NCBI RefSeq assembly: GCF_000015045.1
Contig: NC_008609.1
Coordinates: forward strand, 3,399,501 to 3,463,500
Direction of reading: 5' to 3'
Length of the DNA: 64,000 nucleotides
Origin: Pelobacter propionicus DSM 2379
GTDB lineage: Bacteria > Desulfobacterota > Desulfuromonadia > Geobacterales > Pseudopelobacteraceae
Positions 1 to 64,000 of this stretch are shown here, piece after piece. Position numbers and translations under genes: made by a program. Numbering within the stretch: the stretch's first letter is position 1; each line of letters begins with the position of its first letter. Below the pieces are notes generated by a model. That model saw only the letters and a list, made by a program, of their open reading frames with translations. It was not told where the DNA came from and searched no databases.

Positions 1-3000
1 AGCGTGTTCAGTACGGATGGCGGATGCAGCCATGTTGTCCTGGAGGGATGGGACAACCAGCCGCAGCGCTTCGAAGCGGAACGCATGGCGCCGCTGGGTC
101 CGGGATCGGAATTTCTCTTCACCCTCTGCGGCGACAATCCGGCCGACCTGACCCGCGGGCTCGGCCTGCTGCGCCAGCGCGCGGCCCATGCAGCGGATGA
201 CGGCCTGGGGACCCTGGCCCGAGAATGGTACGACCGCGCAGTGACGCACGACAGCGAGGCAAAAGCGCGCCCCCGCGCCCTGGCCCTGGTTGCCCGCACC
301 CGGGACGAGCTCATGGCGCTGATCGACCGGGGGGAGGAGCTGCTGGCCTCGGGATGTTCCACCGCCGAACTGCTGGCCCACCCTGCCCTGCACGACCGGC
401 TGTTCTACTCCCCCGCCCCCTTGGGACTGGAGGGAAAGCTGGCCTTCGTCTTCCCCGGCTCCGGCAACCACTACCCGGGCATGGGCATGGAACTTTCCTG
501 CCACTGGCCAGGAATCCTGCGCAGCCAGGACGAGAACAACCTCTACCTGCGCAGCCAGTTCCAGCCGGAACGGTTCTGGAACGGCGCTCCTTCGGCCGAG
601 ATAGATAACGACCACCGGGCGGTACTCTTCGGCCAGGTGGCCATCGGCTGCATCGCCAGCGACCTGGTGCGCGGCTTCGGCGTGGAACCGCAGGCGGCCA
701 TCGGCTACAGCCTGGGCGAATCGGCGGCCCTATTTGCCCTGGGCGCCTGGCACGACCGGGACGGCATGCTGACCCGCATGCACAACTCCACCCTCTTCAC
801 CCGCGATCTGGCCGGGGAATGCCGGGCAGCGCAACGCGCCTGGGGGCTGGCCGAGGGGACCGAAGTGCAGTGGAGCATCGGCATGGTGGCCGCCTCTGCA
901 ACGGAGGTTACCCGTGCGCTGGAGGGAACGGCGCGGGTCTACCTGCTGATCGTCAACACCCCGGATGAATGCGTGATCGGCGGAGACAGCGACGAGGTCA
1001 GCCAGGTGGTGGAACGGATCAAGCGCCCCTTCTTCCCCCTGCGGGGGGTGACCACGGCTCACTGCGGCGTGGCCAGGGAGGTGGCCGGACCCTACCGGCA
1101 GCTGCACCTCTTCCCCACCACCCCGCCAGCGGGAATCCGTTTCTACAGCGGCGCCAGGAACGCTGCCTACGAGCTCAACCGTGAGAGCGCGGCAGACTCG
1201 ATCCTTGCCCAGGCGGTGGAGGGGATCAACTTCCCGGCCACCATCCAGCAGGCCTATGACGACGGGGTGCGACTATTCCTGGAGATGGGTCCGGGCAGTT
1301 CCTGCAGCCGGATGATCGGCCGCATCCTGGAGGAGCGTCCCCACCTGGCCAGGCCCATCTGCCACCAGGGGCAGGACCAGCTCTCCGGACTTTTGCGCCT
1401 GCTGGCCCAGCTGACGGCGGAGCGGGTTCCCCTGGACCTCTCCCCGCTCTTCCCCGCGCCCGCGGTTACCCTGGCGGAGAAAGCAAAGGGGACCATGGTT
1501 CGCGTCCCCTGCGGCGGGCTGCCGTTCCAGCCCTCCCTCCCGCCGCGCCGCAGCCGGCCGGCACTGAAACAGGACCCGCCACCGTCCGAGGCGTCCGTTC
1601 CCCGTGAAGGGGGAGGAGCTCAACCGGCATCCCTACCCTTCTCCAGAGAAGAGAGGCGCGCCCATAGCTCCCCTCATGACCTGGGCACCTCCCTGCACGG
1701 TCAGGTGATCAACGACTTCGCTGCCTCCCAGCAGGCGCAGATCAGGGCCCACGAGGCATACCTCAAGGTCTCCGAAAACCTGACCGGCGGCATGCTCCAG
1801 GCCCTGCGGCTCCAGGCGGCCCTGACCCAGGCCCTGGGGGATGACCTGCCTCCGGTTCTCCCCCCCCTTGCCGGGGAAGAAGCCGGTGCTGTTACGGCGG
1901 CAAGCACGCCCCCCCGCCCCGCGCCACCCAGAACCTGCGTCTTCGACCGCGACATGTGCCTGGAGTTCGCCACGGGAAGCGTGGGACGTATGCTGGGGCC
2001 GGATTTCGCCGAACTGGACCGTCTCCCCACCCGGGTGCGCCTGCCTGATGAACCGCTGATGCTGGTGGACCGCATCGTCGTCCTGGAGGGGGAACCGCGC
2101 TCCATGACCAGCGGCCGGGTGGTCACCGAGCACGACATCCTGGCCAACGCCTGGTACCTGGACGGCGGCCGCATACCCACCTGCATCGCCGTGGAGGCCG
2201 GCCAGGCCGACCTGTTCCTCTCCGGCTACCTGGGAATCGACTTCATCACCCGCGGCCTTGCGGTGTATCGCCTGCTGGACGCGGTGGTCACCTTCCACCG
2301 CCCGCTGCCGGTGGCGGGGGAGACCATCCGCTACGACATCCGCATCGAGCGTTTCTTCCGCCAGGGGGACACCTACCTGTTCCGCTTCCGCTTCGACGCA
2401 ACGGTGGGGGGCAAACCGCTCCTGACCATGCGGGACGGCAGCGCCGGCTTCTTCACCAGCCAGGAGCTGGAGGCGGGCCGAGGGATCGTACGCCCTGCCG
2501 TGGATCCGCGCCCCACAAAGGGGCTCCTACCGGACAACTGGCGAGACCTGGTTCCTCTGGAGCGGGAGGGGTACGACGGGGACCAGCTGGACCGCCTGCG
2601 CCGGGGGGACCTGGCCGGCTGCTTCGGGCCATCCTTCTCCCGGCTGGGCCTGAACCATCCCCTGACCATCCCGGGGGGCGCCATGCGCCTGGTGCACCGG
2701 GTGCGGGAGATCGACCCCAGCGGCGGACGCTACGGCCTGGGCCAGATCATTGCCGAGGCCGACATCCACCCGGACGACTGGTTCATCACCTGCCACTTCG
2801 TGGATGACCGGGTCATGCCCGGAACCCTGATGTACGAATGCTGCATGCACACCCTGCGCATCCTGCTGCTGCGCAGGGGATGGGTGGCCGAAACCGGCAG
2901 GGCAACCTGGGAGCCGCTCCCCGGCGTGGACAGCCGTCTGCGCTGCCGGGGCCAGGTCCTGGAGAGCACCAAAGTCGTCACCTACGAGGTGGCCATCCGC

Positions 3001-4284
3001 CAGCTGGGCTACGGCCCGGAGCCGTTCGCCATCGCCGATGCCCTGATGTACGCCGACGGAAAGCCGATCGTGGAGATCGGCGACATGTCGGTGCGCCTGT
3101 CAGGCACCGGCCGGGAAGAACTGGAGGCGCTGTGGCGGGGTGGGCATGGAGCGGTAGAGACGCATTGCAATGCGTCTCTACAAAAGCCGGCCATCTACAC
3201 CAAGCAGCAGATCCTTGCCTACAGCAACGGCAACCCCTCCGAGGGGTTCGGCGAGCCGTACCGCGTCTTTGACAGCCAGCGCAGGATCGCCCGCCTCCCC
3301 GGCCCCCCCTTCCAGTTCATGGACCGGATCACCGCCGTGCAGGGGGAGCCGTGGCGCATGGTTGCCGGCCCGTGGGCCGAGGCCCAGTACGACATTCCAG
3401 GCGATGCCTGGTACTTCGCCGCCGAGCGCCAGGGGCGCATGCCTTTCGCGGTGCTGCTGGAGGCGGCCCTGCAGCCCTGCGGCTGGCTGGCAGCCTACGT
3501 TGGCTCGGCCCTGACCTCGCCCAGCGACATTTCCTTCCGCAACCTTGGGGGGAATGCGGTGCGGCACCGCGATGTCACACCGGACAGCGGTACCCTGACC
3601 ATGACCGCCAGCCTGACCAAGGTGGCCACCAGCGGCGGCATGATCATCCAGGAGTACGACTTCGCCGTTGCCGACCAAGAGGGGATGGTCTACGAGGGGG
3701 AGACCATGTTCGGCTTCTTCTCCCGTGAGGCGCTGGCCTCCCAGGTGGGTATCCGCGACGCCACCCCCTACCTCCCCACGGCGGAAGAGATTGCACGGGG
3801 CCGCGCACTCTCCTACCCTACAGAGCCACCTTATCCAGAGAAACAGCTCCGCATGATCGACCGCATCGAGCTGTTCGTGGCCGACGGCGGCCCTGCCGGG
3901 CTGGGCTACCTGCGGGGGGTCAAGGAGGTTGACCCTGAGGAGTGGTTCTTCACGGCCCACTTCTACCAGGACCCGGTCACCCCCGGATCACTGGGGCTGG
4001 AGTCGTTCCTGCAACTGGTAAAGTTCGCCGCCGTGGAGCGCTGGGGATGGGGGCAGGACTCCGTTCTGAGCCCCGCGGCCACCGGCCAGCGCCATCGCTG
4101 GCTCTACCGGGGCCAGGTCGTCCCCACAAACAGCACGGTAACGGTGGAGGCCTGGATCACGTCCTGTGACGACGACCAGCGCCTGCTTGTGGCCGACGGC
4201 ATGCTCTCCGTGGACGGCCGCCCCATCTACCAGATGAACGATTTCACCCTGCGCATGGAGCGCCCCTTTTTGGAGAAGCAGTAA
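1..4284 (+). CDS. Pfa-type PUFA/polyketide synthase subunit (AT plus tandem FabA-like dehydratases), 5' partial
   Basis: The reading frame is open at base 1. The first residues (GGCSHVVLEGWD) look like the end of a ketosynthase or chain-length-factor domain, so the start lies outside the window. An acyltransferase domain follows: FVFPGSGNHYPGMGM near residue 150 and the nucleophile motif GYSLGES near 234. After a proline-rich linker (about 480-620) come four hotdog folds arranged as two FabA/PfaC-like double-hotdog dehydratases. Only the second hotdog of each pair has the HFxxDxVxPG catalytic motif (about residues 930 and 1318); the first and third carry a Glu at the partner helix position. 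In the family such proteins build polyunsaturated acyl chains iteratively on tandem ACPs; no ACP is visible here. The stop overlaps the oleA start by one base, and a phosphopantetheinyl transferase lies near 22.4 kb. The domain order differs from textbook PfaC, so no symbol is given. Confidence 0.85.
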   Translation, partial: SVFSTDGGCSHVVLEGWDNQPQRFEAERMAPLGPGSEFLFTLCGDNPADLTRGLGLLRQRAAHAADDGLGTLAREWYDRAVTHDSEAKARPRALALVARTRDELMALIDRGEELLASGCSTAELLAHPALHDRLFYSPAPLGLEGKLAFVFPGSGNHYPGMGMELSCHWPGILRSQDENNLYLRSQFQPERFWNGAPSAEIDNDHRAVLFGQVAIGCIASDLVRGFGVEPQAAIGYSLGESAALFALGAWHDRDGMLTRMHNSTLFTRDLAGECRAAQRAWGLAEGTEVQWSIGMVAASATEVTRALEGTARVYLLIVNTPDECVIGGDSDEVSQVVERIKRPFFPLRGVTTAHCGVAREVAGPYRQLHLFPTTPPAGIRFYSGARNAAYELNRESAADSILAQAVEGINFPATIQQAYDDGVRLFLEMGPGSSCSRMIGRILEERPHLARPICHQGQDQLSGLLRLLAQLTAERVPLDLSPLFPAPAVTLAEKAKGTMVRVPCGGLPFQPSLPPRRSRPALKQDPPPSEASVPREGGGAQPASLPFSREERRAHSSPHDLGTSLHGQVINDFAASQQAQIRAHEAYLKVSENLTGGMLQALRLQAALTQALGDDLPPVLPPLAGEEAGAVTAASTPPRPAPPRTCVFDRDMCLEFATGSVGRMLGPDFAELDRLPTRVRLPDEPLMLVDRIVVLEGEPRSMTSGRVVTEHDILANAWYLDGGRIPTCIAVEAGQADLFLSGYLGIDFITRGLAVYRLLDAVVTFHRPLPVAGETIRYDIRIERFFRQGDTYLFRFRFDATVGGKPLLTMRDGSAGFFTSQELEAGRGIVRPAVDPRPTKGLLPDNWRDLVPLEREGYDGDQLDRLRRGDLAGCFGPSFSRLGLNHPLTIPGGAMRLVHRVREIDPSGGRYGLGQIIAEADIHPDDWFITCHFVDDRVMPGTLMYECCMHTLRILLLRRGWVAETGRATWEPLPGVDSRLRCRGQVLESTKVVTYEVAIRQLGYGPEPFAIADALMYADGKPIVEIGDMSVRLSGTGREELEALWRGGHGAVETHCNASLQKPAIYTKQQILAYSNGNPSEGFGEPYRVFDSQRRIARLPGPPFQFMDRITAVQGEPWRMVAGPWAEAQYDIPGDAWYFAAERQGRMPFAVLLEAALQPCGWLAAYVGSALTSPSDISFRNLGGNAVRHRDVTPDSGTLTMTASLTKVATSGGMIIQEYDFAVADQEGMVYEGETMFGFFSREALASQVGIRDATPYLPTAEEIARGRALSYPTEPPYPEKQLRMIDRIELFVADGGPAGLGYLRGVKEVDPEEWFFTAHFYQDPVTPGSLGLESFLQLVKFAAVERWGWGQDSVLSPAATGQRHRWLYRGQVVPTNSTVTVEAWITSCDDDQRLLVADGMLSVDGRPIYQMNDFTLRMERPFLEKQ
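3154..3181. repeat. 28-bp perfect palindrome inside the coding sequence
   Basis: The left arm GTAGAGACGCATTG is followed directly by its exact reverse complement. It lies in frame in the Pfa-like gene, in the linker between the two dehydratase pairs, and encodes roughly VETHCNASL. It resembles dispersed GTAGAGACGC-type intergenic repeats. Confidence 0.9.
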
Positions 4285-5327
4285 TGAAATACCGCGCAGT
4301 TACCCTGGAATCATTTGGCTATCAACTAGCGCCGGTGGTGGTCTCCACCAGCGACCTGGAGGCGCGCCTGGAGCCGCTCTACCGGCAATTACGCATCGCG
4401 CCGGGACAGCTGCAGGCCATGACCGGCATCCGCGAGCGACGCTGGTGGGAACCGGGCTATCCCCTCTCCCAGGGGGCCATCGCCGCCGCCCGCAAGGCGC
4501 TGGCAGCCAGCGCCGTCCCGGTTGACCAGATCGGCGCCCTGATCTACGCCGGCGTCTGCCGAGAACAGTTCGAGCCGGCCACCGCCTGTCGCGTGGCCCA
4601 CGGCTTGGGCATCGGCGGCCAGGCAGCTGTGTTCGACATCTCCAACGCCTGTCTGGGCGTCCTGAACGGCATGCTGGATCTGGCCAACCGCATCGAGTTG
4701 GGGCAGATCAGGGCCGGCATGGTGGTCTCCTGCGAAAGCGCGCGGGAGATAAACGAGATCATGATCGAGCGCATGCTGAAAGAACGGCGCATGGAGCATT
4801 TCGCCTCATCCCTGGCCACCCTGACCGGCGGCTCGGGCGCGGTGGCGGTGCTGCTGACCGACGGCTCCTTCTCCGGCGCGCAGCGGCGCAAATTGCTGGG
4901 CGGAGTCTGCCTGTCCGCGCCGGAGCACCACCAGTTCTGCCTGTGGGGCATGGCGCCCGACGGCAGGGGCGGCTACCAGCAGGTCATGTCCACCGACGGG
5001 GTCAACGTCATGAACCACGGGGTGGAACTGGGTAAACGCACCTGGAACGCCTTCCTCCCCCACCTGGGGTGGAGCGCGGAGCAGGTGGACCAGGTGATCT
5101 GCCACCAGGTCGGCTCGGCCCACCAGAACGCCATCCTGAAAACCCTGGGCATATCCGCCGACCAGGACTTCACCACCTACGAATACCTGGGCAACATGGG
5201 CACGGTCTCCCTGCCGCTGACCGCTGCCCTGGCGGCCGAGCGGGACATTCTGCTCACCGGCGACCGGGTGGCTCTGCTGGGCATCGGCAGCGGCCTCAAC
5301 TGCCTGATGCTGGGAGTGGAATGGTGA
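4284..5327 (+). CDS. oleA: OleA, acyl-CoA/acyl-ACP head-to-head condensing thiolase
   Basis: A 347-residue protein of the FabH/thiolase fold. OleA performs non-decarboxylative Claisen condensation of two fatty acyl thioesters to a 2-alkyl-3-keto acid, the first step of long-chain olefin synthesis. Visible active-site elements are Cys123 in DISNACLGVLNG, His in ICHQVGSAHQ, Asn in YLGNMGTVS, and Glu97 in CREQFEPA. Glu97 sits 26 residues before the cysteine, the same spacing as the catalytic Glu117/Cys143 of Xanthomonas OleA. The ATG shares one base with the stop of the upstream Pfa-like gene, and the end overlaps oleB, so translation is probably coupled. Its place directly after a PUFA-type synthase suggests that unsaturated chains may be its substrate (inference). 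Confidence 0.9.
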   Translation: MKYRAVTLESFGYQLAPVVVSTSDLEARLEPLYRQLRIAPGQLQAMTGIRERRWWEPGYPLSQGAIAAARKALAASAVPVDQIGALIYAGVCREQFEPATACRVAHGLGIGGQAAVFDISNACLGVLNGMLDLANRIELGQIRAGMVVSCESAREINEIMIERMLKERRMEHFASSLATLTGGSGAVAVLLTDGSFSGAQRRKLLGGVCLSAPEHHQFCLWGMAPDGRGGYQQVMSTDGVNVMNHGVELGKRTWNAFLPHLGWSAEQVDQVICHQVGSAHQNAILKTLGISADQDFTTYEYLGNMGTVSLPLTAALAAERDILLTGDRVALLGIGSGLNCLMLGVEW

Positions 5328-6211
5328 GCGATCCCCTGAAGCGGCACTACCCCTTTCAGAGCCACCATCTGGACCTGGACGGCCTGGCCTACCACTACCT
5401 GGACGAGGGGAGCGGTCCAGCGGTGGTCATGCTCCACGGCAACCCCTCCTGGTCGTTCTACTACCGCAACCTGGTCAGGGAGCTTTCCGCCAGCTACCGC
5501 TGCATCGTTCCGGACCACATCGGCTGCGGCCTTTCCGACAAGCCGGGTGACGAGCGCTACGACTACACCCTGGCCCGGCGGGTGCAGGACCTTGAGCGGC
5601 TGCTGGACCACCTGGCCATCAGGGACAACATCACCCTGGTGGTTCACGACTGGGGCGGCATGATCGGCATGGCCTACGCAGTGGCCCACCCCAGGGCCAT
5701 CCGACGGCTGGTGGTGATGAACACTGCCGCCTTCCAGCTCCCCCCGGGGAAACCATTCCCCCTGGCGCTCAGGATCTGCCGCGACACCCGCCTGGGGAGC
5801 CTGCTGGTGCGCGGGTTCAACGCCTTCAGCCTGGCCGCCTCCTTCGTGGGCTGCAAACGAAATCCCCTGTCCCGAGAGCTGCGCCGGCTCTACCGCCTCC
5901 CCTACGGCTCCTGGAACGACCGCATCGCCACCCTGCGCTTCGTCCAGGACATTCCGCTCAAGCCCGGGGACCGCGGCTTTGATCTGGTGAACAGTGTTGA
6001 CCGGGGGCTGGACCAGTTCCGCGACCTGCCGCTGCTCTTGGTCTGGGGCGAGCGGGACTTTGTCTTCGACCGCCACTTCCTGGCCGAATGGCGGCGCCGT
6101 TTTCCGCAGGCAGAGGTCCACAGCTATGCCGATGCCGGCCACTACATCCTGGAGGACATGAAGGACGAGGTGGTGCCGATCATCTCCGCGTTCCTCAAAC
6201 GGACGGAGTGA
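5321..6211 (+). CDS. oleB: OleB, alpha/beta-hydrolase (beta-lactone decarboxylase)
   Basis: A 296-residue alpha/beta hydrolase similar to haloalkane dehalogenases. It has the HGNPSW oxyanion region, the nucleophile elbow VVHDWGGMIG with Asp as nucleophile, and the C-terminal catalytic His in DAGHYILED. In the Ole pathway OleB decarboxylates the beta-lactone made by OleC to a cis-olefin. The chosen ATG at 5321 overlaps the last codons of oleA, and a GTG follows immediately. oleC and oleD are not adjacent here but lie 13.5 kb downstream on the same strand. Confidence 0.88.
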   Translation: MVSDPLKRHYPFQSHHLDLDGLAYHYLDEGSGPAVVMLHGNPSWSFYYRNLVRELSASYRCIVPDHIGCGLSDKPGDERYDYTLARRVQDLERLLDHLAIRDNITLVVHDWGGMIGMAYAVAHPRAIRRLVVMNTAAFQLPPGKPFPLALRICRDTRLGSLLVRGFNAFSLAASFVGCKRNPLSRELRRLYRLPYGSWNDRIATLRFVQDIPLKPGDRGFDLVNSVDRGLDQFRDLPLLLVWGERDFVFDRHFLAEWRRRFPQAEVHSYADAGHYILEDMKDEVVPIISAFLKRTE

Positions 6212-6300
6212 CCCGCGGCCAGGGCCCATTGCCCACGGCAGGCGGAGAGCAAACAAGCCATAGATACATATTGATTTCTAGCAAACAGGAGACACCGATC

Positions 6301-6885
6301 ATGGCCAACAGGATAAAGATTGCGGACGATATTTTCATGGTCCCCTGGAATCAGGGGAACGGCGTGATCAGGCGCGAAGTCTGGACCGGCGATAGCGGCA
6401 CGGTTCTCCGCTACCATCTCGCCTACGTCAACCAGGACATGTGCCCACAGGACAACGGGCGGGTGCTGGGGCTGGAATACAGCGACGGCGGGTTGAGGGA
6501 GTACCGCATGGGGACGGAGGAGGCAAGAGGCTTCACCTCCTTCGAGGAGCTGGAGCAGCGTTTCGACCTGGAGTGGAACGACCTGCCCAGGCCCAGCGAC
6601 CCACCCACCGGCCAGGGCGCCAGCCAGATGCCCCCCGCCGAAGACCAGGGGGAGTACGCGGAAACCAGGGGGATGAAGCTGAGTATCACCAAGGGGAGCG
6701 TTGCTGATTTCTTCAGGCGGGGCGGGGAACTGGCCGCCATGCTGGACCGGGGTGAGCGGCCCGAGCGCCACAAGGTGATCATGATGGCCAGCCGCATGGA
6801 CCTGTGCTACACCCAGAAGCCCAAGGGGGAGTGGGCCAGCCTGCGCAACAGGCTGGCATCCGGGGAGACAACGGCGTTCGAATAA
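6301..6885 (+). CDS. conserved hypothetical protein
   Basis: A 194-residue soluble protein without signal peptide or membrane segment. I do not recognise the family. The N-terminal half (about 1-100) is rich in beta-forming segments and aromatic residues (YHLAYVNQDMCPQDNGRVLG). Residues about 105-140 are a Pro/Gln-rich linker. The C-terminal part (from about 125) begins with MKLSITKGSVADFFRRG and looks helical. The start is supported by an AGGAG about 9 bases upstream. It is 89 bases after oleB and is followed by a strong terminator, so it may be the last gene of the pfa-ole transcript; its role there is unknown. Confidence 0.7.
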   Translation: MANRIKIADDIFMVPWNQGNGVIRREVWTGDSGTVLRYHLAYVNQDMCPQDNGRVLGLEYSDGGLREYRMGTEEARGFTSFEELEQRFDLEWNDLPRPSDPPTGQGASQMPPAEDQGEYAETRGMKLSITKGSVADFFRRGGELAAMLDRGERPERHKVIMMASRMDLCYTQKPKGEWASLRNRLASGETTAFE

Positions 6886-6913
6886 TGCGAAGGGTACGCC
6901 ATCACCAGGTTAC

Positions 6914-6950
6914 AGATCAGGGCGGCCAGATGGCCGCCCTGATCTTTTTT
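6914..6950 (+). terminator. Rho-independent terminator after the pfa-oleAB region
   Basis: A perfect 15-bp stem (arm AGATCAGGGCGGCCA) with a tight loop, followed by a T run. It ends the rightward transcript and separates it from the leftward cheW. Confidence 0.9.
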
Positions 6951-7000
6951 CATGGTTCATCATGGCTGCAGCCACACCCAGCCTTCGACGCGGACATCCG

Positions 7001-7498
7001 TCAGAAACTCTCCAGCAGCAGCGTCTCCTCCCCGCCGAACAGCCTGTCCAGGTCCAGCACGATCAGCAACCGCTCGGCGTGGTTGATTACGCCGTTGATG
7101 CACTCCTGGGCCATGGCTCCCTGGGATACGGCCGGGGGGGGCTGGATATCGGCCGCCGCGACGCGCAGCACCTCGGCAACCGCGTCAACCACGAATCCGG
7201 TGGTTCCCTCTCCCACCTCCATGACCAGGATCCGCCTGCGGTGGTCGGCCTCGCCGTCGCACATGCCGAAGCGCCGGCGCAGGGAGATGATCGGCAGCAC
7301 CGCACCCCGCAGGTTGATGATACCGTCCACGTACCCGGGCGTATTGGGCATGCTGGTGATCTGGGGCATGCGGATGATTTCCCGTACCTTCATCACGTCA
7401 ACCCCGTACTCCTCACCCCCCAGTTCGAAGCTGACCAGCTGGATCAGCTCCCGGGAGGCACCACTCCTCTCCCCTACAACCGATGGCAGGTTGCTCAT
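7001..7498 (-). CDS. cheW: CheW-type chemotaxis coupling protein
   Basis: A 165-residue CheW domain protein linking chemoreceptors to CheA. Typical segments are QLVSFELGGEEYGVDVMKV, GYVDGIINLRGAVLPIISL and the late GVINHAERLLIVLDLDRLF. The N-terminal 15 residues are a short extension. It starts 13 bases after the upstream chemoreceptor gene stops, with an AGGAGG-type site, so the two are co-transcribed. No cheA is in the window; the partner kinase must be elsewhere. Confidence 0.93.
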   Translation of the reverse strand: MSNLPSVVGERSGASRELIQLVSFELGGEEYGVDVMKVREIIRMPQITSMPNTPGYVDGIINLRGAVLPIISLRRRFGMCDGEADHRRRILVMEVGEGTTGFVVDAVAEVLRVAAADIQPPPAVSQGAMAQECINGVINHAERLLIVLDLDRLFGGEETLLLESF

Positions 7499-7511
7499 GG
7501 CGACGCTCCTC

Positions 7512-9140
7512 CTAGGACAGCCGGAAGCGGCTGACGAGACCCTGCAACTCTTCGGCCTGACCGGCCAACTGGGCGGCAGCCTTGGCGGTTTCCTCGGCTC
7601 CCTGGGCCGTGCTGTGGACGACCTCGTTGATCTGCTGGATGTTGCTGGTCACCTCTCCGGTGGTCGCGGTCTGTTCTTCGGCCGCCGTGGCGATCTGGTT
7701 GACCTGCATGCTGACTTCGTTGATCCGCTCCAGGATTTCCTCCAGGGCCCGACCCGATTTCTGCGACGATTCCGCTCCCTTTTCCACTTCGCGCACCCCC
7801 TCGTCCATGGCAGTGACCGCTTCCTGGGTTTCCCTCTGGATGGCCTTGATCATTTCCCCGATCTCCCGGGTGGCCTTGGTGGTCCGCTCCGCCAGTGCCC
7901 GCACCTCATCGGCGACCACGGCGAAGCCGCGGCCCTGTTCCCCGGCACGGGCCGCCTCGATGGCCGCGTTCAGCGCCAGCAGGTTGGTCTGGTCGGCGAT
8001 ATCCTCGATGGTGCCGATGATCTCCCCGATCTGGTCCGAGCGGGTGCCCAGGGCCTCGATGGTTTTGGAGGTTTCACGCACGCGGTCGGCGATCACGTTC
8101 ATGCCGGTGATGGTCTCGTTGACCACCTGGGCGCCGGAATTGGCCGATTCGCTGGTCTGGCGGGAGGCATCGGCGGCCATGGAGCAGTTCCGGGCGATGT
8201 CGCTGCTGGTTGCCGACATCTCCTCGCTGGCGGTGGCCACGGTATTGGCCTGGCAGGACACTTCCTCCGCACCGGTGGCGATCTGGGTGGCGGTGGAATG
8301 CAGCTGGTTGGAGGCGGCGGCGATACCTGACGAGATGTCCACGGTGCGGGAGATCATGTCGCGCAGGTTGTGCACCATGTGCCCCAGGTGCTCTATGAGC
8401 AGGCCGGTCTCGTCCCTACCCGTGGAGGAGACCTGGATGGTCAGGTTGCCGTCGGCAAGGGCATCGGCGATCCTGATCCCCTCGGCCAGGGGGCGGGTGA
8501 TGCTGAGGGTGATCAGATAACTGGTCAGGATGCCGACCAGCAGCGCCACGACGACAAGGACGACGTTGATCAGGCGGGTACTCCCGAACACCCTTGTCGC
8601 CTCACCATGACTGACCTCCATCACCCCTTCCTGGTACTTGACGATGTCGTTGAAGGCGGCCTTGATCTTCCGGTTCAGGGGATACGCCTCGTTGTTGTAC
8701 ACCGAAAGGGCTTCGGCCGCACTGTTGGCAAGGCTCAGTTCTATCACCCGATTGTTGGCGGTTGTGCCGTTTGCCAGCGCAACCTTGGCCGCGGCAATCA
8801 GCCCTTTCCCTTCGGCGGTCGTCTCCAGCTTCTCCAGCTTCTCCATCAGACCACGGTATTCGGAACGGAGTGTGTCGATATCCCGTTTCACCTCAATCTT
8901 TCCGGTCTGGTCCTTCAACTGCATCAACGCGAAATTTTCGAGGAGAGTGACAACCCTCGCGTTGATATCATTGGCCAGGTTGATCTTGGCGTAATCCACC
9001 GTCACGATCTGTTCCACCCCGCGATTGATGGCGCCCATGTTCCTGATGCTGATCCCTCCCATGGCGACCAGCAGCAGCAGCACGAAACCGAAACCAAACC
9101 CGAGCCGGGCTCCGATCTTCATATTCAGTAATGTTGACAT
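7512..9140 (-). CDS. methyl-accepting chemotaxis protein
   Basis: A 542-residue transmembrane chemoreceptor. A membrane segment lies at about residues 13-32, then a helical periplasmic domain of four-helix-bundle type with many Leu, Ala and Glu, a second membrane segment at about 190-213, a HAMP domain ([20 protein letters not shown]) and the cytoplasmic signalling coiled coil. The hairpin tip with [19 protein letters not shown] is at about 375-395. AAGGAGGT precedes the ATG. It forms an operon with cheW downstream and the small NHLP-like gene 54 bases upstream. The ligand is unknown. Confidence 0.93.
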
Positions 9141-9194
9141 TGCCTGACCTCCTTTTTTTGTCCGGCCACCTTACCGTCCATGACCATTTTCCCA

Positions 9195-9401
9195 TCACCT
9201 GCGCCGGAGCGCGTCATCCAGCAGTTCCGCCACGGCGGCGAAACACTGGAAATCGAGGTGTTCCAGCAGCGCCAGTTCCCGTGGGGAGAGGACAAAGCCC
9301 TCATCGTAGCAGGCGGTTCCGAGGGAGCGGGTCGCCTTCTCCCTGAACTCCCCATCGGTTACGATCCTGCCGATACAACGTTCCACTTCCGTCTGGGACA
9401 T
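9195..9401 (-). CDS. small NHLP/Os1348-like protein
   Basis: A 68-residue protein. The ATG at 9401 is preceded by GGAGG at 7 bases; the longer frame would need a TTG start with no visible site. The pattern ERCIGRIVTDGEFREKA...LSPRELALLEHLDFQCF resembles small NHLP-clan (nitrile-hydratase-alpha-leader-like, Os1348-type) proteins, whose usual form is RAVTDEEFR..LL followed by LTPEEL. No core peptide, Gly-Gly cleavage site or RiPP maturase is visible nearby. It is 54 bases ahead of the chemoreceptor and probably in its operon. The family call is from memory of the motif and is moderately uncertain. Confidence 0.6.
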   Translation of the reverse strand: MSQTEVERCIGRIVTDGEFREKATRSLGTACYDEGFVLSPRELALLEHLDFQCFAAVAELLDDALRRR

Positions 9402-9586
9402 CGCCCCACCTCCATCCCTGTCCGCCAAAAGGACACAATAAGCCGTGACGAATCGCTATGACACGTACTGTTTCAGGAATGGTACCAGAATATTCTTTTC
9501 TTTATTTTCAATGAGTTATACAGGGAGAACGGACGTTCCTGTCCCTACAAAGGACAAGGGTGTTTCCAGAAAGGACGGACAGGGGA

Positions 9587-10972
9587 TCAGCGATAGAACA
9601 TCTTGCGGTTGACCTTGAGCAGGGCCGCGGCCCGGGACTTGTTGCCGTGGCAACGCTGGAGGGCGCTTTCCAGGACCCGGGAGACGACGGCATCCAGGGA
9701 AACATCTTCGGCGGGGAGACTGATGTGGAATTCAACGGTGCCGCTGGAGGACGGGAGAGCAGAGGCTGACGGCGAAGAGGAGGAGAGGCGCAGGTGTTCG
9801 GGCCGGATCAGCTCGTCGCTGACCATGATGGCGGCATATTCCAGCACGTTGCGCAGCTCGCGCACATTGCCCGGCCAGGAGTGGGCGATGAGCAGGTCCA
9901 TGGCTTTCTTCGAGACCCCCGGAAGCGCCTTCCCCTGGTGCTGGCGGAAGAGCTTCAGGAAGAAGTCCACCAAAAGCGGGATGTCCTCCAGCCGCTCCCT
10001 GAGGGGGGGGATCGCGATGGGAACAACGTTGATGCGATGGTACAGGTCTTCGCGGAATCTGCCCTTGCGTACCAGCTGGGCTAGGTCGCGATAGGTGGCA
10101 ACGATAACCCGGAAATCTACCGGCTGCGGGCGGTTGTCCCCCACCTTCTCGAAGGTCCGCTCCTCCAGTACCCGCAGCAGCTTGGCCTGGAGCGGAAGCG
10201 GCATGTCGCCGATCTCGTCCAGAAGGACGGTTCCCCCCCGGGCCAGGCTGAACTTCCCCTCACGGTCACGTTCCGCCCCGGTGAACGCGCCGCGCACATG
10301 GCCGAACAACTCGCTCTCCAGAAGCGCCTCGGGGATGGCGGCGCAGTTGACCGCCACGAAATTGCTCGGCAGGCAGCCGGAGGCAAAATGGATCGCCCGG
10401 GCCAGCACCTCCTTGCCGGTGCCGCTCTCGCCGGTCAGGCTGACGGTGGTCCGGGGGGACGCGGCCACCCGGGAGGCCAACTCCAGGACCGTGCGCATGG
10501 CAGGAGATTGGGTCACGATGTTCTGGAAACTGAACAACTCGGCGAAATGCTCGCGCAGTTGAACGTTCTCGTGGGAGAGGCGGGCAAACTCCAGGGCGCG
10601 CTGGATGACCACGTCGAAGGTCTTGGGGTCCAGCGGCTTTTCCAGATAGTCGAAGGCGCCCTGCTTGATGGCCGAGACCGCGCTCTCGATGCTCCCCAGT
10701 GCCGTATAGAAGATAAAAGGGAGTCCCGGGTGCCGTTCCTTGGCCAGATCCATGAACTCGATCCCGCCCATTCCCGGCATGACCAGATCGGATATGACCA
10801 GGTCAACCGGCTGCTTTTTCAGCAGGGCGAGTGCCTCACGACCGTTGGCGGCGCAGATCGCCACATGCCCATGGTGCTGGAGGTAGTTCTCCAGAATCAG
10901 CAGGGACGTCCCCTCGTCATCAACGATCAGGATGCGGCTTTCAGGATTCGGGCCAATCTGGTTCTGTGGCAT
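9587..10972 (-). CDS. NtrC-family sigma-54-dependent response regulator
   Basis: A 461-residue regulator. The receiver domain (13-125) has the acidic pair DD at 18-19 and phosphoacceptor Asp62 in DLVISDLVMPG. The sigma-54 AAA+ domain (about 150-375) has Walker A GESGTGKE near 181 and the sigma-54 contact loop GAFTGA near 227. A Ser-rich linker leads to a Fis-type helix-turn-helix. The protein stops at KVNRKMFYR, several residues earlier than most relatives, which continue for about 8-12 residues past this point, so the DNA-binding end may be slightly truncated. No cognate kinase is adjacent. Confidence 0.9.
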   Translation of the reverse strand: MPQNQIGPNPESRILIVDDEGTSLLILENYLQHHGHVAICAANGREALALLKKQPVDLVISDLVMPGMGGIEFMDLAKERHPGLPFIFYTALGSIESAVSAIKQGAFDYLEKPLDPKTFDVVIQRALEFARLSHENVQLREHFAELFSFQNIVTQSPAMRTVLELASRVAASPRTTVSLTGESGTGKEVLARAIHFASGCLPSNFVAVNCAAIPEALLESELFGHVRGAFTGAERDREGKFSLARGGTVLLDEIGDMPLPLQAKLLRVLEERTFEKVGDNRPQPVDFRVIVATYRDLAQLVRKGRFREDLYHRINVVPIAIPPLRERLEDIPLLVDFFLKLFRQHQGKALPGVSKKAMDLLIAHSWPGNVRELRNVLEYAAIMVSDELIRPEHLRLSSSSPSASALPSSSGTVEFHISLPAEDVSLDAVVSRVLESALQRCHGNKSRAAALLKVNRKMFYR

Positions 10973-11250
10973 GGATGAGTCCAGCTTTCATGGGGAGATC
11001 CCCCTTCCCCTTCGTAACAGCCGGCGATTCCGTCTTCCAGCGGCCGAACAGAGCCAAGGCGGATCGGGGGCATTTCTGCCCCGTGCCTTCAGGCACAGTC
11101 CCCGCGGTTTTTCCATGGGGAGCAGTCAGGAACAGTGGGAACCATATACTGAATTAGCGATGGCCGTCAACCCTCTGGCGGGGGCCTGGTTCCCTTTTGC
11201 CTTTCAAGGAAACTTCCGCCACAGGAGCCTACTGCAAGAACGTGCAGAAT

Positions 11251-13251
11251 TCAATTTTTCTTCTTTCTTTCAAACGGGTGCGGCGGAACAATGGCGTAGC
11301 ATTTCATCTTCTTGTAGAGCGTTGGCCGGCTGATGCCCAGTTCTCGTGAAACCCGTGAGAGGTTCCATTCGTACCTGGCCAGCATATCCAGCATAATGCC
11401 GTATTCGTCCAGTGGAGCGGCAGCACTCCGCGGCGATGAAGCAGCGGGGAGAAACGATACCGCCTTGCCCCCGTTTTTCACCGGCGGCAGGTCATCCAGA
11501 GTGATGATGCCGTTTTCGCTCACCGCCAGAGCACATCGTATCAGGTTGTGCAGCTCACGGATATTCCCCGGCCAGGAATGACGCGTAAGAGCATCGAAGG
11601 CTTCCTGGCTGATCCGGGCATCACCGCTTTGGCGTTCCGCCAACAGCACGTTTCTGATCAGCATGTCCCTGTCCTCCCGTTCCCGCAGCGGCGGCAGAGT
11701 TATGGTGATTCCGTTCAGCCGGTAGTACAGATCCTCCCTGAACCTCCCGTCACGTACCAGTTCCTCCAGGTTGCGCAGGGTCGCGCAGATAACGTTAAGA
11801 TCGACCCGGACCGGGCTTTCGCTTCCCAGCGGCAAAACCTCTTTTTCAGCCAGAACACGCAGCAGCCTGGTTTGCAGGCTCAGGGGCATATCACCGATTT
11901 CGTCAAGAAAGAGCGTACCGCCGTCGGCCTGCAGGATTTTGCCGCGCATCCCCTTGATATGGGCACCGGTAAAGGCCCCCTGCCGGTAACCGAAAAGCTC
12001 GCTTTCGATCAGGGATTCGGGGATGGATGCGCAGTTCAGCGCGATGAACGGCTTTGCGGCCCGATCACTGGACTCATGAATTGCCCGCGCAAAGACCTCC
12101 TTGCCGGTGCCGGTCTCACCGGTCAGCAAAATGGGAATCCCCCTGTTCATCACCCGCAGGGCGCGGGTGGCGTTGCGCCTCATCTGCGGATCGGCACCCG
12201 CCAGTTGGTTCAGCCCCAGACGGGCACGTGGCCTGTTCTTTGGCTGAGCCGCCCTGTCACTGTTGCCGTGCTGCCTGGCCGGCTGCACGGTTCTGGCTCC
12301 CGGCGCGGAAAAGAGCGCGAAGTACTGGATTCCGGTGGCAACGGCACGGATGGCAAAGACCATCTGTGTCCTGTTGAGGGCGTTATCGACCAGCTCCTCG
12401 ATGCGCAGCTCAAAGATATCGCTCAGCTGTCGATTGACGGGGGTGCCGCCCCCCTGCCTGCCCAGTTCGCTGATGGCGTTGAAATTCGCGGCAACGATAC
12501 AACCGTCCGCGTTCACGGCGATGATCTGCTCCGTTGTGACCTCGACGAAAGCCTGCATCTTGTTAAAGCGGATCATCCAGTGATCCCGGCACTTTCTGAC
12601 AAAATAGGCGTTCTCTATCAGGCGGGCGTGGGAATTGACCAGCAGGAGAGCAACCGCCTGGGAATCCTTGGATTCGGGGGAATGGAGCAGTGAGGCATCC
12701 AGGGCTCCCAGCAAGGTGCCGTCAGGATGGTAGAGTGGCGCCGCGCTGCAGCTCAGACCGATGAAGGGGGAGAAAAAATGCTCATTCCGGTGGATGGTGA
12801 CGGCCCGGCGCTCCTCGAGACAGGTGCCAACACCACAGGTGCCTGCCAGCGATTCCTGCCAGACCGTTCCGGGACACAGCCCTGCTCGGCGATGCTCCCG
12901 TTCATCCTTGGGATCCCCCACATAATCGATGGTCACCCCTTCAGCGTTGCACAGCAGGAGCACGTACCCGACAGAGGAGAGCATTCGGTACAGTTTCCGC
13001 ATGCCGGACTGGGCGAAGAACAGGAAATCCTCAAGCGGTTCCCGGTAGTCGGCCAGAGCCTTGTCCCCCACCCGAATCGGTTTCTCCAGCTGGGACGGGT
13101 CGAGGTTGTATCTTGTCAGGCAGCGTTCCCACGATCTCAAAATGTGGGGCTGTACGTCATGTCGCAAGCTGTGGTTGACGATTCCCTGGTGCTGTCCGCA
13201 CGCCAGTTGGCATACGGTTTCCCTATGTCTGCTCCGCTCTTGTTCGAACAT
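11251..13251 (-). CDS. AcoR-like sigma-54-dependent transcriptional activator
   Basis: About 666 residues. The N-terminal part (about 40-200) is the GAF-like sensory domain of acetoin/alcohol regulators of the AcoR type (ILRSWERC, then GVGTCLEERRAVTIHRNEHFF). A PAS-like segment follows (about 215-300), then the AAA+ domain with GETGTGKE and GAFTGA, and a Fis helix-turn-helix (LSRVSRELGISRPTLYKKM). It has no receiver domain, so it should respond to a small molecule directly. I chose the ATG at 13251, preceded by a G-rich site; a longer frame runs to 13308. It lies next to a butanediol dehydrogenase gene with a matching sigma-54 promoter, its likely target (inference). Confidence 0.88.
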   Translation of the reverse strand: MFEQERSRHRETVCQLACGQHQGIVNHSLRHDVQPHILRSWERCLTRYNLDPSQLEKPIRVGDKALADYREPLEDFLFFAQSGMRKLYRMLSSVGYVLLLCNAEGVTIDYVGDPKDEREHRRAGLCPGTVWQESLAGTCGVGTCLEERRAVTIHRNEHFFSPFIGLSCSAAPLYHPDGTLLGALDASLLHSPESKDSQAVALLLVNSHARLIENAYFVRKCRDHWMIRFNKMQAFVEVTTEQIIAVNADGCIVAANFNAISELGRQGGGTPVNRQLSDIFELRIEELVDNALNRTQMVFAIRAVATGIQYFALFSAPGARTVQPARQHGNSDRAAQPKNRPRARLGLNQLAGADPQMRRNATRALRVMNRGIPILLTGETGTGKEVFARAIHESSDRAAKPFIALNCASIPESLIESELFGYRQGAFTGAHIKGMRGKILQADGGTLFLDEIGDMPLSLQTRLLRVLAEKEVLPLGSESPVRVDLNVICATLRNLEELVRDGRFREDLYYRLNGITITLPPLREREDRDMLIRNVLLAERQSGDARISQEAFDALTRHSWPGNIRELHNLIRCALAVSENGIITLDDLPPVKNGGKAVSFLPAASSPRSAAAPLDEYGIMLDMLARYEWNLSRVSRELGISRPTLYKKMKCYAIVPPHPFERKKKN

Positions 13252-13370
13252 CCCATCCCCCTGGAAAAGTGATCCGAAACATGCTGCCTTCATGACTGCA
13301 ACATGCACGCCGACGGCATACGGCAGCGCTCACAGGGACAAGGTGTTCCCCACTCCACTTCAAGGGGGAA

Positions 13371-13424
13371 GTCGGGATGGGGATGAGATTGTAGGGGGGC
13401 GACACGCTCACCCCCATCCCCGAC
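13371..13424. repeat. imperfect long inverted repeat downstream of the dehydrogenase gene
   Basis: Left arm GTCGGGATGGGGATGAG (13371-13387) pairs with CTCACCCCCATCCCCGAC (13407-13424) apart from one bulge and one mismatch, leaving a 19-base loop that contains TTGTAGGGGGGCGAC. It lies just after the stop at 13437 on the minus strand and could act as a terminator; it also resembles dispersed GTAGGGGCGA-type repeats. Confidence 0.6.
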
Positions 13425-13436
13425 CGTTGGTATGGA

Positions 13437-14234
13437 TCAGTTCATGATGATGCCGCCATCGATCATGACCGACTGGCCGGTCATGTAGTCTGCATCGCTG
13501 GAGGCCAGGTAGGAGACGAAACAGGCCACATCTTCCGGCACACTGACCCGACCCGCGGTGATCAGCTTGGTGTACTCCTTGAGCACCTCACCCTTCTGCA
13601 TGCCCAGATAGGGGCCCATCTTCTCGTCGATAAGCGTCCACATGTCCGTCCCCACGATCCCCGGGCAGTAGGCGTTGACGTTGATCTTGTACGGTCCCAG
13701 CTCCTTTGCCAGGGCCTGAGTGAAGCCCCTGACGGCAAACTTTGAGGCGCTGTAGGCGGCGAGGATCGAGAAGCCGGAATGGGCCGCGATACTGGCGCAG
13801 TTAATGATCTTCCCCCCCGAACCGGGTGTTTCGCTGTGCCCCTGTTTGATCATCTGGCGCGCGGCCATGGTGTCGCAGAGGAATGCCCCCTTGGTATTCA
13901 CCGCCATGATCTGGTCCCACTCTGCGCCAGTCATCTCGATACTCATCTTGATATTGGCGATACCGGCATTGGCAACCATGATGTCCAGCCTGCCATGTTG
14001 GCGAACAGCCGTATCAATCAGATCTTTCACATCAGCCTCACTGGTGACGTCGGTGCGCAGCGCCATGGCCTTGCCCCCCCGGGCCTTGATTTCCTCGGCG
14101 ACTTTTGTCGCGTTGTCACCATTCACATCGCTGACGACCATTGCCGCACCATCCGCGCCAAGGCGTAATGCGATCGCCCTGCCGATCCCCCTGCCTGCTC
14201 CGGTAATGATTGCTACTTTTCCGTCCAGTTTCAT
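13437..14234 (-). CDS. budC: acetoin reductase / 2,3-butanediol dehydrogenase (SDR family)
   Basis: A 265-residue classical short-chain dehydrogenase. NAD(P)-binding TGAGRGIGRA is at residues 10-19, NAG-type ANAGIAN near 87, and the catalytic YSASK near 160. The C-terminal region (CPGIVGTDMWTLIDEKMG, then MTGQSVMIDGGIIMN) matches acetoin reductase/meso-butanediol dehydrogenases. It would interconvert acetoin and 2,3-butanediol. The ATG at 14234 has a GGAG site; the frame extends further upstream but that part is a poorly supported hydrophobic run. A sigma-54 promoter 44 bases upstream and the neighbouring AcoR-like activator support this role. Exact stereospecificity cannot be read from sequence. 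Confidence 0.82.
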   Translation of the reverse strand: MKLDGKVAIITGAGRGIGRAIALRLGADGAAMVVSDVNGDNATKVAEEIKARGGKAMALRTDVTSEADVKDLIDTAVRQHGRLDIMVANAGIANIKMSIEMTGAEWDQIMAVNTKGAFLCDTMAARQMIKQGHSETPGSGGKIINCASIAAHSGFSILAAYSASKFAVRGFTQALAKELGPYKINVNAYCPGIVGTDMWTLIDEKMGPYLGMQKGEVLKEYTKLITAGRVSVPEDVACFVSYLASSDADYMTGQSVMIDGGIIMN

Positions 14235-14277
14235 GTTTTCCGTCTCCTTGTAGTGGAATGTTTTATAAACGCGATTC

Positions 14278-14293
14278 GCAACCAACATGCCAA
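14278..14293 (-). promoter_or_regulatory. sigma-54 (-24/-12) promoter of the butanediol dehydrogenase gene
   Basis: On the minus strand TTGGCATGTTGGTTGC matches TGGCAC-N5-TTGC with one change. Transcription would start near 14266, giving a leader of about 30 bases before the ATG at 14234. Confidence 0.8.
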
Positions 14294-14403
14294 ACAAGGA
14301 AACGAACAAGATAAAACCAAAACAACAAAACAATTCAAGATACTTGGATAACTATAACTAAACAGAACATTGGTCTACGAGCTCCACAAAAGCAACTCCA
14401 CGC

Positions 14404-14451
14404 CGTAAAAAGAGTAAAAACCGCACGCCCGTTCTCTTTACAGGTTTTACG
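14404..14451. promoter_or_regulatory. candidate activator-binding inverted repeat upstream of the sigma-54 promoter
   Basis: GTAAAAACC (14414-14422) and GGTTTTACG (14443-14451) are near-exact inverted copies, and a further CGTAAAA lies at 14404. They are about 120-170 bases upstream of the sigma-54 promoter, a normal distance for an enhancer. The assignment to the AcoR-like protein is inference. Confidence 0.4.
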
Positions 14452-14592
14452 ATATATACAGGTCGATGAAACCAGACAGGAAGATATGAACTGTTCAATG
14501 TGGAAGCAAATTATGTGGGAAGGTGATTAGGGCGAATCGCGCTTTGAATGAAAGAGAGAGAACAGAAGGGGAAAAGGTTCCAGGAGCGAAGC

Positions 14593-15234
14593 TCAGACTT
14601 CGTCGTATCCCTCGGACAGAATCGCGGAAAGAACCCGGTCGGTATAGGTCCTGGACTCCAGCATGACCCGACTGACCCTCTCCCGCGCCTCGATCTCCTG
14701 TACAAGCACGAGTTTCTTGGTTCCCATTTCGGAAATAATATTCATCAGGTTCGAATAGAGTTCCAGGGCATTGCGCATCTGCTCCCGGGAATAGACCGGA
14801 ACCGACTCCAGCGCTGCAATGTATTTCTCTTCATCAAAACCGAATTCCCGAGCCTGCTGTCGAAAGAACTCGGGATCGGGATTGTCATCTTCGTAAAAAC
14901 ACTGACCGAAGAAAAACGTCGCCAGGTGTTCACCGTCAAACACGATCGGCATGGCCATGTCCCGCAAGCCGTTCCTGCAGCGATACTCGAAAAATCTCCC
15001 TTCGTAACGCAGCAACTGAGACTTGATAAAGGCTTCGCTTTCCTTGCAGCGGGCAAGGGTTACCGGGTGTTGGCGATGAAAACGTACACATATGTCCTGC
15101 CAACCGGCGGCAACCAGCACCCGCTCATCGGTATCCAGAATGGCAGAAAGCAGTCCGGTCACCCTGTTGTACGACTCCATGAGGGTCTGGATCTTGTGGG
15201 TATCTACGAGTTGCTGAAAACGAAATCGAGCCAT
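14593..15234 (-). CDS. stand-alone PocR sensory-domain protein
   Basis: A 213-residue protein consisting almost wholly of a PocR ligand-binding domain: FQQLVDTHKIQTLMESY, GWQDICVRFHRQHP, CKNGL-like CRNGLRDMAMPIVFDGEHL, then FFGQCFYEDDNPDPEFFRQQ. In relatives this domain is usually the N-terminal sensor of histidine kinases, diguanylate cyclases or AraC regulators, and is thought to bind small organic compounds such as diols. Here only a short helical tail (about 165-213) follows and no output domain is present. Cysteines at C-x2-C-like positions are retained. It sits upstream of the butanediol dehydrogenase in the same orientation but 360 bases away. Start at 15234 (ATG) chosen because homology begins there. 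Confidence 0.8.
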   Translation of the reverse strand: MARFRFQQLVDTHKIQTLMESYNRVTGLLSAILDTDERVLVAAGWQDICVRFHRQHPVTLARCKESEAFIKSQLLRYEGRFFEYRCRNGLRDMAMPIVFDGEHLATFFFGQCFYEDDNPDPEFFRQQAREFGFDEEKYIAALESVPVYSREQMRNALELYSNLMNIISEMGTKKLVLVQEIEARERVSRVMLESRTYTDRVLSAILSEGYDEV

Positions 15235-15367
15235 GGCTGCCCCCCACGCTGAACTGAGTGAAATACAGCCTCTCGCACAGCAAGATCCGTGCGCAAAAAG
15301 ACAATAGCGACAATCACCCAGAAACAGCCAACAGATACCGGAGACTCCAGTGATGCCCGGTGTCCAG

Positions 15368-15410
15368 CATGGAACAGTTGTCAACAACCATGTGTAACAT
15401 CTGTTCCATG
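15368..15410. repeat. 10-bp inverted repeat with 23-base spacer upstream of the PocR gene
   Basis: CATGGAACAG (15368-15377) and CTGTTCCATG (15401-15410) are exact reverse complements, with a smaller GTTG-TCAA-CAAC palindrome inside the spacer. It is about 135-175 bases upstream of the PocR start and could be a regulator site. The 290-base gap from 15235 to 15525 holds nothing else I can identify. Confidence 0.5.
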
Positions 15411-15525
15411 CATGTACTACAAGATGGCCACCAGGCCCATCCCCCTGAATCCGGCTGTCGCAGTTGCCTTCGGTTCGCCTCGAAGAGGCAACGACGAAAA
15501 CAGGCGGGATGTCAACCCGTTGGCA

Positions 15526-16371
15526 TCACCGGAGCGCCGGAATGAACAACACCGGGGTCTCCGCGCGGCGCGCCACCTGGTTGGCAACGCTCCCAAGGAA
15601 GAGCTCCTCAATGATCCCCTTGCCCTGTCCGCCCATGACGATCAGGGAGAAGCCGCCGCGTGCGGCGCGCTCGACAATCTCCCCGGCCGGCGAACCATGA
15701 ACCAGCAGGGGGATCACCTCCGTTGCCCCCTGCATTCGCAGACGCCTCGCCTTGGCCTCCAGCAGGAAGCGCACATCCTCCTCGGAGTCCTGCTGATCAG
15801 CCCCCCCCTGCTCCCGCACATGCATGACGGTCACGGAACAGCGGGTACCCTTGATTATCCTGCCCAGGTACTCCATCGCCCGCTCGGCGGTCTCGGAAAA
15901 ATCGGTGGGGAAGAGCAGGCGGCGGAACATCCTGGAGCAGACCGATTCGCACTCCCCCCCTTCCAAAAGGGCGATACGGGCCAAGAGAACGGGGCGGCGC
16001 ATCTGGTGGAGCAACTGCGCGGAGACACTGCCCAGGGCCGCAGACTGAAGGATGCCCTTGCCGTGGGAACCGATCAGGATGGCCGAGACGTCGTGCTTCT
16101 CCGCCACATCCACGATGCCCTGGGAGGGGAGGCCGCAGGGCATCTCCACGGAGACCCGCATCCCCCGTTCCTCCAGGTAGGAGCGCTGCCCCTGCAGGGC
16201 GGGTGAACTCTCTTCGGAAAGGATCTCTTCGACGCCGGGCGCAGTGGACATAAACCTGACGTGGGTGAGGACGACCTCTTCCATGCCGACGTTGCGCAAC
16301 TCCTCCACGCACTTGATCAGCGCGTCCGATGCAGGGGAGAGATCGGTACAGACAAGCATTTTCCTGAACAT
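15526..16371 (-). CDS. tandem universal stress protein (UspA family)
   Basis: A 281-residue protein with two Usp domains. The first begins MFRKMLVCTDLSPASDALI and ends with IGSHGKGILQSAALGSVS; the second begins FRRLLFPTDFSETAERAMEY and ends with VMGGQGKGIIEELFLGSVA. Both have the G-x2-G-x(9)-G(S/T) nucleotide-binding signature. Tandem Usp proteins usually bind ATP and accumulate under stress or anaerobiosis. The ATG at 16371 has an AAGGAG site. It is a single-gene unit as far as can be seen. Confidence 0.9.
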   Translation of the reverse strand: MFRKMLVCTDLSPASDALIKCVEELRNVGMEEVVLTHVRFMSTAPGVEEILSEESSPALQGQRSYLEERGMRVSVEMPCGLPSQGIVDVAEKHDVSAILIGSHGKGILQSAALGSVSAQLLHQMRRPVLLARIALLEGGECESVCSRMFRRLLFPTDFSETAERAMEYLGRIIKGTRCSVTVMHVREQGGADQQDSEEDVRFLLEAKARRLRMQGATEVIPLLVHGSPAGEIVERAARGGFSLIVMGGQGKGIIEELFLGSVANQVARRAETPVLFIPALR

Positions 16372-16520
16372 GGTCAACTCCTTGGAGGCTCGGCACAAAC
16401 CCTTTCCAGCCCCCTGGTCTGGTTCAATCGGGATGGCCCGCCGGCGCGGACCTAACGCCAAAACGGGCCGTACGCCATCCGTCGTTCAGCCTCGCAACGG
16501 GACGCCGGACAGAGACAAAC

Positions 16521-17504
16521 TCAGCGATCCCCGCCGATCAGCGTCCCCAGCGAGCCGAGCAGCGACCCCTCATCCTTGCCGCCGCCCCGCTGGGGAGAGG
16601 CCTGGAGCATGCGGCCAGCCAGGCGCGAGAAGGGGAGCGACTGGAGCCAGACCCGGCCCGGCCCGGTCAGCCGGGCAAAGAACAGTCCCTCGCCGCCGAA
16701 CAGTGCAGTCTTGATGTTGCCTGCCTGCTGGATGTCGAAGCTGACGGTCGGCTCCATGGCAACCAGGCAGCCGGTATCCACGTGCAGGGTTTCCCCCGCC
16801 GAGAGCACCCGCTCCACGATCGTTCCCCCGGCATGGAGGAAGGCCAGCCCGTCCCCCTCCAGCTTCTGCATGATAAAACCCTCGCCGCCGAACAGGCCGG
16901 TCATGATGCGGCGCTGGAAGAAGATGCCGACGGAGACACCACGGGCGGCGCAGAGGAAGCAGTCCTTCTGACAGATCAGGGTGCCTCCCAGGCTCGCCAA
17001 GGTGGCCGGGATGATGTTGCCCGGATAGGGGGCGGCAAAGGCGGCGCGGGCCTTGCCCTGGCCGCTCTGGGTAAAAAGGGTCATGAACAGGCTCTCGCCG
17101 GTCAGGATCCGCTTGCCGGCGCTGAACAGCTTGTCCGTGAAGCCGCCCCCCTGGCTGGAGCCGTCGCCGAAGATGGCCTCCATGGTGATGCTGGCATCCT
17201 TGTACATCATGGCGCCCGCCTCGGCGATCACGCTCTCCCCCGGGTCCAGTTCGATCTCCACGAACTGCATCTCCGAACCGACGATCCTGTAGTCGATGTC
17301 GTCGGAAGCGCGCCGGCCCGAGGGTGGCGCCGGAACGCCACCCGTCTGTTCCATCAGTTCGGCTACCCGGGAAATGGGTACCCAATCGGCATACCCCTCG
17401 CGCCAGGCATGGCCACCGGAATCCGCACGTACCCGCTGGCGGGCCTGCTGGATATCGTAGGGCCCTTCCTGCCGTCCGTCGTAGATCAGAAACCACTGGG
17501 TCAT
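16521..17504 (-). CDS. AIM24/TIGR00266-family protein with N-terminal GYF_2 domain
   Basis: A 327-residue protein. Residues 1-55 (WFLIYDGRQEGPYDIQQ) form a GYF_2-type domain, which in other proteins contacts membranes or proline-rich partners. Residues about 75-300 are the AIM24 beta-trefoil-like domain (DPGESVIAEAGAMMYKDASI, ...FGGEGFIMQKLEGDGLAFLHAGG). The molecular role is unknown. The next gene upstream in the same direction has a proline-rich stretch (PPPPPPFGG) that could be a GYF ligand; this is inference. No transmembrane segment. Confidence 0.85.
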   Translation of the reverse strand: MTQWFLIYDGRQEGPYDIQQARQRVRADSGGHAWREGYADWVPISRVAELMEQTGGVPAPPSGRRASDDIDYRIVGSEMQFVEIELDPGESVIAEAGAMMYKDASITMEAIFGDGSSQGGGFTDKLFSAGKRILTGESLFMTLFTQSGQGKARAAFAAPYPGNIIPATLASLGGTLICQKDCFLCAARGVSVGIFFQRRIMTGLFGGEGFIMQKLEGDGLAFLHAGGTIVERVLSAGETLHVDTGCLVAMEPTVSFDIQQAGNIKTALFGGEGLFFARLTGPGRVWLQSLPFSRLAGRMLQASPQRGGGKDEGSLLGSLGTLIGGDR

Positions 17505-17593
17505 TGTCGTGTCTCCTTCATTTTTTCCTTATGTCCATCCGCCGCCCCCCCGGAGAGGGGCAGCGGAAACAGCCAGACCGCTGACGGAGCAGT

Positions 17594-18217
17594 TCAGCAC
17601 CCGATGCTGCGGGCGATTTCCACCGCCTTCAGGGGCTCGATCCCCAGGGCCTGGCGCAACTGCTCCAGGTAGGCCCGCTCCGCCTGGCTGTCCACCTCCA
17701 CCGCCAGCAGAGAGACGGCGAACACCTGTTCGGCATCGGCAGGGGTTGTGACCGCGGCAACGATATCGGCCAGGGGACGGGGCGTCTCCAGCTCGCTGGC
17801 CAGAAAGGAACGTTCCTCCCCGCTCAGCCGTGCCCGCTCCAGGTGAGCGGTGATGCGCCGCCGCTCGGCGTCGTCCAGCGAGCCGTCGGCATGGGCGGCA
17901 CTGATCATGGCCCGCAGCAGCAGGACCGGATCGGTTCCGACCAAGGGCGGGGGTACGCTCCCGGGAGGCGGGGACGGCGAACTCCCGCCAAAGGGGGGCG
18001 GAGGGGGTGGCGAAGAACCGGAACCGCTCCTCCCCGTGGCGGGGGGCGAGGCATCCCTGTTCTGGCTGCTGAAGTGTTCGAAAGCGGCAATGGCCACCCC
18101 CAGGATGCCCATGCCCAGGGCGGCCTTTCCGGGCAGCCTGCCCTTGGTCATGCCGCCCAGGGTTGAGTTCAGGGAACCATTCAGCAGCCCCCCCAGCAGC
18201 TTCGCCCCATCGATCAT
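17594..18217 (-). CDS. TerB-like / DUF533 protein
   Basis: A 207-residue protein. The N-terminus (MIDGAKLLGGLLNGSLNSTL) carries a short Gly/Leu-rich segment and a possible membrane-associated helix (GKAALGMGILGVAIAAFEHF) like DUF533 proteins. A long Pro/Ser/Gly-rich linker (about 75-115) follows. Residues 120-205 are a TerB-like helical domain (LLLRAMISAAHADGSLDDAERRRI), which in the family binds metal through acidic residues. AGGAGG precedes the ATG at 18217. It lies 89 bases ahead of the AIM24 gene and is likely in one operon with it. Confidence 0.8.
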   Translation of the reverse strand: MIDGAKLLGGLLNGSLNSTLGGMTKGRLPGKAALGMGILGVAIAAFEHFSSQNRDASPPATGRSGSGSSPPPPPPFGGSSPSPPPGSVPPPLVGTDPVLLLRAMISAAHADGSLDDAERRRITAHLERARLSGEERSFLASELETPRPLADIVAAVTTPADAEQVFAVSLLAVEVDSQAERAYLEQLRQALGIEPLKAVEIARSIGC

Positions 18218-18377
18218 CTGATCATCCTCCTGATATGAAATGACGTTTCTCAAACAGACCGCCCGGATTTCGTTACCGTGACGCCTCCCCATTGTAGCCG
18301 CAATCGGCGCCATTTCAACCGCAAGCCGTTGCCGCGCCCGGGAAACTCCGGCGAAAAAACGCCGCCCCGGTCATGAG

Positions 18378-18407
18378 AAAAGCCGCACCCCGGGGGATGC
18401 GGCTTTT
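18378..18407 (-). terminator. Rho-independent terminator of the secreted-protein gene
   Basis: Stem AAAAGCCGCA / TGCGGCTTTT with a 10-base loop, located 27 bases after the stop of the gene on the minus strand. Both ends are A/T runs, so it may work in both directions. Confidence 0.85.
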
Positions 18408-18434
18408 CCGGTGCAGCCACTGTCGGCAACCGGG

Positions 18435-19253
18435 CTACGGCTGGCGCGGGTGCAGCATCATGACCTTGATGTTGTTGCGTTCGTCCTTCTCGCGAATCTG
18501 CCCCATTCCGTCGATCTGCGCTCGCACCTTCACCGGCCTGGTCACTCTGTAGTGGACAGTGTGGATAACGCGGCCACCGGGCCTGTCCAGGGCATGCCGC
18601 GGATCGATTCTCCAGATGGTCGAGGCTCCCCACTTTTTGCCATCTATTTCCAGCCTGAGCATGGCTGCGTCCGGATCCTTCGACCAGACCGAGCGGGGCA
18701 GGGGGGCGTCGCCGACATTTTTCAGTTCAACCGCCAGAAAGCCCTGCTCATTGACCATGATCTCCCCAACGGAGAGATCGCTCCTGTGCGAGTCGGACGC
18801 CGCTCCCGTCTCCTCTGCACCGGGATAGAGCACAACGAGTTTGGCCAGCAGGGTGTGCTTGCGGGAAAAGTTGGAGACGATGACCCGGTACTCTCCCCGC
18901 GTCCGCTCCAGTTCCAGCGCATCGATGCTGTACTCCAGCTTTCCGCCCTCCTTGCCGCCGATCTCCTGCTTGATGACCTTCGTCTCCCCCTTGCGCAGAA
19001 GGCCGATCCCAACCAGCCGATGGGGGATATCCTTATCCGGAGAGACGCTAAACGGATCAACCCCCATACGGATAACACCGGGTGATTTCACCCGGATGTC
19101 ATAAAACAGGGTATAGGGGTCTTTGGAATCCGGAGCGGGGTGAAGCTTGATCTCCTCCTTAAGCGCAAGCCGTTCCGCCGCACCGGCCAGACAGGCAAGG
19201 CTCAGCAGGCCGAGCAGTACCAGGACAACCACCATCAACGTTCGTTGTTTCAT
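18435..19253 (-). CDS. secreted protein with CARDB-like domain
   Basis: A 272-residue protein with a signal peptide at residues 1-26 (KQRTLMVVVLVLLGLLSLACLAGAAE); the LACLAG stretch could also be read as a lipobox. The mature part is beta-rich. Residues about 160-265 resemble a CARDB or Ig-like adhesion fold (VELKNVGDAPLPRSVWS, then IREKDERNNIKVMML, the typical D-x-x-N-N ending). Function unknown; probably periplasmic or surface attached. It has its own terminator and is not clearly part of an operon. Confidence 0.75.
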   Translation of the reverse strand: MKQRTLMVVVLVLLGLLSLACLAGAAERLALKEEIKLHPAPDSKDPYTLFYDIRVKSPGVIRMGVDPFSVSPDKDIPHRLVGIGLLRKGETKVIKQEIGGKEGGKLEYSIDALELERTRGEYRVIVSNFSRKHTLLAKLVVLYPGAEETGAASDSHRSDLSVGEIMVNEQGFLAVELKNVGDAPLPRSVWSKDPDAAMLRLEIDGKKWGASTIWRIDPRHALDRPGGRVIHTVHYRVTRPVKVRAQIDGMGQIREKDERNNIKVMMLHPRQP

Positions 19254-19398
19254 CTTCTGTTCCTCCCATAACGAGATTCGGATGTGCCGAAGAGCAATGC
19301 CATCGGGGATGACGCCGGGAATAGTACGGGATTATCCAGGTCCAATCAACAACAGTTTAAAAAAGCACACTGCCCCGCCTGGTACACGGCTCCGCAGA

Positions 19399-19627
19399 TC
19401 ACTCCAGGTCCACCAGTCTGCCGTCCCTGAAGATCAGCCTCATGTCGCTGTAGATGAACAGAGGTCTTCGAGTCCAGGATGACCTTCTTCTCCGGTTCTC
19501 CCAGGACAGCGGCCACCTCCTCGGGGGACTGCCCCTGATGGACGGTCTTGGAGGCCTTGAGCGCGCTCTCGCTCTCCAGCCACAGACCCAGGTCGTCCAG
19601 CACCCGACGGGAGGTCAGGAAGGCCAT
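19399..19627 (-). pseudogene. frameshifted small protein with OmlA/SmpA-like motif
   Basis: Read from the ATG at 19627, the frame gives VHQGQSPEEVAAVLGEPEKK, the G-x5-EV-x3-LG-x-P pattern of OmlA/SmpA-like repeats. Near 19455-19465, after DSKT, the natural continuation FIYSDMRLIFRDGRLVDLE lies one frame over and ends at 19399. One extra base in the CTCTG stretch would explain this. It may be a real pseudogene or a sequencing error. Fragments this size are often cytoplasmic DUF-type proteins; the role is unknown. Confidence 0.55.
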
Positions 19628-19773
19628 GGGCGCCCGCCCCGTCCGAGCGTTTTAGCCCGGCAGCCGGGCAGCACTTCGTCCGCCACGACCACAAGCGCTT
19701 GCATTGCCCCGGCCGGGTGAGTATATTCAGCCAGATCAACCCTTTCGGAATACCCTTTATTCAAAGGCACGCC

Positions 19774-21408
19774 ATGAGTTCACATCTCGTCAACATCGCA
19801 GCCCATCTCCCCCGCATGGCCGATCTCCAGCCGGACACCCCGGCCATCATCTTCCCCCGTAACGACATCCAGCTCAGCTTCCGGGAGCTGGACGAGCTCT
19901 CCGACCGCATCGCCCACGGCCTGACCGCCATCGGCATCAGCCGCGGCGTACGCACCGTGCTGATGGTTCCGCCAGGGCCGGAATTCTTCGCCCTCACCTT
20001 CGCCCTGTTCAAGGTGGCAGCGGTACCGGTACTGGTGGATCCCGGCCTGGGCGTCAAGAACCTGAAGACCTGCCTGGACGAGGCCGAGCCCCAGGCCTTC
20101 ATCGGCATAACCAAGGCGCACCTGGCCCGACTGCTGTTCGGCTGGGGCAAGGGGAGCATCCATACCCTGGTCACCGTGGGCAGACGCCTGCTCTGGCGGG
20201 GCGCCACCCTCTCCAGCCTGATCGCCGACAGCGACGAGGAGCCGTTCCCCCCGGCCAGGACCGGCCGGGGAGAGACCGCAGCCATCCTCTTCACCAGCGG
20301 CAGCACCGGCCCCCCCAAGGGAGCGGTGTACAACCACGGCAACTTCGCCGCCCAGGTCAGCGCCCTGCGCCAATCCTACGGCATCCGTCCGGGGGAGATC
20401 GACCTGCCCACCTTCCCGCTCTTCGCCCTCTTCGCCCCTGCCCTGGGCATGACCGCCGTGATCCCCGAGATGGACTTCACCCGTCCCGGCTCGGTCAACC
20501 CGGCCATTATCATTTCCACCATCCAGCAGTATGGCGCCACCACCATGTTCGGCTCCCCGGCCCTGATTGATCGGGTCAGCCGCTACGGCGCCCAACAGGG
20601 AATCACGCTCCCGAGCCTGCGGCGGGTCATCTCCGCCGGCGCGCCGGTTCCGGCGGCGGTCATGGAGCGCTTCAGCGACATGCTCGACCCGGAGACGGAG
20701 ATATTCACCCCCTACGGCGCAACCGAGGCGCTGCCGGTCTGCTCCATCGGCAGCAGCGAGGTGCTGGCCGAGACCCGCCATCTGACCGAGCAGGGGCGCG
20801 GGGTCTGCGTCGGCCTGCCGGTTGCGGGGATAGATCTGGCCATCATCCCCATCAGCGACACCCCCATCCGTCACTGGGGCGACGACCTGGCGCTCCCCGA
20901 CTGGGAGGTGGGGGAGATCACCGTCAAGGGTCCCCAGGTGACCGCCTCCTACCTGAACCGCCCCGAAGCCACCAGCCTGGCCAAGATCCCCGATCCCTCG
21001 GGCGGCTTCTGGCACCGCATGGGAGACCTAGGCTACCTGGACGGGGAGGGGAGGGTCTGGTTCTGCGGCCGCAAGGCCCACCGGGTGATCACCCCCATGG
21101 ATACGCTCTACACCATCCCGGTGGAGGGGGTCTTCAACAGCCATCCCCAGGTGAAGCGCAGTGCCCTGGTGGGACTGGGCAAACCGGGCAGGCAGCAGCC
21201 GGTGCTCTGCGTGGAAACGGAGACCGGGGTCAGCCAGGAGGAGCATGGCCGCATCAGGCGCGAACTTATCGCCCTGGGGAGCAAATATCCCCACACCAAG
21301 TCCATACTCAAGATCCTCTTCCACCCCTCCTTCCCGGTGGACATCCGCCACAACGCCAAGATCTTCCGCGAAAAGCTGGCAATCTGGGCCGCGGAGCAGT
21401 CCCGTTGA
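19774..21408 (+). CDS. oleC: OleC, AMP-dependent beta-lactone synthetase
   Basis: A 544-residue member of the acyl-AMP ligase family. It has the P-loop-like FTSGSTGPPKGAVYNHG (about residue 180), the A5 motif YGATEALPV, and the late motif GDLGYLDGEGRVWFCGRK. In the Ole pathway OleC adenylates the 2-alkyl-3-hydroxy acid and closes the beta-lactone ring. I chose the ATG at 19774 (start MSSHLVNIAAHL) with an AAAGG upstream; the frame extends further without support. The stop overlaps the start of oleD. A GCCCGGCAGCCGGGC palindrome lies near 19650 in the leader. Confidence 0.9.
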   Translation: MSSHLVNIAAHLPRMADLQPDTPAIIFPRNDIQLSFRELDELSDRIAHGLTAIGISRGVRTVLMVPPGPEFFALTFALFKVAAVPVLVDPGLGVKNLKTCLDEAEPQAFIGITKAHLARLLFGWGKGSIHTLVTVGRRLLWRGATLSSLIADSDEEPFPPARTGRGETAAILFTSGSTGPPKGAVYNHGNFAAQVSALRQSYGIRPGEIDLPTFPLFALFAPALGMTAVIPEMDFTRPGSVNPAIIISTIQQYGATTMFGSPALIDRVSRYGAQQGITLPSLRRVISAGAPVPAAVMERFSDMLDPETEIFTPYGATEALPVCSIGSSEVLAETRHLTEQGRGVCVGLPVAGIDLAIIPISDTPIRHWGDDLALPDWEVGEITVKGPQVTASYLNRPEATSLAKIPDPSGGFWHRMGDLGYLDGEGRVWFCGRKAHRVITPMDTLYTIPVEGVFNSHPQVKRSALVGLGKPGRQQPVLCVETETGVSQEEHGRIRRELIALGSKYPHTKSILKILFHPSFPVDIRHNAKIFREKLAIWAAEQSR

Positions 21409-22400
21409 GGGCACTGGTCACCGGTGGCGGCGGTTTTCTGGGGGGCGCCATCGCGCGCATGCTGCGGGAGCGGGGAGACCAGGTGCGCAGCTTCTCCCGG
21501 GGAGAGTACCCACATCTGGCCCGACTGGGGGTGGAGCAGTGCCGCGGCGATCTGACAGACCGGGAGGCCCTGCTGGGGGCGGCCCGGGGGTGCGACATCG
21601 TCTTCCACGTGGCCGCCAAAGCTGGGGTCTGGGGGAGTTATGACGAGTTCCACCGCCCCAACGTCATCGGCACCCAGAACGTGCTTGCCGCCTGCACGAG
21701 CCTGGGCATCTCCCGCCTGGTCTTCACCAGTTCCCCCAGCGTGGTCTTCGACGGACGGGACGTGGAGGGGGGGGACGAGTCACTCCCCTACCCGTCCCGT
21801 TACCACGCCCATTACCCGCGCACCAAGGCCCTGGCCGAGCGGATGGTGCTGGCCGCCAACAGCCCCGCGTTGGCCACGGTCTCGTTACGGCCGCACCTGA
21901 TCTGGGGGCCGGGGGACAACCATCTGGTGCCGCGCATCCTGGCCAGGGCACGGGCGGGCAAACTCCGCCGCATCGGCTCGTGCCCCTGCCTGGTGGACAC
22001 GGTCTACGTGGACAACGCGGCCCAGGCCCACCTGCTGGCCGCCGACCGTCTTACCCCCGGAGCGGCGCTCTGCGGCAGGGCCTATTTCATCTCCAATGGC
22101 GAGCCGATTCCTCTGTGGGAGATGGTCAACCGTATTCTGGCTGCCGCCGACCTGGCGCCGGTGGAGAGAAGCATCCCTCCCTGGCTGGCCTATGTTGCGG
22201 GCTCCCTGTGCGAATCCCTCTGGGGATGGCTGGGACGGAAAAACGAGCCCCCCATGACCCGCTTCGTGGCCCGGGAGCTGGCCACGGCCCACTGGTTCGA
22301 CATCTCCGCTGCCCGCCGCGATCTGGGGTATCAGCCGGAAGTCACCCTGGAGGAGGGGTTCCGGCGCCTCCGGGAATGGCTCTCCCGCAGCCGGATCTGA
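21405..22400 (+). CDS. oleD: OleD, 2-alkyl-3-ketoalkanoic acid reductase
   Basis: A 331-residue extended short-chain dehydrogenase. The N-terminus LVTGGGGFLGGAIA is the Rossmann Gly motif, the catalytic set is Ser in VFTSSPSVVF and YPRTK near residue 145. OleD reduces the OleA product to the hydroxy acid used by OleC. The start is a TTG overlapping the TGA of oleC by 4 bases, so translation is coupled. The gene order oleC-oleD-PPTase is tight (7 bases to the next start). Confidence 0.9.
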   Translation: MRALVTGGGGFLGGAIARMLRERGDQVRSFSRGEYPHLARLGVEQCRGDLTDREALLGAARGCDIVFHVAAKAGVWGSYDEFHRPNVIGTQNVLAACTSLGISRLVFTSSPSVVFDGRDVEGGDESLPYPSRYHAHYPRTKALAERMVLAANSPALATVSLRPHLIWGPGDNHLVPRILARARAGKLRRIGSCPCLVDTVYVDNAAQAHLLAADRLTPGAALCGRAYFISNGEPIPLWEMVNRILAAADLAPVERSIPPWLAYVAGSLCESLWGWLGRKNEPPMTRFVARELATAHWFDISAARRDLGYQPEVTLEEGFRRLREWLSRSRI

Positions 22401-22407
22401 CCTTCCC

Positions 22408-23136
22408 ATGGCCACCTCCCCACGCCAGCACTCCCCGCTGTCTCTCCCTCCCCAAGGCGACATCCATCTCCTGCTCGTCCGCCTCTCCAGCATAACCGGG
22501 GTGGACCAGGCCCCTACGATCCTCTCCCCCGACGAACTGGCCCGCGCCAACCGTCTGCTCTGCCACGAGGCCAGGGAACGTTTCATCGCCGGCCGCCTCT
22601 TCCTGCGCCGCAGCCTGGGGCGCTGTCTGGGTCTGAACCCGGCCGGTATCCTGCTGGTAGTGAACGAATGGGGAAAACCGCGCCTGGGGGGAGAGCAGGC
22701 GGCCAGCGGGCTCTGCTTCAACCTCGCCCATACGGATGACTGGGCCATCCTGGCCCTGAGCCAGGGGTGCGAAGTGGGGGTGGATATTGAGTTAGTTCGG
22801 GAGGAGTTGGAGTTTGGGCCCATGGCGCGGCGCTTCTTCTCAGCCTGCGAACGGGAGCAGCTCTTCGGTCTGGCCCAGGAACAGCAGCTATCGGCCTTCT
22901 ATTGCTGCTGGACCCGCAAGGAGGCCTACCTGAAAGGGGTGGGCTGCGGCCTGTCCCTTCCCACGGACAGCTTCGACGTCTCCCTGCTTCCCGGCCATGC
23001 CCCGCGTCTCATGGAGCAACGCCGGGACCCGGCGGAGATTGACCGCTGGAGTCTGGCCGACATCCCCCTCCCCCCCGGCCTGTGCGGGGCTCTGGCGGTG
23101 AAGGGGAGCATCGGAGCGGTCAGGTTCATTGACTGA
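22408..23136 (+). CDS. Sfp-type 4'-phosphopantetheinyl transferase
   Basis: A 242-residue PPTase. The magnesium-binding motifs are VGVDIELVRE and FYCCWTRKEAYLKGVG (W-x-x-KEA). It would load phosphopantetheine onto ACP domains. In PUFA clusters the equivalent gene is pfaE; here it follows oleD by 7 bases and probably serves the Pfa-type synthase whose 3' end is at the left edge of the window. ATG at 22408. Confidence 0.9.
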   Translation: MATSPRQHSPLSLPPQGDIHLLLVRLSSITGVDQAPTILSPDELARANRLLCHEARERFIAGRLFLRRSLGRCLGLNPAGILLVVNEWGKPRLGGEQAASGLCFNLAHTDDWAILALSQGCEVGVDIELVREELEFGPMARRFFSACEREQLFGLAQEQQLSAFYCCWTRKEAYLKGVGCGLSLPTDSFDVSLLPGHAPRLMEQRRDPAEIDRWSLADIPLPPGLCGALAVKGSIGAVRFID

Positions 23137-23151
23137 GGGAGGGTTCGATAG

Positions 23152-24121
23152 GTTGGCTGCAAATGCGAAGAGCGCTTGGCTCTGGACAAAGGTAAATTAC
23201 AGGCTCTTCGCTGTTTCAAGTGGGTTGAGGGTATAGTCTTCAACAGGAAGGAGTACAAGACCGGACGCATCAAACCGGAATCGGAATGGATCACCGTCAG
23301 CGTTGAGCCGATCATCGATCCCGAACTGTTCGAACAGGTCAGCCTGAAGCTTGAATCCCGTTCACCGGACAAAATTCCGCCCCGTGTCGTCAGTTCACCC
23401 ACGCTCCTGACTGGCATCGTCCGGTGCGGTTCCTGCGGTTCCGCCATGACCATTGCCACAGGTAAGGGTGGCCGGTACCGGTATTATAAATGCTCGCGCA
23501 AGATCAACGACCTTGCCAGGGGTGAGCGCTGTCAGAATACCAACGTCCCCATGGAAAAGCTGGACGGCCTCATCCTGCGGACCGTGGCCGAGCGGATATT
23601 CACTCCCGAACGGGTGGAGCTGATGCTAAAGGAATTGGAGATCAACCTGAAGTATGCCCGTTCCGACCAGCACGAACAGATCAGGCAACTGACCTGAGAG
23701 ATCGACGCAGATAGACAAGCTTTATGAGGCGGTGGAAAAGGGATTCCTCCCCTTGAACAGTTCCCTTCAGGAACGGGTTGAAAAACGCGAAACCCGCCGT
23801 CAGGAGATACTGGCGGAGCTGGCCAGCCTCAAACGGTAGAAGGAAATACCAGAGGAAAAGCTGGGCAAGAAGCACATTACGGCCTTCTGTTCAGCGCTCA
23901 AGGAAAAGCTGTGTGACAAGGCTTCAAATTTTGGGAAGGAATATCTGAAACTGTTGGTGAAGGAAATCAGAGTGAACAAAAAAGAAGTGCACCTGTCAGG
24001 GAGCTATTCAGCTTTGGCAAGTGCACTTTCTATTTCAACAAAACCGGCCCATGCAATGGTGCCCAGTTTTGTCCCTAATTGGCTCCCCAACCCGGACTCG
24101 AACCAGGGACAAGGTGGTTAA
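23152..24121 (+). pseudogene. decayed large serine recombinase (3' part)
   Basis: Residues readable from 23152 to 23696 give the recombinase and zinc-ribbon regions (GIVRCGSCGSAMTIAT, then YKCSR...ERCQN). The frame then breaks near 23696; a second frame continues (DKLYEAVEKGFLPLNSSLQE) with a TAG at 23837-23839 and then reads on to the coiled-coil end (GKEYLKLLVKEIRVNKKEVH). The catalytic N-terminal domain is absent. The last codons (NWLPNPDSNQGQGG) and the stop lie within the tRNA-Asn-derived repeat, so the recombinase once ended in an attachment site. GCGAAGAGC and GCTCTTCGC form an inverted repeat at its 5' end (23165-23211). Confidence 0.85.
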
Positions 24122-24124
24122 CAG
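24080..24124. repeat. left attachment site (45-bp copy of the tRNA-Asn 3' end)
   Basis: Begins TGGCTCCCCAACCC and ends GGTTAACAG, identical over 45 bases to 35922-35966. Immediately after it the two sites diverge (TAACCTTG here, CCACCTGC in the tRNA). Confidence 0.95.
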
Positions 24125-24262
24125 TAACCTTGTATATACGTTTCACCTCTTTTCAATTCCCTCCATGTAATCCCAACAACACCACTTAAAGCATTGACAT
24201 TGCCACATATTAAGCGTATTTCTCAATTCATAGTGTTTCAAACTATATCACCCTAACGCAGC

Positions 24263-24290
24263 AAACTATTACACCACTACTACACCACAG
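24263..24290. repeat. candidate integrase arm-type site, left
   Basis: AAACTATTACACCACT followed by ACTACACCACAG. Nearly the same 28-base sequence is at 35849-35876, next to the other end. Each contains two copies of a TACACCAC core. It lies just upstream of the integrase start. The rest of 24125-24326 shows no gene. Confidence 0.6.
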
Positions 24291-24326
24291 GCCAACAACA
24301 ATGTGTCTGACTACCTGGAGGACGCC

Positions 24327-25652
24327 ATGAAAAAAACGACCTTCACCGACACCATGATTCGGAAACTGAAACCAACGGAATCCGATTACACCCGGAGCGA
24401 GGGAAACGGCTTCACCATCCGCGTCATGCCCTCCGGTTCAAAAACATGGCTGTACCTCTATGCCTTCGACGGTAAGCGCCGGAAGATGAACCTGGGGAGT
24501 TATCCAGACGTAACCCTGGAAACAGCACGGGGGCGATTTGAGGACGCCAAACGGAAGGTGAAGAACAACATTGATCCCATGGCGGAAGCCGAAGAACAAG
24601 CGGAAGAGCGGCGAAAGGCCCCCACAGTTGCCGACCTTGTGCATGATTACATCGAGCGCCACGCCAAACGATTCAAGCGGTCATGGGCGAAGGATGAGCA
24701 GATCCTTAATCGGGAGGTTGTTCCAGCCTGGGGAAAGCGTAAAGCTGCCGATGTTACCAAACGGGACATACTCAGACTGCTTGAAGAGATCGTGAACCGC
24801 AACGCCCCCGCCATGGCGAACAACACCTTTCAGATCATCCGCAAGATGTTCAACTGGGCCGTTGAGCAGGACATTCTCCAGCACACCCCCTGCACCGGCG
24901 TCAAGCTCCCCTCCCCTAAGCTCTCCCGCGACCGTGTGCTTTCAGAGTCCGAAATCAAGACGCTATGGGAAAACCTTGGCCGTCCAGACGCGGGTATGTC
25001 GGACGGAGTACGCCGAGCGCTGCGCCTGATCCTGACAACAGCACAACGCCCCGGTGAAGTGACCGGACTGCATACCAGCGAACTTGACGGCTGCTGGTGG
25101 ACCATTCCGGCAGAACGCGCAAAGAACGGCAAGACTCACCGAGTCTACCTGTCTGGCCTTGCTCTGGAGATCATCAACCAAGCCATAGCTCAAGCCAAGA
25201 AATCAAGAGAAACACCATATGACCAGGAATACAACGGTTACGTCTTTCCATGCCACCACAAGAGCAAGGAGAAGCCCATGGGTGACACTGCCCTTGCCGT
25301 TGCCGTAGGCCGCGCCCTCGCATCTCCACTAACAGACGATAAAGGCAACCCCCTCTTTACAGCAGCCGGCAAACCAGCCACCGAGAACCGACTTGGAATA
25401 GATCACTTCACCCCGCACGATCTGAGACGCACAACAGCCACCTTCATGGCGAGCATGGGCTTTATGGATGAAGTGATCGATGCAGTCCTGAACCACGCAA
25501 AGCAAGGCGTCATAAAGGTCTATAATCAGTATCGCTATGACGTGGAAAAACAGCAGGCTCTTGAAACTTGGGAGAACAAGCTGAAAACCATCCTGGCCGG
25601 TGACAAGGTCGTCGACCTGGACCAGAAACGCAAGGAACGGAACGTCGCTTGA
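24327..25652 (+). CDS. tyrosine integrase of the island (P4-type)
   Basis: A 441-residue integrase. The N-terminal DUF4102-like arm-binding domain starts KTTFTDTMIRKLKP and includes LYLYAFDGKRRKMNLGSYP. The catalytic domain has Arg in TTAQRPGEVTGL, the HDLRRT box and the C-terminal Tyr in IKVYNQYRY, with His in LNHAKQG. It would recombine the tRNA-Asn site. ATG at 24327 with GGAGG at 5 bases is preferred over the GTG at 24303. Confidence 0.92.
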   Translation: MKKTTFTDTMIRKLKPTESDYTRSEGNGFTIRVMPSGSKTWLYLYAFDGKRRKMNLGSYPDVTLETARGRFEDAKRKVKNNIDPMAEAEEQAEERRKAPTVADLVHDYIERHAKRFKRSWAKDEQILNREVVPAWGKRKAADVTKRDILRLLEEIVNRNAPAMANNTFQIIRKMFNWAVEQDILQHTPCTGVKLPSPKLSRDRVLSESEIKTLWENLGRPDAGMSDGVRRALRLILTTAQRPGEVTGLHTSELDGCWWTIPAERAKNGKTHRVYLSGLALEIINQAIAQAKKSRETPYDQEYNGYVFPCHHKSKEKPMGDTALAVAVGRALASPLTDDKGNPLFTAAGKPATENRLGIDHFTPHDLRRTTATFMASMGFMDEVIDAVLNHAKQGVIKVYNQYRYDVEKQQALETWENKLKTILAGDKVVDLDQKRKERNVA

Positions 25653-25677
25653 CGCTCTGTAGCTTATAGGCTAACAT

Positions 25678-26022
25678 ATGACCATCCAGACATATCCGCA
25701 TGAAATCGAATACTATGTCACCGAGACAGGAAGTAAGCCGTTCAAGGTGTGGTTGGAAACCTTGCGAGACGTGAGCGGCCGGGCAAAGATTCGTGTCCGA
25801 CTGGACCGCGCCCGGCTGGGCAACCTGGGAGACCACAAGGCCGTTGGTGGCGGAGTTCTGGAAATGCGCATCGACTACGGGCCGGGATACCGGGTTTATT
25901 TCGGCAAAGACGGCAACCGGTTGCTGCTGCTTCTGATCGGTGGCGACAAGTCCACCCAGAGCCGAGACATACAGACCGCCATGGAATACTGGCAGGAGCA
26001 CCAGAAGAGGAACGCACGATGA
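25678..26022 (+). CDS. RelE/HigB-like toxin (addiction module killer family)
   Basis: A 114-residue protein of the Gp49/killer family (TIGR02683-like): KPFKVWLETLRDVSGRAKI, LGDHKAVGGGVLEMRIDYG, YRVYFGKDGNRLLLLLIGGDKSTQ. Family members are ribosome-dependent or free mRNA endonucleases. It overlaps the antitoxin start by 4 bases. Confidence 0.88.
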   Translation: MTIQTYPHEIEYYVTETGSKPFKVWLETLRDVSGRAKIRVRLDRARLGNLGDHKAVGGGVLEMRIDYGPGYRVYFGKDGNRLLLLLIGGDKSTQSRDIQTAMEYWQEHQKRNAR

Positions 26023-26330
26023 GACAGACCGAATACCAGAAAGACCTGATCGAGGCGTTGAAAGCCCCGGAGGAAGCAGCGGCATATCTGAACGCGGCAC
26101 TGGAAGAAGGAGATAAGGATGCCTTTCTCCTGGCGCTCCGGAATATCGCAGAGGCCAACGGCGGCATGAAGGTGGTGGCGGAACGGGCGCACCTAAACCG
26201 AGAAAGCCTGTATCGCACCCTCTCCCGTCGTGGCAATCCGGAGATACGGACGCTGTTCAACCTGTTGCATGGCATGGGGTTGAGACTAAGCGTCGAACCG
26301 TCTCCATTAGGCAAGCAGGCTGCAGCATGA
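26019..26330 (+). CDS. HTH antitoxin of the killer module
   Basis: A 103-residue DNA-binding protein (TIGR02684-like): residues 30-80 contain DAFLLALRNIAEANGGMKVV and the HTH ERAHLNRESLYRTLSRRGNP. It would neutralise the adjacent toxin and repress the operon. Start ATGA overlaps the toxin stop. Confidence 0.87.
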   Translation: MRQTEYQKDLIEALKAPEEAAAYLNAALEEGDKDAFLLALRNIAEANGGMKVVAERAHLNRESLYRTLSRRGNPEIRTLFNLLHGMGLRLSVEPSPLGKQAAA

Positions 26331-26557
26331 CGACGAACTGGCGTGAGGCCTTCCCCGAGTTCCAGGGTAACGAAGCCGGGACGATCCTTGCCGGATACCG
26401 CCACCGGGAGGGATTGACTCAGGTGCAGCTTGCAGAAGCGACCGGCATCCCCCAGCGGCACATCAGCGAGATGGAGAACGGCAAGAGGGTTATAGGAGTC
26501 ACCAGCGCAAAGAAACTGGCCGAGGCCCTCCACTCCGACCACAGGGGCCTGTTGTAA
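26327..26557 (+). CDS. Xre-type HTH protein, third gene of the toxin-antitoxin operon
   Basis: A 76-residue Cro/C1-type repressor: GYRHREGLTQVQLAEATGIP then QRHISEMENGKRVIG. ATGA overlap with the antitoxin gene indicates coupling. It probably regulates the operon or the island; a second antitoxin role is possible. Confidence 0.85.
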   Translation: MTTNWREAFPEFQGNEAGTILAGYRHREGLTQVQLAEATGIPQRHISEMENGKRVIGVTSAKKLAEALHSDHRGLL

Positions 26558-26623
26558 TCCGTTCGCCGGTGATAGTCCGCACAAATCAAGAAAGGCTCCC
26601 GAAACGGAATGCATTTTTTTGAA

Positions 26624-26652
26624 TTGACACGAAAAACCATTTGAGTTAGTTT
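26624..26652 (+). promoter_or_regulatory. sigma-70 promoter of the small RNA element
   Basis: TTGACA, 17-base spacer, TAGTTT. Predicted transcription start near 26659, directly at the beginning of the structured element. Confidence 0.7.
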
Positions 26653-26659
26653 TCTCAAA

Positions 26660-26756
26660 AATCAAACAAAGCGGTTCCGTGCGGCCCCTTCGGGGTTCCC
26701 AATAGCGCCCGCGATTGTATCTGGTGTTTTGCCAGGTACGGTCGCGGGCTTTTTGC
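26660..26756 (+). ncRNA. structured noncoding RNA, copy A
   Basis: About 95 bases with own promoter and own terminator. Box AATCAAACAAAGCGGTTCC, a hairpin CCCC-TTC-GGGG leading into GGTTCC-type sequence, then a long terminator hairpin GCCCGCGA / TCGCGGGC with inner stem CTGG/CCAG and a T run. A diverged copy is at 26973-27077. In layout it recalls phage C4-type antisense RNAs, but I cannot confirm the family. Confidence 0.65.
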
Positions 26757-26781
26757 GTTTAGGGCAAAAAAAGGAGTTCAA

Positions 26782-26964
26782 ATGACTGAGGATCGGATCA
26801 TCAATAAGCGCGAACGTCGTGAACTGACCAATATTAGCGAGCCAACTTGGTGGCGCTATGAGAGGGCTGGTTTGGTTCCTCGCCGGGTCCAACTGACCCG
26901 AGGCAGAGTTGGGTATCGTTTAAGGGAAATCTTGGCCTGGCTCGAGAGCCGCCAACCCGCTTAG
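26782..26964 (+). CDS. AlpA/MerR-like small DNA-binding protein
   Basis: A 60-residue HTH_17-type protein: NKRERRELTNISEPTWWRYE, RVGYRLREILAWLESRQ. Such proteins control integrase or act as excisionase-like factors in islands. AAAGGAG precedes the ATG. It lies between the two noncoding RNA copies. Confidence 0.75.
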   Translation: MTEDRIINKRERRELTNISEPTWWRYERAGLVPRRVQLTRGRVGYRLREILAWLESRQPA

Positions 26965-26972
26965 GCCAAACC

Positions 26973-27077
26973 TAAAAAATCAATTCACGCGGTTCCTCTA
27001 AGCCCTGCCCCACATCGGCAGGTTCCTGCACAGCCCGCGATGCTTCCACCTGAAATGGTGAGTGTCGTGGGCTTTTT
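26973..27077 (+). ncRNA. structured noncoding RNA, copy B
   Basis: Shares AAATCAA, GCGGTTCC, GGTTCC and GCCCGCGA boxes in the same order with copy A. Hairpin 1 is CCTGCC/GGCAGG instead of CCCC/GGGG. The terminator hairpin is GCCCGCGA / TCGTGGGC with inner stem CACC/GGTG instead of CTGG/CCAG, then TTTTT. These are compensatory changes. No obvious own promoter, so it may be read from the upstream gene. Confidence 0.65.
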
Positions 27078-27118
27078 ACCAACTGAGCACATGACGACCA
27101 AAAACGGAGGTCACCATC

Positions 27119-27271
27119 ATGTGCCAAAAAATCATGCAGTTTCGAATCGACGAGGAAATCAGGCGGGCCGCGATCTTAAAACAGATGCCGCTTCCCGGGC
27201 AACTTTCGAAAGTCCACCGCGCCCTCGACCGCGCCATGCGGCTTGAGGCCTATGCGGCCGTAAACCGTTAA
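27119..27271 (+). CDS. small hypothetical protein, possible ribbon-helix-helix
   Basis: A 50-residue frame, MCQKIMQFRIDEEIRRAAIL followed by a helical Arg/Ala-rich half ending AYAAVNR. The ATG has GGAGG at 9 bases. The FRID-EEIRRA start recalls small RHH DNA-binding proteins. It sits between RNA copy B and a three-way-junction-like element. Confidence 0.55.
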   Translation: MCQKIMQFRIDEEIRRAAILKQMPLPGQLSKVHRALDRAMRLEAYAAVNR

Positions 27272-27278
27272 CCAGCTT

Positions 27279-27343
27279 CCCGGGGTAGGCGCCGGCTTGC
27301 AATCGGCGCTGACAAGGCGGTGACCCTCCACCGCTTTCCCGGG
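27279..27343 (+). other. candidate three-way-junction RNA in the leader of the replication genes
   Basis: Outer stem CCCGGG (27279-27284) with CCCGGG (27338-27343), hairpin GCGCCG/CGGCGC (27289-27309) and hairpin GCGGTG/CACCGC (27317-27334), extendable to 9 bp. It lies 24 bases before the next start codon and could regulate its translation. Confidence 0.45.
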
Positions 27344-27366
27344 CATCATCGAAAGAGGGGCAGGCT

Positions 27367-28152
27367 ATGCAAGGGGTAGTCATGGAAGAGCAACACGACA
27401 GCCGGCCAACAACGTCGCAGCCGAAGATTCCTGGTGGATGCGTACTTCTTTCCAGAAAGACGCTTGATTCCGACTTGATGGATCAGTCACCCCTTGTCGT
27501 CAAGTTGTGGGTGTGGATCCTCCTCAAAGCGTTTTGGAAGGACGGTGACAAGCTGAAACGTGGTCAGCTCCTTACCACTATCGCCGAGATGCAGGAGGCC
27601 ATGAGCCACTATTCTGGATGGCGGAAGATAGTGCCCACAAAGGACGAACTGCGCTCCGCTTACGGAGCCCTCAGCAAGGCCACACGGATAACCACACGGA
27701 AGACCACACGCGGAATGATAATAACAGTAATAAATTACCACACTTATCAAGATATCTCCGCTTACGCTTCCCGCACGGAAAACCTCAAGGGAATCGCAAC
27801 GGAGCCCCCAGCAACCCCACACTATAGAGAAGAAAGAGAAGAAGTAAAAAATACTTCTTGTCCGGAACCGAGAAAAACGGCTCCGGACTGCATCATTTTC
27901 GACACGGAAAAGGACTCCTTCTTCAACACCGAATCCTACCTTCAGACATGGGAAGCGGCATACCCGGCTGTTGATATCCCCTTGGAACTTGCCAAGGCCG
28001 CCGCTTGGCTCAAAGCCAACCCGAAGAATCGGAAGAAAAACTATGCCCGCTTCCTGAACAACTGGCTGATGAAGGCCCAGGACAGGGCGCCACGAGTGAC
28101 GGGCGTGACCGATGACCGCAAAACCCGTGCTGAGATCGAGGAACTGCTATGA
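27367..28152 (+). CDS. phage replication initiator-like protein
   Basis: A 261-residue protein. Residues 20-125 look like a winged-helix replication protein N-terminus (GCVLLSRKTLDSDLMDQSPL, VKLWVWILLKAFWKDGDKL, RGQLLTTIAEM, then ITTRKTTRGMIITVINYHTY). The C-terminal part holds PKNRKKNYARFLNNWLMKAQ, typical of DnaD/O-type loader tails. It overlaps the helicase gene by 4 bases. It probably binds the island origin and loads the helicase; the origin itself was not identified. Start ATG at 27367, alternative at 27382. Confidence 0.7.
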   Translation: MQGVVMEEQHDSRPTTSQPKIPGGCVLLSRKTLDSDLMDQSPLVVKLWVWILLKAFWKDGDKLKRGQLLTTIAEMQEAMSHYSGWRKIVPTKDELRSAYGALSKATRITTRKTTRGMIITVINYHTYQDISAYASRTENLKGIATEPPATPHYREEREEVKNTSCPEPRKTAPDCIIFDTEKDSFFNTESYLQTWEAAYPAVDIPLELAKAAAWLKANPKNRKKNYARFLNNWLMKAQDRAPRVTGVTDDRKTRAEIEELL

Positions 28153-29408
28153 ACCAATTCACTGACCCTGTTGCCGAGCAAGAGATTGTCGGAGCCGTCC
28201 TGACGGACCCTGATTCCTTTACAAGCATCCGCCCCATTGTCACCCCGGAGATGTTCTCAAATCTGAAGCTGGAAACGGTCTACAGGACATTTTCTGAACA
28301 GTACGAGAAAAACGGACTCACTGACCTTGCAACCCTGGCGGAAATATCTGGAGTACCAGGACACGTCCTTGTTGGCTGTATGGCGGAAAGCGCTATTCCA
28401 TCGCTGGTACACATCAAGGCCCGCAAAATTGCCGACCAGTTCCACAAGCGCCATATTCAACGCCAGTTGGCGATTACCATCGCCCAGCTGGGAACCCTCA
28501 CCCCGGCAGAGATCGCAGCAGCACTCTCCAACTTGGCAGCAGACGTGACGATCAGGAACCATGAAAAATCCGTATTCTCTCCCGGCGAGTTGTGCAAACG
28601 AGTTTCCGCTCTCCAGAAGACAAGGGAGCAGGAACGAAAGGAAGGCAGGCACCAAGGGGCGGACACGGGCTATCCGGTTGTACAGCAGCTGCTCAAGGGG
28701 CTTGCGCCGAAACGAATGACGGTCATCGCCGCCGCTACCGGCTTCGGCAAGAGCACCCTGGCGCTCAATCTGCTTTACAACACGACCACAAGCGGACACC
28801 GGGCGCTGTTCATCACCAACGAAAACGACGTGGACACCAACCTTGACCGGCTCGCCGCGATTCACTCCGGCATCCGGTTGAAGGAGCTTGAGCAAGGAGG
28901 ACAACACCGGGCTGCCATCAGTTTTGGTGAGCAGTTCCACAACTCCGGCCTGTTTATGACCGACAATTCCCCCCGGACCGTTGAGGAGATCGTGGGGATC
29001 ATCACCCGACATGCGATTCAACACAAAATCAAAGTGGCCTTCGTTGATTACATCGGCGAGATCACCCCGAGCGGGGAGAGCTCCCGCGATACGGAAGAGG
29101 CAAGGCTTGCCCGTTATGCACAGCGGCTTGTTGATTGCGCGAAATCGCTAGAGCTCCATGTGGTCGTTATGGCGCAGTTAAACCGCCAAGGCAATACCAA
29201 GGGTAGGCCCACACGCGCCGAACTCGCTGGATGCTTCAAGATTGCCCAGAAAGCACACTCCTTACTGCTGTTTTGGCAGGACGAGAAGAAGCGCGACGTT
29301 TTGACCGTGGATAAGAATCGCCAGGGGCCAAGCGGGATCGACATCCACATGGACTTCGACCGGACAACGCAGCGCATCCGAGAGTTATGCGTTTTGACCG
29401 CTGACTAG
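28149..29408 (+). CDS. DnaB-type replicative helicase
   Basis: A 419-residue protein. The N-terminal domain begins AEQEIVGAVLTDPDSF, like DnaB. The RecA-like core has Walker A AAATGFGKSTLALN, Walker B-like KVAFVDYIGEI, and MAQLNRQ and KNRQGPSG near the end. It is shorter than chromosomal DnaB (about 460-470). It would unwind DNA for island replication. ATGA overlap with the preceding initiator gene supports one operon. Confidence 0.87.
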   Translation: MNQFTDPVAEQEIVGAVLTDPDSFTSIRPIVTPEMFSNLKLETVYRTFSEQYEKNGLTDLATLAEISGVPGHVLVGCMAESAIPSLVHIKARKIADQFHKRHIQRQLAITIAQLGTLTPAEIAAALSNLAADVTIRNHEKSVFSPGELCKRVSALQKTREQERKEGRHQGADTGYPVVQQLLKGLAPKRMTVIAAATGFGKSTLALNLLYNTTTSGHRALFITNENDVDTNLDRLAAIHSGIRLKELEQGGQHRAAISFGEQFHNSGLFMTDNSPRTVEEIVGIITRHAIQHKIKVAFVDYIGEITPSGESSRDTEEARLARYAQRLVDCAKSLELHVVVMAQLNRQGNTKGRPTRAELAGCFKIAQKAHSLLLFWQDEKKRDVLTVDKNRQGPSGIDIHMDFDRTTQRIRELCVLTAD

Positions 29409-29421
29409 GGGAGTGGGGCTT

Positions 29422-29535
29422 ATGAAACCGAGACCATCAAAAAAGCAAAGCCCCGGGTGCCCCTCCTGGATCTTGGCCGGCGTTCGGGAGAAGTACGAAG
29501 AGGCCACAGGTAAGCTTACAAGGGGCATACATTAG
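29422..29535 (+). CDS. very small hypothetical protein
   Basis: A 37-residue frame beginning MKPRPSKKQSPGCPSWILAG with a GGGGAG site, 13 bases after the helicase stop. Basic N-terminus; no family recognised. Could be spurious. Confidence 0.35.
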   Translation: MKPRPSKKQSPGCPSWILAGVREKYEEATGKLTRGIH

Positions 29536-29594
29536 TCATACAAATGGTTGTAGGCGGCTCGGCAAACGTCTGCTGTTGCTTTGTAAAGATGTTC

Positions 29595-29879
29595 CTATAA
29601 CTGGATGCCCATCACGAAATTGAAGAACAGCCAAACAGCGCCACCAACAACAGACACGAAGAATAGCCACGACATGATGACCTCTTCACCGATGAACATT
29701 AGCGCAAACGGCACCAGGGCAGCGAGTATCCACCATTTCATCGTCAGGGCGAACGACCCAATGAAGATTGCGGCCATGGCTACGGCAAGGGCTGTCACGG
29801 CCTTATCAATCCATCGCCGCCTTGGCCTGTCCCACAACGCCACGGGTGATGTCGTTTTTGATTCGCTGGAGTTCGACAA
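29595..29879 (-). CDS. small membrane protein
   Basis: Up to 94 residues with two or three hydrophobic segments (KAVTALAVAMAAIFIGSFAL, WWILAALVPFALMFIG, SWLFFVSVVGGAVWLFF). The start is uncertain because the first 25 codons overlap the preceding minus-strand gene; a later start is possible. Lies on the opposite strand to most island genes. Role unknown. Confidence 0.5.
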   Translation of the reverse strand: MSNSSESKTTSPVALWDRPRRRWIDKAVTALAVAMAAIFIGSFALTMKWWILAALVPFALMFIGEEVIMSWLFFVSVVGGAVWLFFNFVMGIQL

Positions 29880-30021
29880 GCTGCGCCCTCTTCTCGTCTG
29901 GAGATATTGTTCTGTCCAGATTAATTACTTTACTCTGTTTATTGGTTTTCTCAACTGCCCCTGCGCATTTTGCAGCAGGTGCTTTGACTGCAACTGAGGC
30001 ATGCTTTAGATGGGCGCACAT
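29806..30021 (-). CDS. small hypothetical protein
   Basis: A 71-residue soluble protein: Ala/Lys-rich start (HLKHASVAVKAPAAKCAGAV) and a helical C-terminal half (SPDEKRAQLVELQRIKND). No clear ribosome site. It overlaps the membrane-protein frame by 74 bases, so one of the two starts may be wrong. Confidence 0.4.
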   Translation of the reverse strand: MCAHLKHASVAVKAPAAKCAGAVEKTNKQSKVINLDRTISPDEKRAQLVELQRIKNDITRGVVGQAKAAMD

Positions 30022-30079
30022 GCAGGTATTCGCGGCCGGAAGACCCGGAAATAGAACAGCTTATACAGGAGGGGCGTAG

Positions 30080-30412
30080 ATGGAACAGATAGAGGAATTG
30101 AAGCAGGGGCGCGAGGTAATGCCTGAGTATGCAACCCTCTTGCAGGCGTATTTAGATCTCCTGCAAAAGCACACTGAGCTGCAAAAGTCCTACATAAACC
30201 TGCGGCTAAGTACCGCCTCATCAAATGATTGCCGACGTTATCAGGCTTTTGAAAACTGTAAACCGGTCATGGAGATCTATGCGCATCCGAACACCGGCAG
30301 CGAAGAACTGGTGAGCTTGCTACACGGCGCAATAGACGACATTTTGGAGTCAGCAGCCGGCGCAACCAGCGGCAAAGTAGTCAATCTTGATGCCTACCGT
30401 AACAGGAACTAG
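30080..30412 (+). CDS. hypothetical protein with N-terminal coiled coil
   Basis: A 110-residue soluble protein with GGAGGGG before the ATG. Residues 1-45 form a Leu/Gln helix (ATLLQAYLDLLQKHTELQKS). The end has ATSGKVVNLDAYRNRN, a short motif also seen in other small phage proteins. It is 15 bases upstream of the virion-like gene. Confidence 0.6.
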   Translation: MEQIEELKQGREVMPEYATLLQAYLDLLQKHTELQKSYINLRLSTASSNDCRRYQAFENCKPVMEIYAHPNTGSEELVSLLHGAIDDILESAAGATSGKVVNLDAYRNRN

Positions 30413-30427
30413 CGAAAGGGGAAAACC

Positions 30428-31951
30428 ATGGGAACTACAAACAATTGGATGGCGGATGGACTCAACGCTTACGTGTCTCTGGCTCGACAAGGCCTGGCTG
30501 AACGGAAACTTGAGGTCGACATGGAAACCAAGAATCAGCAGATGCAGTTAGCTACCAATCAGGATCAGCGTTCAGCTGCCTCTGCCGGGCTGTCAAACCA
30601 GGCCACACAACTTCAGATCGACGAGGCCAAGACCAAACAGTCGGAGCGAACCAACTTCCAAAGCCAACTGCGCGACTACATCACCATGAAAACGGCGGCG
30701 AACCCCTCTATCCCGAACACGCTTGACCCGGCAGAGATCGAGAGATCAACGCAGGAGGCCTACAACCTGGCGCATACCGCCAACATGCTGGGCCAGCTGC
30801 CCGACAACACGGCGCAGTCGTTCGGAGTTAAGGACTTGCCCCCCTATGCGCAACAGGTGTTGGTGGAGGGACCGGGCAAGGCGGCACGACTGCGAGCCGG
30901 AACGGTCCACAAAGACCCGAACACCGGCATGGAGTATTCCGTCACCGGCGATCTTGGCCCTGTCCATGTTGTGAAGAAGCCGGGGCAGCCGGCAGTCATC
31001 ATGCCAACCATGATGGTGGCCGGGAAGGATGCCAACGGCCAGGTGGTGTCGTGGGAAGTGCCGTTCACCGAAAATAAGTCCAACGACCCCAACGATCAGG
31101 TGCGGGCCATCACGCCTGACTTCCTGATGTACCGGGCGGGCAATCAGCTTGCAGCCTTGAAGAAGGCCCAGGAGAAAGGCATCTCCCCGGCGGTGGCGAG
31201 CGCGGAGGACAAATACAACATGATCCTCTCCATGCCGTATGAGAAGCAGCTTGAATGGTGGCAGGGAGTGATGAAAAACGAAACGGCCAAGAGGGAGAAG
31301 TACGTCACCGACGCAGCTGTCGCCCGGGCCGCGCAGCCCTACGCGGATCAGATCAAGAAGCTCAGTGGCACGCCGGAACAGAAGCGCACCTCCGCTACCG
31401 CCATCATGCTTGGCGCTCCCAGCGAAGTGGTAGATCACCTGTTGAAGTCATCCAAGGCTGTGAATGATATGTTCCCCGACAGCAAGCGCAACGTCGTGGT
31501 GGCTAACACCGGGGACGGCGTGTATGCGGTGGATGGCGTTACCGGGCAGAAGGTTTCAAAGATAGGCGGGCCGACCAAGGTACCGAACTACGGTGGAGGG
31601 AAAAGCAGTGGCGGCGGGAGGTCAAGAAGCGGCTCATCCTCAAGCGAGCTGAAACCACGCGAACGCCTTACTTCCATCGACAAGGACATCAAGGAACTGC
31701 ACACCGACAACCGGGCCTTGCAAAAAGAACTGCGCATCACCTACGACCGGGAGGGCAAGTCCGGGATCAATCAGGCCATTGCCGAAAACAACAGGCGGCT
31801 AAAAGAACTGTCTGGCGAGAAGTCCGCAATCATGGGCCGGGGCGGCGGACAAGCGCCACAGCAGCCCACCAAGCCCCCTCTGACATCGTTCATCAGCAAT
31901 TCCGGCAACAGCGTTACACCTCTCTCCCAGCGGTTCGGGCTGACCTTCTAA
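30428..31951 (+). CDS. large virion/ejection-like hypothetical protein
   Basis: A 507-residue protein without signal peptide. Residues 1-120 are Gln/Ala/Thr-rich helices (LEVDMETKNQQMQLATNQDQ). A Gly/Ser-rich stretch lies near 390-410 (GGGKSSGGGRSRSGSSSS), then a coiled coil (about 410-470) and a Pro-rich tail. This composition is like internal virion or DNA-ejection proteins of podoviruses, but I recognise no domain. It is the only island gene with virion-like character, apart from the terminase remnant. Confidence 0.5.
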   Translation: MGTTNNWMADGLNAYVSLARQGLAERKLEVDMETKNQQMQLATNQDQRSAASAGLSNQATQLQIDEAKTKQSERTNFQSQLRDYITMKTAANPSIPNTLDPAEIERSTQEAYNLAHTANMLGQLPDNTAQSFGVKDLPPYAQQVLVEGPGKAARLRAGTVHKDPNTGMEYSVTGDLGPVHVVKKPGQPAVIMPTMMVAGKDANGQVVSWEVPFTENKSNDPNDQVRAITPDFLMYRAGNQLAALKKAQEKGISPAVASAEDKYNMILSMPYEKQLEWWQGVMKNETAKREKYVTDAAVARAAQPYADQIKKLSGTPEQKRTSATAIMLGAPSEVVDHLLKSSKAVNDMFPDSKRNVVVANTGDGVYAVDGVTGQKVSKIGGPTKVPNYGGGKSSGGGRSRSGSSSSELKPRERLTSIDKDIKELHTDNRALQKELRITYDREGKSGINQAIAENNRRLKELSGEKSAIMGRGGGQAPQQPTKPPLTSFISNSGNSVTPLSQRFGLTF

Positions 31952-32004
31952 AAGGATAAACTAGACCGGCCACTCCCGGGTGATCTCGATAATGGGCGTG
32001 GCCG

Positions 32005-32230
32005 GTGACCATCTGAAACAGAGCAGGGAAAAGCCGCAAGTTTGTGGAGGAATACCTGATCGACCTGAACGCTACTCAGGCGGCGATACGGGCGGGATAT
32101 TCATCGAAAACGGCGCAAGAGTAGTCTTCCAGGTTGTTATCAAATGTTATGGTTCAGGCGGCGATTCAAGAGGCAATGAACAGCCCCACGCTTGTTAGTA
32201 AATGTTAGTATTGCAGCAGCTATTCAGGCG
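32005..32230 (+). pseudogene. decayed terminase small subunit
   Basis: After GTG-ACC-ATC and an in-frame TGA, the frame gives KSRKFVEEYLIDLNATQAAI then RAGYSSKTAQE and a TAG at 32122-32124. This is the conserved N-terminal part of Terminase_2 small subunits. In the next frame RLLSNVMVQAAIQEAMN continues the family pattern, followed by a diverged second copy (LLVNVSIAAAIQAG). Two stops and a frameshift make it non-functional. Confidence 0.75.
32135..32161. repeat. 27-bp direct repeat, copy 1
   Basis: Starts TGTTATCAAATG and ends GGTTCAGGCGG; identical to 33382-33408. It encodes part of the decayed terminase (LSNVMVQA). Confidence 0.85.
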
Positions 32231-32313
32231 GGTTGTTCCAAGAAAGCAACGGAGTGAAGCGGTCCTCAACTACTCCAGAAAACTCCAGTTGGTGATGCAA
32301 TCAGGAAAGCGAC

Positions 32314-32369
32314 CGAAAGGGGACTGGCCACATGAGGACAGAAAGCCATGGAGGCCCTTTCGCTTTTTT
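32314..32369 (+). terminator. possible terminator after the terminase remnant
   Basis: CGAAAGGG (32314-32321) pairs with CCCTTTCG (32355-32362), followed by six T. The loop is long (about 33 bases) with further weak pairing. Confidence 0.5.
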
Positions 32370-32383
32370 AGCGATTAATAGCA

Positions 32384-32539
32384 ATGGCAGGTAAGGGATC
32401 GCCAAAAGGAGTGAAGCAGGGGGTGGCAAAACACCACCACCTCAACAAGAGCACGGCAGGGATCAAGGCTCTGGCGCAGGGCGACAGCGTTGAGCGCACC
32501 ATCGTAGAACCGAAACATGACACCACTCAGGCGGACTGA
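32384..32539 (+). CDS. small hypothetical protein
   Basis: A 51-residue basic, low-complexity protein starting MAGKGSPKGVKQGVAKHHHL and ending in HDTTQAD. It ends 3 bases before the next start, so it is probably co-translated with the HGGxSTGP gene. Family not recognised. Confidence 0.5.
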   Translation: MAGKGSPKGVKQGVAKHHHLNKSTAGIKALAQGDSVERTIVEPKHDTTQAD

Positions 32540-32542
32540 ATA

Positions 32543-32860
32543 ATGGACAAGACCACACACAAAGAACTGGTACGGAAACTCCGAGCCTACAACGCAGAAA
32601 GAGATCTACGTTTCGCTGCCTGGGAAGAGTCCGGGTATGATCACCTCATGACACCTCAGTATCATCCCATGCCTCCGGAACTGGCCGAATTGGCTTGTGG
32701 CGCCAAGACCAGAACCGGAACCCCCTGCAAGCGCAAGGACATCTATTCGAATGGACGCTGTAAGTTCCATGGTGGATTGAGTACTGGACCAACTACAGAG
32801 GAAGGCAAAAGGAAAGCTGCAATGAATGGGGTGAGGCCCAAAAAGAAGCGAAGCCTATGA
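32543..32860 (+). CDS. HGGxSTGP-motif phage protein
   Basis: A 105-residue protein with the motif CGAKTRTGTPCKRKDIYSNG then CKFHGGLSTGPTTEEGK. The paired Cys and the His suggest a small zinc-binding fold. Such proteins are frequent near terminase genes in phages and islands; their role is unknown. The N-terminal 45 residues are helical. Confidence 0.75.
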   Translation: MDKTTHKELVRKLRAYNAERDLRFAAWEESGYDHLMTPQYHPMPPELAELACGAKTRTGTPCKRKDIYSNGRCKFHGGLSTGPTTEEGKRKAAMNGVRPKKKRSL

Positions 32861-32944
32861 ACGGTGGCGAAAAATCACGTTGCTCGCATGAGTGAGCATA
32901 AGAAGGAACAAGGGGGTCGTATCCGTGCCGCCCCCCGGTGGAAG

Positions 32945-33220
32945 TCAGTGGATGACCATCATAAAATGAATCTGACCTTTATCCCCCCCCCGCCTCTCAC
33001 TATTCGCAAGAACTCCGGTGAACCCCATCGCCAGCAAAGTAAAGCCGTCACGGCTCATCTGGTACATCGGCAGTGTCCTGCCGGTTGGGTCCACATATTC
33101 ACTAAGCCCAAAAATGGGCTGAGCATCATCAGGCAAATCGTGCTTTATTTTTTCGATGTCCCTCAAAATGTGGTTGTGCCGCTTCCCAAACACCTCTACC
33201 ACCTTCAGACTCGTGGTCAC
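32945..33220 (-). pseudogene. remnant of a Rha-family phage regulator
   Basis: TTSLKVVEVFGKRHNHILRD, then PMYQMSRDGFTLLAMGFTG match the N-terminal half of Rha proteins (phage regulators/antirepressors). It has an in-frame TGA just upstream of the GTG and the family C-terminal half is missing; sequence after GFTG does not match. Opposite strand to the neighbours. 32861-33469 otherwise holds no convincing gene. Confidence 0.7.
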
Positions 33221-33381
33221 TCAGCAGACAACGTCAAGAAGTGGTTACGAAAAGCGAAGCCCATGAATGGCAGAGAAAACTTGAGGTTGCAAAGGGTTTC
33301 ACAACAGGCAGGTGTCCGGCCACTCCTTGCAAATCCAACATCATGGCCTGCGTGGCCGGCACCCGCGTACATGGGCTCACC

Positions 33382-33408
33382 TGTTATCAAATGTTATGGT
33401 TCAGGCGG
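33382..33408. repeat. 27-bp direct repeat, copy 2
   Basis: Identical to 32135-32161. The two copies flank a 1.2-kb segment with the two small genes and the Rha remnant. Confidence 0.85.
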
Positions 33409-33469
33409 GCGAAAGATCACGGAAAGGTGAGCAGTGGTATACTCATCGAAACAGAGAAAGGTGAGCTCA

Positions 33470-33811
33470 ATGACACTGGCAGAGATGGCACAGCAGAAGC
33501 GACAGAGCGACACGAAGTTCAAGGCGTGGGTGCTGAAGGAGTCCCGGAGACTGGCGGAAACGGTGGACCCGATGGGCAGCCCGACGCAAAGGCAGATGCT
33601 GGAGTCGTGGAAACTGCACCGACCCAAGATGTGGGCGCAGCTGAACAGACTGGGGATAGCCAAGGAACTGGCGCACGTCCTGGACGAGAAGTGCCAGGAG
33701 TCGATCCGCAAGAACCTGGCGGCGGGGATGTACTCGACGGACGCCAGGGAGGAAGCGGAGAAGGACTGGCTACTTCTGGAACCGGAGGAGAGCGAGCTTC
33801 AGGAGGAGTAA
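33470..33811 (+). CDS. hypothetical phage/plasmid protein
   Basis: A 113-residue acidic helical protein: MTLAEMAQQKRQSDTKFKAW, LESWKLHRPKMWAQLNRLGI, TDAREEAEKDWLLLEPEE. The ATG at 33470 has AAAGGTGAG before it. I know similar proteins only as hypotheticals in integrated elements. Confidence 0.65.
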   Translation: MTLAEMAQQKRQSDTKFKAWVLKESRRLAETVDPMGSPTQRQMLESWKLHRPKMWAQLNRLGIAKELAHVLDEKCQESIRKNLAAGMYSTDAREEAEKDWLLLEPEESELQEE

Positions 33812-33893
33812 GGCCTGGGGGGGCAAGCCAGGGCATCCTGCAATAAAACCTGAGCCTGCCAAACCAAGAACTCTTGGCAAAAGGGTCTAGACT

Positions 33894-34124
33894 ATGGAAA
33901 TAATCATTTACATTATCGCAGCGGTGTTAATTCTTCTGTCAATTGGTGGCTTGGCTACGTTTCATGCGTCAAAGCATCCCGGCCTGTTGGTGTCTTCAGC
34001 TGTCTCTATTATTTTTTCATGCCTAGCAATATACCAGGTGCATTGGTGGCCTCTGGTAGCCGGATTTGCTGTAAATTGGGGGCTTCGGCTGATGGGACTA
34101 GACCCGAGTTGGCAGAGACGATGA
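33894..34124 (+). CDS. small membrane protein
   Basis: A 76-residue protein with three hydrophobic segments (IIIYIIAAVLILLSIGGLAT, GLLVSSAVSIIFSCLAIY, PLVAGFAVNWGLRL). Role unknown; could be holin-like by size but no evidence beyond that. Confidence 0.55.
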   Translation: MEIIIYIIAAVLILLSIGGLATFHASKHPGLLVSSAVSIIFSCLAIYQVHWWPLVAGFAVNWGLRLMGLDPSWQRR

Positions 34125-34166
34125 ATAATATGGGTTGTGATATTTATGAATAGGGGGAATGGGTGA

Positions 34167-34490
34167 ATGAAAAGGTATTTGTCGCCTGCCGTGCTGCGTC
34201 GGGCATTGTTGTGTGTTGCATGTGTGGTTTTCGCTACATTGCTCCACATATTTTACCTACGCATAGACCAGGAATGGAATCCTGACAAAAGACTATTGAC
34301 GCTTTACCACCAAGGTGATGTGCCGGTTGGATTTGTGGAAACAGGGAATGATCTCTTTGCATGCGGGCTGTTTGCGATCAACCAGCCTTGGGTTTTTGGC
34401 TTGATAGTCCCAATAATGTTACTGTTTGCTGCTATTTACATTTTGATAGGAGTATTTGAAAAAGCCGGGGAAGCACCCGAGGGCAGATAG
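34167..34490 (+). CDS. membrane protein with two transmembrane segments
   Basis: A 107-residue protein. Hydrophobic segments at about 11-30 (ALLCVACVVFATLLHIFYL) and 78-98 (FGLIVPIMLLFAAIYILIGV), with a hydrophilic loop containing DQEWNPDKR. Follows another small membrane protein gene by 42 bases. Function unknown. Confidence 0.6.
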   Translation: MKRYLSPAVLRRALLCVACVVFATLLHIFYLRIDQEWNPDKRLLTLYHQGDVPVGFVETGNDLFACGLFAINQPWVFGLIVPIMLLFAAIYILIGVFEKAGEAPEGR

Positions 34491-34554
34491 AAGTGATCTC
34501 ACCCGTCACCATCGAGGCAGCAGGAACAACTACGCCCATCATTTAGGCAATCCG

Positions 34555-34785
34555 ATGAAACCTCCCATGTCACAAGGTGAAACCGACGCCATCCCCAGGA
34601 TGATACAGAGGTTGTCCACAGGCGGTGTGGAAATTGCGGAGGCACTAGATGGGCATCTCACTGTCTGGATCATGGGCAGCCTGGGGAGCGCTGGAACAGA
34701 GGGGTATGAGGCGCTTGCCGTCGTCATCGCGACGCTTGAGGAGAAGGGGCACGAAGTCCCGGAACCGGGTAGCTTCGGGATATAG
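34555..34785 (+). CDS. small hypothetical protein
   Basis: A 76-residue frame starting MKPPMSQGETDAIPRMIQRL; a later ATG at 34567 is equally possible. The middle has HLTVWIMGSLGSAGTEGYEA. No family recognised and no strong ribosome site. Confidence 0.4.
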   Translation: MKPPMSQGETDAIPRMIQRLSTGGVEIAEALDGHLTVWIMGSLGSAGTEGYEALAVVIATLEEKGHEVPEPGSFGI

Positions 34786-34869
34786 TTGTCTTACAGGCTT
34801 AGGACAGGACAATGAACAAGCTGTTTCCCGGGAAAGGAGGCGGCTTGTTTGAAAAGAACAAAGGTTTTC

Positions 34870-34915
34870 AAAATAGCCGGGCCTGTTGACACCAGGTAGC
34901 CGGCTATTTTGTTTC
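34870..34915 (+). terminator. Rho-independent terminator
   Basis: AAAATAGCCGG (34870-34880) pairs perfectly with CCGGCTATTTT (34900-34910), then GTTT. Ends the block of small genes. Confidence 0.8.
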
Positions 34916-34982
34916 CAATTTGGTGTGTTTCTTATTTCTGCTTTTGTGTATATAAGTTATTGATTTTATTAGATTAAAGCCA

Positions 34983-35011
34983 TTGACTTCTCTTTTTATG
35001 CGGCCTATCTT
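34983..35011 (+). promoter_or_regulatory. sigma-70 promoter
   Basis: TTGACT, 17-base spacer, TATCTT; start expected near 35018, about 37 bases before the next ATG. The region upstream is AT-rich. Confidence 0.65.
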
Positions 35012-35054
35012 GGTTTCACATTGTTTCAAAAAAAACAGATCGGAGGAGAAGCGT

Positions 35055-35453
35055 ATGCACTGTTGTGGACCGGAGAACATTGGGGGAAATTTGAATGTTG
35101 GCGCTGATGCGATCGGAATGATGGAATACCGCGCAGGACAGGCGATTGCAGGCATTCGTGACGCGCTTGATGTTTTGGACGAGTGCAACGGGGCAGTTAC
35201 GGCTAAATACTCGCCATCTGATAAGCTACTGGATCGTTGGCGCCAAAACCGTCAATGGTTAAAGGAAAACGAATTTACATCTAACCTGGAGGGAGCAGCA
35301 AATGAACTTTATGTTTTAAGGACGGTACTCGATGGTCTCGAGGTTGATGATGATTATGTGCGAGACGGGGTAGTTTCGATGATTGATACCGTTGCTCGCA
35401 AGTTGGAAGACCTCGCTCACGGCAGAGTTTCAGGAGATATGCTGCCAGATTAA
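35055..35453 (+). CDS. hypothetical protein
   Basis: A 132-residue acidic helical protein: MHCCGPENIGGNLNVGADAI, then repeated helices (AIAGIRDALDVLDECNGAVT, TVLDGLEVDDDYVRDGVVSM). The ATG at 35055 has GGAGGAG. First gene of a short unit with two HTH genes. Function unknown. Confidence 0.6.
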   Translation: MHCCGPENIGGNLNVGADAIGMMEYRAGQAIAGIRDALDVLDECNGAVTAKYSPSDKLLDRWRQNRQWLKENEFTSNLEGAANELYVLRTVLDGLEVDDDYVRDGVVSMIDTVARKLEDLAHGRVSGDMLPD

Positions 35454-35471
35454 TAAACTGGGGTACAGGCC

Positions 35472-35645
35472 ATGGACAGGCTTTTAACGCTTAAAGAGGT
35501 TTCTCAGATTACTGGGAAAGCAGTAAGGACGTTTTACAATGCAAAGTCAACAGGGAGATATCCGCTCAAGTTCATCAAACTGGGTAGATCGGTGCGAGTC
35601 AAGGAAAGTGATCTGATAGCCTGGATCGAGAGCGGAGAATCCTAA
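35472..35645 (+). CDS. small AlpA-like HTH protein
   Basis: A 57-residue MerR/AlpA-type protein: LLTLKEVSQITGKAVRTFYN, then LKFIKLGRSVRVKESDLIAW. AlpA-like proteins regulate excision. It is next to the right end of the island. ATG at 35472, 18 bases after the previous gene. Confidence 0.75.
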   Translation: MDRLLTLKEVSQITGKAVRTFYNAKSTGRYPLKFIKLGRSVRVKESDLIAWIESGES

Positions 35646-35660
35646 CAGATGGGGGGGCTT

Positions 35661-35843
35661 ATGGAAGAAAAGCTTCTGACCGTGGAAGATCTGGCAAGGC
35701 GGACAGGCTTCAAGAAGTCATACTTCTACAACCGCGATCGAACCAAGGCCAAGACCCTTAAATTTTGCTTCGAGCGCCCACTGATGACAACCGAGGAGAA
35801 TTTCCAGGATTGGCTCAAGAGTTTGGCCAAGAGCAAGGTGTAG
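35661..35843 (+). CDS. second small HTH protein (excisionase-like)
   Basis: A 60-residue protein: EEKLLTVEDLARRTGFKKSY, FYNRDRTKAKTL, ...ENFQDWLKSLAKSKV. Its layout matches the preceding AlpA-like protein and the two may act together. The ATG at 35661 follows GGGGGG; an ATG at 35649 is possible. It ends 5 bases before the arm-like site. Confidence 0.7.
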   Translation: MEEKLLTVEDLARRTGFKKSYFYNRDRTKAKTLKFCFERPLMTTEENFQDWLKSLAKSKV

Positions 35844-35848
35844 TCTAG

Positions 35849-35876
35849 AAACTATTACACCACTGACTACACCACA
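35849..35876. repeat. candidate integrase arm-type site, right
   Basis: AAACTATTACACCACTGACT then ACACCACA; differs from 24263-24290 by one inserted base. Same orientation at both ends. Confidence 0.6.
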
Positions 35877-35877
35877 A

Positions 35878-35920
35878 AGAAAAAGGGCTTACACCGTCAT
35901 GATGTAAGCCCTTGTTTTTT
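35878..35920 (-). terminator. terminator downstream of tRNA-Asn / end of the island
   Basis: On the minus strand GGGCTTACA and TGTAAGCCC form a perfect 9-bp stem followed by TTTTT. It lies just after the tRNA 3' end; an A/T run on the other side could also serve the rightward genes. Confidence 0.8.
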
Positions 35921-35921
35921 C

Positions 35922-35997
<76 letters not shown>

Positions 35998-36350
35998 ATA
36001 TGGCTCATCCCGGAGGATGAAAGTCCTGCTCCGAAAAGCAGGAGGATTAATTACCACAACAGCCAAAGCCTGTCAACAGCAAACTTCTACCTACTCCAAA
36101 AGGATTCAAACTTCACCTGCCGGCCTAAGGGAGTGCCCCTGAGCCCCCCTCATTACCAGAGGAAAAAGAGCCCCGATATTCCATCAGACCGATGGCCAGA
36201 CTCCTGTCCGGATCTGGATTATTGGGCAGAATCGATTGACTGCCCCGCTGACGGAGCGTGCTAGTCATACTTCGGACAGCTACCATTTTGCATTAAGGGA
36301 GGCAACAATCGGTAGACGTGTATCAGTGCTGACACTGAGCCGAAACACAG
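35998..36350. other. intergenic region without identifiable gene
   Basis: About 350 bases upstream of tRNA-Asn. It should hold the tRNA promoter on the minus strand. Open frames here have no ribosome site or family resemblance. Confidence 0.5.
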
Positions 36351-36383
36351 AGAGGCCCGCCTCCGGAACGAAAGCGGGCCTCT
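36351..36383 (-). terminator. terminator-like hairpin after the lactate genes
   Basis: AGAGGCCCGC / GCGGGCCTCT perfect 10-bp stem, 31 bases after the stop of the fused Lut gene. The T run is weak. Confidence 0.65.
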
Positions 36384-36413
36384 CTGGTTACAGAAACCAG
36401 TAAACGCGGCCTT

Positions 36414-38552
36414 CTACTTGCCCTCCACCTGGTCCACCAGTAGCTCCAGGGTGTGCTTGACCTTGATTGGGGCGCCATCCTGGTGCAGGCCGCCGCCGAT
36501 CTGCATCACGCAACCGGGGCAGTCCATGGCAACGATGGATGCTCCGGTGTTCTTGATATTGGCCAGCTTGCGCTGCAGAATCGGGGCAGAGATCTCGGGC
36601 AGCTTGATGGAATAGGAGCCACCCATGCCGCAACACATGTCACATTCGAACATCTCGGTCAGCTGGTAACCAGCCTTCTGCAGCAGTTCGCGCGGCTGTT
36701 CAAATACCTTCAGGGTCCGCCTCAGATGACAGGAGTCGTGGTAAGTGAAACTGCCCAGCTTCTGCCCCTGCCTGAAGCTCAGGCGCCCCTCGTCCACCAG
36801 CTTCTTGACCAGGGTTGAGAAGTCCACCGTTTTTTCGGCAAGTTTTTTTGCCTGGGGAATCCAGTCGGTCCGACCCAAGCTCTCCAGGGTAGCGATGAAC
36901 TCATGTTCCAAGGCCACCGTGCAGGTAGGACAGGCAGAGACCACGTATTTCACGTCTTCTTTCAGCAGCGCGGTGATGTTGTCCACGGCGTTATTGCCGG
37001 CCACCTCGTAGGCGCCGTTGTAGCGGGCCGGTGCTCCGCAGCAGGTCTGATCTTGGGGGAAGATCACCTCGATGCCGGCCTTGTTGAGGATTTTGATCAG
37101 CGACTCCCCCATCTCCGGATAGGCGAAGTCGATCAGGCAACCGGCGTAGAAGGCCGCTTTTTCCTTCAGCTTGGGCTGCTTGATCTTCTTGAAGCGATCC
37201 CGGAACGGTTCGGCGGCGATGGCCGGCAGACTGCGCCCCTCGGTCAACTCGGAGAGGAAGAAGGGGAGATGGCGAATGAATCCTCCGGAGGTAAACGGCT
37301 TGCCCGTGATGGAGGCGGCCCTGAGCATGCTGTGGAACAGCTTGCGGTTGTTAACCACGCTGAAGATGGCCTTCTGGGTCAGGGACTGCCCCTTGTCCAC
37401 CACCAGGCGGCGCCTGATCTCCAGGATCATGTCTGGGATGTCCAGCTTGCCGGGGCAGACTTCCTTGCAGTTGCCGCACTGGATGCACAACCCCTGGATG
37501 TCCTCGGAATTCTGCAGCGCCTCGAACCAGGCGGTGAGAATGGTGCCAATGCCACCGGTGTAGACGCTGCCGAAGACGTGACCGCCAACCAGACGGAAGA
37601 TTGGGCAGACATTCAGGCAGGATCCACAGCGGATGCACTGCATGGCCTGCTTGAACTTGACGTCGTGGGACATCTCCGTGCGGCGGTTGTCCATGAGGAT
37701 GATGTGCAGCTGCTTCATAGAGCCGTCGGTATTCTCAACCGGTCCGGTGATGATAGAGCAGTAGCTGGTCAGGAGCTGGGCGGTGGCGCTGCGCGGCAGG
37801 GCGGTCAGGATCGGGACGATATCCTCGAACTTCTCCACGAACTTTTCGATCCCCACCAGGGCGATGTGGATCTTGGGGAGGGTGGTGACCATCCTGGCGT
37901 TTCCCTCGTTGGTGACCAGAACGATGCTACCGGTCTCGGCGACCGCCAGGTTGCCGCCGGTGATACCCATATCCGCCTCAAGGAACTTGGAGCGCAGCTC
38001 CTTACGGGCCACCTCCACCAGGCGGGGTATATCGGTGGTCAGCCGCTCGTGGACCTCCTTGCCGAACAGCTCGGCCACCTCCTCCTTGGTCATGTGGATG
38101 GCCGGCATGACCATGTGGGACGGCTTCTGTCCGGCAAGCTGGATAATCCACTCTCCCAGGTCGGTCTCCTTGACCGACATACCGTTCTTGATCAGGAAGT
38201 CATTCAGGTGGATCTCTTCGCTGGCCATGGACTTGGACTTGACCACGCTCTTGACGTTGTTGTCCCGGGCGACTTTCAGGATATACTCCTTGACCTTGTC
38301 CGGGCTGTCGGCCAGAAAAACTTTGGCGCCCAAGGCCTCGGCCTTGATCTTGAACGAGGCAGCCAGCAGGTCGATGTGCGATGCCGCAAATGCCTTACGG
38401 TCGGCTATGTTTTGGCGCAGCGCCTCGAAATCGATCCCCTCGTACGCCTTGGCGCGGTTGACCTTGTACGCCTCTGAGAATTTCCCCAGGGCGGTGGTCA
38501 GTGTCGCGTTGTGGACGGCCTTGCTGACAGAGTCCTTGAATTCCTTTTTCAT
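36414..38552 (-). CDS. fused LutB-LutA (LldF-LldE) L-lactate oxidation iron-sulfur protein
   Basis: A 712-residue protein. Residues 50-280 are the LutB/LUD domain (DMGITGGNLAVAETGSIVLV). Two ferredoxin motifs follow: CIRCGSCLNVCP near 301 and CIQCGNCKEVCP near 357. The C-terminal third has two CCG domains (QTCCGAP; FECDMCCGMGG), normally found in the separate LutA/LldE subunit. With LutC it would oxidise lactate to pyruvate and pass electrons to the quinone pool or other carriers. Usual LutB is about 470 residues, so this is a real gene fusion. Start overlaps the LutC stop (ATGA). Confidence 0.88.
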   Translation of the reverse strand: MKKEFKDSVSKAVHNATLTTALGKFSEAYKVNRAKAYEGIDFEALRQNIADRKAFAASHIDLLAASFKIKAEALGAKVFLADSPDKVKEYILKVARDNNVKSVVKSKSMASEEIHLNDFLIKNGMSVKETDLGEWIIQLAGQKPSHMVMPAIHMTKEEVAELFGKEVHERLTTDIPRLVEVARKELRSKFLEADMGITGGNLAVAETGSIVLVTNEGNARMVTTLPKIHIALVGIEKFVEKFEDIVPILTALPRSATAQLLTSYCSIITGPVENTDGSMKQLHIILMDNRRTEMSHDVKFKQAMQCIRCGSCLNVCPIFRLVGGHVFGSVYTGGIGTILTAWFEALQNSEDIQGLCIQCGNCKEVCPGKLDIPDMILEIRRRLVVDKGQSLTQKAIFSVVNNRKLFHSMLRAASITGKPFTSGGFIRHLPFFLSELTEGRSLPAIAAEPFRDRFKKIKQPKLKEKAAFYAGCLIDFAYPEMGESLIKILNKAGIEVIFPQDQTCCGAPARYNGAYEVAGNNAVDNITALLKEDVKYVVSACPTCTVALEHEFIATLESLGRTDWIPQAKKLAEKTVDFSTLVKKLVDEGRLSFRQGQKLGSFTYHDSCHLRRTLKVFEQPRELLQKAGYQLTEMFECDMCCGMGGSYSIKLPEISAPILQRKLANIKNTGASIVAMDCPGCVMQIGGGLHQDGAPIKVKHTLELLVDQVEGK

Positions 38553-39103
38553 CAGTTTGCTCCTTCCAGATCATCGACAAAGACGATCACCAATCTCTTG
38601 GGGCCATGCACACCTATGGTCAGCACCCGCTCGATGTCGGCGGTGCGGCTCGGACCGGTTATGAAAGCGATGTACCTGCTGTTGGACGGATTGATCTTAG
38701 CGAAGACCGCCGGTTTGCCGTCCAGAATCCTATCCGTCCCGATGATGGCCACATGGATGACGGGCAGGGTCGACACCAGGCGCTGAACGATTGCCGTCTG
38801 GTCGGTCACCAGCGACCCGGTGTCGGTCAGGGCATAGCCAGCCTCGCTGATCCCCACCAAAGAGTCGGCGGCCAGCTCGCGGGTAACCTGAAACTTGAGT
38901 CCGGGCGCCTTGGCTTGGAGCGACGTCCTGTCGACGCCGTCCAGGAAGGGACCCTCGGCCCACAGGGCATATCCCTTGGGCGCATCACTAACCCCTTCGT
39001 CCTTCAGAAACGAGACGATGAAATCCAGCGCATCAGCTTTCGTTTTGAAACGATGGACTTCCGCGCCAACCGCCTCCGCCTTTGTCTTGAAAAGTTCGTA
39101 CAT
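38552..39103 (-). CDS. lutC: LutC (LldG)-type lactate utilization protein
   Basis: A 183-residue LUD-domain protein: ALTDTGSLVTDQTAIVQRLV, TLPVIHVAIIGTDRIL, then FITGPSRTADIERVLTIGVHGPK. Third component of the LutABC lactate oxidation complex. AAGGAGG precedes the ATG at 39103. It is the first gene of a two-gene operon with the fused LutB-LutA. Confidence 0.88.
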   Translation of the reverse strand: MYELFKTKAEAVGAEVHRFKTKADALDFIVSFLKDEGVSDAPKGYALWAEGPFLDGVDRTSLQAKAPGLKFQVTRELAADSLVGISEAGYALTDTGSLVTDQTAIVQRLVSTLPVIHVAIIGTDRILDGKPAVFAKINPSNSRYIAFITGPSRTADIERVLTIGVHGPKRLVIVFVDDLEGAN

Positions 39104-39829
39104 ATCGTTGACCTCCTTGTAGCGTGTGTGTATCCAAATCAAACCAGAGAGGGATAAAGACAGGTTTTGCTCGCGCGCCGCACGAAGATGGTATGACCAC
39201 ATCCCCCGCAACACGAAGCGGTAAAAAACAAATCATGTTTCCACGCAATTTTTAAAACAATAATATGCATGGACAGAAGAAATCAATAGCACAGGACCGG
39301 TATTTTAACAACCAACAGACAAAATGGTCATCTGGTATTACCAATTCTATATCTCCTTGATTTACAGCCTCTTTAAACACAAAACGAATATACCAGACTT
39401 CCGGCATCACGCCTTGGCATTGGTCTGACTTTTTACGCCTTCGCCAGAAATCGGCAGTCCGAGAGCCTTGCTCACGCTTGTGTAGTTCCCCATGTCGCTG
39501 ACCGCCTCCCCCGTGCAACGGGAAGAACGTTTGCCCCCCCCCCTTTCGCGCAGGGCACATCGGCGCGCAGGCTCCAGCGGGCAGCAACCCCATTCCAGAG
39601 GCGCAGCGTGTGAGTGATGAACAAACAGACGGGGAGCAACCTGAGAAGCCGAATAAACGTGGCAGGAACAACTCTCCTGGCACTGAAACAGGAGGGCGAT
39701 AAAAATGGCTCAGGTTGAAGCCATGGGGATTCGCACAGAAGAGATCGCTGCTGCATGCGTGAGACGGCGTGCCGCGTAGCACTGCCGTGGCGACAGACAG
39801 GGGTCAACCGGTGGATGCTGGCTTGCAAC
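39104..39829. other. long region without a supported gene
   Basis: About 725 bases. The lower part should hold the lut promoter and contains a GntR-type operator-like site. At 39534-39543 there is a run of ten C. Several open frames on both strands cross it but have no ribosome site or recognisable family; a broken gene cannot be excluded. Confidence 0.5.
39333..39343. promoter_or_regulatory. possible FadR/LldR-type operator
   Basis: TGGTATTACCA followed by ATT fits the TGGT-N3-ACCA half-site arrangement of FadR-subfamily GntR regulators, which commonly control lactate genes. It is about 230 bases upstream of lutC. No such regulator is in the window. Confidence 0.45.
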
Positions 39830-39861
39830 AAAAAAAGCCCACCGAAAAACTCTCCGGGGGC
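39830..39861 (-). terminator. Rho-independent terminator of the secreted-protein gene
   Basis: On the minus strand GCCCCCGGAG, loop, CGGTGGGC and seven T; one bulge in the stem. About 32 bases after the stop at 39893. Confidence 0.65.
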
Positions 39862-39892
39862 AATTTTTACGATGACGGTCGCCTTAGCGCCA

Positions 39893-40615
39893 TCAAAACA
39901 GCAGCGTTTTGTACTCCACCAGCTTGGCGGAATAACTGCCGGCCTTTCCGCGCCCCTCCTGACGGGCGATCATGACACCCACGTCATCCCCCCTGATCCA
40001 GCGACGGCAACGCTTGTTCTTGTCCTCGAACTGAACCACCCGAAAGCGGTAACTCTTGCCGCCTACCTGGATCTCCTCACTGCGAATCCAGGTGTAGCGA
40101 CGCGTCACCACCTCCAGAGTCTCGAAATCAAGCAGGCGCAGGGCGGCCGTCTCCCCCTCCCGTTTCAGTCGCATTTCCGGGCATTCCATGGTCGTGTAGT
40201 CATACTGTTCGCGGGGGATCACGATGGTGCGCACATTCCGGTTCTCGGTCACCCTGATGCGGAATTCGTTGTGCTCCAGCTCCCCCTGGACAACGACGGG
40301 ATGTCCGTTTTCCCTGCTGGTGCGCGAATAGCGCAGGGTTCCGCCACTGCCAACCAGCGCGTCTTCATGTTTGTCCAGCAAATAGGAGCGCATCAGGAGG
40401 CTGGCGCTAATCCTGGTGGAGCTGGAAAACCTGAACATGGCCCGCTCGCCGCTACCCTCCAGGGAACAGACCGAGGTTGCCTCCCCGACACGAAAACCGT
40501 GGGAGAACACGGAGAAGCGGGAGGTTCTCGAATCGATTGCGCCGCACCAGCCAGCCGACGGCAGCAACAGCACACAGAGCAGAACAGCCAGCGCACAGAA
40601 GTGTAATCGCTTCAT
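39893..40615 (-). CDS. secreted protein, DUF6134-like
   Basis: A 240-residue protein with a signal peptide (KRLHFCALAVLLCVLLLPSA, cleavage near GWCG). The mature part is beta-rich: FSVFSHGFRVGEATSVCSLE, ..YTTMECPEMRLKREGE, RRYTWIRSEEIQVGGKSYRF. Members of this group are small periplasmic beta-proteins of unknown role. Single gene with own terminator. Confidence 0.7.
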   Translation of the reverse strand: MKRLHFCALAVLLCVLLLPSAGWCGAIDSRTSRFSVFSHGFRVGEATSVCSLEGSGERAMFRFSSSTRISASLLMRSYLLDKHEDALVGSGGTLRYSRTSRENGHPVVVQGELEHNEFRIRVTENRNVRTIVIPREQYDYTTMECPEMRLKREGETAALRLLDFETLEVVTRRYTWIRSEEIQVGGKSYRFRVVQFEDKNKRCRRWIRGDDVGVMIARQEGRGKAGSYSAKLVEYKTLLF

Positions 40616-40977
40616 AATTGACCCAGCCCCTTCCCCTTCATCATGTCGGAATATGCGCCGTCACCCCCCTGACGGCGCGCGGAAACCAGCCCGCACGGAG
40701 CGGCAGAACCGCGCTTTCGCGGGCTATAGTATGCCACGGACGCACCATCTCTGTACATGCACTTTTCAGCTCACATGACGTACCCTTGCCAAGGCAACGA
40801 CACCAGAACAAGCACGGCTACCACCGCGCCCATGACCAACTATTCGTTTTAAGTACTTAATAAAAATGAATATGCTTTATTTTTACCGCCAGATATGTTC
40901 ATATCCCACAATTATTCGCCATATTTGACAGTTAGGCCACATATCCAGGCTACAGGAACCGCAACGGGGGAGACGGT
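40616..40977. other. divergent intergenic region
   Basis: About 360 bases between two divergent genes. A CGCCGTCA-CCCCCC-TGACGGCG hairpin lies near 40656-40678; the right half is AT-rich (40840-40940) and should hold the promoter of the HDOD kinase gene. Confidence 0.5.
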
Positions 40978-43152
40978 TTGTTGCAGATACCAGCAGCAAT
41001 TCTTGACTCAATCGAATCACTGCATCTGCCACCTATCCCGCAGATTCTGTTGAGATTTCTGCATCTTACCGAAGACGACCGCGCAACGCTCAGTGACCTT
41101 GCCGCGCTGGTGGGGCAGGACCCCTCCCTGAGCGCACGCATCTTCACCGTTGCCAACTCTCCGGCTCTCTGCCACGGTAGAGAGTCAAAGAGCCTCACCC
41201 AGTGCCTGGTAACCCTTGGCACACGCCTGTCACGAACCCTGGCCGCCTGCCTGGCTGTCCAGAGAGTCTTTGCCCCCACCATTGACAAGCAGCAGTACAG
41301 TCTCACCGGCTTCTGGAGCCATTCCCTGCGGGTTGCCGAAACGTCCCGCGCCATTGCGGACGAAATCAACTACATCGATCCGGAAGAGGCCTACATCTCC
41401 GGCCTGCTGCACGATGTGGGGCAACTACTCCTCCTGGGGGGAATGGGAAAGCACTACGGCGCCCTGCTGGCCATGAGCAACGATGAGACGGAACTCCGCG
41501 ATGCCGAACTGCGCGTTCTCCACACCGACCACGCCATGATCGGCGCCTGGCTGATCGACCAGTGGAAGCTCTCCTCTTTTATGGCCGACGCGGTCCTCTT
41601 TCACCACAGCCCCCCCGACGCGATCGTCACCGCCGACAGCCTGAGCCAGATCGTCTGGTCCGCCCACACCTTCTGCAACGCCCCTCTCTCTCCCGAATCC
41701 GGCCAGCCTCTCAAAACCGTTGAATTCGATACGATAAACGCCATACTCGGTATCAGTGACCAAAGGCTATCGGCCCTGGAGCAGCGCTGTTCGGAACGGG
41801 TCGCCCTTATCGCCGAAACGCTCGAAATCCGCGAGGCCGGCATCCAGAAGACACTACCTGCGGCAACCACCCCGCTGGAAGCAACGCAACAAAAACAGCG
41901 GACCGCCGACCCTTCCCTCAGCCTGCTGGAGGAGACCGTACGGGACATGGCCCTGATGCACCCCCTGCAACAGGATCTCGTCTCGGTGGACAACGAATCC
42001 GACCTGCTCCTGACCGTGCGCGAATCGGCCCGCATACTCTTCGGCCTGGGGCGGACGGCTTTTCTGCTGGCACAGCCGGACGGAAAGACTCTCTCCGGCG
42101 CCCCCAGCCATGGCCAGCTGGCCATGCTGCGGCAGCTGGAAATCCCGCTGGATTCCGGCCAGAGCCTGGCGGCAACCAGCTCACGGGACAGGCGCTCCTA
42201 CTGCACCTTTTCCAGCGATCTCCCCGCCCCCATCTCGCTGGTCGATGTCCAGATCAGCCGGATACTGGGAAGCGAGGGACTGCTGTATGTCCCCCTGGCA
42301 AGCCGCGGCAGAACAATCGGCGTTATGGTCTACGGCGTCAGCGCCACGCAATCGGGCCGGGTTCTCGAACAGCTCCCCTGGATAGACAGCTTCGCCCAGG
42401 TCGCCGCCGATAGCATGGGCGTCTGGCGCGAGATGCGCACACAAGAACAGCGGATCGAAACAACACTGACGGCACGCTTTGAACGCCAGACCCGCAGGGC
42501 GACCCATGAGGCCGGCAACCCACTGGGAATCATCAAAAACTACCTGAGCATCATCAGCAACAAACTCAGCGACCGCCCAGAAATACTGCAGGAAATGGGC
42601 ATCCTGCGCGAGGAAATCGACCGCGTTACCGCTATCATGCAGCGCATGAACAGCCTCCCGGACGAGCTCCCCCCGGCGGATTCCCTGGACATCAACGCCC
42701 TGATCGAGAGCATGCTGGCGCTGTATGGCGACACTCTTTTCACCGAACGGGGAATCGCCCTGGAAAAGTCACTGGACTCCAGGATAAGGCCGACCAGCAT
42801 TGACCGGGACAGCCTCAAGCAGATCCTGACCAACCTCTGGAACAATGCTGCCGATGCCATGGGGACCGGCGACTGCTTCTTCATCGCCACCCATGCCGAT
42901 GTCAACCAGAATGGCCGCCCCTACGTGGAAATCAGCATGACCGATACCGGCCCCGGCCTGCCGGCGGATGTCATGGAGCGCCTCTTCCAGCCGCTGGAGC
43001 CCACCAGGCGCCCCGACCATGGCGGAGTCGGCCTCTCCATCGTGGCAGGACTGGTTGAACGCATGCATGGCCGCATCACCTGCCAGAGCAGGAGGGGACA
43101 GGGAACCACATTTTCTATCCTGCTGCCGCACTCCGGGAGGGACGAGTCGTGA
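40978..43152 (+). CDS. HDOD-GAF-histidine kinase
   Basis: A 724-residue soluble protein. The HDOD domain (about 10-210) has LPPIPQILLRFLHLTEDDR, ISGLLHDVGQLLLLGG and FHHSPPDA. A GAF-like domain follows (about 330-470). The kinase part starts at about 485 with a poorly conserved DHp helix (RRATHEAGNPLGIIKNYLSI, His likely phosphorylated) and has N-box LWNNAADAM, DTGPGLP and GVGLSIV. The start is a TTG with GGGGGAGA upstream. It overlaps the response regulator gene by 4 bases, making the pair a probable two-component system feeding c-di-GMP control. Confidence 0.85.
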   Translation: MLQIPAAILDSIESLHLPPIPQILLRFLHLTEDDRATLSDLAALVGQDPSLSARIFTVANSPALCHGRESKSLTQCLVTLGTRLSRTLAACLAVQRVFAPTIDKQQYSLTGFWSHSLRVAETSRAIADEINYIDPEEAYISGLLHDVGQLLLLGGMGKHYGALLAMSNDETELRDAELRVLHTDHAMIGAWLIDQWKLSSFMADAVLFHHSPPDAIVTADSLSQIVWSAHTFCNAPLSPESGQPLKTVEFDTINAILGISDQRLSALEQRCSERVALIAETLEIREAGIQKTLPAATTPLEATQQKQRTADPSLSLLEETVRDMALMHPLQQDLVSVDNESDLLLTVRESARILFGLGRTAFLLAQPDGKTLSGAPSHGQLAMLRQLEIPLDSGQSLAATSSRDRRSYCTFSSDLPAPISLVDVQISRILGSEGLLYVPLASRGRTIGVMVYGVSATQSGRVLEQLPWIDSFAQVAADSMGVWREMRTQEQRIETTLTARFERQTRRATHEAGNPLGIIKNYLSIISNKLSDRPEILQEMGILREEIDRVTAIMQRMNSLPDELPPADSLDINALIESMLALYGDTLFTERGIALEKSLDSRIRPTSIDRDSLKQILTNLWNNAADAMGTGDCFFIATHADVNQNGRPYVEISMTDTGPGLPADVMERLFQPLEPTRRPDHGGVGLSIVAGLVERMHGRITCQSRRGQGTTFSILLPHSGRDES

Positions 43153-45413
43153 ACAGCCTGAACACGACAACCAGGGCTGCCCTTGAGCGTCACGACAGGC
43201 CGCACAGCATCCTGATTGTGGATGACGAGCCGCGCATGCGCACAAGCCTGCGCATCCTGCTGCAGGAGAGCGGGCGCGAAATACTGGAGAGCAAAAGCGG
43301 GGGCGAGGCGATCGCCACGCTGAAAACGAAGCAGATCGACCTGGTCCTGCTTGACATCATCCTCCCCGACATCTCCGGCCTGGATGTCCTGGAGTGGATC
43401 ACCAGCAGGGGAGACGCACTCCCGGCCAGCGTCATCATAGTCAGCGTCGATGACAACATCGACTCAGCCATCCACGCCCTACGCAACGGTGCCTCTGAAT
43501 ATATCCGCAAACCGTACGAACCGGAGGTCATCCAGCACAAAGTCAGAAACATCCTCTACCGGCGCCACCTGGAACGCGACCATGTGCTGATAACTTCCCG
43601 CCTGCAACACTCGGAGCAGCTGCATCGCTTCCTGGTGGAGAGCTCTCCCGACCTGATCTTCACCCTGGACAACTCCGGCTGTTTTACGTTCATCAACAGT
43701 CGCATCGAATCGCTGCTCGGCTTCTCGCGCGAGGAGTTGATCGGCAGCTGCTACGACACCATCGTCCTTGCCGAGGACTTAAAAACAGCCCAGCACCCCT
43801 TTACCGAACGCCGCCGGGGCAACCGAGCCACCACCAACCTTGAGATACGGCTGAAGTGCACCCCCAGCCATTACCGTAACTTTGAGAATCACCATATCGT
43901 GGTGATGATGAGCTCAACCGGCATCTACGGCGAGCACGACAACGACTTCCCGCTTGCCCGCTGCTTCAGCGGCACCTATGGCGTGGCCCGCGACATCACC
44001 GACCGGAAAATCGCCGAGGAGACCATCGCCTTCCAGGCCTTCCACGACCACCTCACCCACCTGCCCAACCAGCGACTCTTCAAGGACCGCCTGGAAATGG
44101 CCATAACCCACTCCAAGCGCCATGGGGGAATGGTCGGAGTCATGTTCATCGATTTGGATCGTTTCAAGATCGTCAACGACACCCATGGTCACGCCGCCGG
44201 CGACGAACTACTGAAGAACGTCGCCCACCGCCTGCGCCACTGCATCCGCGCCGTGGACACCCTGGCGCGCAAGGGGGGAGACGAGTTCACCGTGCTGCTG
44301 CCGGATCTGATGCGCGCCGAGGACGCGGCCCTGATCGCCGAAAAAATCATGCACGAACTGGGTATCCCCTTTTCCGTTGCCGGACAGAAGTTTCACGTTT
44401 CCGCCAGCATCGGCATAGCCATCGTGCCACGGGACGGGGAGAGTATCGATACCCTTTTGAAGAGCGCCGACATCGCCATGTACCGGGTCAAGGCCAGCGG
44501 CAAGAACGGCTACCGCTTCTTTACCCCGGACATGAACATCTGTTACACCAAACGCATCAGCCTGGAAAACGAACTGCGCCAGGCGATCCCCAACTCGGAA
44601 TTCGAACTATTCTACCAGCCCCAGGTCAGCATCAACGGAGCCTCCATCATCGGCCTTGAAGCGCTGATTCGTTGGCGTCACCCGACCCACGGCCTGTTGA
44701 ATCCGGGAGATTTCATCGAACTGGCCGAGGAAACCGGCATGATCGGCACCATCACCGACTGGGTACTGGCCGAGGCCTGCAGACAGTTAGCCCACTGGCG
44801 TTCCATGGGGTTCAGCGACCTGCGCATTGCCGTGAACGTATCCCCCAAGGAGTTCGAACGGGACGACATGGTGGAGCAGCTCTCAAGATTCATGTCCACC
44901 TTCCAACTTCCACCGGACTCCCTGGAGGTGGAGATAACGGAAAAGATCCTCCTGCGCGACACCCCCAGCGTCATCAACAAGATGAAGACCCTGCGCGAAC
45001 GGGGCATACGCATCTCCATCGACGATTTCGGCACCTGCTATTCGTCACTCAACTATCTGCGGCAGTTCCCCATCAGCACCATCAAGATCGACCAGTCCTT
45101 TGTACGCGACCTGTCGGAAGAACACCGCATCTCACCGATCATACAGGCCATCATCGGCATAGCCAATGGCTTCGGCCTGCACCTGCTGGCAGAAGGCGTG
45201 GAGACGCACTGCCAGATGCAGACCCTGCATGCACTGGGCTGCAACGAGATGCAGGGCTATCTGTTCAGCAGGCCGGCACCAGCCGAACAGATCGAGCAGA
45301 TGCTGTGCCACACGATCTCACACACCACATTGCAATCGCCGGACTTCCTCACCCATCCGCAACTGCTCTCCCCTCTGCTCACTCAGGGCCTCCAGGAACG
45401 CCCCCTGGCTTGA
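43149..45413 (+). CDS. response regulator with PAS, GGDEF and EAL domains
   Basis: A 754-residue protein. Receiver (about 17-135) with phosphoacceptor Asp in LVLLDIILPDISG. PAS (about 150-285, PDLIFTLDNSGCFTFINSRI). GGDEF (about 300-465) with an intact RKGGDEFTVL. EAL (about 475-730) with IGLEALIRWRH and later DDFGTCYSSL. Both catalytic motifs look intact, so it could make or degrade c-di-GMP. GTG start overlaps the kinase stop. The next feature downstream is a GEMM-I riboswitch. Confidence 0.9.
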   Translation: MNSLNTTTRAALERHDRPHSILIVDDEPRMRTSLRILLQESGREILESKSGGEAIATLKTKQIDLVLLDIILPDISGLDVLEWITSRGDALPASVIIVSVDDNIDSAIHALRNGASEYIRKPYEPEVIQHKVRNILYRRHLERDHVLITSRLQHSEQLHRFLVESSPDLIFTLDNSGCFTFINSRIESLLGFSREELIGSCYDTIVLAEDLKTAQHPFTERRRGNRATTNLEIRLKCTPSHYRNFENHHIVVMMSSTGIYGEHDNDFPLARCFSGTYGVARDITDRKIAEETIAFQAFHDHLTHLPNQRLFKDRLEMAITHSKRHGGMVGVMFIDLDRFKIVNDTHGHAAGDELLKNVAHRLRHCIRAVDTLARKGGDEFTVLLPDLMRAEDAALIAEKIMHELGIPFSVAGQKFHVSASIGIAIVPRDGESIDTLLKSADIAMYRVKASGKNGYRFFTPDMNICYTKRISLENELRQAIPNSEFELFYQPQVSINGASIIGLEALIRWRHPTHGLLNPGDFIELAEETGMIGTITDWVLAEACRQLAHWRSMGFSDLRIAVNVSPKEFERDDMVEQLSRFMSTFQLPPDSLEVEITEKILLRDTPSVINKMKTLRERGIRISIDDFGTCYSSLNYLRQFPISTIKIDQSFVRDLSEEHRISPIIQAIIGIANGFGLHLLAEGVETHCQMQTLHALGCNEMQGYLFSRPAPAEQIEQMLCHTISHTTLQSPDFLTHPQLLSPLLTQGLQERPLA

Positions 45414-45705
45414 ACGATCACAGGTACGCCCGCAACGCATCACAAACAGCGTTATCAAAACAAATTTCTGGCTCGCCGCTTCTCCCCGAGCCTCGTCTCT
45501 TCCCTCCAGAAGCAAGGCATTATTCCTGCGCACAAGAGAAACTAAAACCAAATTATCAAAAACACATTAACCATCATCGTACACATCCTTTGCCCACACA
45601 ACGCACAAACCGCTGCCGTGTAAGAAAAAAAACAAAGCAGCCTCAAAGTCGAGTGCGCCAGCGCACAAAATACGGACCAATTTTCATGTACAGACTTTTA
45701 TACCC

Positions 45706-45734
45706 TTGACAGCGCAGAACATACGGTTTATGAA
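45706..45734 (+). promoter_or_regulatory. sigma-70 promoter of the riboswitch operon
   Basis: TTGACA, 17-base spacer, TATGAA. Transcription would start near 45741, just before the aptamer. The stretch 45414-45705 shows no gene. Confidence 0.8.
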
Positions 45735-45744
45735 AGAACTCGCG

Positions 45745-45840
45745 CATAACACCTCTATGAAAAGGCAAACTCAGGGCAACCTGGGGACGCAAAGCCACGG
45801 GTCCGCAGCAGCGGACAGCCGGGACATCAAGAGAGGGCAA
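45745..45840 (+). promoter_or_regulatory. GEMM-I (c-di-GMP-I type) riboswitch aptamer
   Basis: P1 CCTCT (45752-45756) / AGAGG (45832-45836). The core has AAAAGGCAAAC, the GNRA-type hairpin CTCAGG-GCAA-CCTGGG, GGGACGCAAAGCCACGGG and the second arm GTCCGC-AGCA-GCGGAC-AGCCGGG. The residue aligned to ligand-contacting G20 appears to be G, favouring c-di-GMP; however, relatives in this order also include cyclic AMP-GMP-binding variants, so the ligand should be considered open. Confidence 0.9.
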
Positions 45841-45853
45841 ACATGGTTTTCTT

Positions 45854-45889
45854 AGCCCTTCTTCGCATCATCCAAAGAAGGGCTTTTTT
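45854..45889 (+). terminator. expression-platform terminator of the riboswitch
   Basis: AGCCCTTCTT (45854-45863) pairs with AAGAAGGGCT (45875-45884), then a T run. The 3' side of P1 (AGAGGGC, 45832-45838) can pair with GCCCTT of the terminator, so P1 and an antiterminator are mutually exclusive. Ligand binding would thus favour termination (inference). Confidence 0.85.
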
Positions 45890-46013
45890 GTGGCATTCAC
45901 AATTCGCGACCATTACTGTCAACCCTGAACAAAATACTGCATGCCCTGACCGCATCGGTGACGTACTGATGCCGCTGCCAGGTCATGTCATCCGGTGAGC
46001 ACAAGGAGGATCC

Positions 46014-47396
46014 ATGGCGGGAAAGATCAAAGAAATGATTGATTTTGTTCTCAAGCAGAGGGCTGGTGGCAACCCAATGTTGGAGAAGATCATCAAGACC
46101 AAAATGATTCTGAAAGGCATCAATCCAGGCAAATTCACACCAGAGTCAGAGGACAATCCGGAGATAGTGCAGCAACTGGAAGGAATGTCGATGGAACTGG
46201 GCTACCTTTGCCCCGAAGCCAGCTCCAACGCCGCCTCGGGTTCCGAAGAAAGCGATTCGTCAACCGACAACAAACTGGTCAACAGGCTGGACATCGTAAC
46301 GGCATATTCGTCACAGGACGATATCGACGACGTATGCAGCGAGTTATCAAAGCAATTTGTTCTCTTCGACACAAAGCTCGTGGTCTTTTTCGCATCTTCA
46401 AAATACGCGCCCGAAGAGATCAGCAAAAAAATGCAGGAGACATTCCCACACGCCTTGGTCTTCGGATGTTCCACCGCGGGGGAAATTGTAACCGGTTCGA
46501 TGCTGAATGAATCCGTTGTGGCCATGGGATTCAACAACGAATCACTGCTGGATGCAAAAATCGAAGTCATTGAAGACATCAAAGACCCGGAGGGGGTCAA
46601 AAAGGCTTTTGACTCCTTTACCGACCATTTCGGAGTTGCCATCGCCGACATGCCGTCAAAAGAATACGTCGGGATCATACTGGTTGACGGGTTGAGCAGT
46701 GCCGAAGAAGGTATGATGGAGACCATCGGCGATTCGACGAATGTCGTTTTCATCGGCGGTTCCGCCGGAGACGATATGAAGTTCAAATCCACCTACCTGT
46801 ATGCGAACGGAAAAGCCTACACGAACGCGGCTCTGCTGGCATTGCTCAAACCGGGAGCGGATTTCACCTTCATCAAGACCCAGAGCTGCCGTGATCTCGG
46901 AAAACCTCTTGTTGTGACAAAGGCCGATGAGGCACGACGCGTGGTCCTTGAATTTAACGGCAAGCCAGCGGCAACAGCGTATGCCGAGGCGGTTAACTGC
47001 GCGGTTGAAGACGTGACCAAACACTTCACGGACAACCCGGTAGGGCTGGTGATAGACGGCGACCCCTTTGTCCGGACTCCCCAGCAGATCAAGGATGATG
47101 GCGCCATGGCATTTTATTGCAGCGTCAAGGAAGGAATGGAGCTGTCCCTCCTGGAGGCGACCGACATCATTGAAGACACTCGCAACGCACTCCTCCAGGC
47201 ACAAAAGGAATCCGGAAGAATAATCGGGGTCATGAACTTCAATTGCATCATGAGGAAGCTGGAGCTTGAACAGGGCAATGTGACCCAGCAATACGGTGAC
47301 CTTTTTTCTTCGGTACCAACGGTCGGATTCAGCACCTATGGAGAACAGTACATCGGCCATCTGAATCAAACCGCAACAATGCTGGTATTCAAGTAA
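46014..47396 (+). CDS. FIST-domain sensory protein
   Basis: A 460-residue soluble protein. Residues 1-85 are helical (KIKEMIDFVLKQRAGG). FIST-N (about 90-300) includes FASSKYAPEEISKKMQETFP, VFGCSTAGEI and FIGGSAGDDMKF; FIST-C (about 300-450) includes GDPFVRTPQQI and GVMNFNCIMRKLELEQGN, then FSTYGEQYIGHLNQTATMLV. FIST domains are proposed to bind small ligands such as amino acids and to feed signal transduction. AAGGAGG precedes the ATG. First gene of the riboswitch-controlled unit. Confidence 0.88.
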   Translation: MAGKIKEMIDFVLKQRAGGNPMLEKIIKTKMILKGINPGKFTPESEDNPEIVQQLEGMSMELGYLCPEASSNAASGSEESDSSTDNKLVNRLDIVTAYSSQDDIDDVCSELSKQFVLFDTKLVVFFASSKYAPEEISKKMQETFPHALVFGCSTAGEIVTGSMLNESVVAMGFNNESLLDAKIEVIEDIKDPEGVKKAFDSFTDHFGVAIADMPSKEYVGIILVDGLSSAEEGMMETIGDSTNVVFIGGSAGDDMKFKSTYLYANGKAYTNAALLALLKPGADFTFIKTQSCRDLGKPLVVTKADEARRVVLEFNGKPAATAYAEAVNCAVEDVTKHFTDNPVGLVIDGDPFVRTPQQIKDDGAMAFYCSVKEGMELSLLEATDIIEDTRNALLQAQKESGRIIGVMNFNCIMRKLELEQGNVTQQYGDLFSSVPTVGFSTYGEQYIGHLNQTATMLVFK

Positions 47397-47485
47397 CTCG
47401 ATAGAATTCGTGCATTGCAAATGTACGTACATCTTCGTGCGAATTAAGTGACCGTTTAGCACGACAAAAACCATGGAGGTTCACC

Positions 47486-48283
47486 ATGCCTGCAAGTATG
47501 GAGAACGTACGCGTTGCTGATATCAGTCCTTCATTGAATGGCAGCCTTTCCCTGACAAACGTAACGGATCTCATCCAATTCCTGGCTTCCAGCTACAAAA
47601 ACGGGTTGATTCAACTGACCAAGCATCCCGAAGGGACGGACGGCAAAATCTTTTTTGCATCCGGAACCATTACCTGCGTATCCACAACCACCTTGTCAGG
47701 ACTTGAGGCTCTCTCGTATATCTTGAGCTGGAACCAGGGAGAGTTTCAATTCAGCCCGGATGTCACCTCAATAGAAAAGAACGTTGGCTTCTCAGTGCAG
47801 CATTCCATCATGGAAGCCGCTGTACTGCATGACCAACGCAGCAATAGCGTTAACAAGGGAACAGCATCTAAATCAGGCATGGCTATCGATAGTGCCTTGG
47901 AAGAAAGGAGCACAATAATGTCGGCACCTGAACGAGATTCAACTACGGTTATGGGTGATTTGCTATTGATCCCGGGCATAGACGCGGTCGTCATTGTCGG
48001 GCGGGACGGATTCGTGATCGAATCGGCAGGCCACAGCAGCAGGGTTAACACGGATGAACTGGGAGCAGCGCTGGCTCATGCCACGAACGCCATCGAGGAA
48101 ATGGGGGCAGAGCTGAAGGTAAACGTATTCCAGGATCTGTTCATCGAATACGGAAAAGCGGTAATCATGTGCAAACCAGTCGGTGACGCCATTGCCGCCG
48201 TCATAGCTCCCGATGCGTCCAAGCTCGGAATCATCAGGCATAAATCGAAAAAGTACTTTGAAGAACTTGCCCTACTATTCTAG
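47486..48283 (+). CDS. DUF4388 (PATAN-like) plus roadblock/LC7 protein
   Basis: A 265-residue protein. Residues 15-110 are DUF4388-like (GSLSLTNVTDLIQFLASSYK, GKIFFASGTITC, WNQGEFQF). Residues about 155-265 are a roadblock/LC7 domain (LLLIPGIDAVVIVGRDGFVI, DELGAALAHATNAIEEMGAE, AVIMCKPVGDAIAAVIAPDA). DUF4388 often occurs in gliding/polarity and receiver-linked proteins; roadblock proteins regulate small GTPases such as MglA. No MglA is visible here. It is 89 bases after the FIST gene and 11 before the next. Confidence 0.83.
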   Translation: MPASMENVRVADISPSLNGSLSLTNVTDLIQFLASSYKNGLIQLTKHPEGTDGKIFFASGTITCVSTTTLSGLEALSYILSWNQGEFQFSPDVTSIEKNVGFSVQHSIMEAAVLHDQRSNSVNKGTASKSGMAIDSALEERSTIMSAPERDSTTVMGDLLLIPGIDAVVIVGRDGFVIESAGHSSRVNTDELGAALAHATNAIEEMGAELKVNVFQDLFIEYGKAVIMCKPVGDAIAAVIAPDASKLGIIRHKSKKYFEELALLF

Positions 48284-48294
48284 GAGGCTGAACA

Positions 48295-48810
48295 ATGTCA
48301 CTCAAACGGGATTTCAGCTTAGACAATGAAACATTTCGCCATTATTTGAATGACCATGCCGTAGTAATGCATTCGCACCACTATCTTGCACTGATCACGA
48401 AACTTGCGGAAGATCTCGGCGATATCGGGGGACCCCAGCTGCTCAGAGACATTGTCGAGGAAAGCATGCTTCCGATCTTCAATGATTACATTGAGAAAAA
48501 CGGCCTGACCACCCCGCTGCAAAAGATAAACGTAGGCAAAGAGTACTATTCGGTGTACGGCCTGGGCAAAATCAAGATCGGCGGAACCGAAGCGGGCGGC
48601 GAGGCATGCCTGGTACGGTCTCACATCGATGAAGGCTGGATCAGAAAATGGGGGCCGTACAGCAAGCCGATCAATCACTTCACCTGTGGCTTTGTTGCCG
48701 CCATGTTTTCGGCTGCCTTCGGCAAACCGGCCAAAAGCTATATCGTAACCGAAACGGAAGGCATGGCAGTCAATGGCAATGAGGGCACGTTTTCCGTTAC
48801 GTTAACATGA
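48295..48810 (+). CDS. V4R-like domain protein 1
   Basis: A 171-residue protein. The end, PINHFTCGFVAAMFSAAFGK then EGMAVNGNEGTFSVTL, follows the V4R (4-vinyl reductase) pattern in which a Cys-containing helix and a final GD-x-x-C-x-F strand are typical; here N-E-G-T-F replaces it. The N-terminal half is helical (HHYLALITKLAEDLGDIGGP). V4R domains bind hydrophobic small molecules in activators such as XylR. GGAGG upstream. Its neighbour is a diverged relative. Confidence 0.6.
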   Translation: MSLKRDFSLDNETFRHYLNDHAVVMHSHHYLALITKLAEDLGDIGGPQLLRDIVEESMLPIFNDYIEKNGLTTPLQKINVGKEYYSVYGLGKIKIGGTEAGGEACLVRSHIDEGWIRKWGPYSKPINHFTCGFVAAMFSAAFGKPAKSYIVTETEGMAVNGNEGTFSVTLT

Positions 48811-48829
48811 CCAGAAGGAGTCACTACCC

Positions 48830-49411
48830 ATGACCGTAATGCGCGATACTGTTGTAAAATCGCTGGCAAAAATCTCTATTGAAGCGGATGAGAACGGGTT
48901 GATACCGGAGTACGACGTTCTGGTAAACCTCCTCCCCACCGCCCTCTTGAATGCAATGGCCGAGAAACTCATGGCAGCCGCGCCGCCTGAAAAGAAGCCG
49001 ATGGTTGCCGAGGGGCTCGTGCGGGCAGCCTATGAATGCGGATACCATACCGGATGCGGCATCATCACCTCCGATACATTCAACGATGTCGTGATGCCAA
49101 TGGTAACTGAAGGAGAAAAGGACATCCTGCGGGGAGCGTTCGCGGCCTTCACCGCCTGGGGGTGGGCAAAGTCGGGGATCGTTCAGCTCAAACCTGGCGA
49201 GAAGATGGTCATCCGCGCCAATGACTATTATGAAGCAGACAGCAATGGAGAAGGACTTCGGGCCTACATGCTCCGCGGGTTGTGCCAGGCATTTTTTGAC
49301 CTGACATACGCCGATCCCTATCCCGACGGGATGGACACCTACGTGTGCCAGCAGGTCAAAGGCATCGAAGTCGGCGACCCGCACGGTGAATTCATCGTAG
49401 CCAGGAAATAG
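48830..49411 (+). CDS. V4R-like domain protein 2
   Basis: A 193-residue relative of the preceding protein. It has LVRAAYECGYHTGCGIITSD, KSGIVQLKPGEKMVIRANDY, LRGLCQAFFDLTYADPYPDG and the closing YVCQQVKGIEVGDPHGEFIV, close to the V4R ending C-x5-GDPYC-x-F. Two V4R-like genes side by side, 19 bases apart, suggest a heteromer (inference). AAGGAG upstream of ATG. Confidence 0.6.
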   Translation: MTVMRDTVVKSLAKISIEADENGLIPEYDVLVNLLPTALLNAMAEKLMAAAPPEKKPMVAEGLVRAAYECGYHTGCGIITSDTFNDVVMPMVTEGEKDILRGAFAAFTAWGWAKSGIVQLKPGEKMVIRANDYYEADSNGEGLRAYMLRGLCQAFFDLTYADPYPDGMDTYVCQQVKGIEVGDPHGEFIVARK

Positions 49412-49482
49412 CCGCACGATGCGTATTCACGAGATCTGCCGTTCCACACAACGTATTCATCCAAGAAGACAGGAGAACCGGT

Positions 49483-50298
49483 TTGGCCAACATCATTTCA
49501 GTCATTAGTTCCAAGGGGGGGACCGGCAAGACCACCGTTGCCTTGAACCTGGCGGTTGCCTTGGCGGAGAAAGGCCACCCCACGCTCCTCGTTGATGTGG
49601 ATCCTCTGGGCGCAATCGGCCTGTCCCTTGCCCGAAGTGACACCGAGTGGCCCGGGATCGCCGAGTACATCGCCGAAAAGTACTCCATCCGCGATTCCAT
49701 CATCACAACGAAACTCCCCTCTCTTTCCATACTGCCGAGGGGCCGTCTGGACCCCCTGGACATCAGTCTCTTCGAAGAGGTCTGCTATTCCACCAGGGTG
49801 CTGGGGGAGATCCTCGCCAGCATCGAGGAAGAGTATCGGTACATCATCATCGACACCCCCTCGGGGTTGGGCATGATTACCCGCGCCGCACTGGCGACAA
49901 GCACCTACGTACTGCTCCCCCTGCAAGCGGAACCGCTTTCACTGCGCTGCATCACCCAGACCCTGCGGGTCATCAGCCATGTCAGAGAGCAGGAGAAACC
50001 GGATCTGCAACTGCTCGGGATTCTGGCCACCATGGTGCAACTGCAGCAGGACACCTCATTCCAGGTAATGAAGGCCGCCTGGGGATCACTGGGCGGCGTC
50101 CTGGAAACCTATATCCCACGAGCAGACGTATTCGCCCTTGCCAGCGACAAGGGATTGCCAATCTCGTTCCTGGGTGGCAGCTACCCCCCCGAAGCCCTGA
50201 GATTCGAACTACTTGCCACGGAAGTGGAGAACACCATCCGGGAACTGGGTGGTAACACAGGAGAACCAGATGGGCGACAACAGCGTGAACTCTTATGA
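49483..50298 (+). CDS. ParA/MinD-family ATPase
   Basis: A 271-residue deviant Walker-A ATPase: ISSKGGTGKTTVALNLAVAL with the signature Lys, LLVDVDPLGAIGLSLA, and IIIDTPSGLGMITRAAL. There is no ParB or MinE partner nearby. In similar settings such ATPases position chemosensory or polarity complexes. The start is a TTG with CAGGAGA before it; it overlaps the last gene of the operon by 29 bases. Confidence 0.88.
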   Translation: MANIISVISSKGGTGKTTVALNLAVALAEKGHPTLLVDVDPLGAIGLSLARSDTEWPGIAEYIAEKYSIRDSIITTKLPSLSILPRGRLDPLDISLFEEVCYSTRVLGEILASIEEEYRYIIIDTPSGLGMITRAALATSTYVLLPLQAEPLSLRCITQTLRVISHVREQEKPDLQLLGILATMVQLQQDTSFQVMKAAWGSLGGVLETYIPRADVFALASDKGLPISFLGGSYPPEALRFELLATEVENTIRELGGNTGEPDGRQQRELL

Positions 50299-50869
50299 TC
50301 TGCGTCAGGCGCAGCGGATCCTGACGGCCCTGAAACGCTCCCCCTGTCCCGGATCACGACAACGGGACAGCGAGGCCGCGGAGACAGAACAGGCCCCCTA
50401 CCTGTCCCTCTCCCGGCAGGGCATCACCAGCCAGAACCACCGGCAGCATACGCCTCCGGCACAGTCGGACCCGGGGGATTCGCGCCCTGAGGAGAACCCG
50501 CAGTCCTTCGAAAACTGGGAAAGCTGCATCACTTGGTGCATGACTCTCAGCCGGGCAGAGGCGGCCTTCGTGGTGGATTCCCAGGGCTTCGTCATCGCCT
50601 GCCGGGGCAGAATCCCCAGCCAGGGCTTCGAGGGAGCCGGAGCGGAACTGATCTGTTCCATCGAGCAACTGGAGCGCATCGCGCCCGACTCGGGAAAGCT
50701 CTCCTGCGTGGACCTGGAATTCGACAAGAAGCGGATGATCGGATTCGTTACCAGCATCAACGAGAACGAGCCCTATATCGTCGGCCTGGTATCACCTGAT
50801 ACGATTACCAACCAGACCAAACAGAGAATCCTGCACCAGATATCCAGCAACCTGCCAAACATGAACTGA
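50270..50869 (+). CDS. roadblock/LC7-like protein
   Basis: A 199-residue protein. Residues 1-90 are a disordered Gln/Pro/Ser-rich region. Residues about 95-195 resemble roadblock: CMTLSRAEAAFVVDSQGFVI, GAGAELICSIEQLERIA, ENEPYIVGLVSPD. The ATG at 50270 has CAGGAGA. It overlaps the ParA gene, indicating coupled expression; a ParA-roadblock interaction is plausible but not shown. Confidence 0.65.
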   Translation: MGDNSVNSYDLRQAQRILTALKRSPCPGSRQRDSEAAETEQAPYLSLSRQGITSQNHRQHTPPAQSDPGDSRPEENPQSFENWESCITWCMTLSRAEAAFVVDSQGFVIACRGRIPSQGFEGAGAELICSIEQLERIAPDSGKLSCVDLEFDKKRMIGFVTSINENEPYIVGLVSPDTITNQTKQRILHQISSNLPNMN

Positions 50870-50870
50870 A

Positions 50871-50905
50871 AGGCAGGTCCTCCGCAATGGGGGACCTGCC
50901 TCTTC
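50871..50905 (+). terminator. terminator of the FIST-roadblock-ParA operon
   Basis: AGGCAGGTCC / GGACCTGCCT perfect 10-bp stem with an 11-base loop, directly after the last stop codon. Confidence 0.85.
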
Positions 50906-50995
50906 ACACGCCAAACAAACCGTTTTTCCATCAACATGCAATCAGAAAAGGGGGGAACGGATGTTGCCCGCGGCAAGCATCCGATCCCCTGACGT

Positions 50996-52618
50996 TTACA
51001 ACCTGAACTGCTGTACGAGCCGCTGCAACTCACTGGCATTGTTGTTCAACTGCGCCGCGGCGGTAGCGGATTCCTGGGCGCCGCACGAGGTCTGCTGAAC
51101 AACTTCAGTGATCTGCTGCATGTTACTGGCGATCTCACCGGTGGTGGCGGTCTGTTCCTCGGCAGCAGTGGCGATCTGGTTGACCTGCATGGCAACGTTG
51201 TTGACCTGCTCCAGGATATCCCGTAGCGCCTCGCCGGAACGGGCAGCCTCGATGGTGCCGGACTCCACCTGGCTCACCCCTTGCTCCATGGCAGCCACGG
51301 CATCCCTGGTCTCTCCCTGGATGGCCTTGATCATCTCGCCGATCTCGCGGGTGGCGCGGGTGGTGCGTTCCGCCAAGGCGCGCACCTCGTCGGCAACCAC
51401 CGCGAACCCCCGCCCCTGCTCTCCTGCACGGGCCGCTTCGATGGCCGCGTTCAGCGCCAGCAGGTTGGTCTGGTCGGCTATGTCCTCGATGGTGCCGATG
51501 ATGGCGCCGATCTGGTCGCTGCGCGCCCCCAGGCTCTCCACGGTCCTGGCAGACTCCTGCACCTTGGCGGCGATCTGTCCCATCACCACCACCGTCTTTT
51601 CAACCACCTCCGCGCCGTTCTGGGCCGAAGCCGAGGCGCGCTGCGCCCCCTCGGCCGCCATCTGGCAGTTCTGGGCGATATCGCCCGATGTGGCTGACAT
51701 CTCTTCACCAGCAGTGGCAACGGTGCCGGCCTGGGCCGCCACCTCTTCGGCGCCGGTGGCGATCTGCTCCGCGGTGGCATGCAACTGGCTGGAGGCCGCC
51801 GCAACCTGGGACGAGGTCCCTGATACCTGGTTGATGATGTTGCGCAGGTTATCGACCATGACCTTCATGGCCTGCAGCAGGCGGCCGGTCTCATCCCCTG
51901 AGGTCACTCGGACGTCCACGTTCAGATCTCCCGCCCCGATGGCCGTGGCCACCCGGACCGCGTCATTGAGCGGCGTCGTGATCATGCGGCTGATGTACAG
52001 GCCGAGCAGGACGGCGATGACGATGTTGGCAGCGACAAAACAGACCATGAGCATAAAGGCGTTGCTCGCCGTCCTCTCGTTCTGTTCGGACAGCAGCTTG
52101 CCCTGCTGCTGCATATTCTCAATCAGTTTGTCGCTCAATTCCTGATAACGCAGGGCAGCCTGCTTGGCCTCGCCGTGCATGAGCGCCAGGGCCTCGGCGT
52201 CTCGCTTCTCGTTGTCAAGCCTGATGATCGTAGAGATGTGCCCCACATAGACTTTCCGGGCATCCTTGAACTGCTCGAACAGCTTGCGCTGTTCTTCGTC
52301 GGAAATACTCTTCTCAAAGCTCTCCACATTAGTACCGATGGTGCCGCTCAGCCTCTGAATCGTCTGCAGGGCGTTACGACGTTCATTCTCGTCAGTTGCG
52401 CCCACTGCATCACGCAGGTTGATGCGAACCCGCTGGAACGATTCGGCTATGACCGCCAGTTCCCCCAGGGGAACGGCGAGTTTTTCGTACATCTTCTTGT
52501 CAGCGTCCGCGATCTGGCGGTTCCTGGTTATGCCGATGACGCCCACGACGCCGCTGATCACGGCCACGAGCACGAATGCCGCCAACAACTTTGTCCCCAC
52601 ATTCAGATTGTTGAACAT
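50996..52618 (-). CDS. methyl-accepting chemotaxis protein
   Basis: A 540-residue chemoreceptor. First membrane segment at about 10-30 ([20 protein letters not shown]), a four-helix-bundle ligand domain with [20 protein letters not shown], second membrane segment at about 187-210, HAMP ([20 protein letters not shown]), and the signalling hairpin [19 protein letters not shown]. Strongly similar in the cytoplasmic part to the receptor at 7.5-9.1 kb. It is convergent with the riboswitch operon. GGGGGG-type site before the ATG. Confidence 0.93.
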
Positions 52619-53009
52619 GACTTCCCCCCCTGTTTTAAGTCCTTTAGTGAACAGACTGTAATTTTCATCACATTGTACCAGAGACTATCACTTTGTCCGC
52701 TCCCTGCACATTAAGGCAAGAATGGCTGATTGCATAGTCTTGTCCCGGGTCATGCGCAAACATCCGGATACAAAGGCACTCCGCGCAACCAGAGGCTACC
52801 TCCATGACGACCAAGAGCGCCTGCGCCGCGGGAGCTGGCTCCAGACAAAATCATGACTGACCTTTAACCGACACAATCATGACGGTCAAGAGAATACACA
52901 ACAAAGCATCATCGGGGCAACCGGCGTAAACCACCGGACAGTACGACACTCCGGCACCAGGAGGCGGTGCGCATAATCACAACAGCCGCATAACAGGAAA
53001 AATGAGTAC
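52619..53009. other. intergenic region without identifiable gene
   Basis: About 390 bases between two leftward genes. It should hold the chemoreceptor promoter. No clear hairpin with T run and no plausible small gene were found. Confidence 0.5.
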
Positions 53010-53876
53010 TCAGACGATGATGCGCGCAAAATCTTCCAGGACCCTGAACCTGGCCGGAGTGTAGCCGATAAAGTCCCCGTCTACCTGCACCGGCTTGACG
53101 CCGCGGATCGCCACTTCCCTGGCCGTTATGCCCAGCAGCTGCCGGCTGGTCTGCGCCCTCCCCGAAAACAGGTCCCACGCCAAGCGCAGGTAATCCCTGC
53201 GCCGGTTGCCAAGGATGCAGACCACCATGAACTCCGGCGAGAACAGGTCTCCCCCGGGAGCGAGGACAAAGTCTCCGCCATACCGGGATGCCGCGCAGAT
53301 GATGGCGCCGTGACAGGCAAGCGTGCGATCGGGGGTGACTACCTGGATCATCTCCCCTTCCCAGCGCAAGGCGTAACGCAGGGCTGAGAGCGCATAGGCC
53401 CCCTGTTTCAGCAGCCGCTTCTCCCCTGGGCGCACATCCCTGACAACCGCGCCATCCACGCCGATGCCGGCCATGAGCAGGAAACGATGGCTGGCCCGTT
53501 CCAGATCCAGGAGTCCCAGCGGCAACTGACGGCTCCTGCCGGCAATAATCCGCTCCAGTCCATCCTCCAGCGAACGGATGCCGATCTCCCGTGCCAGCAC
53601 ATTGGAGGTTCCCAGGGGAAGAATGGCAACCGTCGCCATACCGGGACGCAAACCATTCAGCACCGCGTTGATGGTTCCGTCACCGGCGGCAACAATGACC
53701 AGGGGATTCTCCTCCGCCCCATTGATCCTGCGGCAATGGACAGCCGCATCCGCCGGTGTTCTCACCTCCAGGAGCGTAGGCGTTAGCCCGCTTTCAGCAA
53801 GGCGGGTGACGATACGGGGGACGTGGCGCGGGTCATAGCTCCCGGAGAGGGGATTGACGAAGAGAAAGGATTGCAT
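53010..53876 (-). CDS. diacylglycerol/lipid kinase family protein
   Basis: A 288-residue DAGK-catalytic-domain protein: FLFVNPLSGSYDPRHVPRIV, VAAGDGTINAVLNGLRPGM (nucleotide-binding GDGT), LPLGTSNVLAREIGI, and IGVDGAVVRDVRPGEK. The end (VQVDGDFIGYTPARFRVLE) is typical. It would phosphorylate a lipid at the membrane. GGAGG upstream of the ATG at 53876. Divergent to the RMD1-like gene. Confidence 0.88.
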   Translation of the reverse strand: MQSFLFVNPLSGSYDPRHVPRIVTRLAESGLTPTLLEVRTPADAAVHCRRINGAEENPLVIVAAGDGTINAVLNGLRPGMATVAILPLGTSNVLAREIGIRSLEDGLERIIAGRSRQLPLGLLDLERASHRFLLMAGIGVDGAVVRDVRPGEKRLLKQGAYALSALRYALRWEGEMIQVVTPDRTLACHGAIICAASRYGGDFVLAPGGDLFSPEFMVVCILGNRRRDYLRLAWDLFSGRAQTSRQLLGITAREVAIRGVKPVQVDGDFIGYTPARFRVLEDFARIIV

Positions 53877-54041
53877 GGGAGTGAAACCTCCAGGAATGTG
53901 CGAAAGAGGGATAGCCCCCCTTCGGGCCGGAGCCCTGATTGCCGCCACAGTCTAGCCGCACTTGCGGGCCGCCGCAAGCATCCCGGTCATAGCCATGTTA
54001 AGATGGGAAGAAGAGGTAATGGAAAAACCGGGGGCAACAGC

Positions 54042-54857
54042 ATGGAATTCCTGTTCAACGCATACGCCTTTGATGGCGAACTGGACCTGAACCGGCTGGC
54101 GCAGAAGCTGGGCATGACCCGAAAATACCGCTGGGAAGAGCCGATGAAGCTTAACCCGGTAACCTTCGCGCCGGTACCAAGCGCAAATGGGGAGCAGGCC
54201 TACCTCTACTACTTCGGCGGGGTGGTATTCCTGAACTGCTCCGCCGACCTGATCGCCCGCTTCCTGGACGCCATCCAGGGCCATGCCGGGCAGATGAAAC
54301 GGCGCCACCAGTTCCCCTTTCACGAGGAGTACCGCCTGGAGATCGATCCGCAGCGGGAAACGGCCATCGCCAACAACTGCGCCGTCATGCCCCGCTGCGA
54401 CCCGACCTTCCTGGACATCATCTGCTTCGTGATCGCCAAATCCGTGGCCCTGGAGCGCATCGAGGCCCGCATCGACCAGGTCTTCGACGAGGTGGAAGTG
54501 CTGATCGCCAAACTGGCCAGGGGCAAGCTGGAGCTTCCCGACCGGGACATGGCCCGCATGGCGTCATCCATCCTGAGCTTCAAGTTCACCTCCATCGCTC
54601 ACATCATGGTCCTGGACAAGCCGGAGATAACCTGGGACGACCCCCAGGCCGACCGACTCTACCTGACCATGGCAGGACTGTTCGAGCTGAACCAGCGTTA
54701 CCTGGAGATCAGGCACAAGTCCGAGACCCTGCTGGACATGACCGGCGTCTTCACCAGCCTCTCCCACGCCCGACGCTCGGCCCGTCTGGAGTGGATCATC
54801 ATCATCCTGATCGCTATCGAAATCGTCCTGTACCTCCTGGAACTTTTCCGTCACTGA
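54042..54857 (+). CDS. RMD1/DUF155-family protein
   Basis: A 271-residue protein: MEFLFNAYAFDGELDLNRLA, YLYYFGGVVFLNCS, ...ERIEARIDQVFDEVEVLIAK, and a C-terminal membrane anchor (WIIIILIAIEIVLYLLELF). Homologues in mitochondria (RMD1/RMND1) are linked to translation or cytoskeletal roles; bacterial function is unknown. Start ATG at 54042. The next gene begins 50 bases later. Confidence 0.83.
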   Translation: MEFLFNAYAFDGELDLNRLAQKLGMTRKYRWEEPMKLNPVTFAPVPSANGEQAYLYYFGGVVFLNCSADLIARFLDAIQGHAGQMKRRHQFPFHEEYRLEIDPQRETAIANNCAVMPRCDPTFLDIICFVIAKSVALERIEARIDQVFDEVEVLIAKLARGKLELPDRDMARMASSILSFKFTSIAHIMVLDKPEITWDDPQADRLYLTMAGLFELNQRYLEIRHKSETLLDMTGVFTSLSHARRSARLEWIIIILIAIEIVLYLLELFRH

Positions 54858-54907
54858 CGGGACGAGGCAGGATACAGAGCCTGATCAGACAAGGAACAGG
54901 TGAACGG

Positions 54908-57900
54908 ATGAATGAAACTGCGTTGAAGTTCATATCTGACAAAGCTGTTTTGCTGCTGACTCTTGTGCTGTTCTGCCTGCTGCTGCCCCTTTTCAGCGCT
55001 GCCGCCGGACCATTGGACGGCAAAAACGTCCTTCTGCTCCACTCCTACCATCAGACCTATATCTTTACCGACCAGGAAATGAAAGGGATCATGCGCGTAC
55101 TGCGGGAGAACTACCCCGGCTGCATGCCCTATGTGGAATACATGGACTGGAAGAGATTTCCCGATGAACGCAGAATCCCGGCCTTCAGCGAACAGCTCCG
55201 CGCAAAGTACGCCGGCATCAGGTTTGACATGGTGATTGTCACCGACAACAAGGCGCTGGAATTTGCCGTCAAAAACCGGAGTCGGTTCTTTCCGGAGGCA
55301 GTGGTCTCCTTCAGCGGTATCAACGGCTTCAGGCCGGCCATGCTCGAAGGGCAGAAGCGTATCAGCGGAGTGGTTGAGGATGTGGACCCGGCCGGCACTA
55401 TCGGGCTGATTATGGCAACTCTCCCGGAGACACGGGAAATCGTGCTGCTGATTGATGACACGGAGAGCAGCAACGAGGTGCTGACAGTTGTTGAAAAGGA
55501 GATTGGACAGAACAAGCATCTGCGGCTGAGCGTCTTGCGCAGTCCTGCACAGGCGGAGCTGATCTCGGCGGTTTCCGCACTCAAGCCGGGCAGCGTGCTG
55601 CTGCAGGGGAATTTTTCCCGCGACAGGACCGGGCACACCTATGAATTTGAGGATGTGCTGGCCACAATACTGCCGCACTGCAAGGTGCCTGTTTTCAGCC
55701 TGTGGGATTTCTTGGCGGGCAAGGGGATCATGGGGGGAAGTCTGCTGAGCGGAGAGCGGCAGGGGGAGAATGCCGCACGCATTGCGCTTCGACTCATGGC
55801 TGGCGAGGATGTGCCGGTAATGGAGAGAACGCCTCCGTTGAGGATGTTGGATTATCGTCAACTCCAGCGCTTCAATCTGGAAAAAAACACTCCTCCGGCC
55901 GGAGTGACGGTAATTAACCGTCCGCAATCGTTTTTCCGCATCCATTTCAAATATGTCATGGTCGGCGCCGTCATACTGTTCCTCCAGCTTTCCGCGATCA
56001 TAGCGCTTATTGTCACAAACCGTAAAAAGCGTCGGGCGGAAAGGCTGCTGCGCGAGAATGAGGAGTGGTACCGCACCATTTTTGATATGTCCAATAACGC
56101 TATCTTTATCCACGATCCGCGGACCGGGGTCATTGTTGATGTAAACGAAAGAGTTTATGACATGTATGGCTACAGCCGTTCAGAATTGGCAAATGCCGAC
56201 GTAAGCCTGATAAGTTCCGGCCAGCCTTCATATGGCATCAGTGATGCCAAGAAATGGATCGACCGTGCGGCACATGGCGAGCCGCAGCATTTTGAGTGGC
56301 TGGCCAGGCGTAAAGACGGCAGCCTGTTCTGGGTTGACGTAAGGATGCGCCGGGTCAGCATTGGCGGCAAGGATTGCCTCCTAGTAAACTCCAGCGACAT
56401 TACGGAGCGCAAGCAGCAGGAAGAGGTGTCGCACGACTCGGAAAAACGTCTGCTGCAGATCATCGATTTTCTTCCCGACGCAATCATGGTCATTAACCAG
56501 CAGGGGCGTGTTATTGCATGGAACAGGTCCATGGAAGAGCTGACAGGCGTTGCATCGGAAAACATGATCGGCAAAGGTGATTATGAGTACAGCATCCCTA
56601 TTTACGGAAGCAGAAGGCCGGTTCTGGTAGATCTGGTGTTCATGTCAGAGGAAGAACGTAAGGGGAACAAACATTATTCGAGCATTAAAAAGGTTGGTGA
56701 TTGTCTCTATGCTGAAGGAGATTCGCTGGTAAGAGGGGAAAAACGCTCGCTCTGGGCGATTACGAGGCCCTTGTTTGACAGTACGGGCAATGCGGTCGGT
56801 GCCATTGAATCGGTCCGTGACGTTACTGAACGCAAGCAGGCCAAGGATCTGATTGTCAAGGCCAACAAGCAATTGGAGGATATCATCGAGTTTCTGCCCG
56901 ATGCGACGCTGATCGTGAACAGCGAGAGAAAGATCATTGCCTGGAATCACGCCATGGAAGAGATGACCGGTGTTTCCAAGACAGAAGTACTGGGCGAAGA
57001 GCATTCCGTTACCACGATACCGTTCTACGGTTATCGCCGGCAGTACATCATCGACTATATCCTTGATCAAAACGAAGAGCTGCTTTCAAACTACTCCTGG
57101 TTCGACCACAGGGGTAACACCTATAATGCCGAGGCGTTTGCCCCGGCGCTTTACGGTGGCAAAGGCGCCCATATCTGGGTTGCGGCCTCTCCCATGTATG
57201 ACGATCAGGGCAATATGATAGCGGTCATAGAATCTGTTCGTGATATTACCGACCGCCGGCGGGCGGAAGAAGCCCTGCGGCGCAGTGAAGCCAACTACCG
57301 CATGGTCATAGAGAATATTCAGGATGTCTTGTACCGCGGCGACGCCGAGGGCAGGCTGATCATGGTCAGTCCGAGCGCGCTGAAGCTTTTGGGGTGCGGA
57401 TCCCTTGACGACTTCCTGGGCAAGTCGATTGCGGACACCTTCTACTTTCAGCCGGAAAAACGGAGCGAGTTCTTCGAACTGATCAGGCAGCATGGAAAAG
57501 TAACAAACTACGAAGTGGAATTGAAGAAACATGATGGCACACCGGTGATGGTGGAAACCAGCAGTAATGCCTATTATGACGAGAATGGCAACTTTGCCGG
57601 AATAGAAGGGCTTTTCAGGGATATAACCGAACGAAAGAAGGGCGAGCAGGAACGCAAAAAACTGGAAGAGCAGCTGATCCAGGCTCAGAAACTGGAGGCC
57701 ATCGGAACACTGGCCGCTGGCATAGCCCATGATTTCAACAACATACTCAGCGGCATCATGGGTTATACGGAACTGTCGCTGAACAAGGTCAAGGAGCAGC
57801 CGAAGGTGTATCGGAACATGGAACAGGTGCTGACGGCCGCCAACAGGGCCAAAGACCTGGTGAAGCAGATACTGACCTTCTGCCGCAAGGCGCACCATGA

Positions 57901-58837
57901 AACGAAACCCACCTCTGTCATACCGATACTACAGGAGGTGGCCAAGTTCATGCGCGCCTCACTTCCTGCCACGATAGAGCTGAAGCTCCGGATCGAAACC
58001 GAATCGGACATCATTATTGCTGACTCCAGTCAGTTGCATCAGGTACTGGTAAACCTGTGCACCAATGCGGGGTATGCCATGAAGGATAAAGGCGGCGTTC
58101 TGGAAATATGCCTTGCAGATGTAACAGTCGACAGCCGTACCCTACCACAGGGTTCCACGTTTGCCGCGGGGCACTGCCTGGAGCTGAGTGTCAGGGATTC
58201 CGGCATGGGCATTGAACCGGAAAACCTGCCCAGAATCTTTGACCCCTATTTTACTACGAAGGGACCGGGAGAGGGCACCGGGCTGGGGCTGGCCATGGTT
58301 CATGGCATCATCAAGAGTCATGGCGGTGATATCAGGGTGTACAGCGAACTGGGCAAAGGCACGGTTTTCAGGATTTATCTGCCTCTGATGCGGTGGAACA
58401 AGGGACATGAAGAGCAGACGGCTCACGGCATTCCCCAAGGCAACGGTCAAAGCATTCTGCTGGTGGATGATGAGGAGATGCTGGTAGAGATGGGCAGGAT
58501 CATGCTCGAGGAGCTCGGATACCGTGTGACCACAGAGACAGACCCGCTGAAGGCGGTTGAAACCATTAAGAATACAATGGGGGGCATCGATCTGGTGATA
58601 ACCGACAAGACCATGCCTCACATGAGCGGGTTTGAACTCGCCGGGAAAATCCGTCAGCTGAGGAGCGAGTTGCCGGTTATTCTCTGTTCGGGATTTCATG
58701 AAATCAGTGATGTGGAAAAGAGCCGGGGCTTATGCATCAATCAGCTGTTACTCAAACCGTTTGATCTCGTTACGCTGGCCAATGCCGTCCATGCGGCTCT
58801 CAAAGAGCCACCTTTGCAAACGTTTCAAAACACGTGA
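54908..58837 (+). CDS. hybrid sensor histidine kinase with ABC-type substrate-binding domain and four PAS domains
   Basis: A 1309-residue membrane protein. Signal/anchor at about 12-32. Residues 35-330 are a periplasmic ABC substrate-binding-like domain (GKNVLLLHSYHQTYIFTDQE, PEAVVSFSGING). A membrane segment follows at about 354-376. Four PAS domains (about 390-510, 515-640, 645-785, 790-910) precede the HisKA (IAHDFNNILSGIMGY, His), HATPase (NLCTNAGYAM, GTGLGLAMVHGII) and a C-terminal receiver (LLVDDEEML, DLVITDKTMPHMSG). PAS 2 and PAS 3 are clearly similar, suggesting duplication. ATG at 54908. Signal unknown. Confidence 0.9.
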   Translation: MNETALKFISDKAVLLLTLVLFCLLLPLFSAAAGPLDGKNVLLLHSYHQTYIFTDQEMKGIMRVLRENYPGCMPYVEYMDWKRFPDERRIPAFSEQLRAKYAGIRFDMVIVTDNKALEFAVKNRSRFFPEAVVSFSGINGFRPAMLEGQKRISGVVEDVDPAGTIGLIMATLPETREIVLLIDDTESSNEVLTVVEKEIGQNKHLRLSVLRSPAQAELISAVSALKPGSVLLQGNFSRDRTGHTYEFEDVLATILPHCKVPVFSLWDFLAGKGIMGGSLLSGERQGENAARIALRLMAGEDVPVMERTPPLRMLDYRQLQRFNLEKNTPPAGVTVINRPQSFFRIHFKYVMVGAVILFLQLSAIIALIVTNRKKRRAERLLRENEEWYRTIFDMSNNAIFIHDPRTGVIVDVNERVYDMYGYSRSELANADVSLISSGQPSYGISDAKKWIDRAAHGEPQHFEWLARRKDGSLFWVDVRMRRVSIGGKDCLLVNSSDITERKQQEEVSHDSEKRLLQIIDFLPDAIMVINQQGRVIAWNRSMEELTGVASENMIGKGDYEYSIPIYGSRRPVLVDLVFMSEEERKGNKHYSSIKKVGDCLYAEGDSLVRGEKRSLWAITRPLFDSTGNAVGAIESVRDVTERKQAKDLIVKANKQLEDIIEFLPDATLIVNSERKIIAWNHAMEEMTGVSKTEVLGEEHSVTTIPFYGYRRQYIIDYILDQNEELLSNYSWFDHRGNTYNAEAFAPALYGGKGAHIWVAASPMYDDQGNMIAVIESVRDITDRRRAEEALRRSEANYRMVIENIQDVLYRGDAEGRLIMVSPSALKLLGCGSLDDFLGKSIADTFYFQPEKRSEFFELIRQHGKVTNYEVELKKHDGTPVMVETSSNAYYDENGNFAGIEGLFRDITERKKGEQERKKLEEQLIQAQKLEAIGTLAAGIAHDFNNILSGIMGYTELSLNKVKEQPKVYRNMEQVLTAANRAKDLVKQILTFCRKAHHETKPTSVIPILQEVAKFMRASLPATIELKLRIETESDIIIADSSQLHQVLVNLCTNAGYAMKDKGGVLEICLADVTVDSRTLPQGSTFAAGHCLELSVRDSGMGIEPENLPRIFDPYFTTKGPGEGTGLGLAMVHGIIKSHGGDIRVYSELGKGTVFRIYLPLMRWNKGHEEQTAHGIPQGNGQSILLVDDEEMLVEMGRIMLEELGYRVTTETDPLKAVETIKNTMGGIDLVITDKTMPHMSGFELAGKIRQLRSELPVILCSGFHEISDVEKSRGLCINQLLLKPFDLVTLANAVHAALKEPPLQTFQNT

Positions 58838-58923
58838 TGCAATCGGCCGCAATGAATGATGTGTCGACGGTATTACCGAAAAACTGCCCAATCACGTAGG
58901 GACTAGCTGCTCACTACAAACAT

Positions 58924-59504
58924 TCAGCTTCTTTTTTCCGCTGCATTAGCAAACCTGTAGCCGTTCTTGCCGGATTTTTTAACTTCATACATGGTCTCGT
59001 CAGCCAGCATAACCAGTTTTTCTTCATCCGTACAATCGTGCGGAAATACGGCAATGCCTATGCTCGTGCCGACCCCTGCCTGCTGTCCCTTGTAGAGAAG
59101 AGGCTGAGTAACCGCCGCCATCAGTTTTTCCGCAATCTTTGTTATGTTATTCGCATGTTCCAGACCGGTCACGATGATGAGGAACTCGTCTCCCCCCACA
59201 CGGGCAACAATATCGGTTTCACGCACACACGAAAGCGTCCGTTGAGCTACCTGTTTCAATACATAGTCGCCGGCATCGTGACCAAGAGTGTCGTTGCCCC
59301 CTTGAAGCCATCCAAGTCAATGAACATCAAAGTAACCATGGTTTTATTCCGACTGGCAACCCCCAGGGACATGGTCAGATGTTCTTTTGCCAAGTTCCTG
59401 GGTGGAAGGTTAGTCAGGCCGTCATGTGTTGCCATGTGTCGTATCTGCTCATCCGCCTGCTTGCGCTTAATAGGCACGTGCTCCCCCGCTCCCGGAAAAA
59501 CCAT
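58924..59504 (-). pseudogene. frameshifted GGDEF (diguanylate cyclase) gene
   Basis: The 5' frame gives ATHDGLTNLPPRNLAKEHL and TLMFIDLDGFKG, then after a GGGGG run the pattern NDTLGHDAGDYVLKQVAQR continues one frame over to RVGGDEFLIIVTGLEH and YEVKKSGKNGYRF. A one-base change in the G run explains it. The upstream part also shows no proper sensor domain, so the gene is both frameshifted and 5'-truncated, or the run is a sequencing error. The catalytic motif itself is intact. Confidence 0.8.
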
Positions 59505-59577
59505 TTGACAAGGAGGGCAAGAGCATGTAACGGCAGTAGCCCGAGCAGCATTCGATTATCGAGGAGGAGATGCACCG

Positions 59578-60060
59578 ATGAATACCTGTCCCTGTGGAAG
59601 CGGCACGGCATATGAAGATTGTTGCCAGCCGATCATCAGCGGCGCACGACCGGCGCAAACGGCTGAAGAACTCATGAGGGCGCGCTACAGCGCCCATGTC
59701 AAGGTGGATGTCGACTTTATCTTAACGAGTACCCACCCGGATCACCGCAAGGGGTACGATCACCAGGGGACCAGGGAATGGGCCGAGAAGAGCGAATGGC
59801 TGGGGCTGGAAATCCTTGGCACCCAGCAGGGGGGAGCGCAAGACGAAACCGGCCAGGTGGAGTTCATCGCCCATTACCGTGATGGAGAGGGTTCCCATGA
59901 CCATCACGAAAACGCCCTGTTCCAGCGCAAGAACGGAGTCTGGCTTTTCACCGACGGCGTACGGGTCCGCCCCAAGCCGTTAATCGTGGAGAAAATCGGC
60001 CGCAACGACCCGTGCAGATGCGGGAGCGGCCAGAAATACAAGAAATGCTGCGGGAAATAG
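59578..60060 (+). CDS. ychJ: YchJ-family SEC-C protein
   Basis: A 160-residue protein with a SEC-C zinc motif at each end: [13 protein letters not shown] at 4-16 and [16 protein letters not shown] at the C-terminus. The NTF2-like middle has [20 protein letters not shown] and [20 protein letters not shown]. Conserved UPF0225 protein; function unknown. GAGGAGG before the ATG. Confidence 0.92.
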
Positions 60061-60077
60061 CGCCTGCACACCAATGA

Positions 60078-60120
60078 AAAAGGGCGCCCTGGCCATGAAA
60101 GACCAGAGCGCCCTTTTTTT
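60078..60120 (+). terminator. terminator after ychJ
   Basis: AAAAGGGCGCCCTGG and CCAGAGCGCCCTTTTTTT form a long stem with one mismatch. Confidence 0.85.
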
Positions 60121-60128
60121 CATTACTG

Positions 60129-61813
60129 CTAGGAGTCTGTCGGGCTTAACGCATTCAGCCGTCATCTCCAGGGCGTTTTCAATTGGTTAACCTGCTGTAT
60201 TTATTGAATAAGTCGTCAGCTTTAGCTTGCGTTTTCTTGGTGTATCCCGTATATTTGTCCGGTAATATCAACTGGTTAGGTATCGGGGTTGACTATGAAA
60301 TCAAAGTTTATTGAAGTTGACCGGGAAACACCCTATCTGCTCCCGCCATCGCTGCAGGATTGGCTACCAGAAAAGCACTTGGCCCGGTTTGTGGTCGAAA
60401 TTGTCGAACAGCTCGACCTGCGCTCTTTGAAAGCTACCTATGCCGGCCGAGGCTCGCAGCCCTATAACCCTGAGATGCTGGTAGCATTGTTGTTTTACGG
60501 TTATGCGACAGGCGTATTCTCCAGCCGGAAGCTTGAGCGCAGCACCTACGACTCCGTGGCATTCCGGTTCATAGCGGCAAACAGTCATCCTGACCACGAT
60601 ACCATTGCCACCTTCCGCCGGCGGTTTCTGCCGCAACTGAACAAGCTGTTTGCCCAGATTCTGCTGATCGCTCATCAGATGGAGGTGCTGAAACTGGGCA
60701 ACGTTAGTTTGGATGGCAGCAAAATCAAGGCGAATGCCTCCAAGCACAAGGCGCTGAGCTATGAGCATGCCTGCAAGCTTGAAGAGCAGATCAAGGCTGA
60801 GGTTGGCGAACTGCTCAAAAAGGCCGAGGCAGCGGACCATGCCGATATTCCGGACGGCATGAACATCCCCGAAGAACTGGAACGTCGGGAAAAGCGTCTT
60901 TCCGCCATTGCCGCAGCCAAGGTCGAGATCAAAAAACGTGCCGCTGAGCGCCATGCTCGTGAACAGGCCGCTTATGAGAAGAAAGTCGCCGAACGGGCCA
61001 AGAAGGAGCAGGCAACGGGCAAGAAGGCCAAGGGGAAAGAGCCGAAACCGCCCAAATCCGGCCCCACTGCCAAAGATCAGGTCAATCTGACCGATGAAGA
61101 GTCGCGGATCATGCCGACCTCCGGTGGCGGATTCGAGCAGACGTACAACGCCCAGGCCGGTGTGGATACGGCATCAAAGCTCATCGTTTCGGCCCATGTT
61201 ACCCAGAATCCCAATGACAAACAGGAGCTGACACCGACCCTGGAGAACCTGGCGGCGCTGCCTGAGAAGCTTGGCAAGGCAACCGATCTGGTAGCTGACA
61301 GTGGCTACTTCAGCGAAACCAATGTAACTGCCTGTGAGGAGAACGGGATAACTCCCTACATTGCCGTAGACCGGCAGAGTCACAACGTGCCACTGATGGA
61401 GCGCTTTGCCGAACCGCCGCCGTTACCCGAAGATGCCGATTCCGTGGCCAGAATGAAGCATCGCCTGAAGACACCTTCCGGCAAGGCGATCTACGCCCAG
61501 CGAAAAGTCACCTCGGAACCGGTCTTCGGCATCATCAAGGCGGTCATGGGATTCAGAAGCTTTCTTCTTCGTGGCTTTGAAGCAGTAAAAGGCGAATGGA
61601 ACCTCGTCTGCATGGCCTACAACATCAAACGGCTGCATGTCTTGGCCGGATAGAATGAGAAATAGCGAAAATCAGCCTGTAATAACCGCAGTCATCGCTG
61701 AAAGGGCTGAATTAACCAGGTTGCCGGTGGGAAGACGAACACATACGGAACTTTTTTAATCGGCTTGGCCACAAAAGAGGGCGCCCCTGAGGTCAAGCCC
61801 GACAGACTCCTAG
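60129..61813. mobile_element. IS1182-type insertion sequence with CTAG target duplication
   Basis: Bounded by 15-bp perfect terminal inverted repeats GAGTCTGTCGGGCTT (60133-60147) and its complement (61795-61809), each flanked by CTAG. The element itself is 1677 bp and carries one intact transposase gene. It lies between ychJ and a small CxxC gene without interrupting a recognisable frame. Confidence 0.9.
60295..61653 (+). CDS. IS1182-family transposase
   Basis: A 452-residue DDE transposase. The N-terminal DUF772-type domain has PPSLQDWLPEKHLARFVVEI and HPDHDTIATFRRRFL. The DDE core has VSLDGSKIKANASKHK, YNAQAGVDTASKLIVSAHVT, LVADSGYFSETN and the Glu in VTSEPVFGIIKAVMGFRSFL. A Lys/Glu/Ala-rich coiled insert lies at about 165-260. 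It appears full length and active. ATG at 60295, alternative TTG at 60289. Confidence 0.92.
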   Translation: MKSKFIEVDRETPYLLPPSLQDWLPEKHLARFVVEIVEQLDLRSLKATYAGRGSQPYNPEMLVALLFYGYATGVFSSRKLERSTYDSVAFRFIAANSHPDHDTIATFRRRFLPQLNKLFAQILLIAHQMEVLKLGNVSLDGSKIKANASKHKALSYEHACKLEEQIKAEVGELLKKAEAADHADIPDGMNIPEELERREKRLSAIAAAKVEIKKRAAERHAREQAAYEKKVAERAKKEQATGKKAKGKEPKPPKSGPTAKDQVNLTDEESRIMPTSGGGFEQTYNAQAGVDTASKLIVSAHVTQNPNDKQELTPTLENLAALPEKLGKATDLVADSGYFSETNVTACEENGITPYIAVDRQSHNVPLMERFAEPPPLPEDADSVARMKHRLKTPSGKAIYAQRKVTSEPVFGIIKAVMGFRSFLLRGFEAVKGEWNLVCMAYNIKRLHVLAG

Positions 61814-61818
61814 ATGCT

Positions 61819-62001
61819 TCAGTACAGTCCGGCGGAGATCTTCGCCTCCTGGCTGGCGAGCATCTCCCCTCCCAGATGTGTCGCCCTGTGGCAGGCGCCG
61901 CAGGTCAGTCCCTCATGCACCCGTATCCAGAGAACCCGGTTCTCGGTATCACACCATTCGCAGTTCCAGCGGTAGTAATCCTCATCGATTCGTATCTTCA
62001 T
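61819..62001 (-). CDS. small CxxC protein
   Basis: A 60-residue protein with two CxxC pairs (NCEWCDTENR, LTCGACHRATHLG), most likely a zinc ribbon. The second, CGACH, formally fits a haem c motif, but there is no signal peptide, so haem attachment is unlikely. GGTTG-type site is weak. Its stop is 6 bases from the IS, so the IS inserted just downstream of it. Confidence 0.65.
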   Translation of the reverse strand: MKIRIDEDYYRWNCEWCDTENRVLWIRVHEGLTCGACHRATHLGGEMLASQEAKISAGLY

Positions 62002-62169
62002 ACAACCTCCATTTTCTCTCCGTGTCTGCCTCTACCATAGACCAGGATTATTACGATACAGTTGCGATCACCAAAAAGGTGTGTGAAACATCACCGGATC
62101 CTATCAGTGCCCCCCCCAGACGGCCTGTCAACCAAACTTCTACGCACTATTTTACAAATCGACACAGAG

Positions 62170-62191
62170 TTGTAACATTCCTATGTTACAA
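62170..62191. promoter_or_regulatory. palindromic operator-like site upstream of phoB
   Basis: TTGTAACAT-TCCT-ATGTTACAA, perfect 9-bp arms, ending 57 bases before the phoB start. It does not match the direct-repeat Pho box. Probably an operator or a promoter-overlapping site. Confidence 0.55.
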
Positions 62192-62248
62192 GCTCATGAA
62201 TCGTACACGGATACAGTGTGTCAGATCACGACCACCGAGGAGTCACCC

Positions 62249-62935
62249 ATGAAACAGAGGATCCTGATCATCGAAGACGAGCGGGACCTTGCCGAGCTTT
62301 TGGCCTTCAACCTGGAGAAGGAGGGGTTTGCGCCCCGCTGCGCCTTTGACGGCATTTCAGGGCTCGAGGCGGCCCGCGACAGCAAGCCCGACCTGATCGT
62401 CCTGGACCTGATGCTGCCCGGAATGCTGGGCACCGAGGTCTGCAAGGCCCTGCGCAAGGACACGACCACCAGCCGCATACCGGTCCTGATGGTCACCGCC
62501 AAGGGGGACGAGATCGACCGGGTGGTGGGGTTCGAGCTGGGGGCCGACGACTATATCGTCAAGCCCTTCTCCATGCGGGAACTCTGCCTGCGCATCAGGG
62601 CAATTCTCAGGCGCTGCGACGTTGAACAGCCAACCGGATCGCCGCTTCTCACCCTGGGTGATATCGTCATCGACCGGGAGCGCCACCGGGTGGTCAGCGC
62701 CGATGCGGAAACCGACCTGACCTCCACGGAGTTCAAGCTGCTGCTCTACCTGGTGGAGCGCCGCGGCCGGGTAATCAGCCGGGACCAGCTGCTGCAGGAC
62801 GTGTGGAGCTACCATGATGTGGGGGATACGCGCACCGTGGATACGCACATCACCCGACTGCGCGGCAAGCTGGGCGCTCCGGGAGAGCAGATCAAGACGG
62901 TTCGGGGTTTCGGCTACAAAATCGAGGAGAACTAG
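62249..62935 (+). CDS. phoB: PhoB-like response regulator
   Basis: A 228-residue OmpR/PhoB-family regulator. Receiver (1-120): ILIIEDERDLAELLAFNLEK, phosphoacceptor in DLIVLDLMLPGM, Lys in ADDYIVKPFSMREL. Winged helix (about 135-226): LTSTEFKLLLYLVERRGRVI, SRDQLLQDVW, RTVDTHITRLRGKLG, VRGFGYKIE. Overall match is to PhoB. The kinase gene starts 5 bases after the stop, so they form one operon; targets are presumably phosphate genes. Confidence 0.85.
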   Translation: MKQRILIIEDERDLAELLAFNLEKEGFAPRCAFDGISGLEAARDSKPDLIVLDLMLPGMLGTEVCKALRKDTTTSRIPVLMVTAKGDEIDRVVGFELGADDYIVKPFSMRELCLRIRAILRRCDVEQPTGSPLLTLGDIVIDRERHRVVSADAETDLTSTEFKLLLYLVERRGRVISRDQLLQDVWSYHDVGDTRTVDTHITRLRGKLGAPGEQIKTVRGFGYKIEEN

Positions 62936-62939
62936 TCCC

Positions 62940-64000
62940 ATGACATTCCGCTGGAAACTGATGCTTTCCTACCTGCTGCTGATTCTCTTGCTGTCCGGCT
63001 CCTATTACCTGAGTTTCGATCACAGCGCCCAGAGCTACTTTCTGGACGAGAGCCGCGAGAACCTGATCAGCCAGACCAGACTGGCCAAGCTGCTGGCCGA
63101 GCAGGAGAGGGATACGATGCCGCCCCAACAGCTGGCCGAGAGGATCGGCTCCGCCATCAAGGCCCGCGTCACCCTGATCGACCGCTCGGGCCTGGTCAGG
63201 GGCGACTCCGATGTCAGCAAGGTCGAACTATCCCATCTGGAAAACCACCTCAAACGTCCGGAAGTCGTCCAGGCCATGCAGGGTGGGATCGGCAGCAGCC
63301 TGCGCTATTCCGAGACCCTGAAGACCGACATGCTCTACACGGCCCTTGGTTACGAGAGCAACGGCCACTACGGCTTCATCAGACTGTCGCTCCCCCTGGA
63401 GCGCCTCTCCAGCGCCACGGCCGCCCTGCACCGCATGACCGCAGGCTCCGTGGGCATGGCGCTCCTGGCCGCCCTGGCCTTCAGCCTGCTCCTCTCCCGC
63501 GTCACCTCCCGCCCTTTGCGCGAAATGGCGGAGGTGGCCGCCCGCATCGGCAGAGATGGCGAGTACAGCCGCATCCCGGTCGCCTCCCAGGACGAGATCG
63601 GCGCCCTGGCCTCGGTCCTGAACGACATGGCCGAGCGCATCGACGCTCAGATGCACGGGTTGGACGCGGAAAAGACCCGGCTGGACGCGATCCTGCGCGG
63701 CATGGGCGAGGGGGTCATGGTGGCCAGCGCTGACGGTGCCATCACCCTGGTCAATCCCGCCTTCAGGAAGATGTTCGCCATGACGGACGGGGTAGAGGGG
63801 AAAAAGCTGATCGAGGTATGCCGCAACCCCGACCTGCAGGCTGCCTTCCATGACCTGGCTCGTTGCGGGGGAGAGCTGAGCCGTGAGATCCGCATCCAGC
63901 CGGGTGATGTCACGCTGCTGACCCATTGGGTGCCCCTGGCCATGGATGGCGCCGGCCAGGGGGTCGTGGCGGTGTTTCACGACATTACCGACATGAAACA
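62940..64000 (+). CDS. phoR: PhoR-like sensor histidine kinase, 3' partial
   Basis: The frame is open to the end of the window (353 codons). Membrane segment at about 6-24 (KLMLSYLLLILLLSGSYYL), a periplasmic domain of about 130 residues (SAQSYFLDESRENLISQTRL), second membrane segment at about 168-188 (GMALLAALAFSLLLSRV), HAMP (SRPLREMAEVAARIGRDGEY) and PAS (LDAILRGMGEGVMVASADGA). The long periplasmic domain differs from short PhoR types. Kinase domains lie outside the window. Confidence 0.85.
   Translation, partial: MTFRWKLMLSYLLLILLLSGSYYLSFDHSAQSYFLDESRENLISQTRLAKLLAEQERDTMPPQQLAERIGSAIKARVTLIDRSGLVRGDSDVSKVELSHLENHLKRPEVVQAMQGGIGSSLRYSETLKTDMLYTALGYESNGHYGFIRLSLPLERLSSATAALHRMTAGSVGMALLAALAFSLLLSRVTSRPLREMAEVAARIGRDGEYSRIPVASQDEIGALASVLNDMAERIDAQMHGLDAEKTRLDAILRGMGEGVMVASADGAITLVNPAFRKMFAMTDGVEGKKLIEVCRNPDLQAAFHDLARCGGELSREIRIQPGDVTLLTHWVPLAMDGAGQGVVAVFHDITDMK

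Follow-up and report, generated by a model that had tools for sequence, protein, structure and literature searches.

Paralogous terminator-linked RNA elements in a mobile island of Pelobacter propionicus as candidate attenuators of read-through

Analysis of a 64,000-nucleotide stretch of the Pelobacter propionicus DSM 2379 genome (the window) supports the conclusion that two elements flanking an AlpA-like gene, A (26671–26754) and B (26989–27077), both on the plus strand, are real, structured, and paralogous RNA elements of a mobile island. In our best reading, the pair acts as two attenuators within a small mobile element and probably belongs to a wider phage kind that is not yet registered.

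The two elements share a common plan. The box GCGGTTCC is followed by a small hairpin with GG at the end of its 3' arm, the motif TTCC, and, 6 to 7 nt further on, a long intrinsic terminator that carries GCCCGCG in its 5' half-stem. Behind the terminator come TTTTT and then a Shine–Dalgarno (SD) sequence and start codon. The preliminary description had reported a set of ordered boxes, and we found every one of them in place: AATCAA (at 26660 in A and 26978 in B), GCGGTTCC (26671–26678 and 26989–26996, identical at 8 of 8 positions), GGTTCC (26694–26699 and 27021–27026), GCCCGCGA (at 26707 and 27033), and the T run (26750–26754 and 27073–27077). The small hairpin is GGCCCC-TTC-GGGGTT in A and CCTGCC/GGCAGG in B. 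These hairpins had also been described as compensating; the contrast of CCCC/GGGG with CCTGCC/GGCAGG and the upper parts of the terminators read as claimed, but two copies whose stems differ in length do not constitute phylogenetic covariation. Local alignment of A with B gave a score of 55, which was reached by none of 2000 dinucleotide shuffles of B, and alignment without the terminators gave a score of 38, again reached by 0 of 2000; the likeness reaches into the A-rich stretch ahead of the box. On the plus strand, both elements folded more stably than all 200 shuffles (z –4.8 for A and –4.4 for B), while folds of the minus strand were weaker (z –2.4 for A, equaled by 3 of 200 shuffles, and –1.6 for B, equaled by 12 of 200).

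Both elements lie within an integrated mobile island of about 11.9 kb (24080–35966), whose ends are marked by an exact 45-bp tRNA-Asn repeat. The left copy (24080–24124) matches the 3' part of the tRNA and forms a direct repeat with the right copy (35922–35966), which is within tRNA-Asn (35922–35997, minus strand). A tyrosine integrase gene occupies the island's left end (24303–25652, plus strand; Pfam Phage_integrase, E 4e-16, and Arm-DNA-bind_3, E 3e-22). Element A is upstream of alpA, an AlpA-like excisionase or regulator gene (26782–26964, plus strand; 60 aa; SD GGAG; Pfam Phage_AlpA, E 5e-6; PHROG 2790, E 5e-8), and B is between alpA and a 50-aa open reading frame (27119–27271, plus strand; SD GGAGG) that matched neither Pfam nor PHROG. 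Beyond these lie a DnaD-like helicase loader gene (27367–28152, plus strand; PHROG 2514, E 1e-13), whose start is probably 27382 rather than 27367 because the SD sequence AAGGGG falls between two ATG codons, and a DnaB-like replicative helicase gene (28149–29408, plus strand; Pfam DnaB_C, E 3e-29). Every assigned gene from the integrase to the DnaB-like helicase is on the plus strand. Pfam, PHROG, and ORF scans placed a toxin-like/antidote-like pair, a small XRE repressor, and a Rha-domain remnant (32945–33220, minus strand) elsewhere in the island. Portal, terminase, and capsid families had no Pfam match among the 18 window proteins scanned, a set that covers part of the island's proteins, and a satellite-like element is one possible reading of the island. 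Viral contigs searched with the DnaD-like protein contained no recognizable relative. Just left of the island, we observed a serine recombinase fragment with a zinc ribbon domain (23176–23697), probably the remnant of an older element.

The position of the terminators suggests how the pair might work. The terminator of A (26707–26754, plus strand; stem 26707–26749, then TTTTT) was listed by a terminator scan, while that of B was absent from the scan and falls outside its loop and stem limits; folding recovered both as GC-rich stems with a U run (–27 to –36 kcal/mol). They end only 27 nt (A) and 41 nt (B) ahead of the next start codon, a gap in which a new promoter would scarcely fit; because of this spacing and the single direction of the operon, the genes behind the terminators most likely need read-through. 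A promoter-like site read from the sequence precedes A (26624–26652, plus strand), with a perfect –35 hexamer (TTGACA, 26624–26629), a 17-nt spacer, and a poor –10 hexamer (TAGTTT). The earlier statement that copy A has its own promoter is therefore weak, since the –10 hexamer matches at only 3 of 6 positions and a promoter scan over 26300–27500 reported no site.

We tentatively favor, at somewhat short of even probability, a reading in which A and B are paralogous cis-acting attenuators that would govern read-through into alpA and the replication genes of an early operon. Polymerase would transcribe the box and small hairpin and then meet the strong intrinsic terminator, and alpA, the 50-aa reading frame, and the replication genes would most likely be reached by read-through from upstream. 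The CGG-NN-CC box, the hairpin, and TTCC would most likely form the site that sets this read-through, the agent being a protein, some partner RNA, or else polymerase, and RNAs of about 95 nt that end at the terminators may arise as by-products. Downstream of B, the transcript would meet a second brake, an int-alpA-type RNA with a loop complementary to SD-like sites before the helicase loader gene. The anatomy, paralogy, terminators, gene order, and likeness to phage elements are observations; that read-through is regulated, and regulated by the box, is what we infer from them.

We searched for relatives with a model of the front half shared by A and B (R1) in 277 genomes of the class. Matches at E 0.1 occurred in 31 of the 277, including the organism's own genome; no terminator of the A/B kind lay behind any of the five inspected places apart from the own copies (L089–L093), the rest being judged from the ten best alignments or the table. 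R1 returned no convincing homologue, and we recognized neither A nor B in other islands, whether in the 277 class genomes with R1 or among seven islands related to this one. Scans of viral contigs and genome contigs (54 stretches) with sequence patterns left, after filtering, a single look-alike among the matches listed (L157); the genome-contig pattern required exact AAAAATCAA-N5-GCGGTTCC, so relatives lacking it were missed. Among phage elements, L157 comes closest to A and B, having been picked by a pattern that contains the A/B boxes. Its box starts 15 to 16 nt past the stop codon of the upstream reading frame (B starts 24 nt past that of alpA), and it is upstream of a portal gene. Tracing this portal gene showed that related phages and prophages have an RNA family at that junction.

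Ten distinct elements passed a descriptor of this plan; they have a CGG-N(1–4)-CC box, 3 to 8 nt, a hairpin of 4 to 7 pairs, 7 to 10 nt, and a terminator of –23 to –39 kcal/mol. Eight of these stand before a portal gene (L157, L391, L393, L395, L396, L397, L383, and L385, with L392 and L394 as counterparts of L391 and L395), L383 coming from a genome (G034) of the same bacterial family as the window. The other two are L472, between two other phage genes of which the second is by eye a peptidase, and L477, behind a 95-aa reading frame and not directly before a start codon. We also observed by eye that a reading frame of about 50 aa and similar look precedes the element in L157, L358 (the same as L393), L383, and L359 (the same as L396). 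A covariance model built from four phage elements (R2) additionally found elements after the portal gene (L438, L453, and L414) that fail the descriptor, and phage contig G282 carries two junction copies that we judged real; a clear small hairpin is missing from the first.

Not every relative carries the element. Of 80 portal loci, 76 were examined, L412, L426, L429, and L457 starting too near a contig end, and L399 and L469 have almost no upstream sequence. A strong terminator preceded the portal gene in 8 of the 76 loci, one of which (L433) has no box, and none did so in 68; most portal relatives are without the element. R2, run on 73 portal loci, then found L397, which the terminator script had missed. 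In the 277 class genomes R2 returned seven places, of which L473–L476, apparently terminators and nothing more, were excluded from the family; an R2 match at position 32607 of G282 is inside a gene, and two further weak matches are in G217. In 8 inspected annotated relatives of the L157 phage, out of 33 matched records, no more than 23 nt precede the portal gene; the element is therefore not present throughout this group.

The stems of the phage family vary in a compensating way. In six sequences of its terminator, both partners changed at 5 of 19 pairs, a number that 63 of 500 shuffles reach; the covariation score was reached by 4 of 500 shuffles, and slid structures gave at most one such pair. 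The small hairpin, for which three sequences make only a weak test, changed at 2 of 5 pairs (50 of 500 shuffles; 0 in slid structures). Rfam models run on seven of the junction loci gave no match near a gathering score. In podovirus-like phages (L157, L383, L391, L393, L395, and L397), the portal gene is thus preceded by a conserved structured element that includes a strong terminator, is unregistered, and had no near-threshold Rfam match where checked.

Like A and B, the phage elements (L157, L391, L393, L395, L383, L397, L472, and others) combine a CGGNNCC-like box, 3 to 8 nt, a small hairpin, a linker of 7 to 10 nt, and a strong terminator, mostly followed by a start codon; A and B likewise stand between two genes, directly before an SD sequence and start codon. 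Unlike A and B, most of the phage elements adjoin a portal gene, and their covariance model does not score the pair: A and B were not among the R2 matches in the window at E 10, and the best match in the organism's own genome (14.5 bits) lies elsewhere. A and B do have their box, hairpin, linker, and terminator within the ranges of the descriptor, whose limits were fixed after A, B, and the phage elements had been seen. In its strict form, the descriptor matches the 64-kb window at A and B only, gave 0 matches in 584,522 bases of 92 other loci, and gave 15 matches in 400 Markov copies of the window, never two in one copy. Being of common ancestry, A and B do not count as two separate matches, and the chance of a match per window-sized copy is about 0.04. 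Within 3.66 Mb, a looser form recovers the ten elements as well as A and B, along with 19 further places, of which many lie in loci picked by similar-box patterns; it is not specific by itself, given 14 matches in 40 Markov copies. From these comparisons, membership of A and B in the wider phage junction kind, with its CGGNNCC box, hairpin, and terminator, appears probable, short of a demonstration.

A constitutive terminator would look the same as an attenuator, which counts against the attenuator reading. Accordingly, one must weigh the view that A and B are plain intrinsic terminators copied with about 25 nt of upstream sequence by partial duplication of the operon, the boxes and small hairpin having no function. 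The extension of the A/B likeness into the A-rich stretch before the box agrees with such a duplication, as do the lack of a recognized copy in other class genomes and the failure of R2 to recognize the pair; against it, the box (8 of 8) and TTCC were kept although the stems changed, and the same plan recurs in other phage operons. We regard this view as doubtful, though a possibility to be taken seriously. A trans-acting role appears unlikely: A, from its own promoter, and B would release RNAs of about 95 nt that use GCGGUUCC to pair with distant mRNAs or, as IsrK does, with their own read-through transcript. The A-rich 5' end, the exposed boxes, the U-tailed terminator, and the TTGACA before A would suit such RNAs, and IsrK of Gifsy-1, for which PMC4825925 describes a short terminated RNA and a long read-through mRNA, works in this way. 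Arguing against a trans-acting role are the weak –10 hexamer and the negative promoter scan, together with the duplex energies of four A/B box pieces against 13 island gene starts: none passed the 5% point of shuffled boxes, the lowest being –21.3 against a shuffled median of –17.7 and a 5% point of –22.4. IsrK and the P4 seqA/CI RNA do resemble A and B as short RNAs with a terminator and a read-through product carrying phage genes, IsrK also in having a small reading frame downstream; the same paper reports that the P4 CI RNA causes premature termination. Both systems have a complementary partner RNA that acts on termination or translation, and we liken them to A and B by plan.

The HK022 put RNAs offer a further parallel, as cis RNAs placed where they could govern read-through of phage terminators, and according to PMC9378689 a phage RNA of this kind can itself modify polymerase. 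By analogy, the folded box and hairpin would bind RNA polymerase, which would then pass the next terminator. The position of the elements before terminators at gene junctions of phages and of an island fits such intrinsic antitermination, but put RNAs, about 70 nt with two long stem-loops in that source, are marked by binding to the zinc domain of polymerase beta', whereas A and B have, comparing by description, one short hairpin (4 to 6 bp) and a second stem that is the terminator itself. We consider a put-type mechanism highly improbable. An antiterminator called AlpA in P. aeruginosa recognizes promoter DNA, according to PMC7969949; it has its name in common with the island's AlpA, and from the name we draw nothing. 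We also considered, and rejected, a solitary CRISPR-repeat mimic acting as an RNA anti-CRISPR against the host. The host array (about 1543–4194 of L374, in the organism's own genome near cas1) has 44 copies of a 20-nt repeat core, with the repeat CGGTTCATCCCCGCGCATGCGGGGAACAC, and is presumably type I-E by its form. Its repeat begins CGGTTC, but the alignments of A and B to it were equaled by 330 and 363 of 1000 shuffles, and the usual crRNA strand is opposite to the strand on which A and B have their promoter-like site and terminator. A mimic is of practically negligible probability. For L157, 5 of 1000 shuffles aligned to the host repeat as well, which we take as chance in a GC hairpin.

The preliminary description had seen in the pair a functional small RNA family with possibly C4-like antisense control of phage genes such as the Rha remnant. 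The first half holds in that A and B are real paralogous structured RNAs whose plan recurs with varying stems in phages; C4-like action by the pair is not supported. A and B do resemble C4 of P1 and P7 (RF01695), a phage regulatory RNA whose leader likewise precedes early genes, and the phage island, the structured RNA, and the immunity-like neighborhood speak for membership. However, RF01695 gave no match in 26300–27400 up to E 10, while C4 of phage P1, our yardstick, matched it at 68.8 bits and has an outer stem enclosing two hairpins. The folds of A and B have no such outer stem, they lack a significant antisense match to the 13 island gene starts, the box duplexes lying within the shuffles, and unlike C4 they end in a strong terminator. 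We therefore rejected C4 membership, to which we assign very little probability. No such element lies near the Rha remnant at 32945–33220, the strict descriptor matching only A and B. Across all Rfam models at E 10, the sole overlap with the pair was a chance-level OxyS match (26900–27009, E 8.3, 13 of 75 bits) that takes in the first 21 nt of B. Elsewhere in the window, a c-di-GMP-I riboswitch (45754–45831) scored 59.7 bits, above the gathering score.

The C4 idea fits instead the neighboring int-alpA-type RNA (RF02996; 27278–27359, plus strand), 200 nt downstream of B, which, like C4, has two hairpins within an outer stem and is complementary to a ribosome-binding site. This RNA is in the same operon as A and B, which are separate elements without a match to RF02996. 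It scored 23.6 bits against a gathering score of 35.8 and is thus sub-threshold (E 0.026 for 1101 bases), although the match is full length (model positions 1–71 of 71); its loop is ACCCTC, and its fold is unremarkable for a GC-rich sequence (z only –0.67). A small hairpin, GGCTA-TGCAAGGGG-TAGTC (27363–27381, plus strand), follows with an SD sequence in its loop and the likely ATG start at 27382. A related island (L378) has an above-threshold copy in the same place (3404–3473, minus strand; 42.2 bits), some 20 nt ahead of where its DnaD-like gene starts, and the other six of seven related islands have none at E 0.5. Among the 277 class genomes, 40 have int-alpA RNA above the cut-off, the organism's own genome being without a match in that search.

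We assembled 31 int-alpA loci with 27 distinct loops (30 retrieved, less L515, whose match touches a contig end, plus the window and L378). In permutations of these loci that ignore kinship, the loop of the second hairpin was complementary to the final 14 nt of the RF02996 match (longest run averaging 5.11 versus 3.74 permuted; 0 of 10,000 for both run and duplex energy) and to the next 34 nt, which include the next gene's SD sequence (5.04 versus 4.35; 1 of 10,000 for run and 4 of 10,000 for duplex energy). An SD-like motif in a small-hairpin loop with a start codon behind it was found in 24 of the 31 loci, compared to a mean of 2.7 in mononucleotide shuffles; L378 is among the 7 without such a hairpin by our script. 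The window fits the pattern, with the loop ACCCTC, the site GAGGG, the SD hairpin, and the start at 27382, although the run at the second site is only 4. The pairing suggests that the int-alpA loop exerts antisense control over translation of the next gene. Of note, the loop also gave –13.2 against the start of the 50-aa reading frame, the lowest value among 10 starts, but –12.1 was obtained for the one at 30080 and we make no claim for this pairing. In Rfam, C4 has a clan and int-alpA has none, and a literature search found no functional study of int-alpA RNA, which was only listed by name.

In a broader joint reading, which we hold to be speculative and unlikely as a whole, A, B, and the phage junction elements would be one unregistered class of cis RNA that makes operon terminators conditional. 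Two such gates and an int-alpA antisense brake would form, in the island, a three-RNA leader choosing between quiet integration and excision with replication, the same end as that of the P4 CI system reached with other parts; in the int-alpA family, the loop would act by pairing both with a site at the RNA's own 3' end and with the SD sequence that a hairpin loop of the next gene presents. For that Rfam family, the covariation of loop and sites offers a concrete, sequence-supported function, as antisense to an SD. Strong terminators inside phage operons raise the question of how polymerase passes them, and the conserved element directly ahead provides a testable handle on it.
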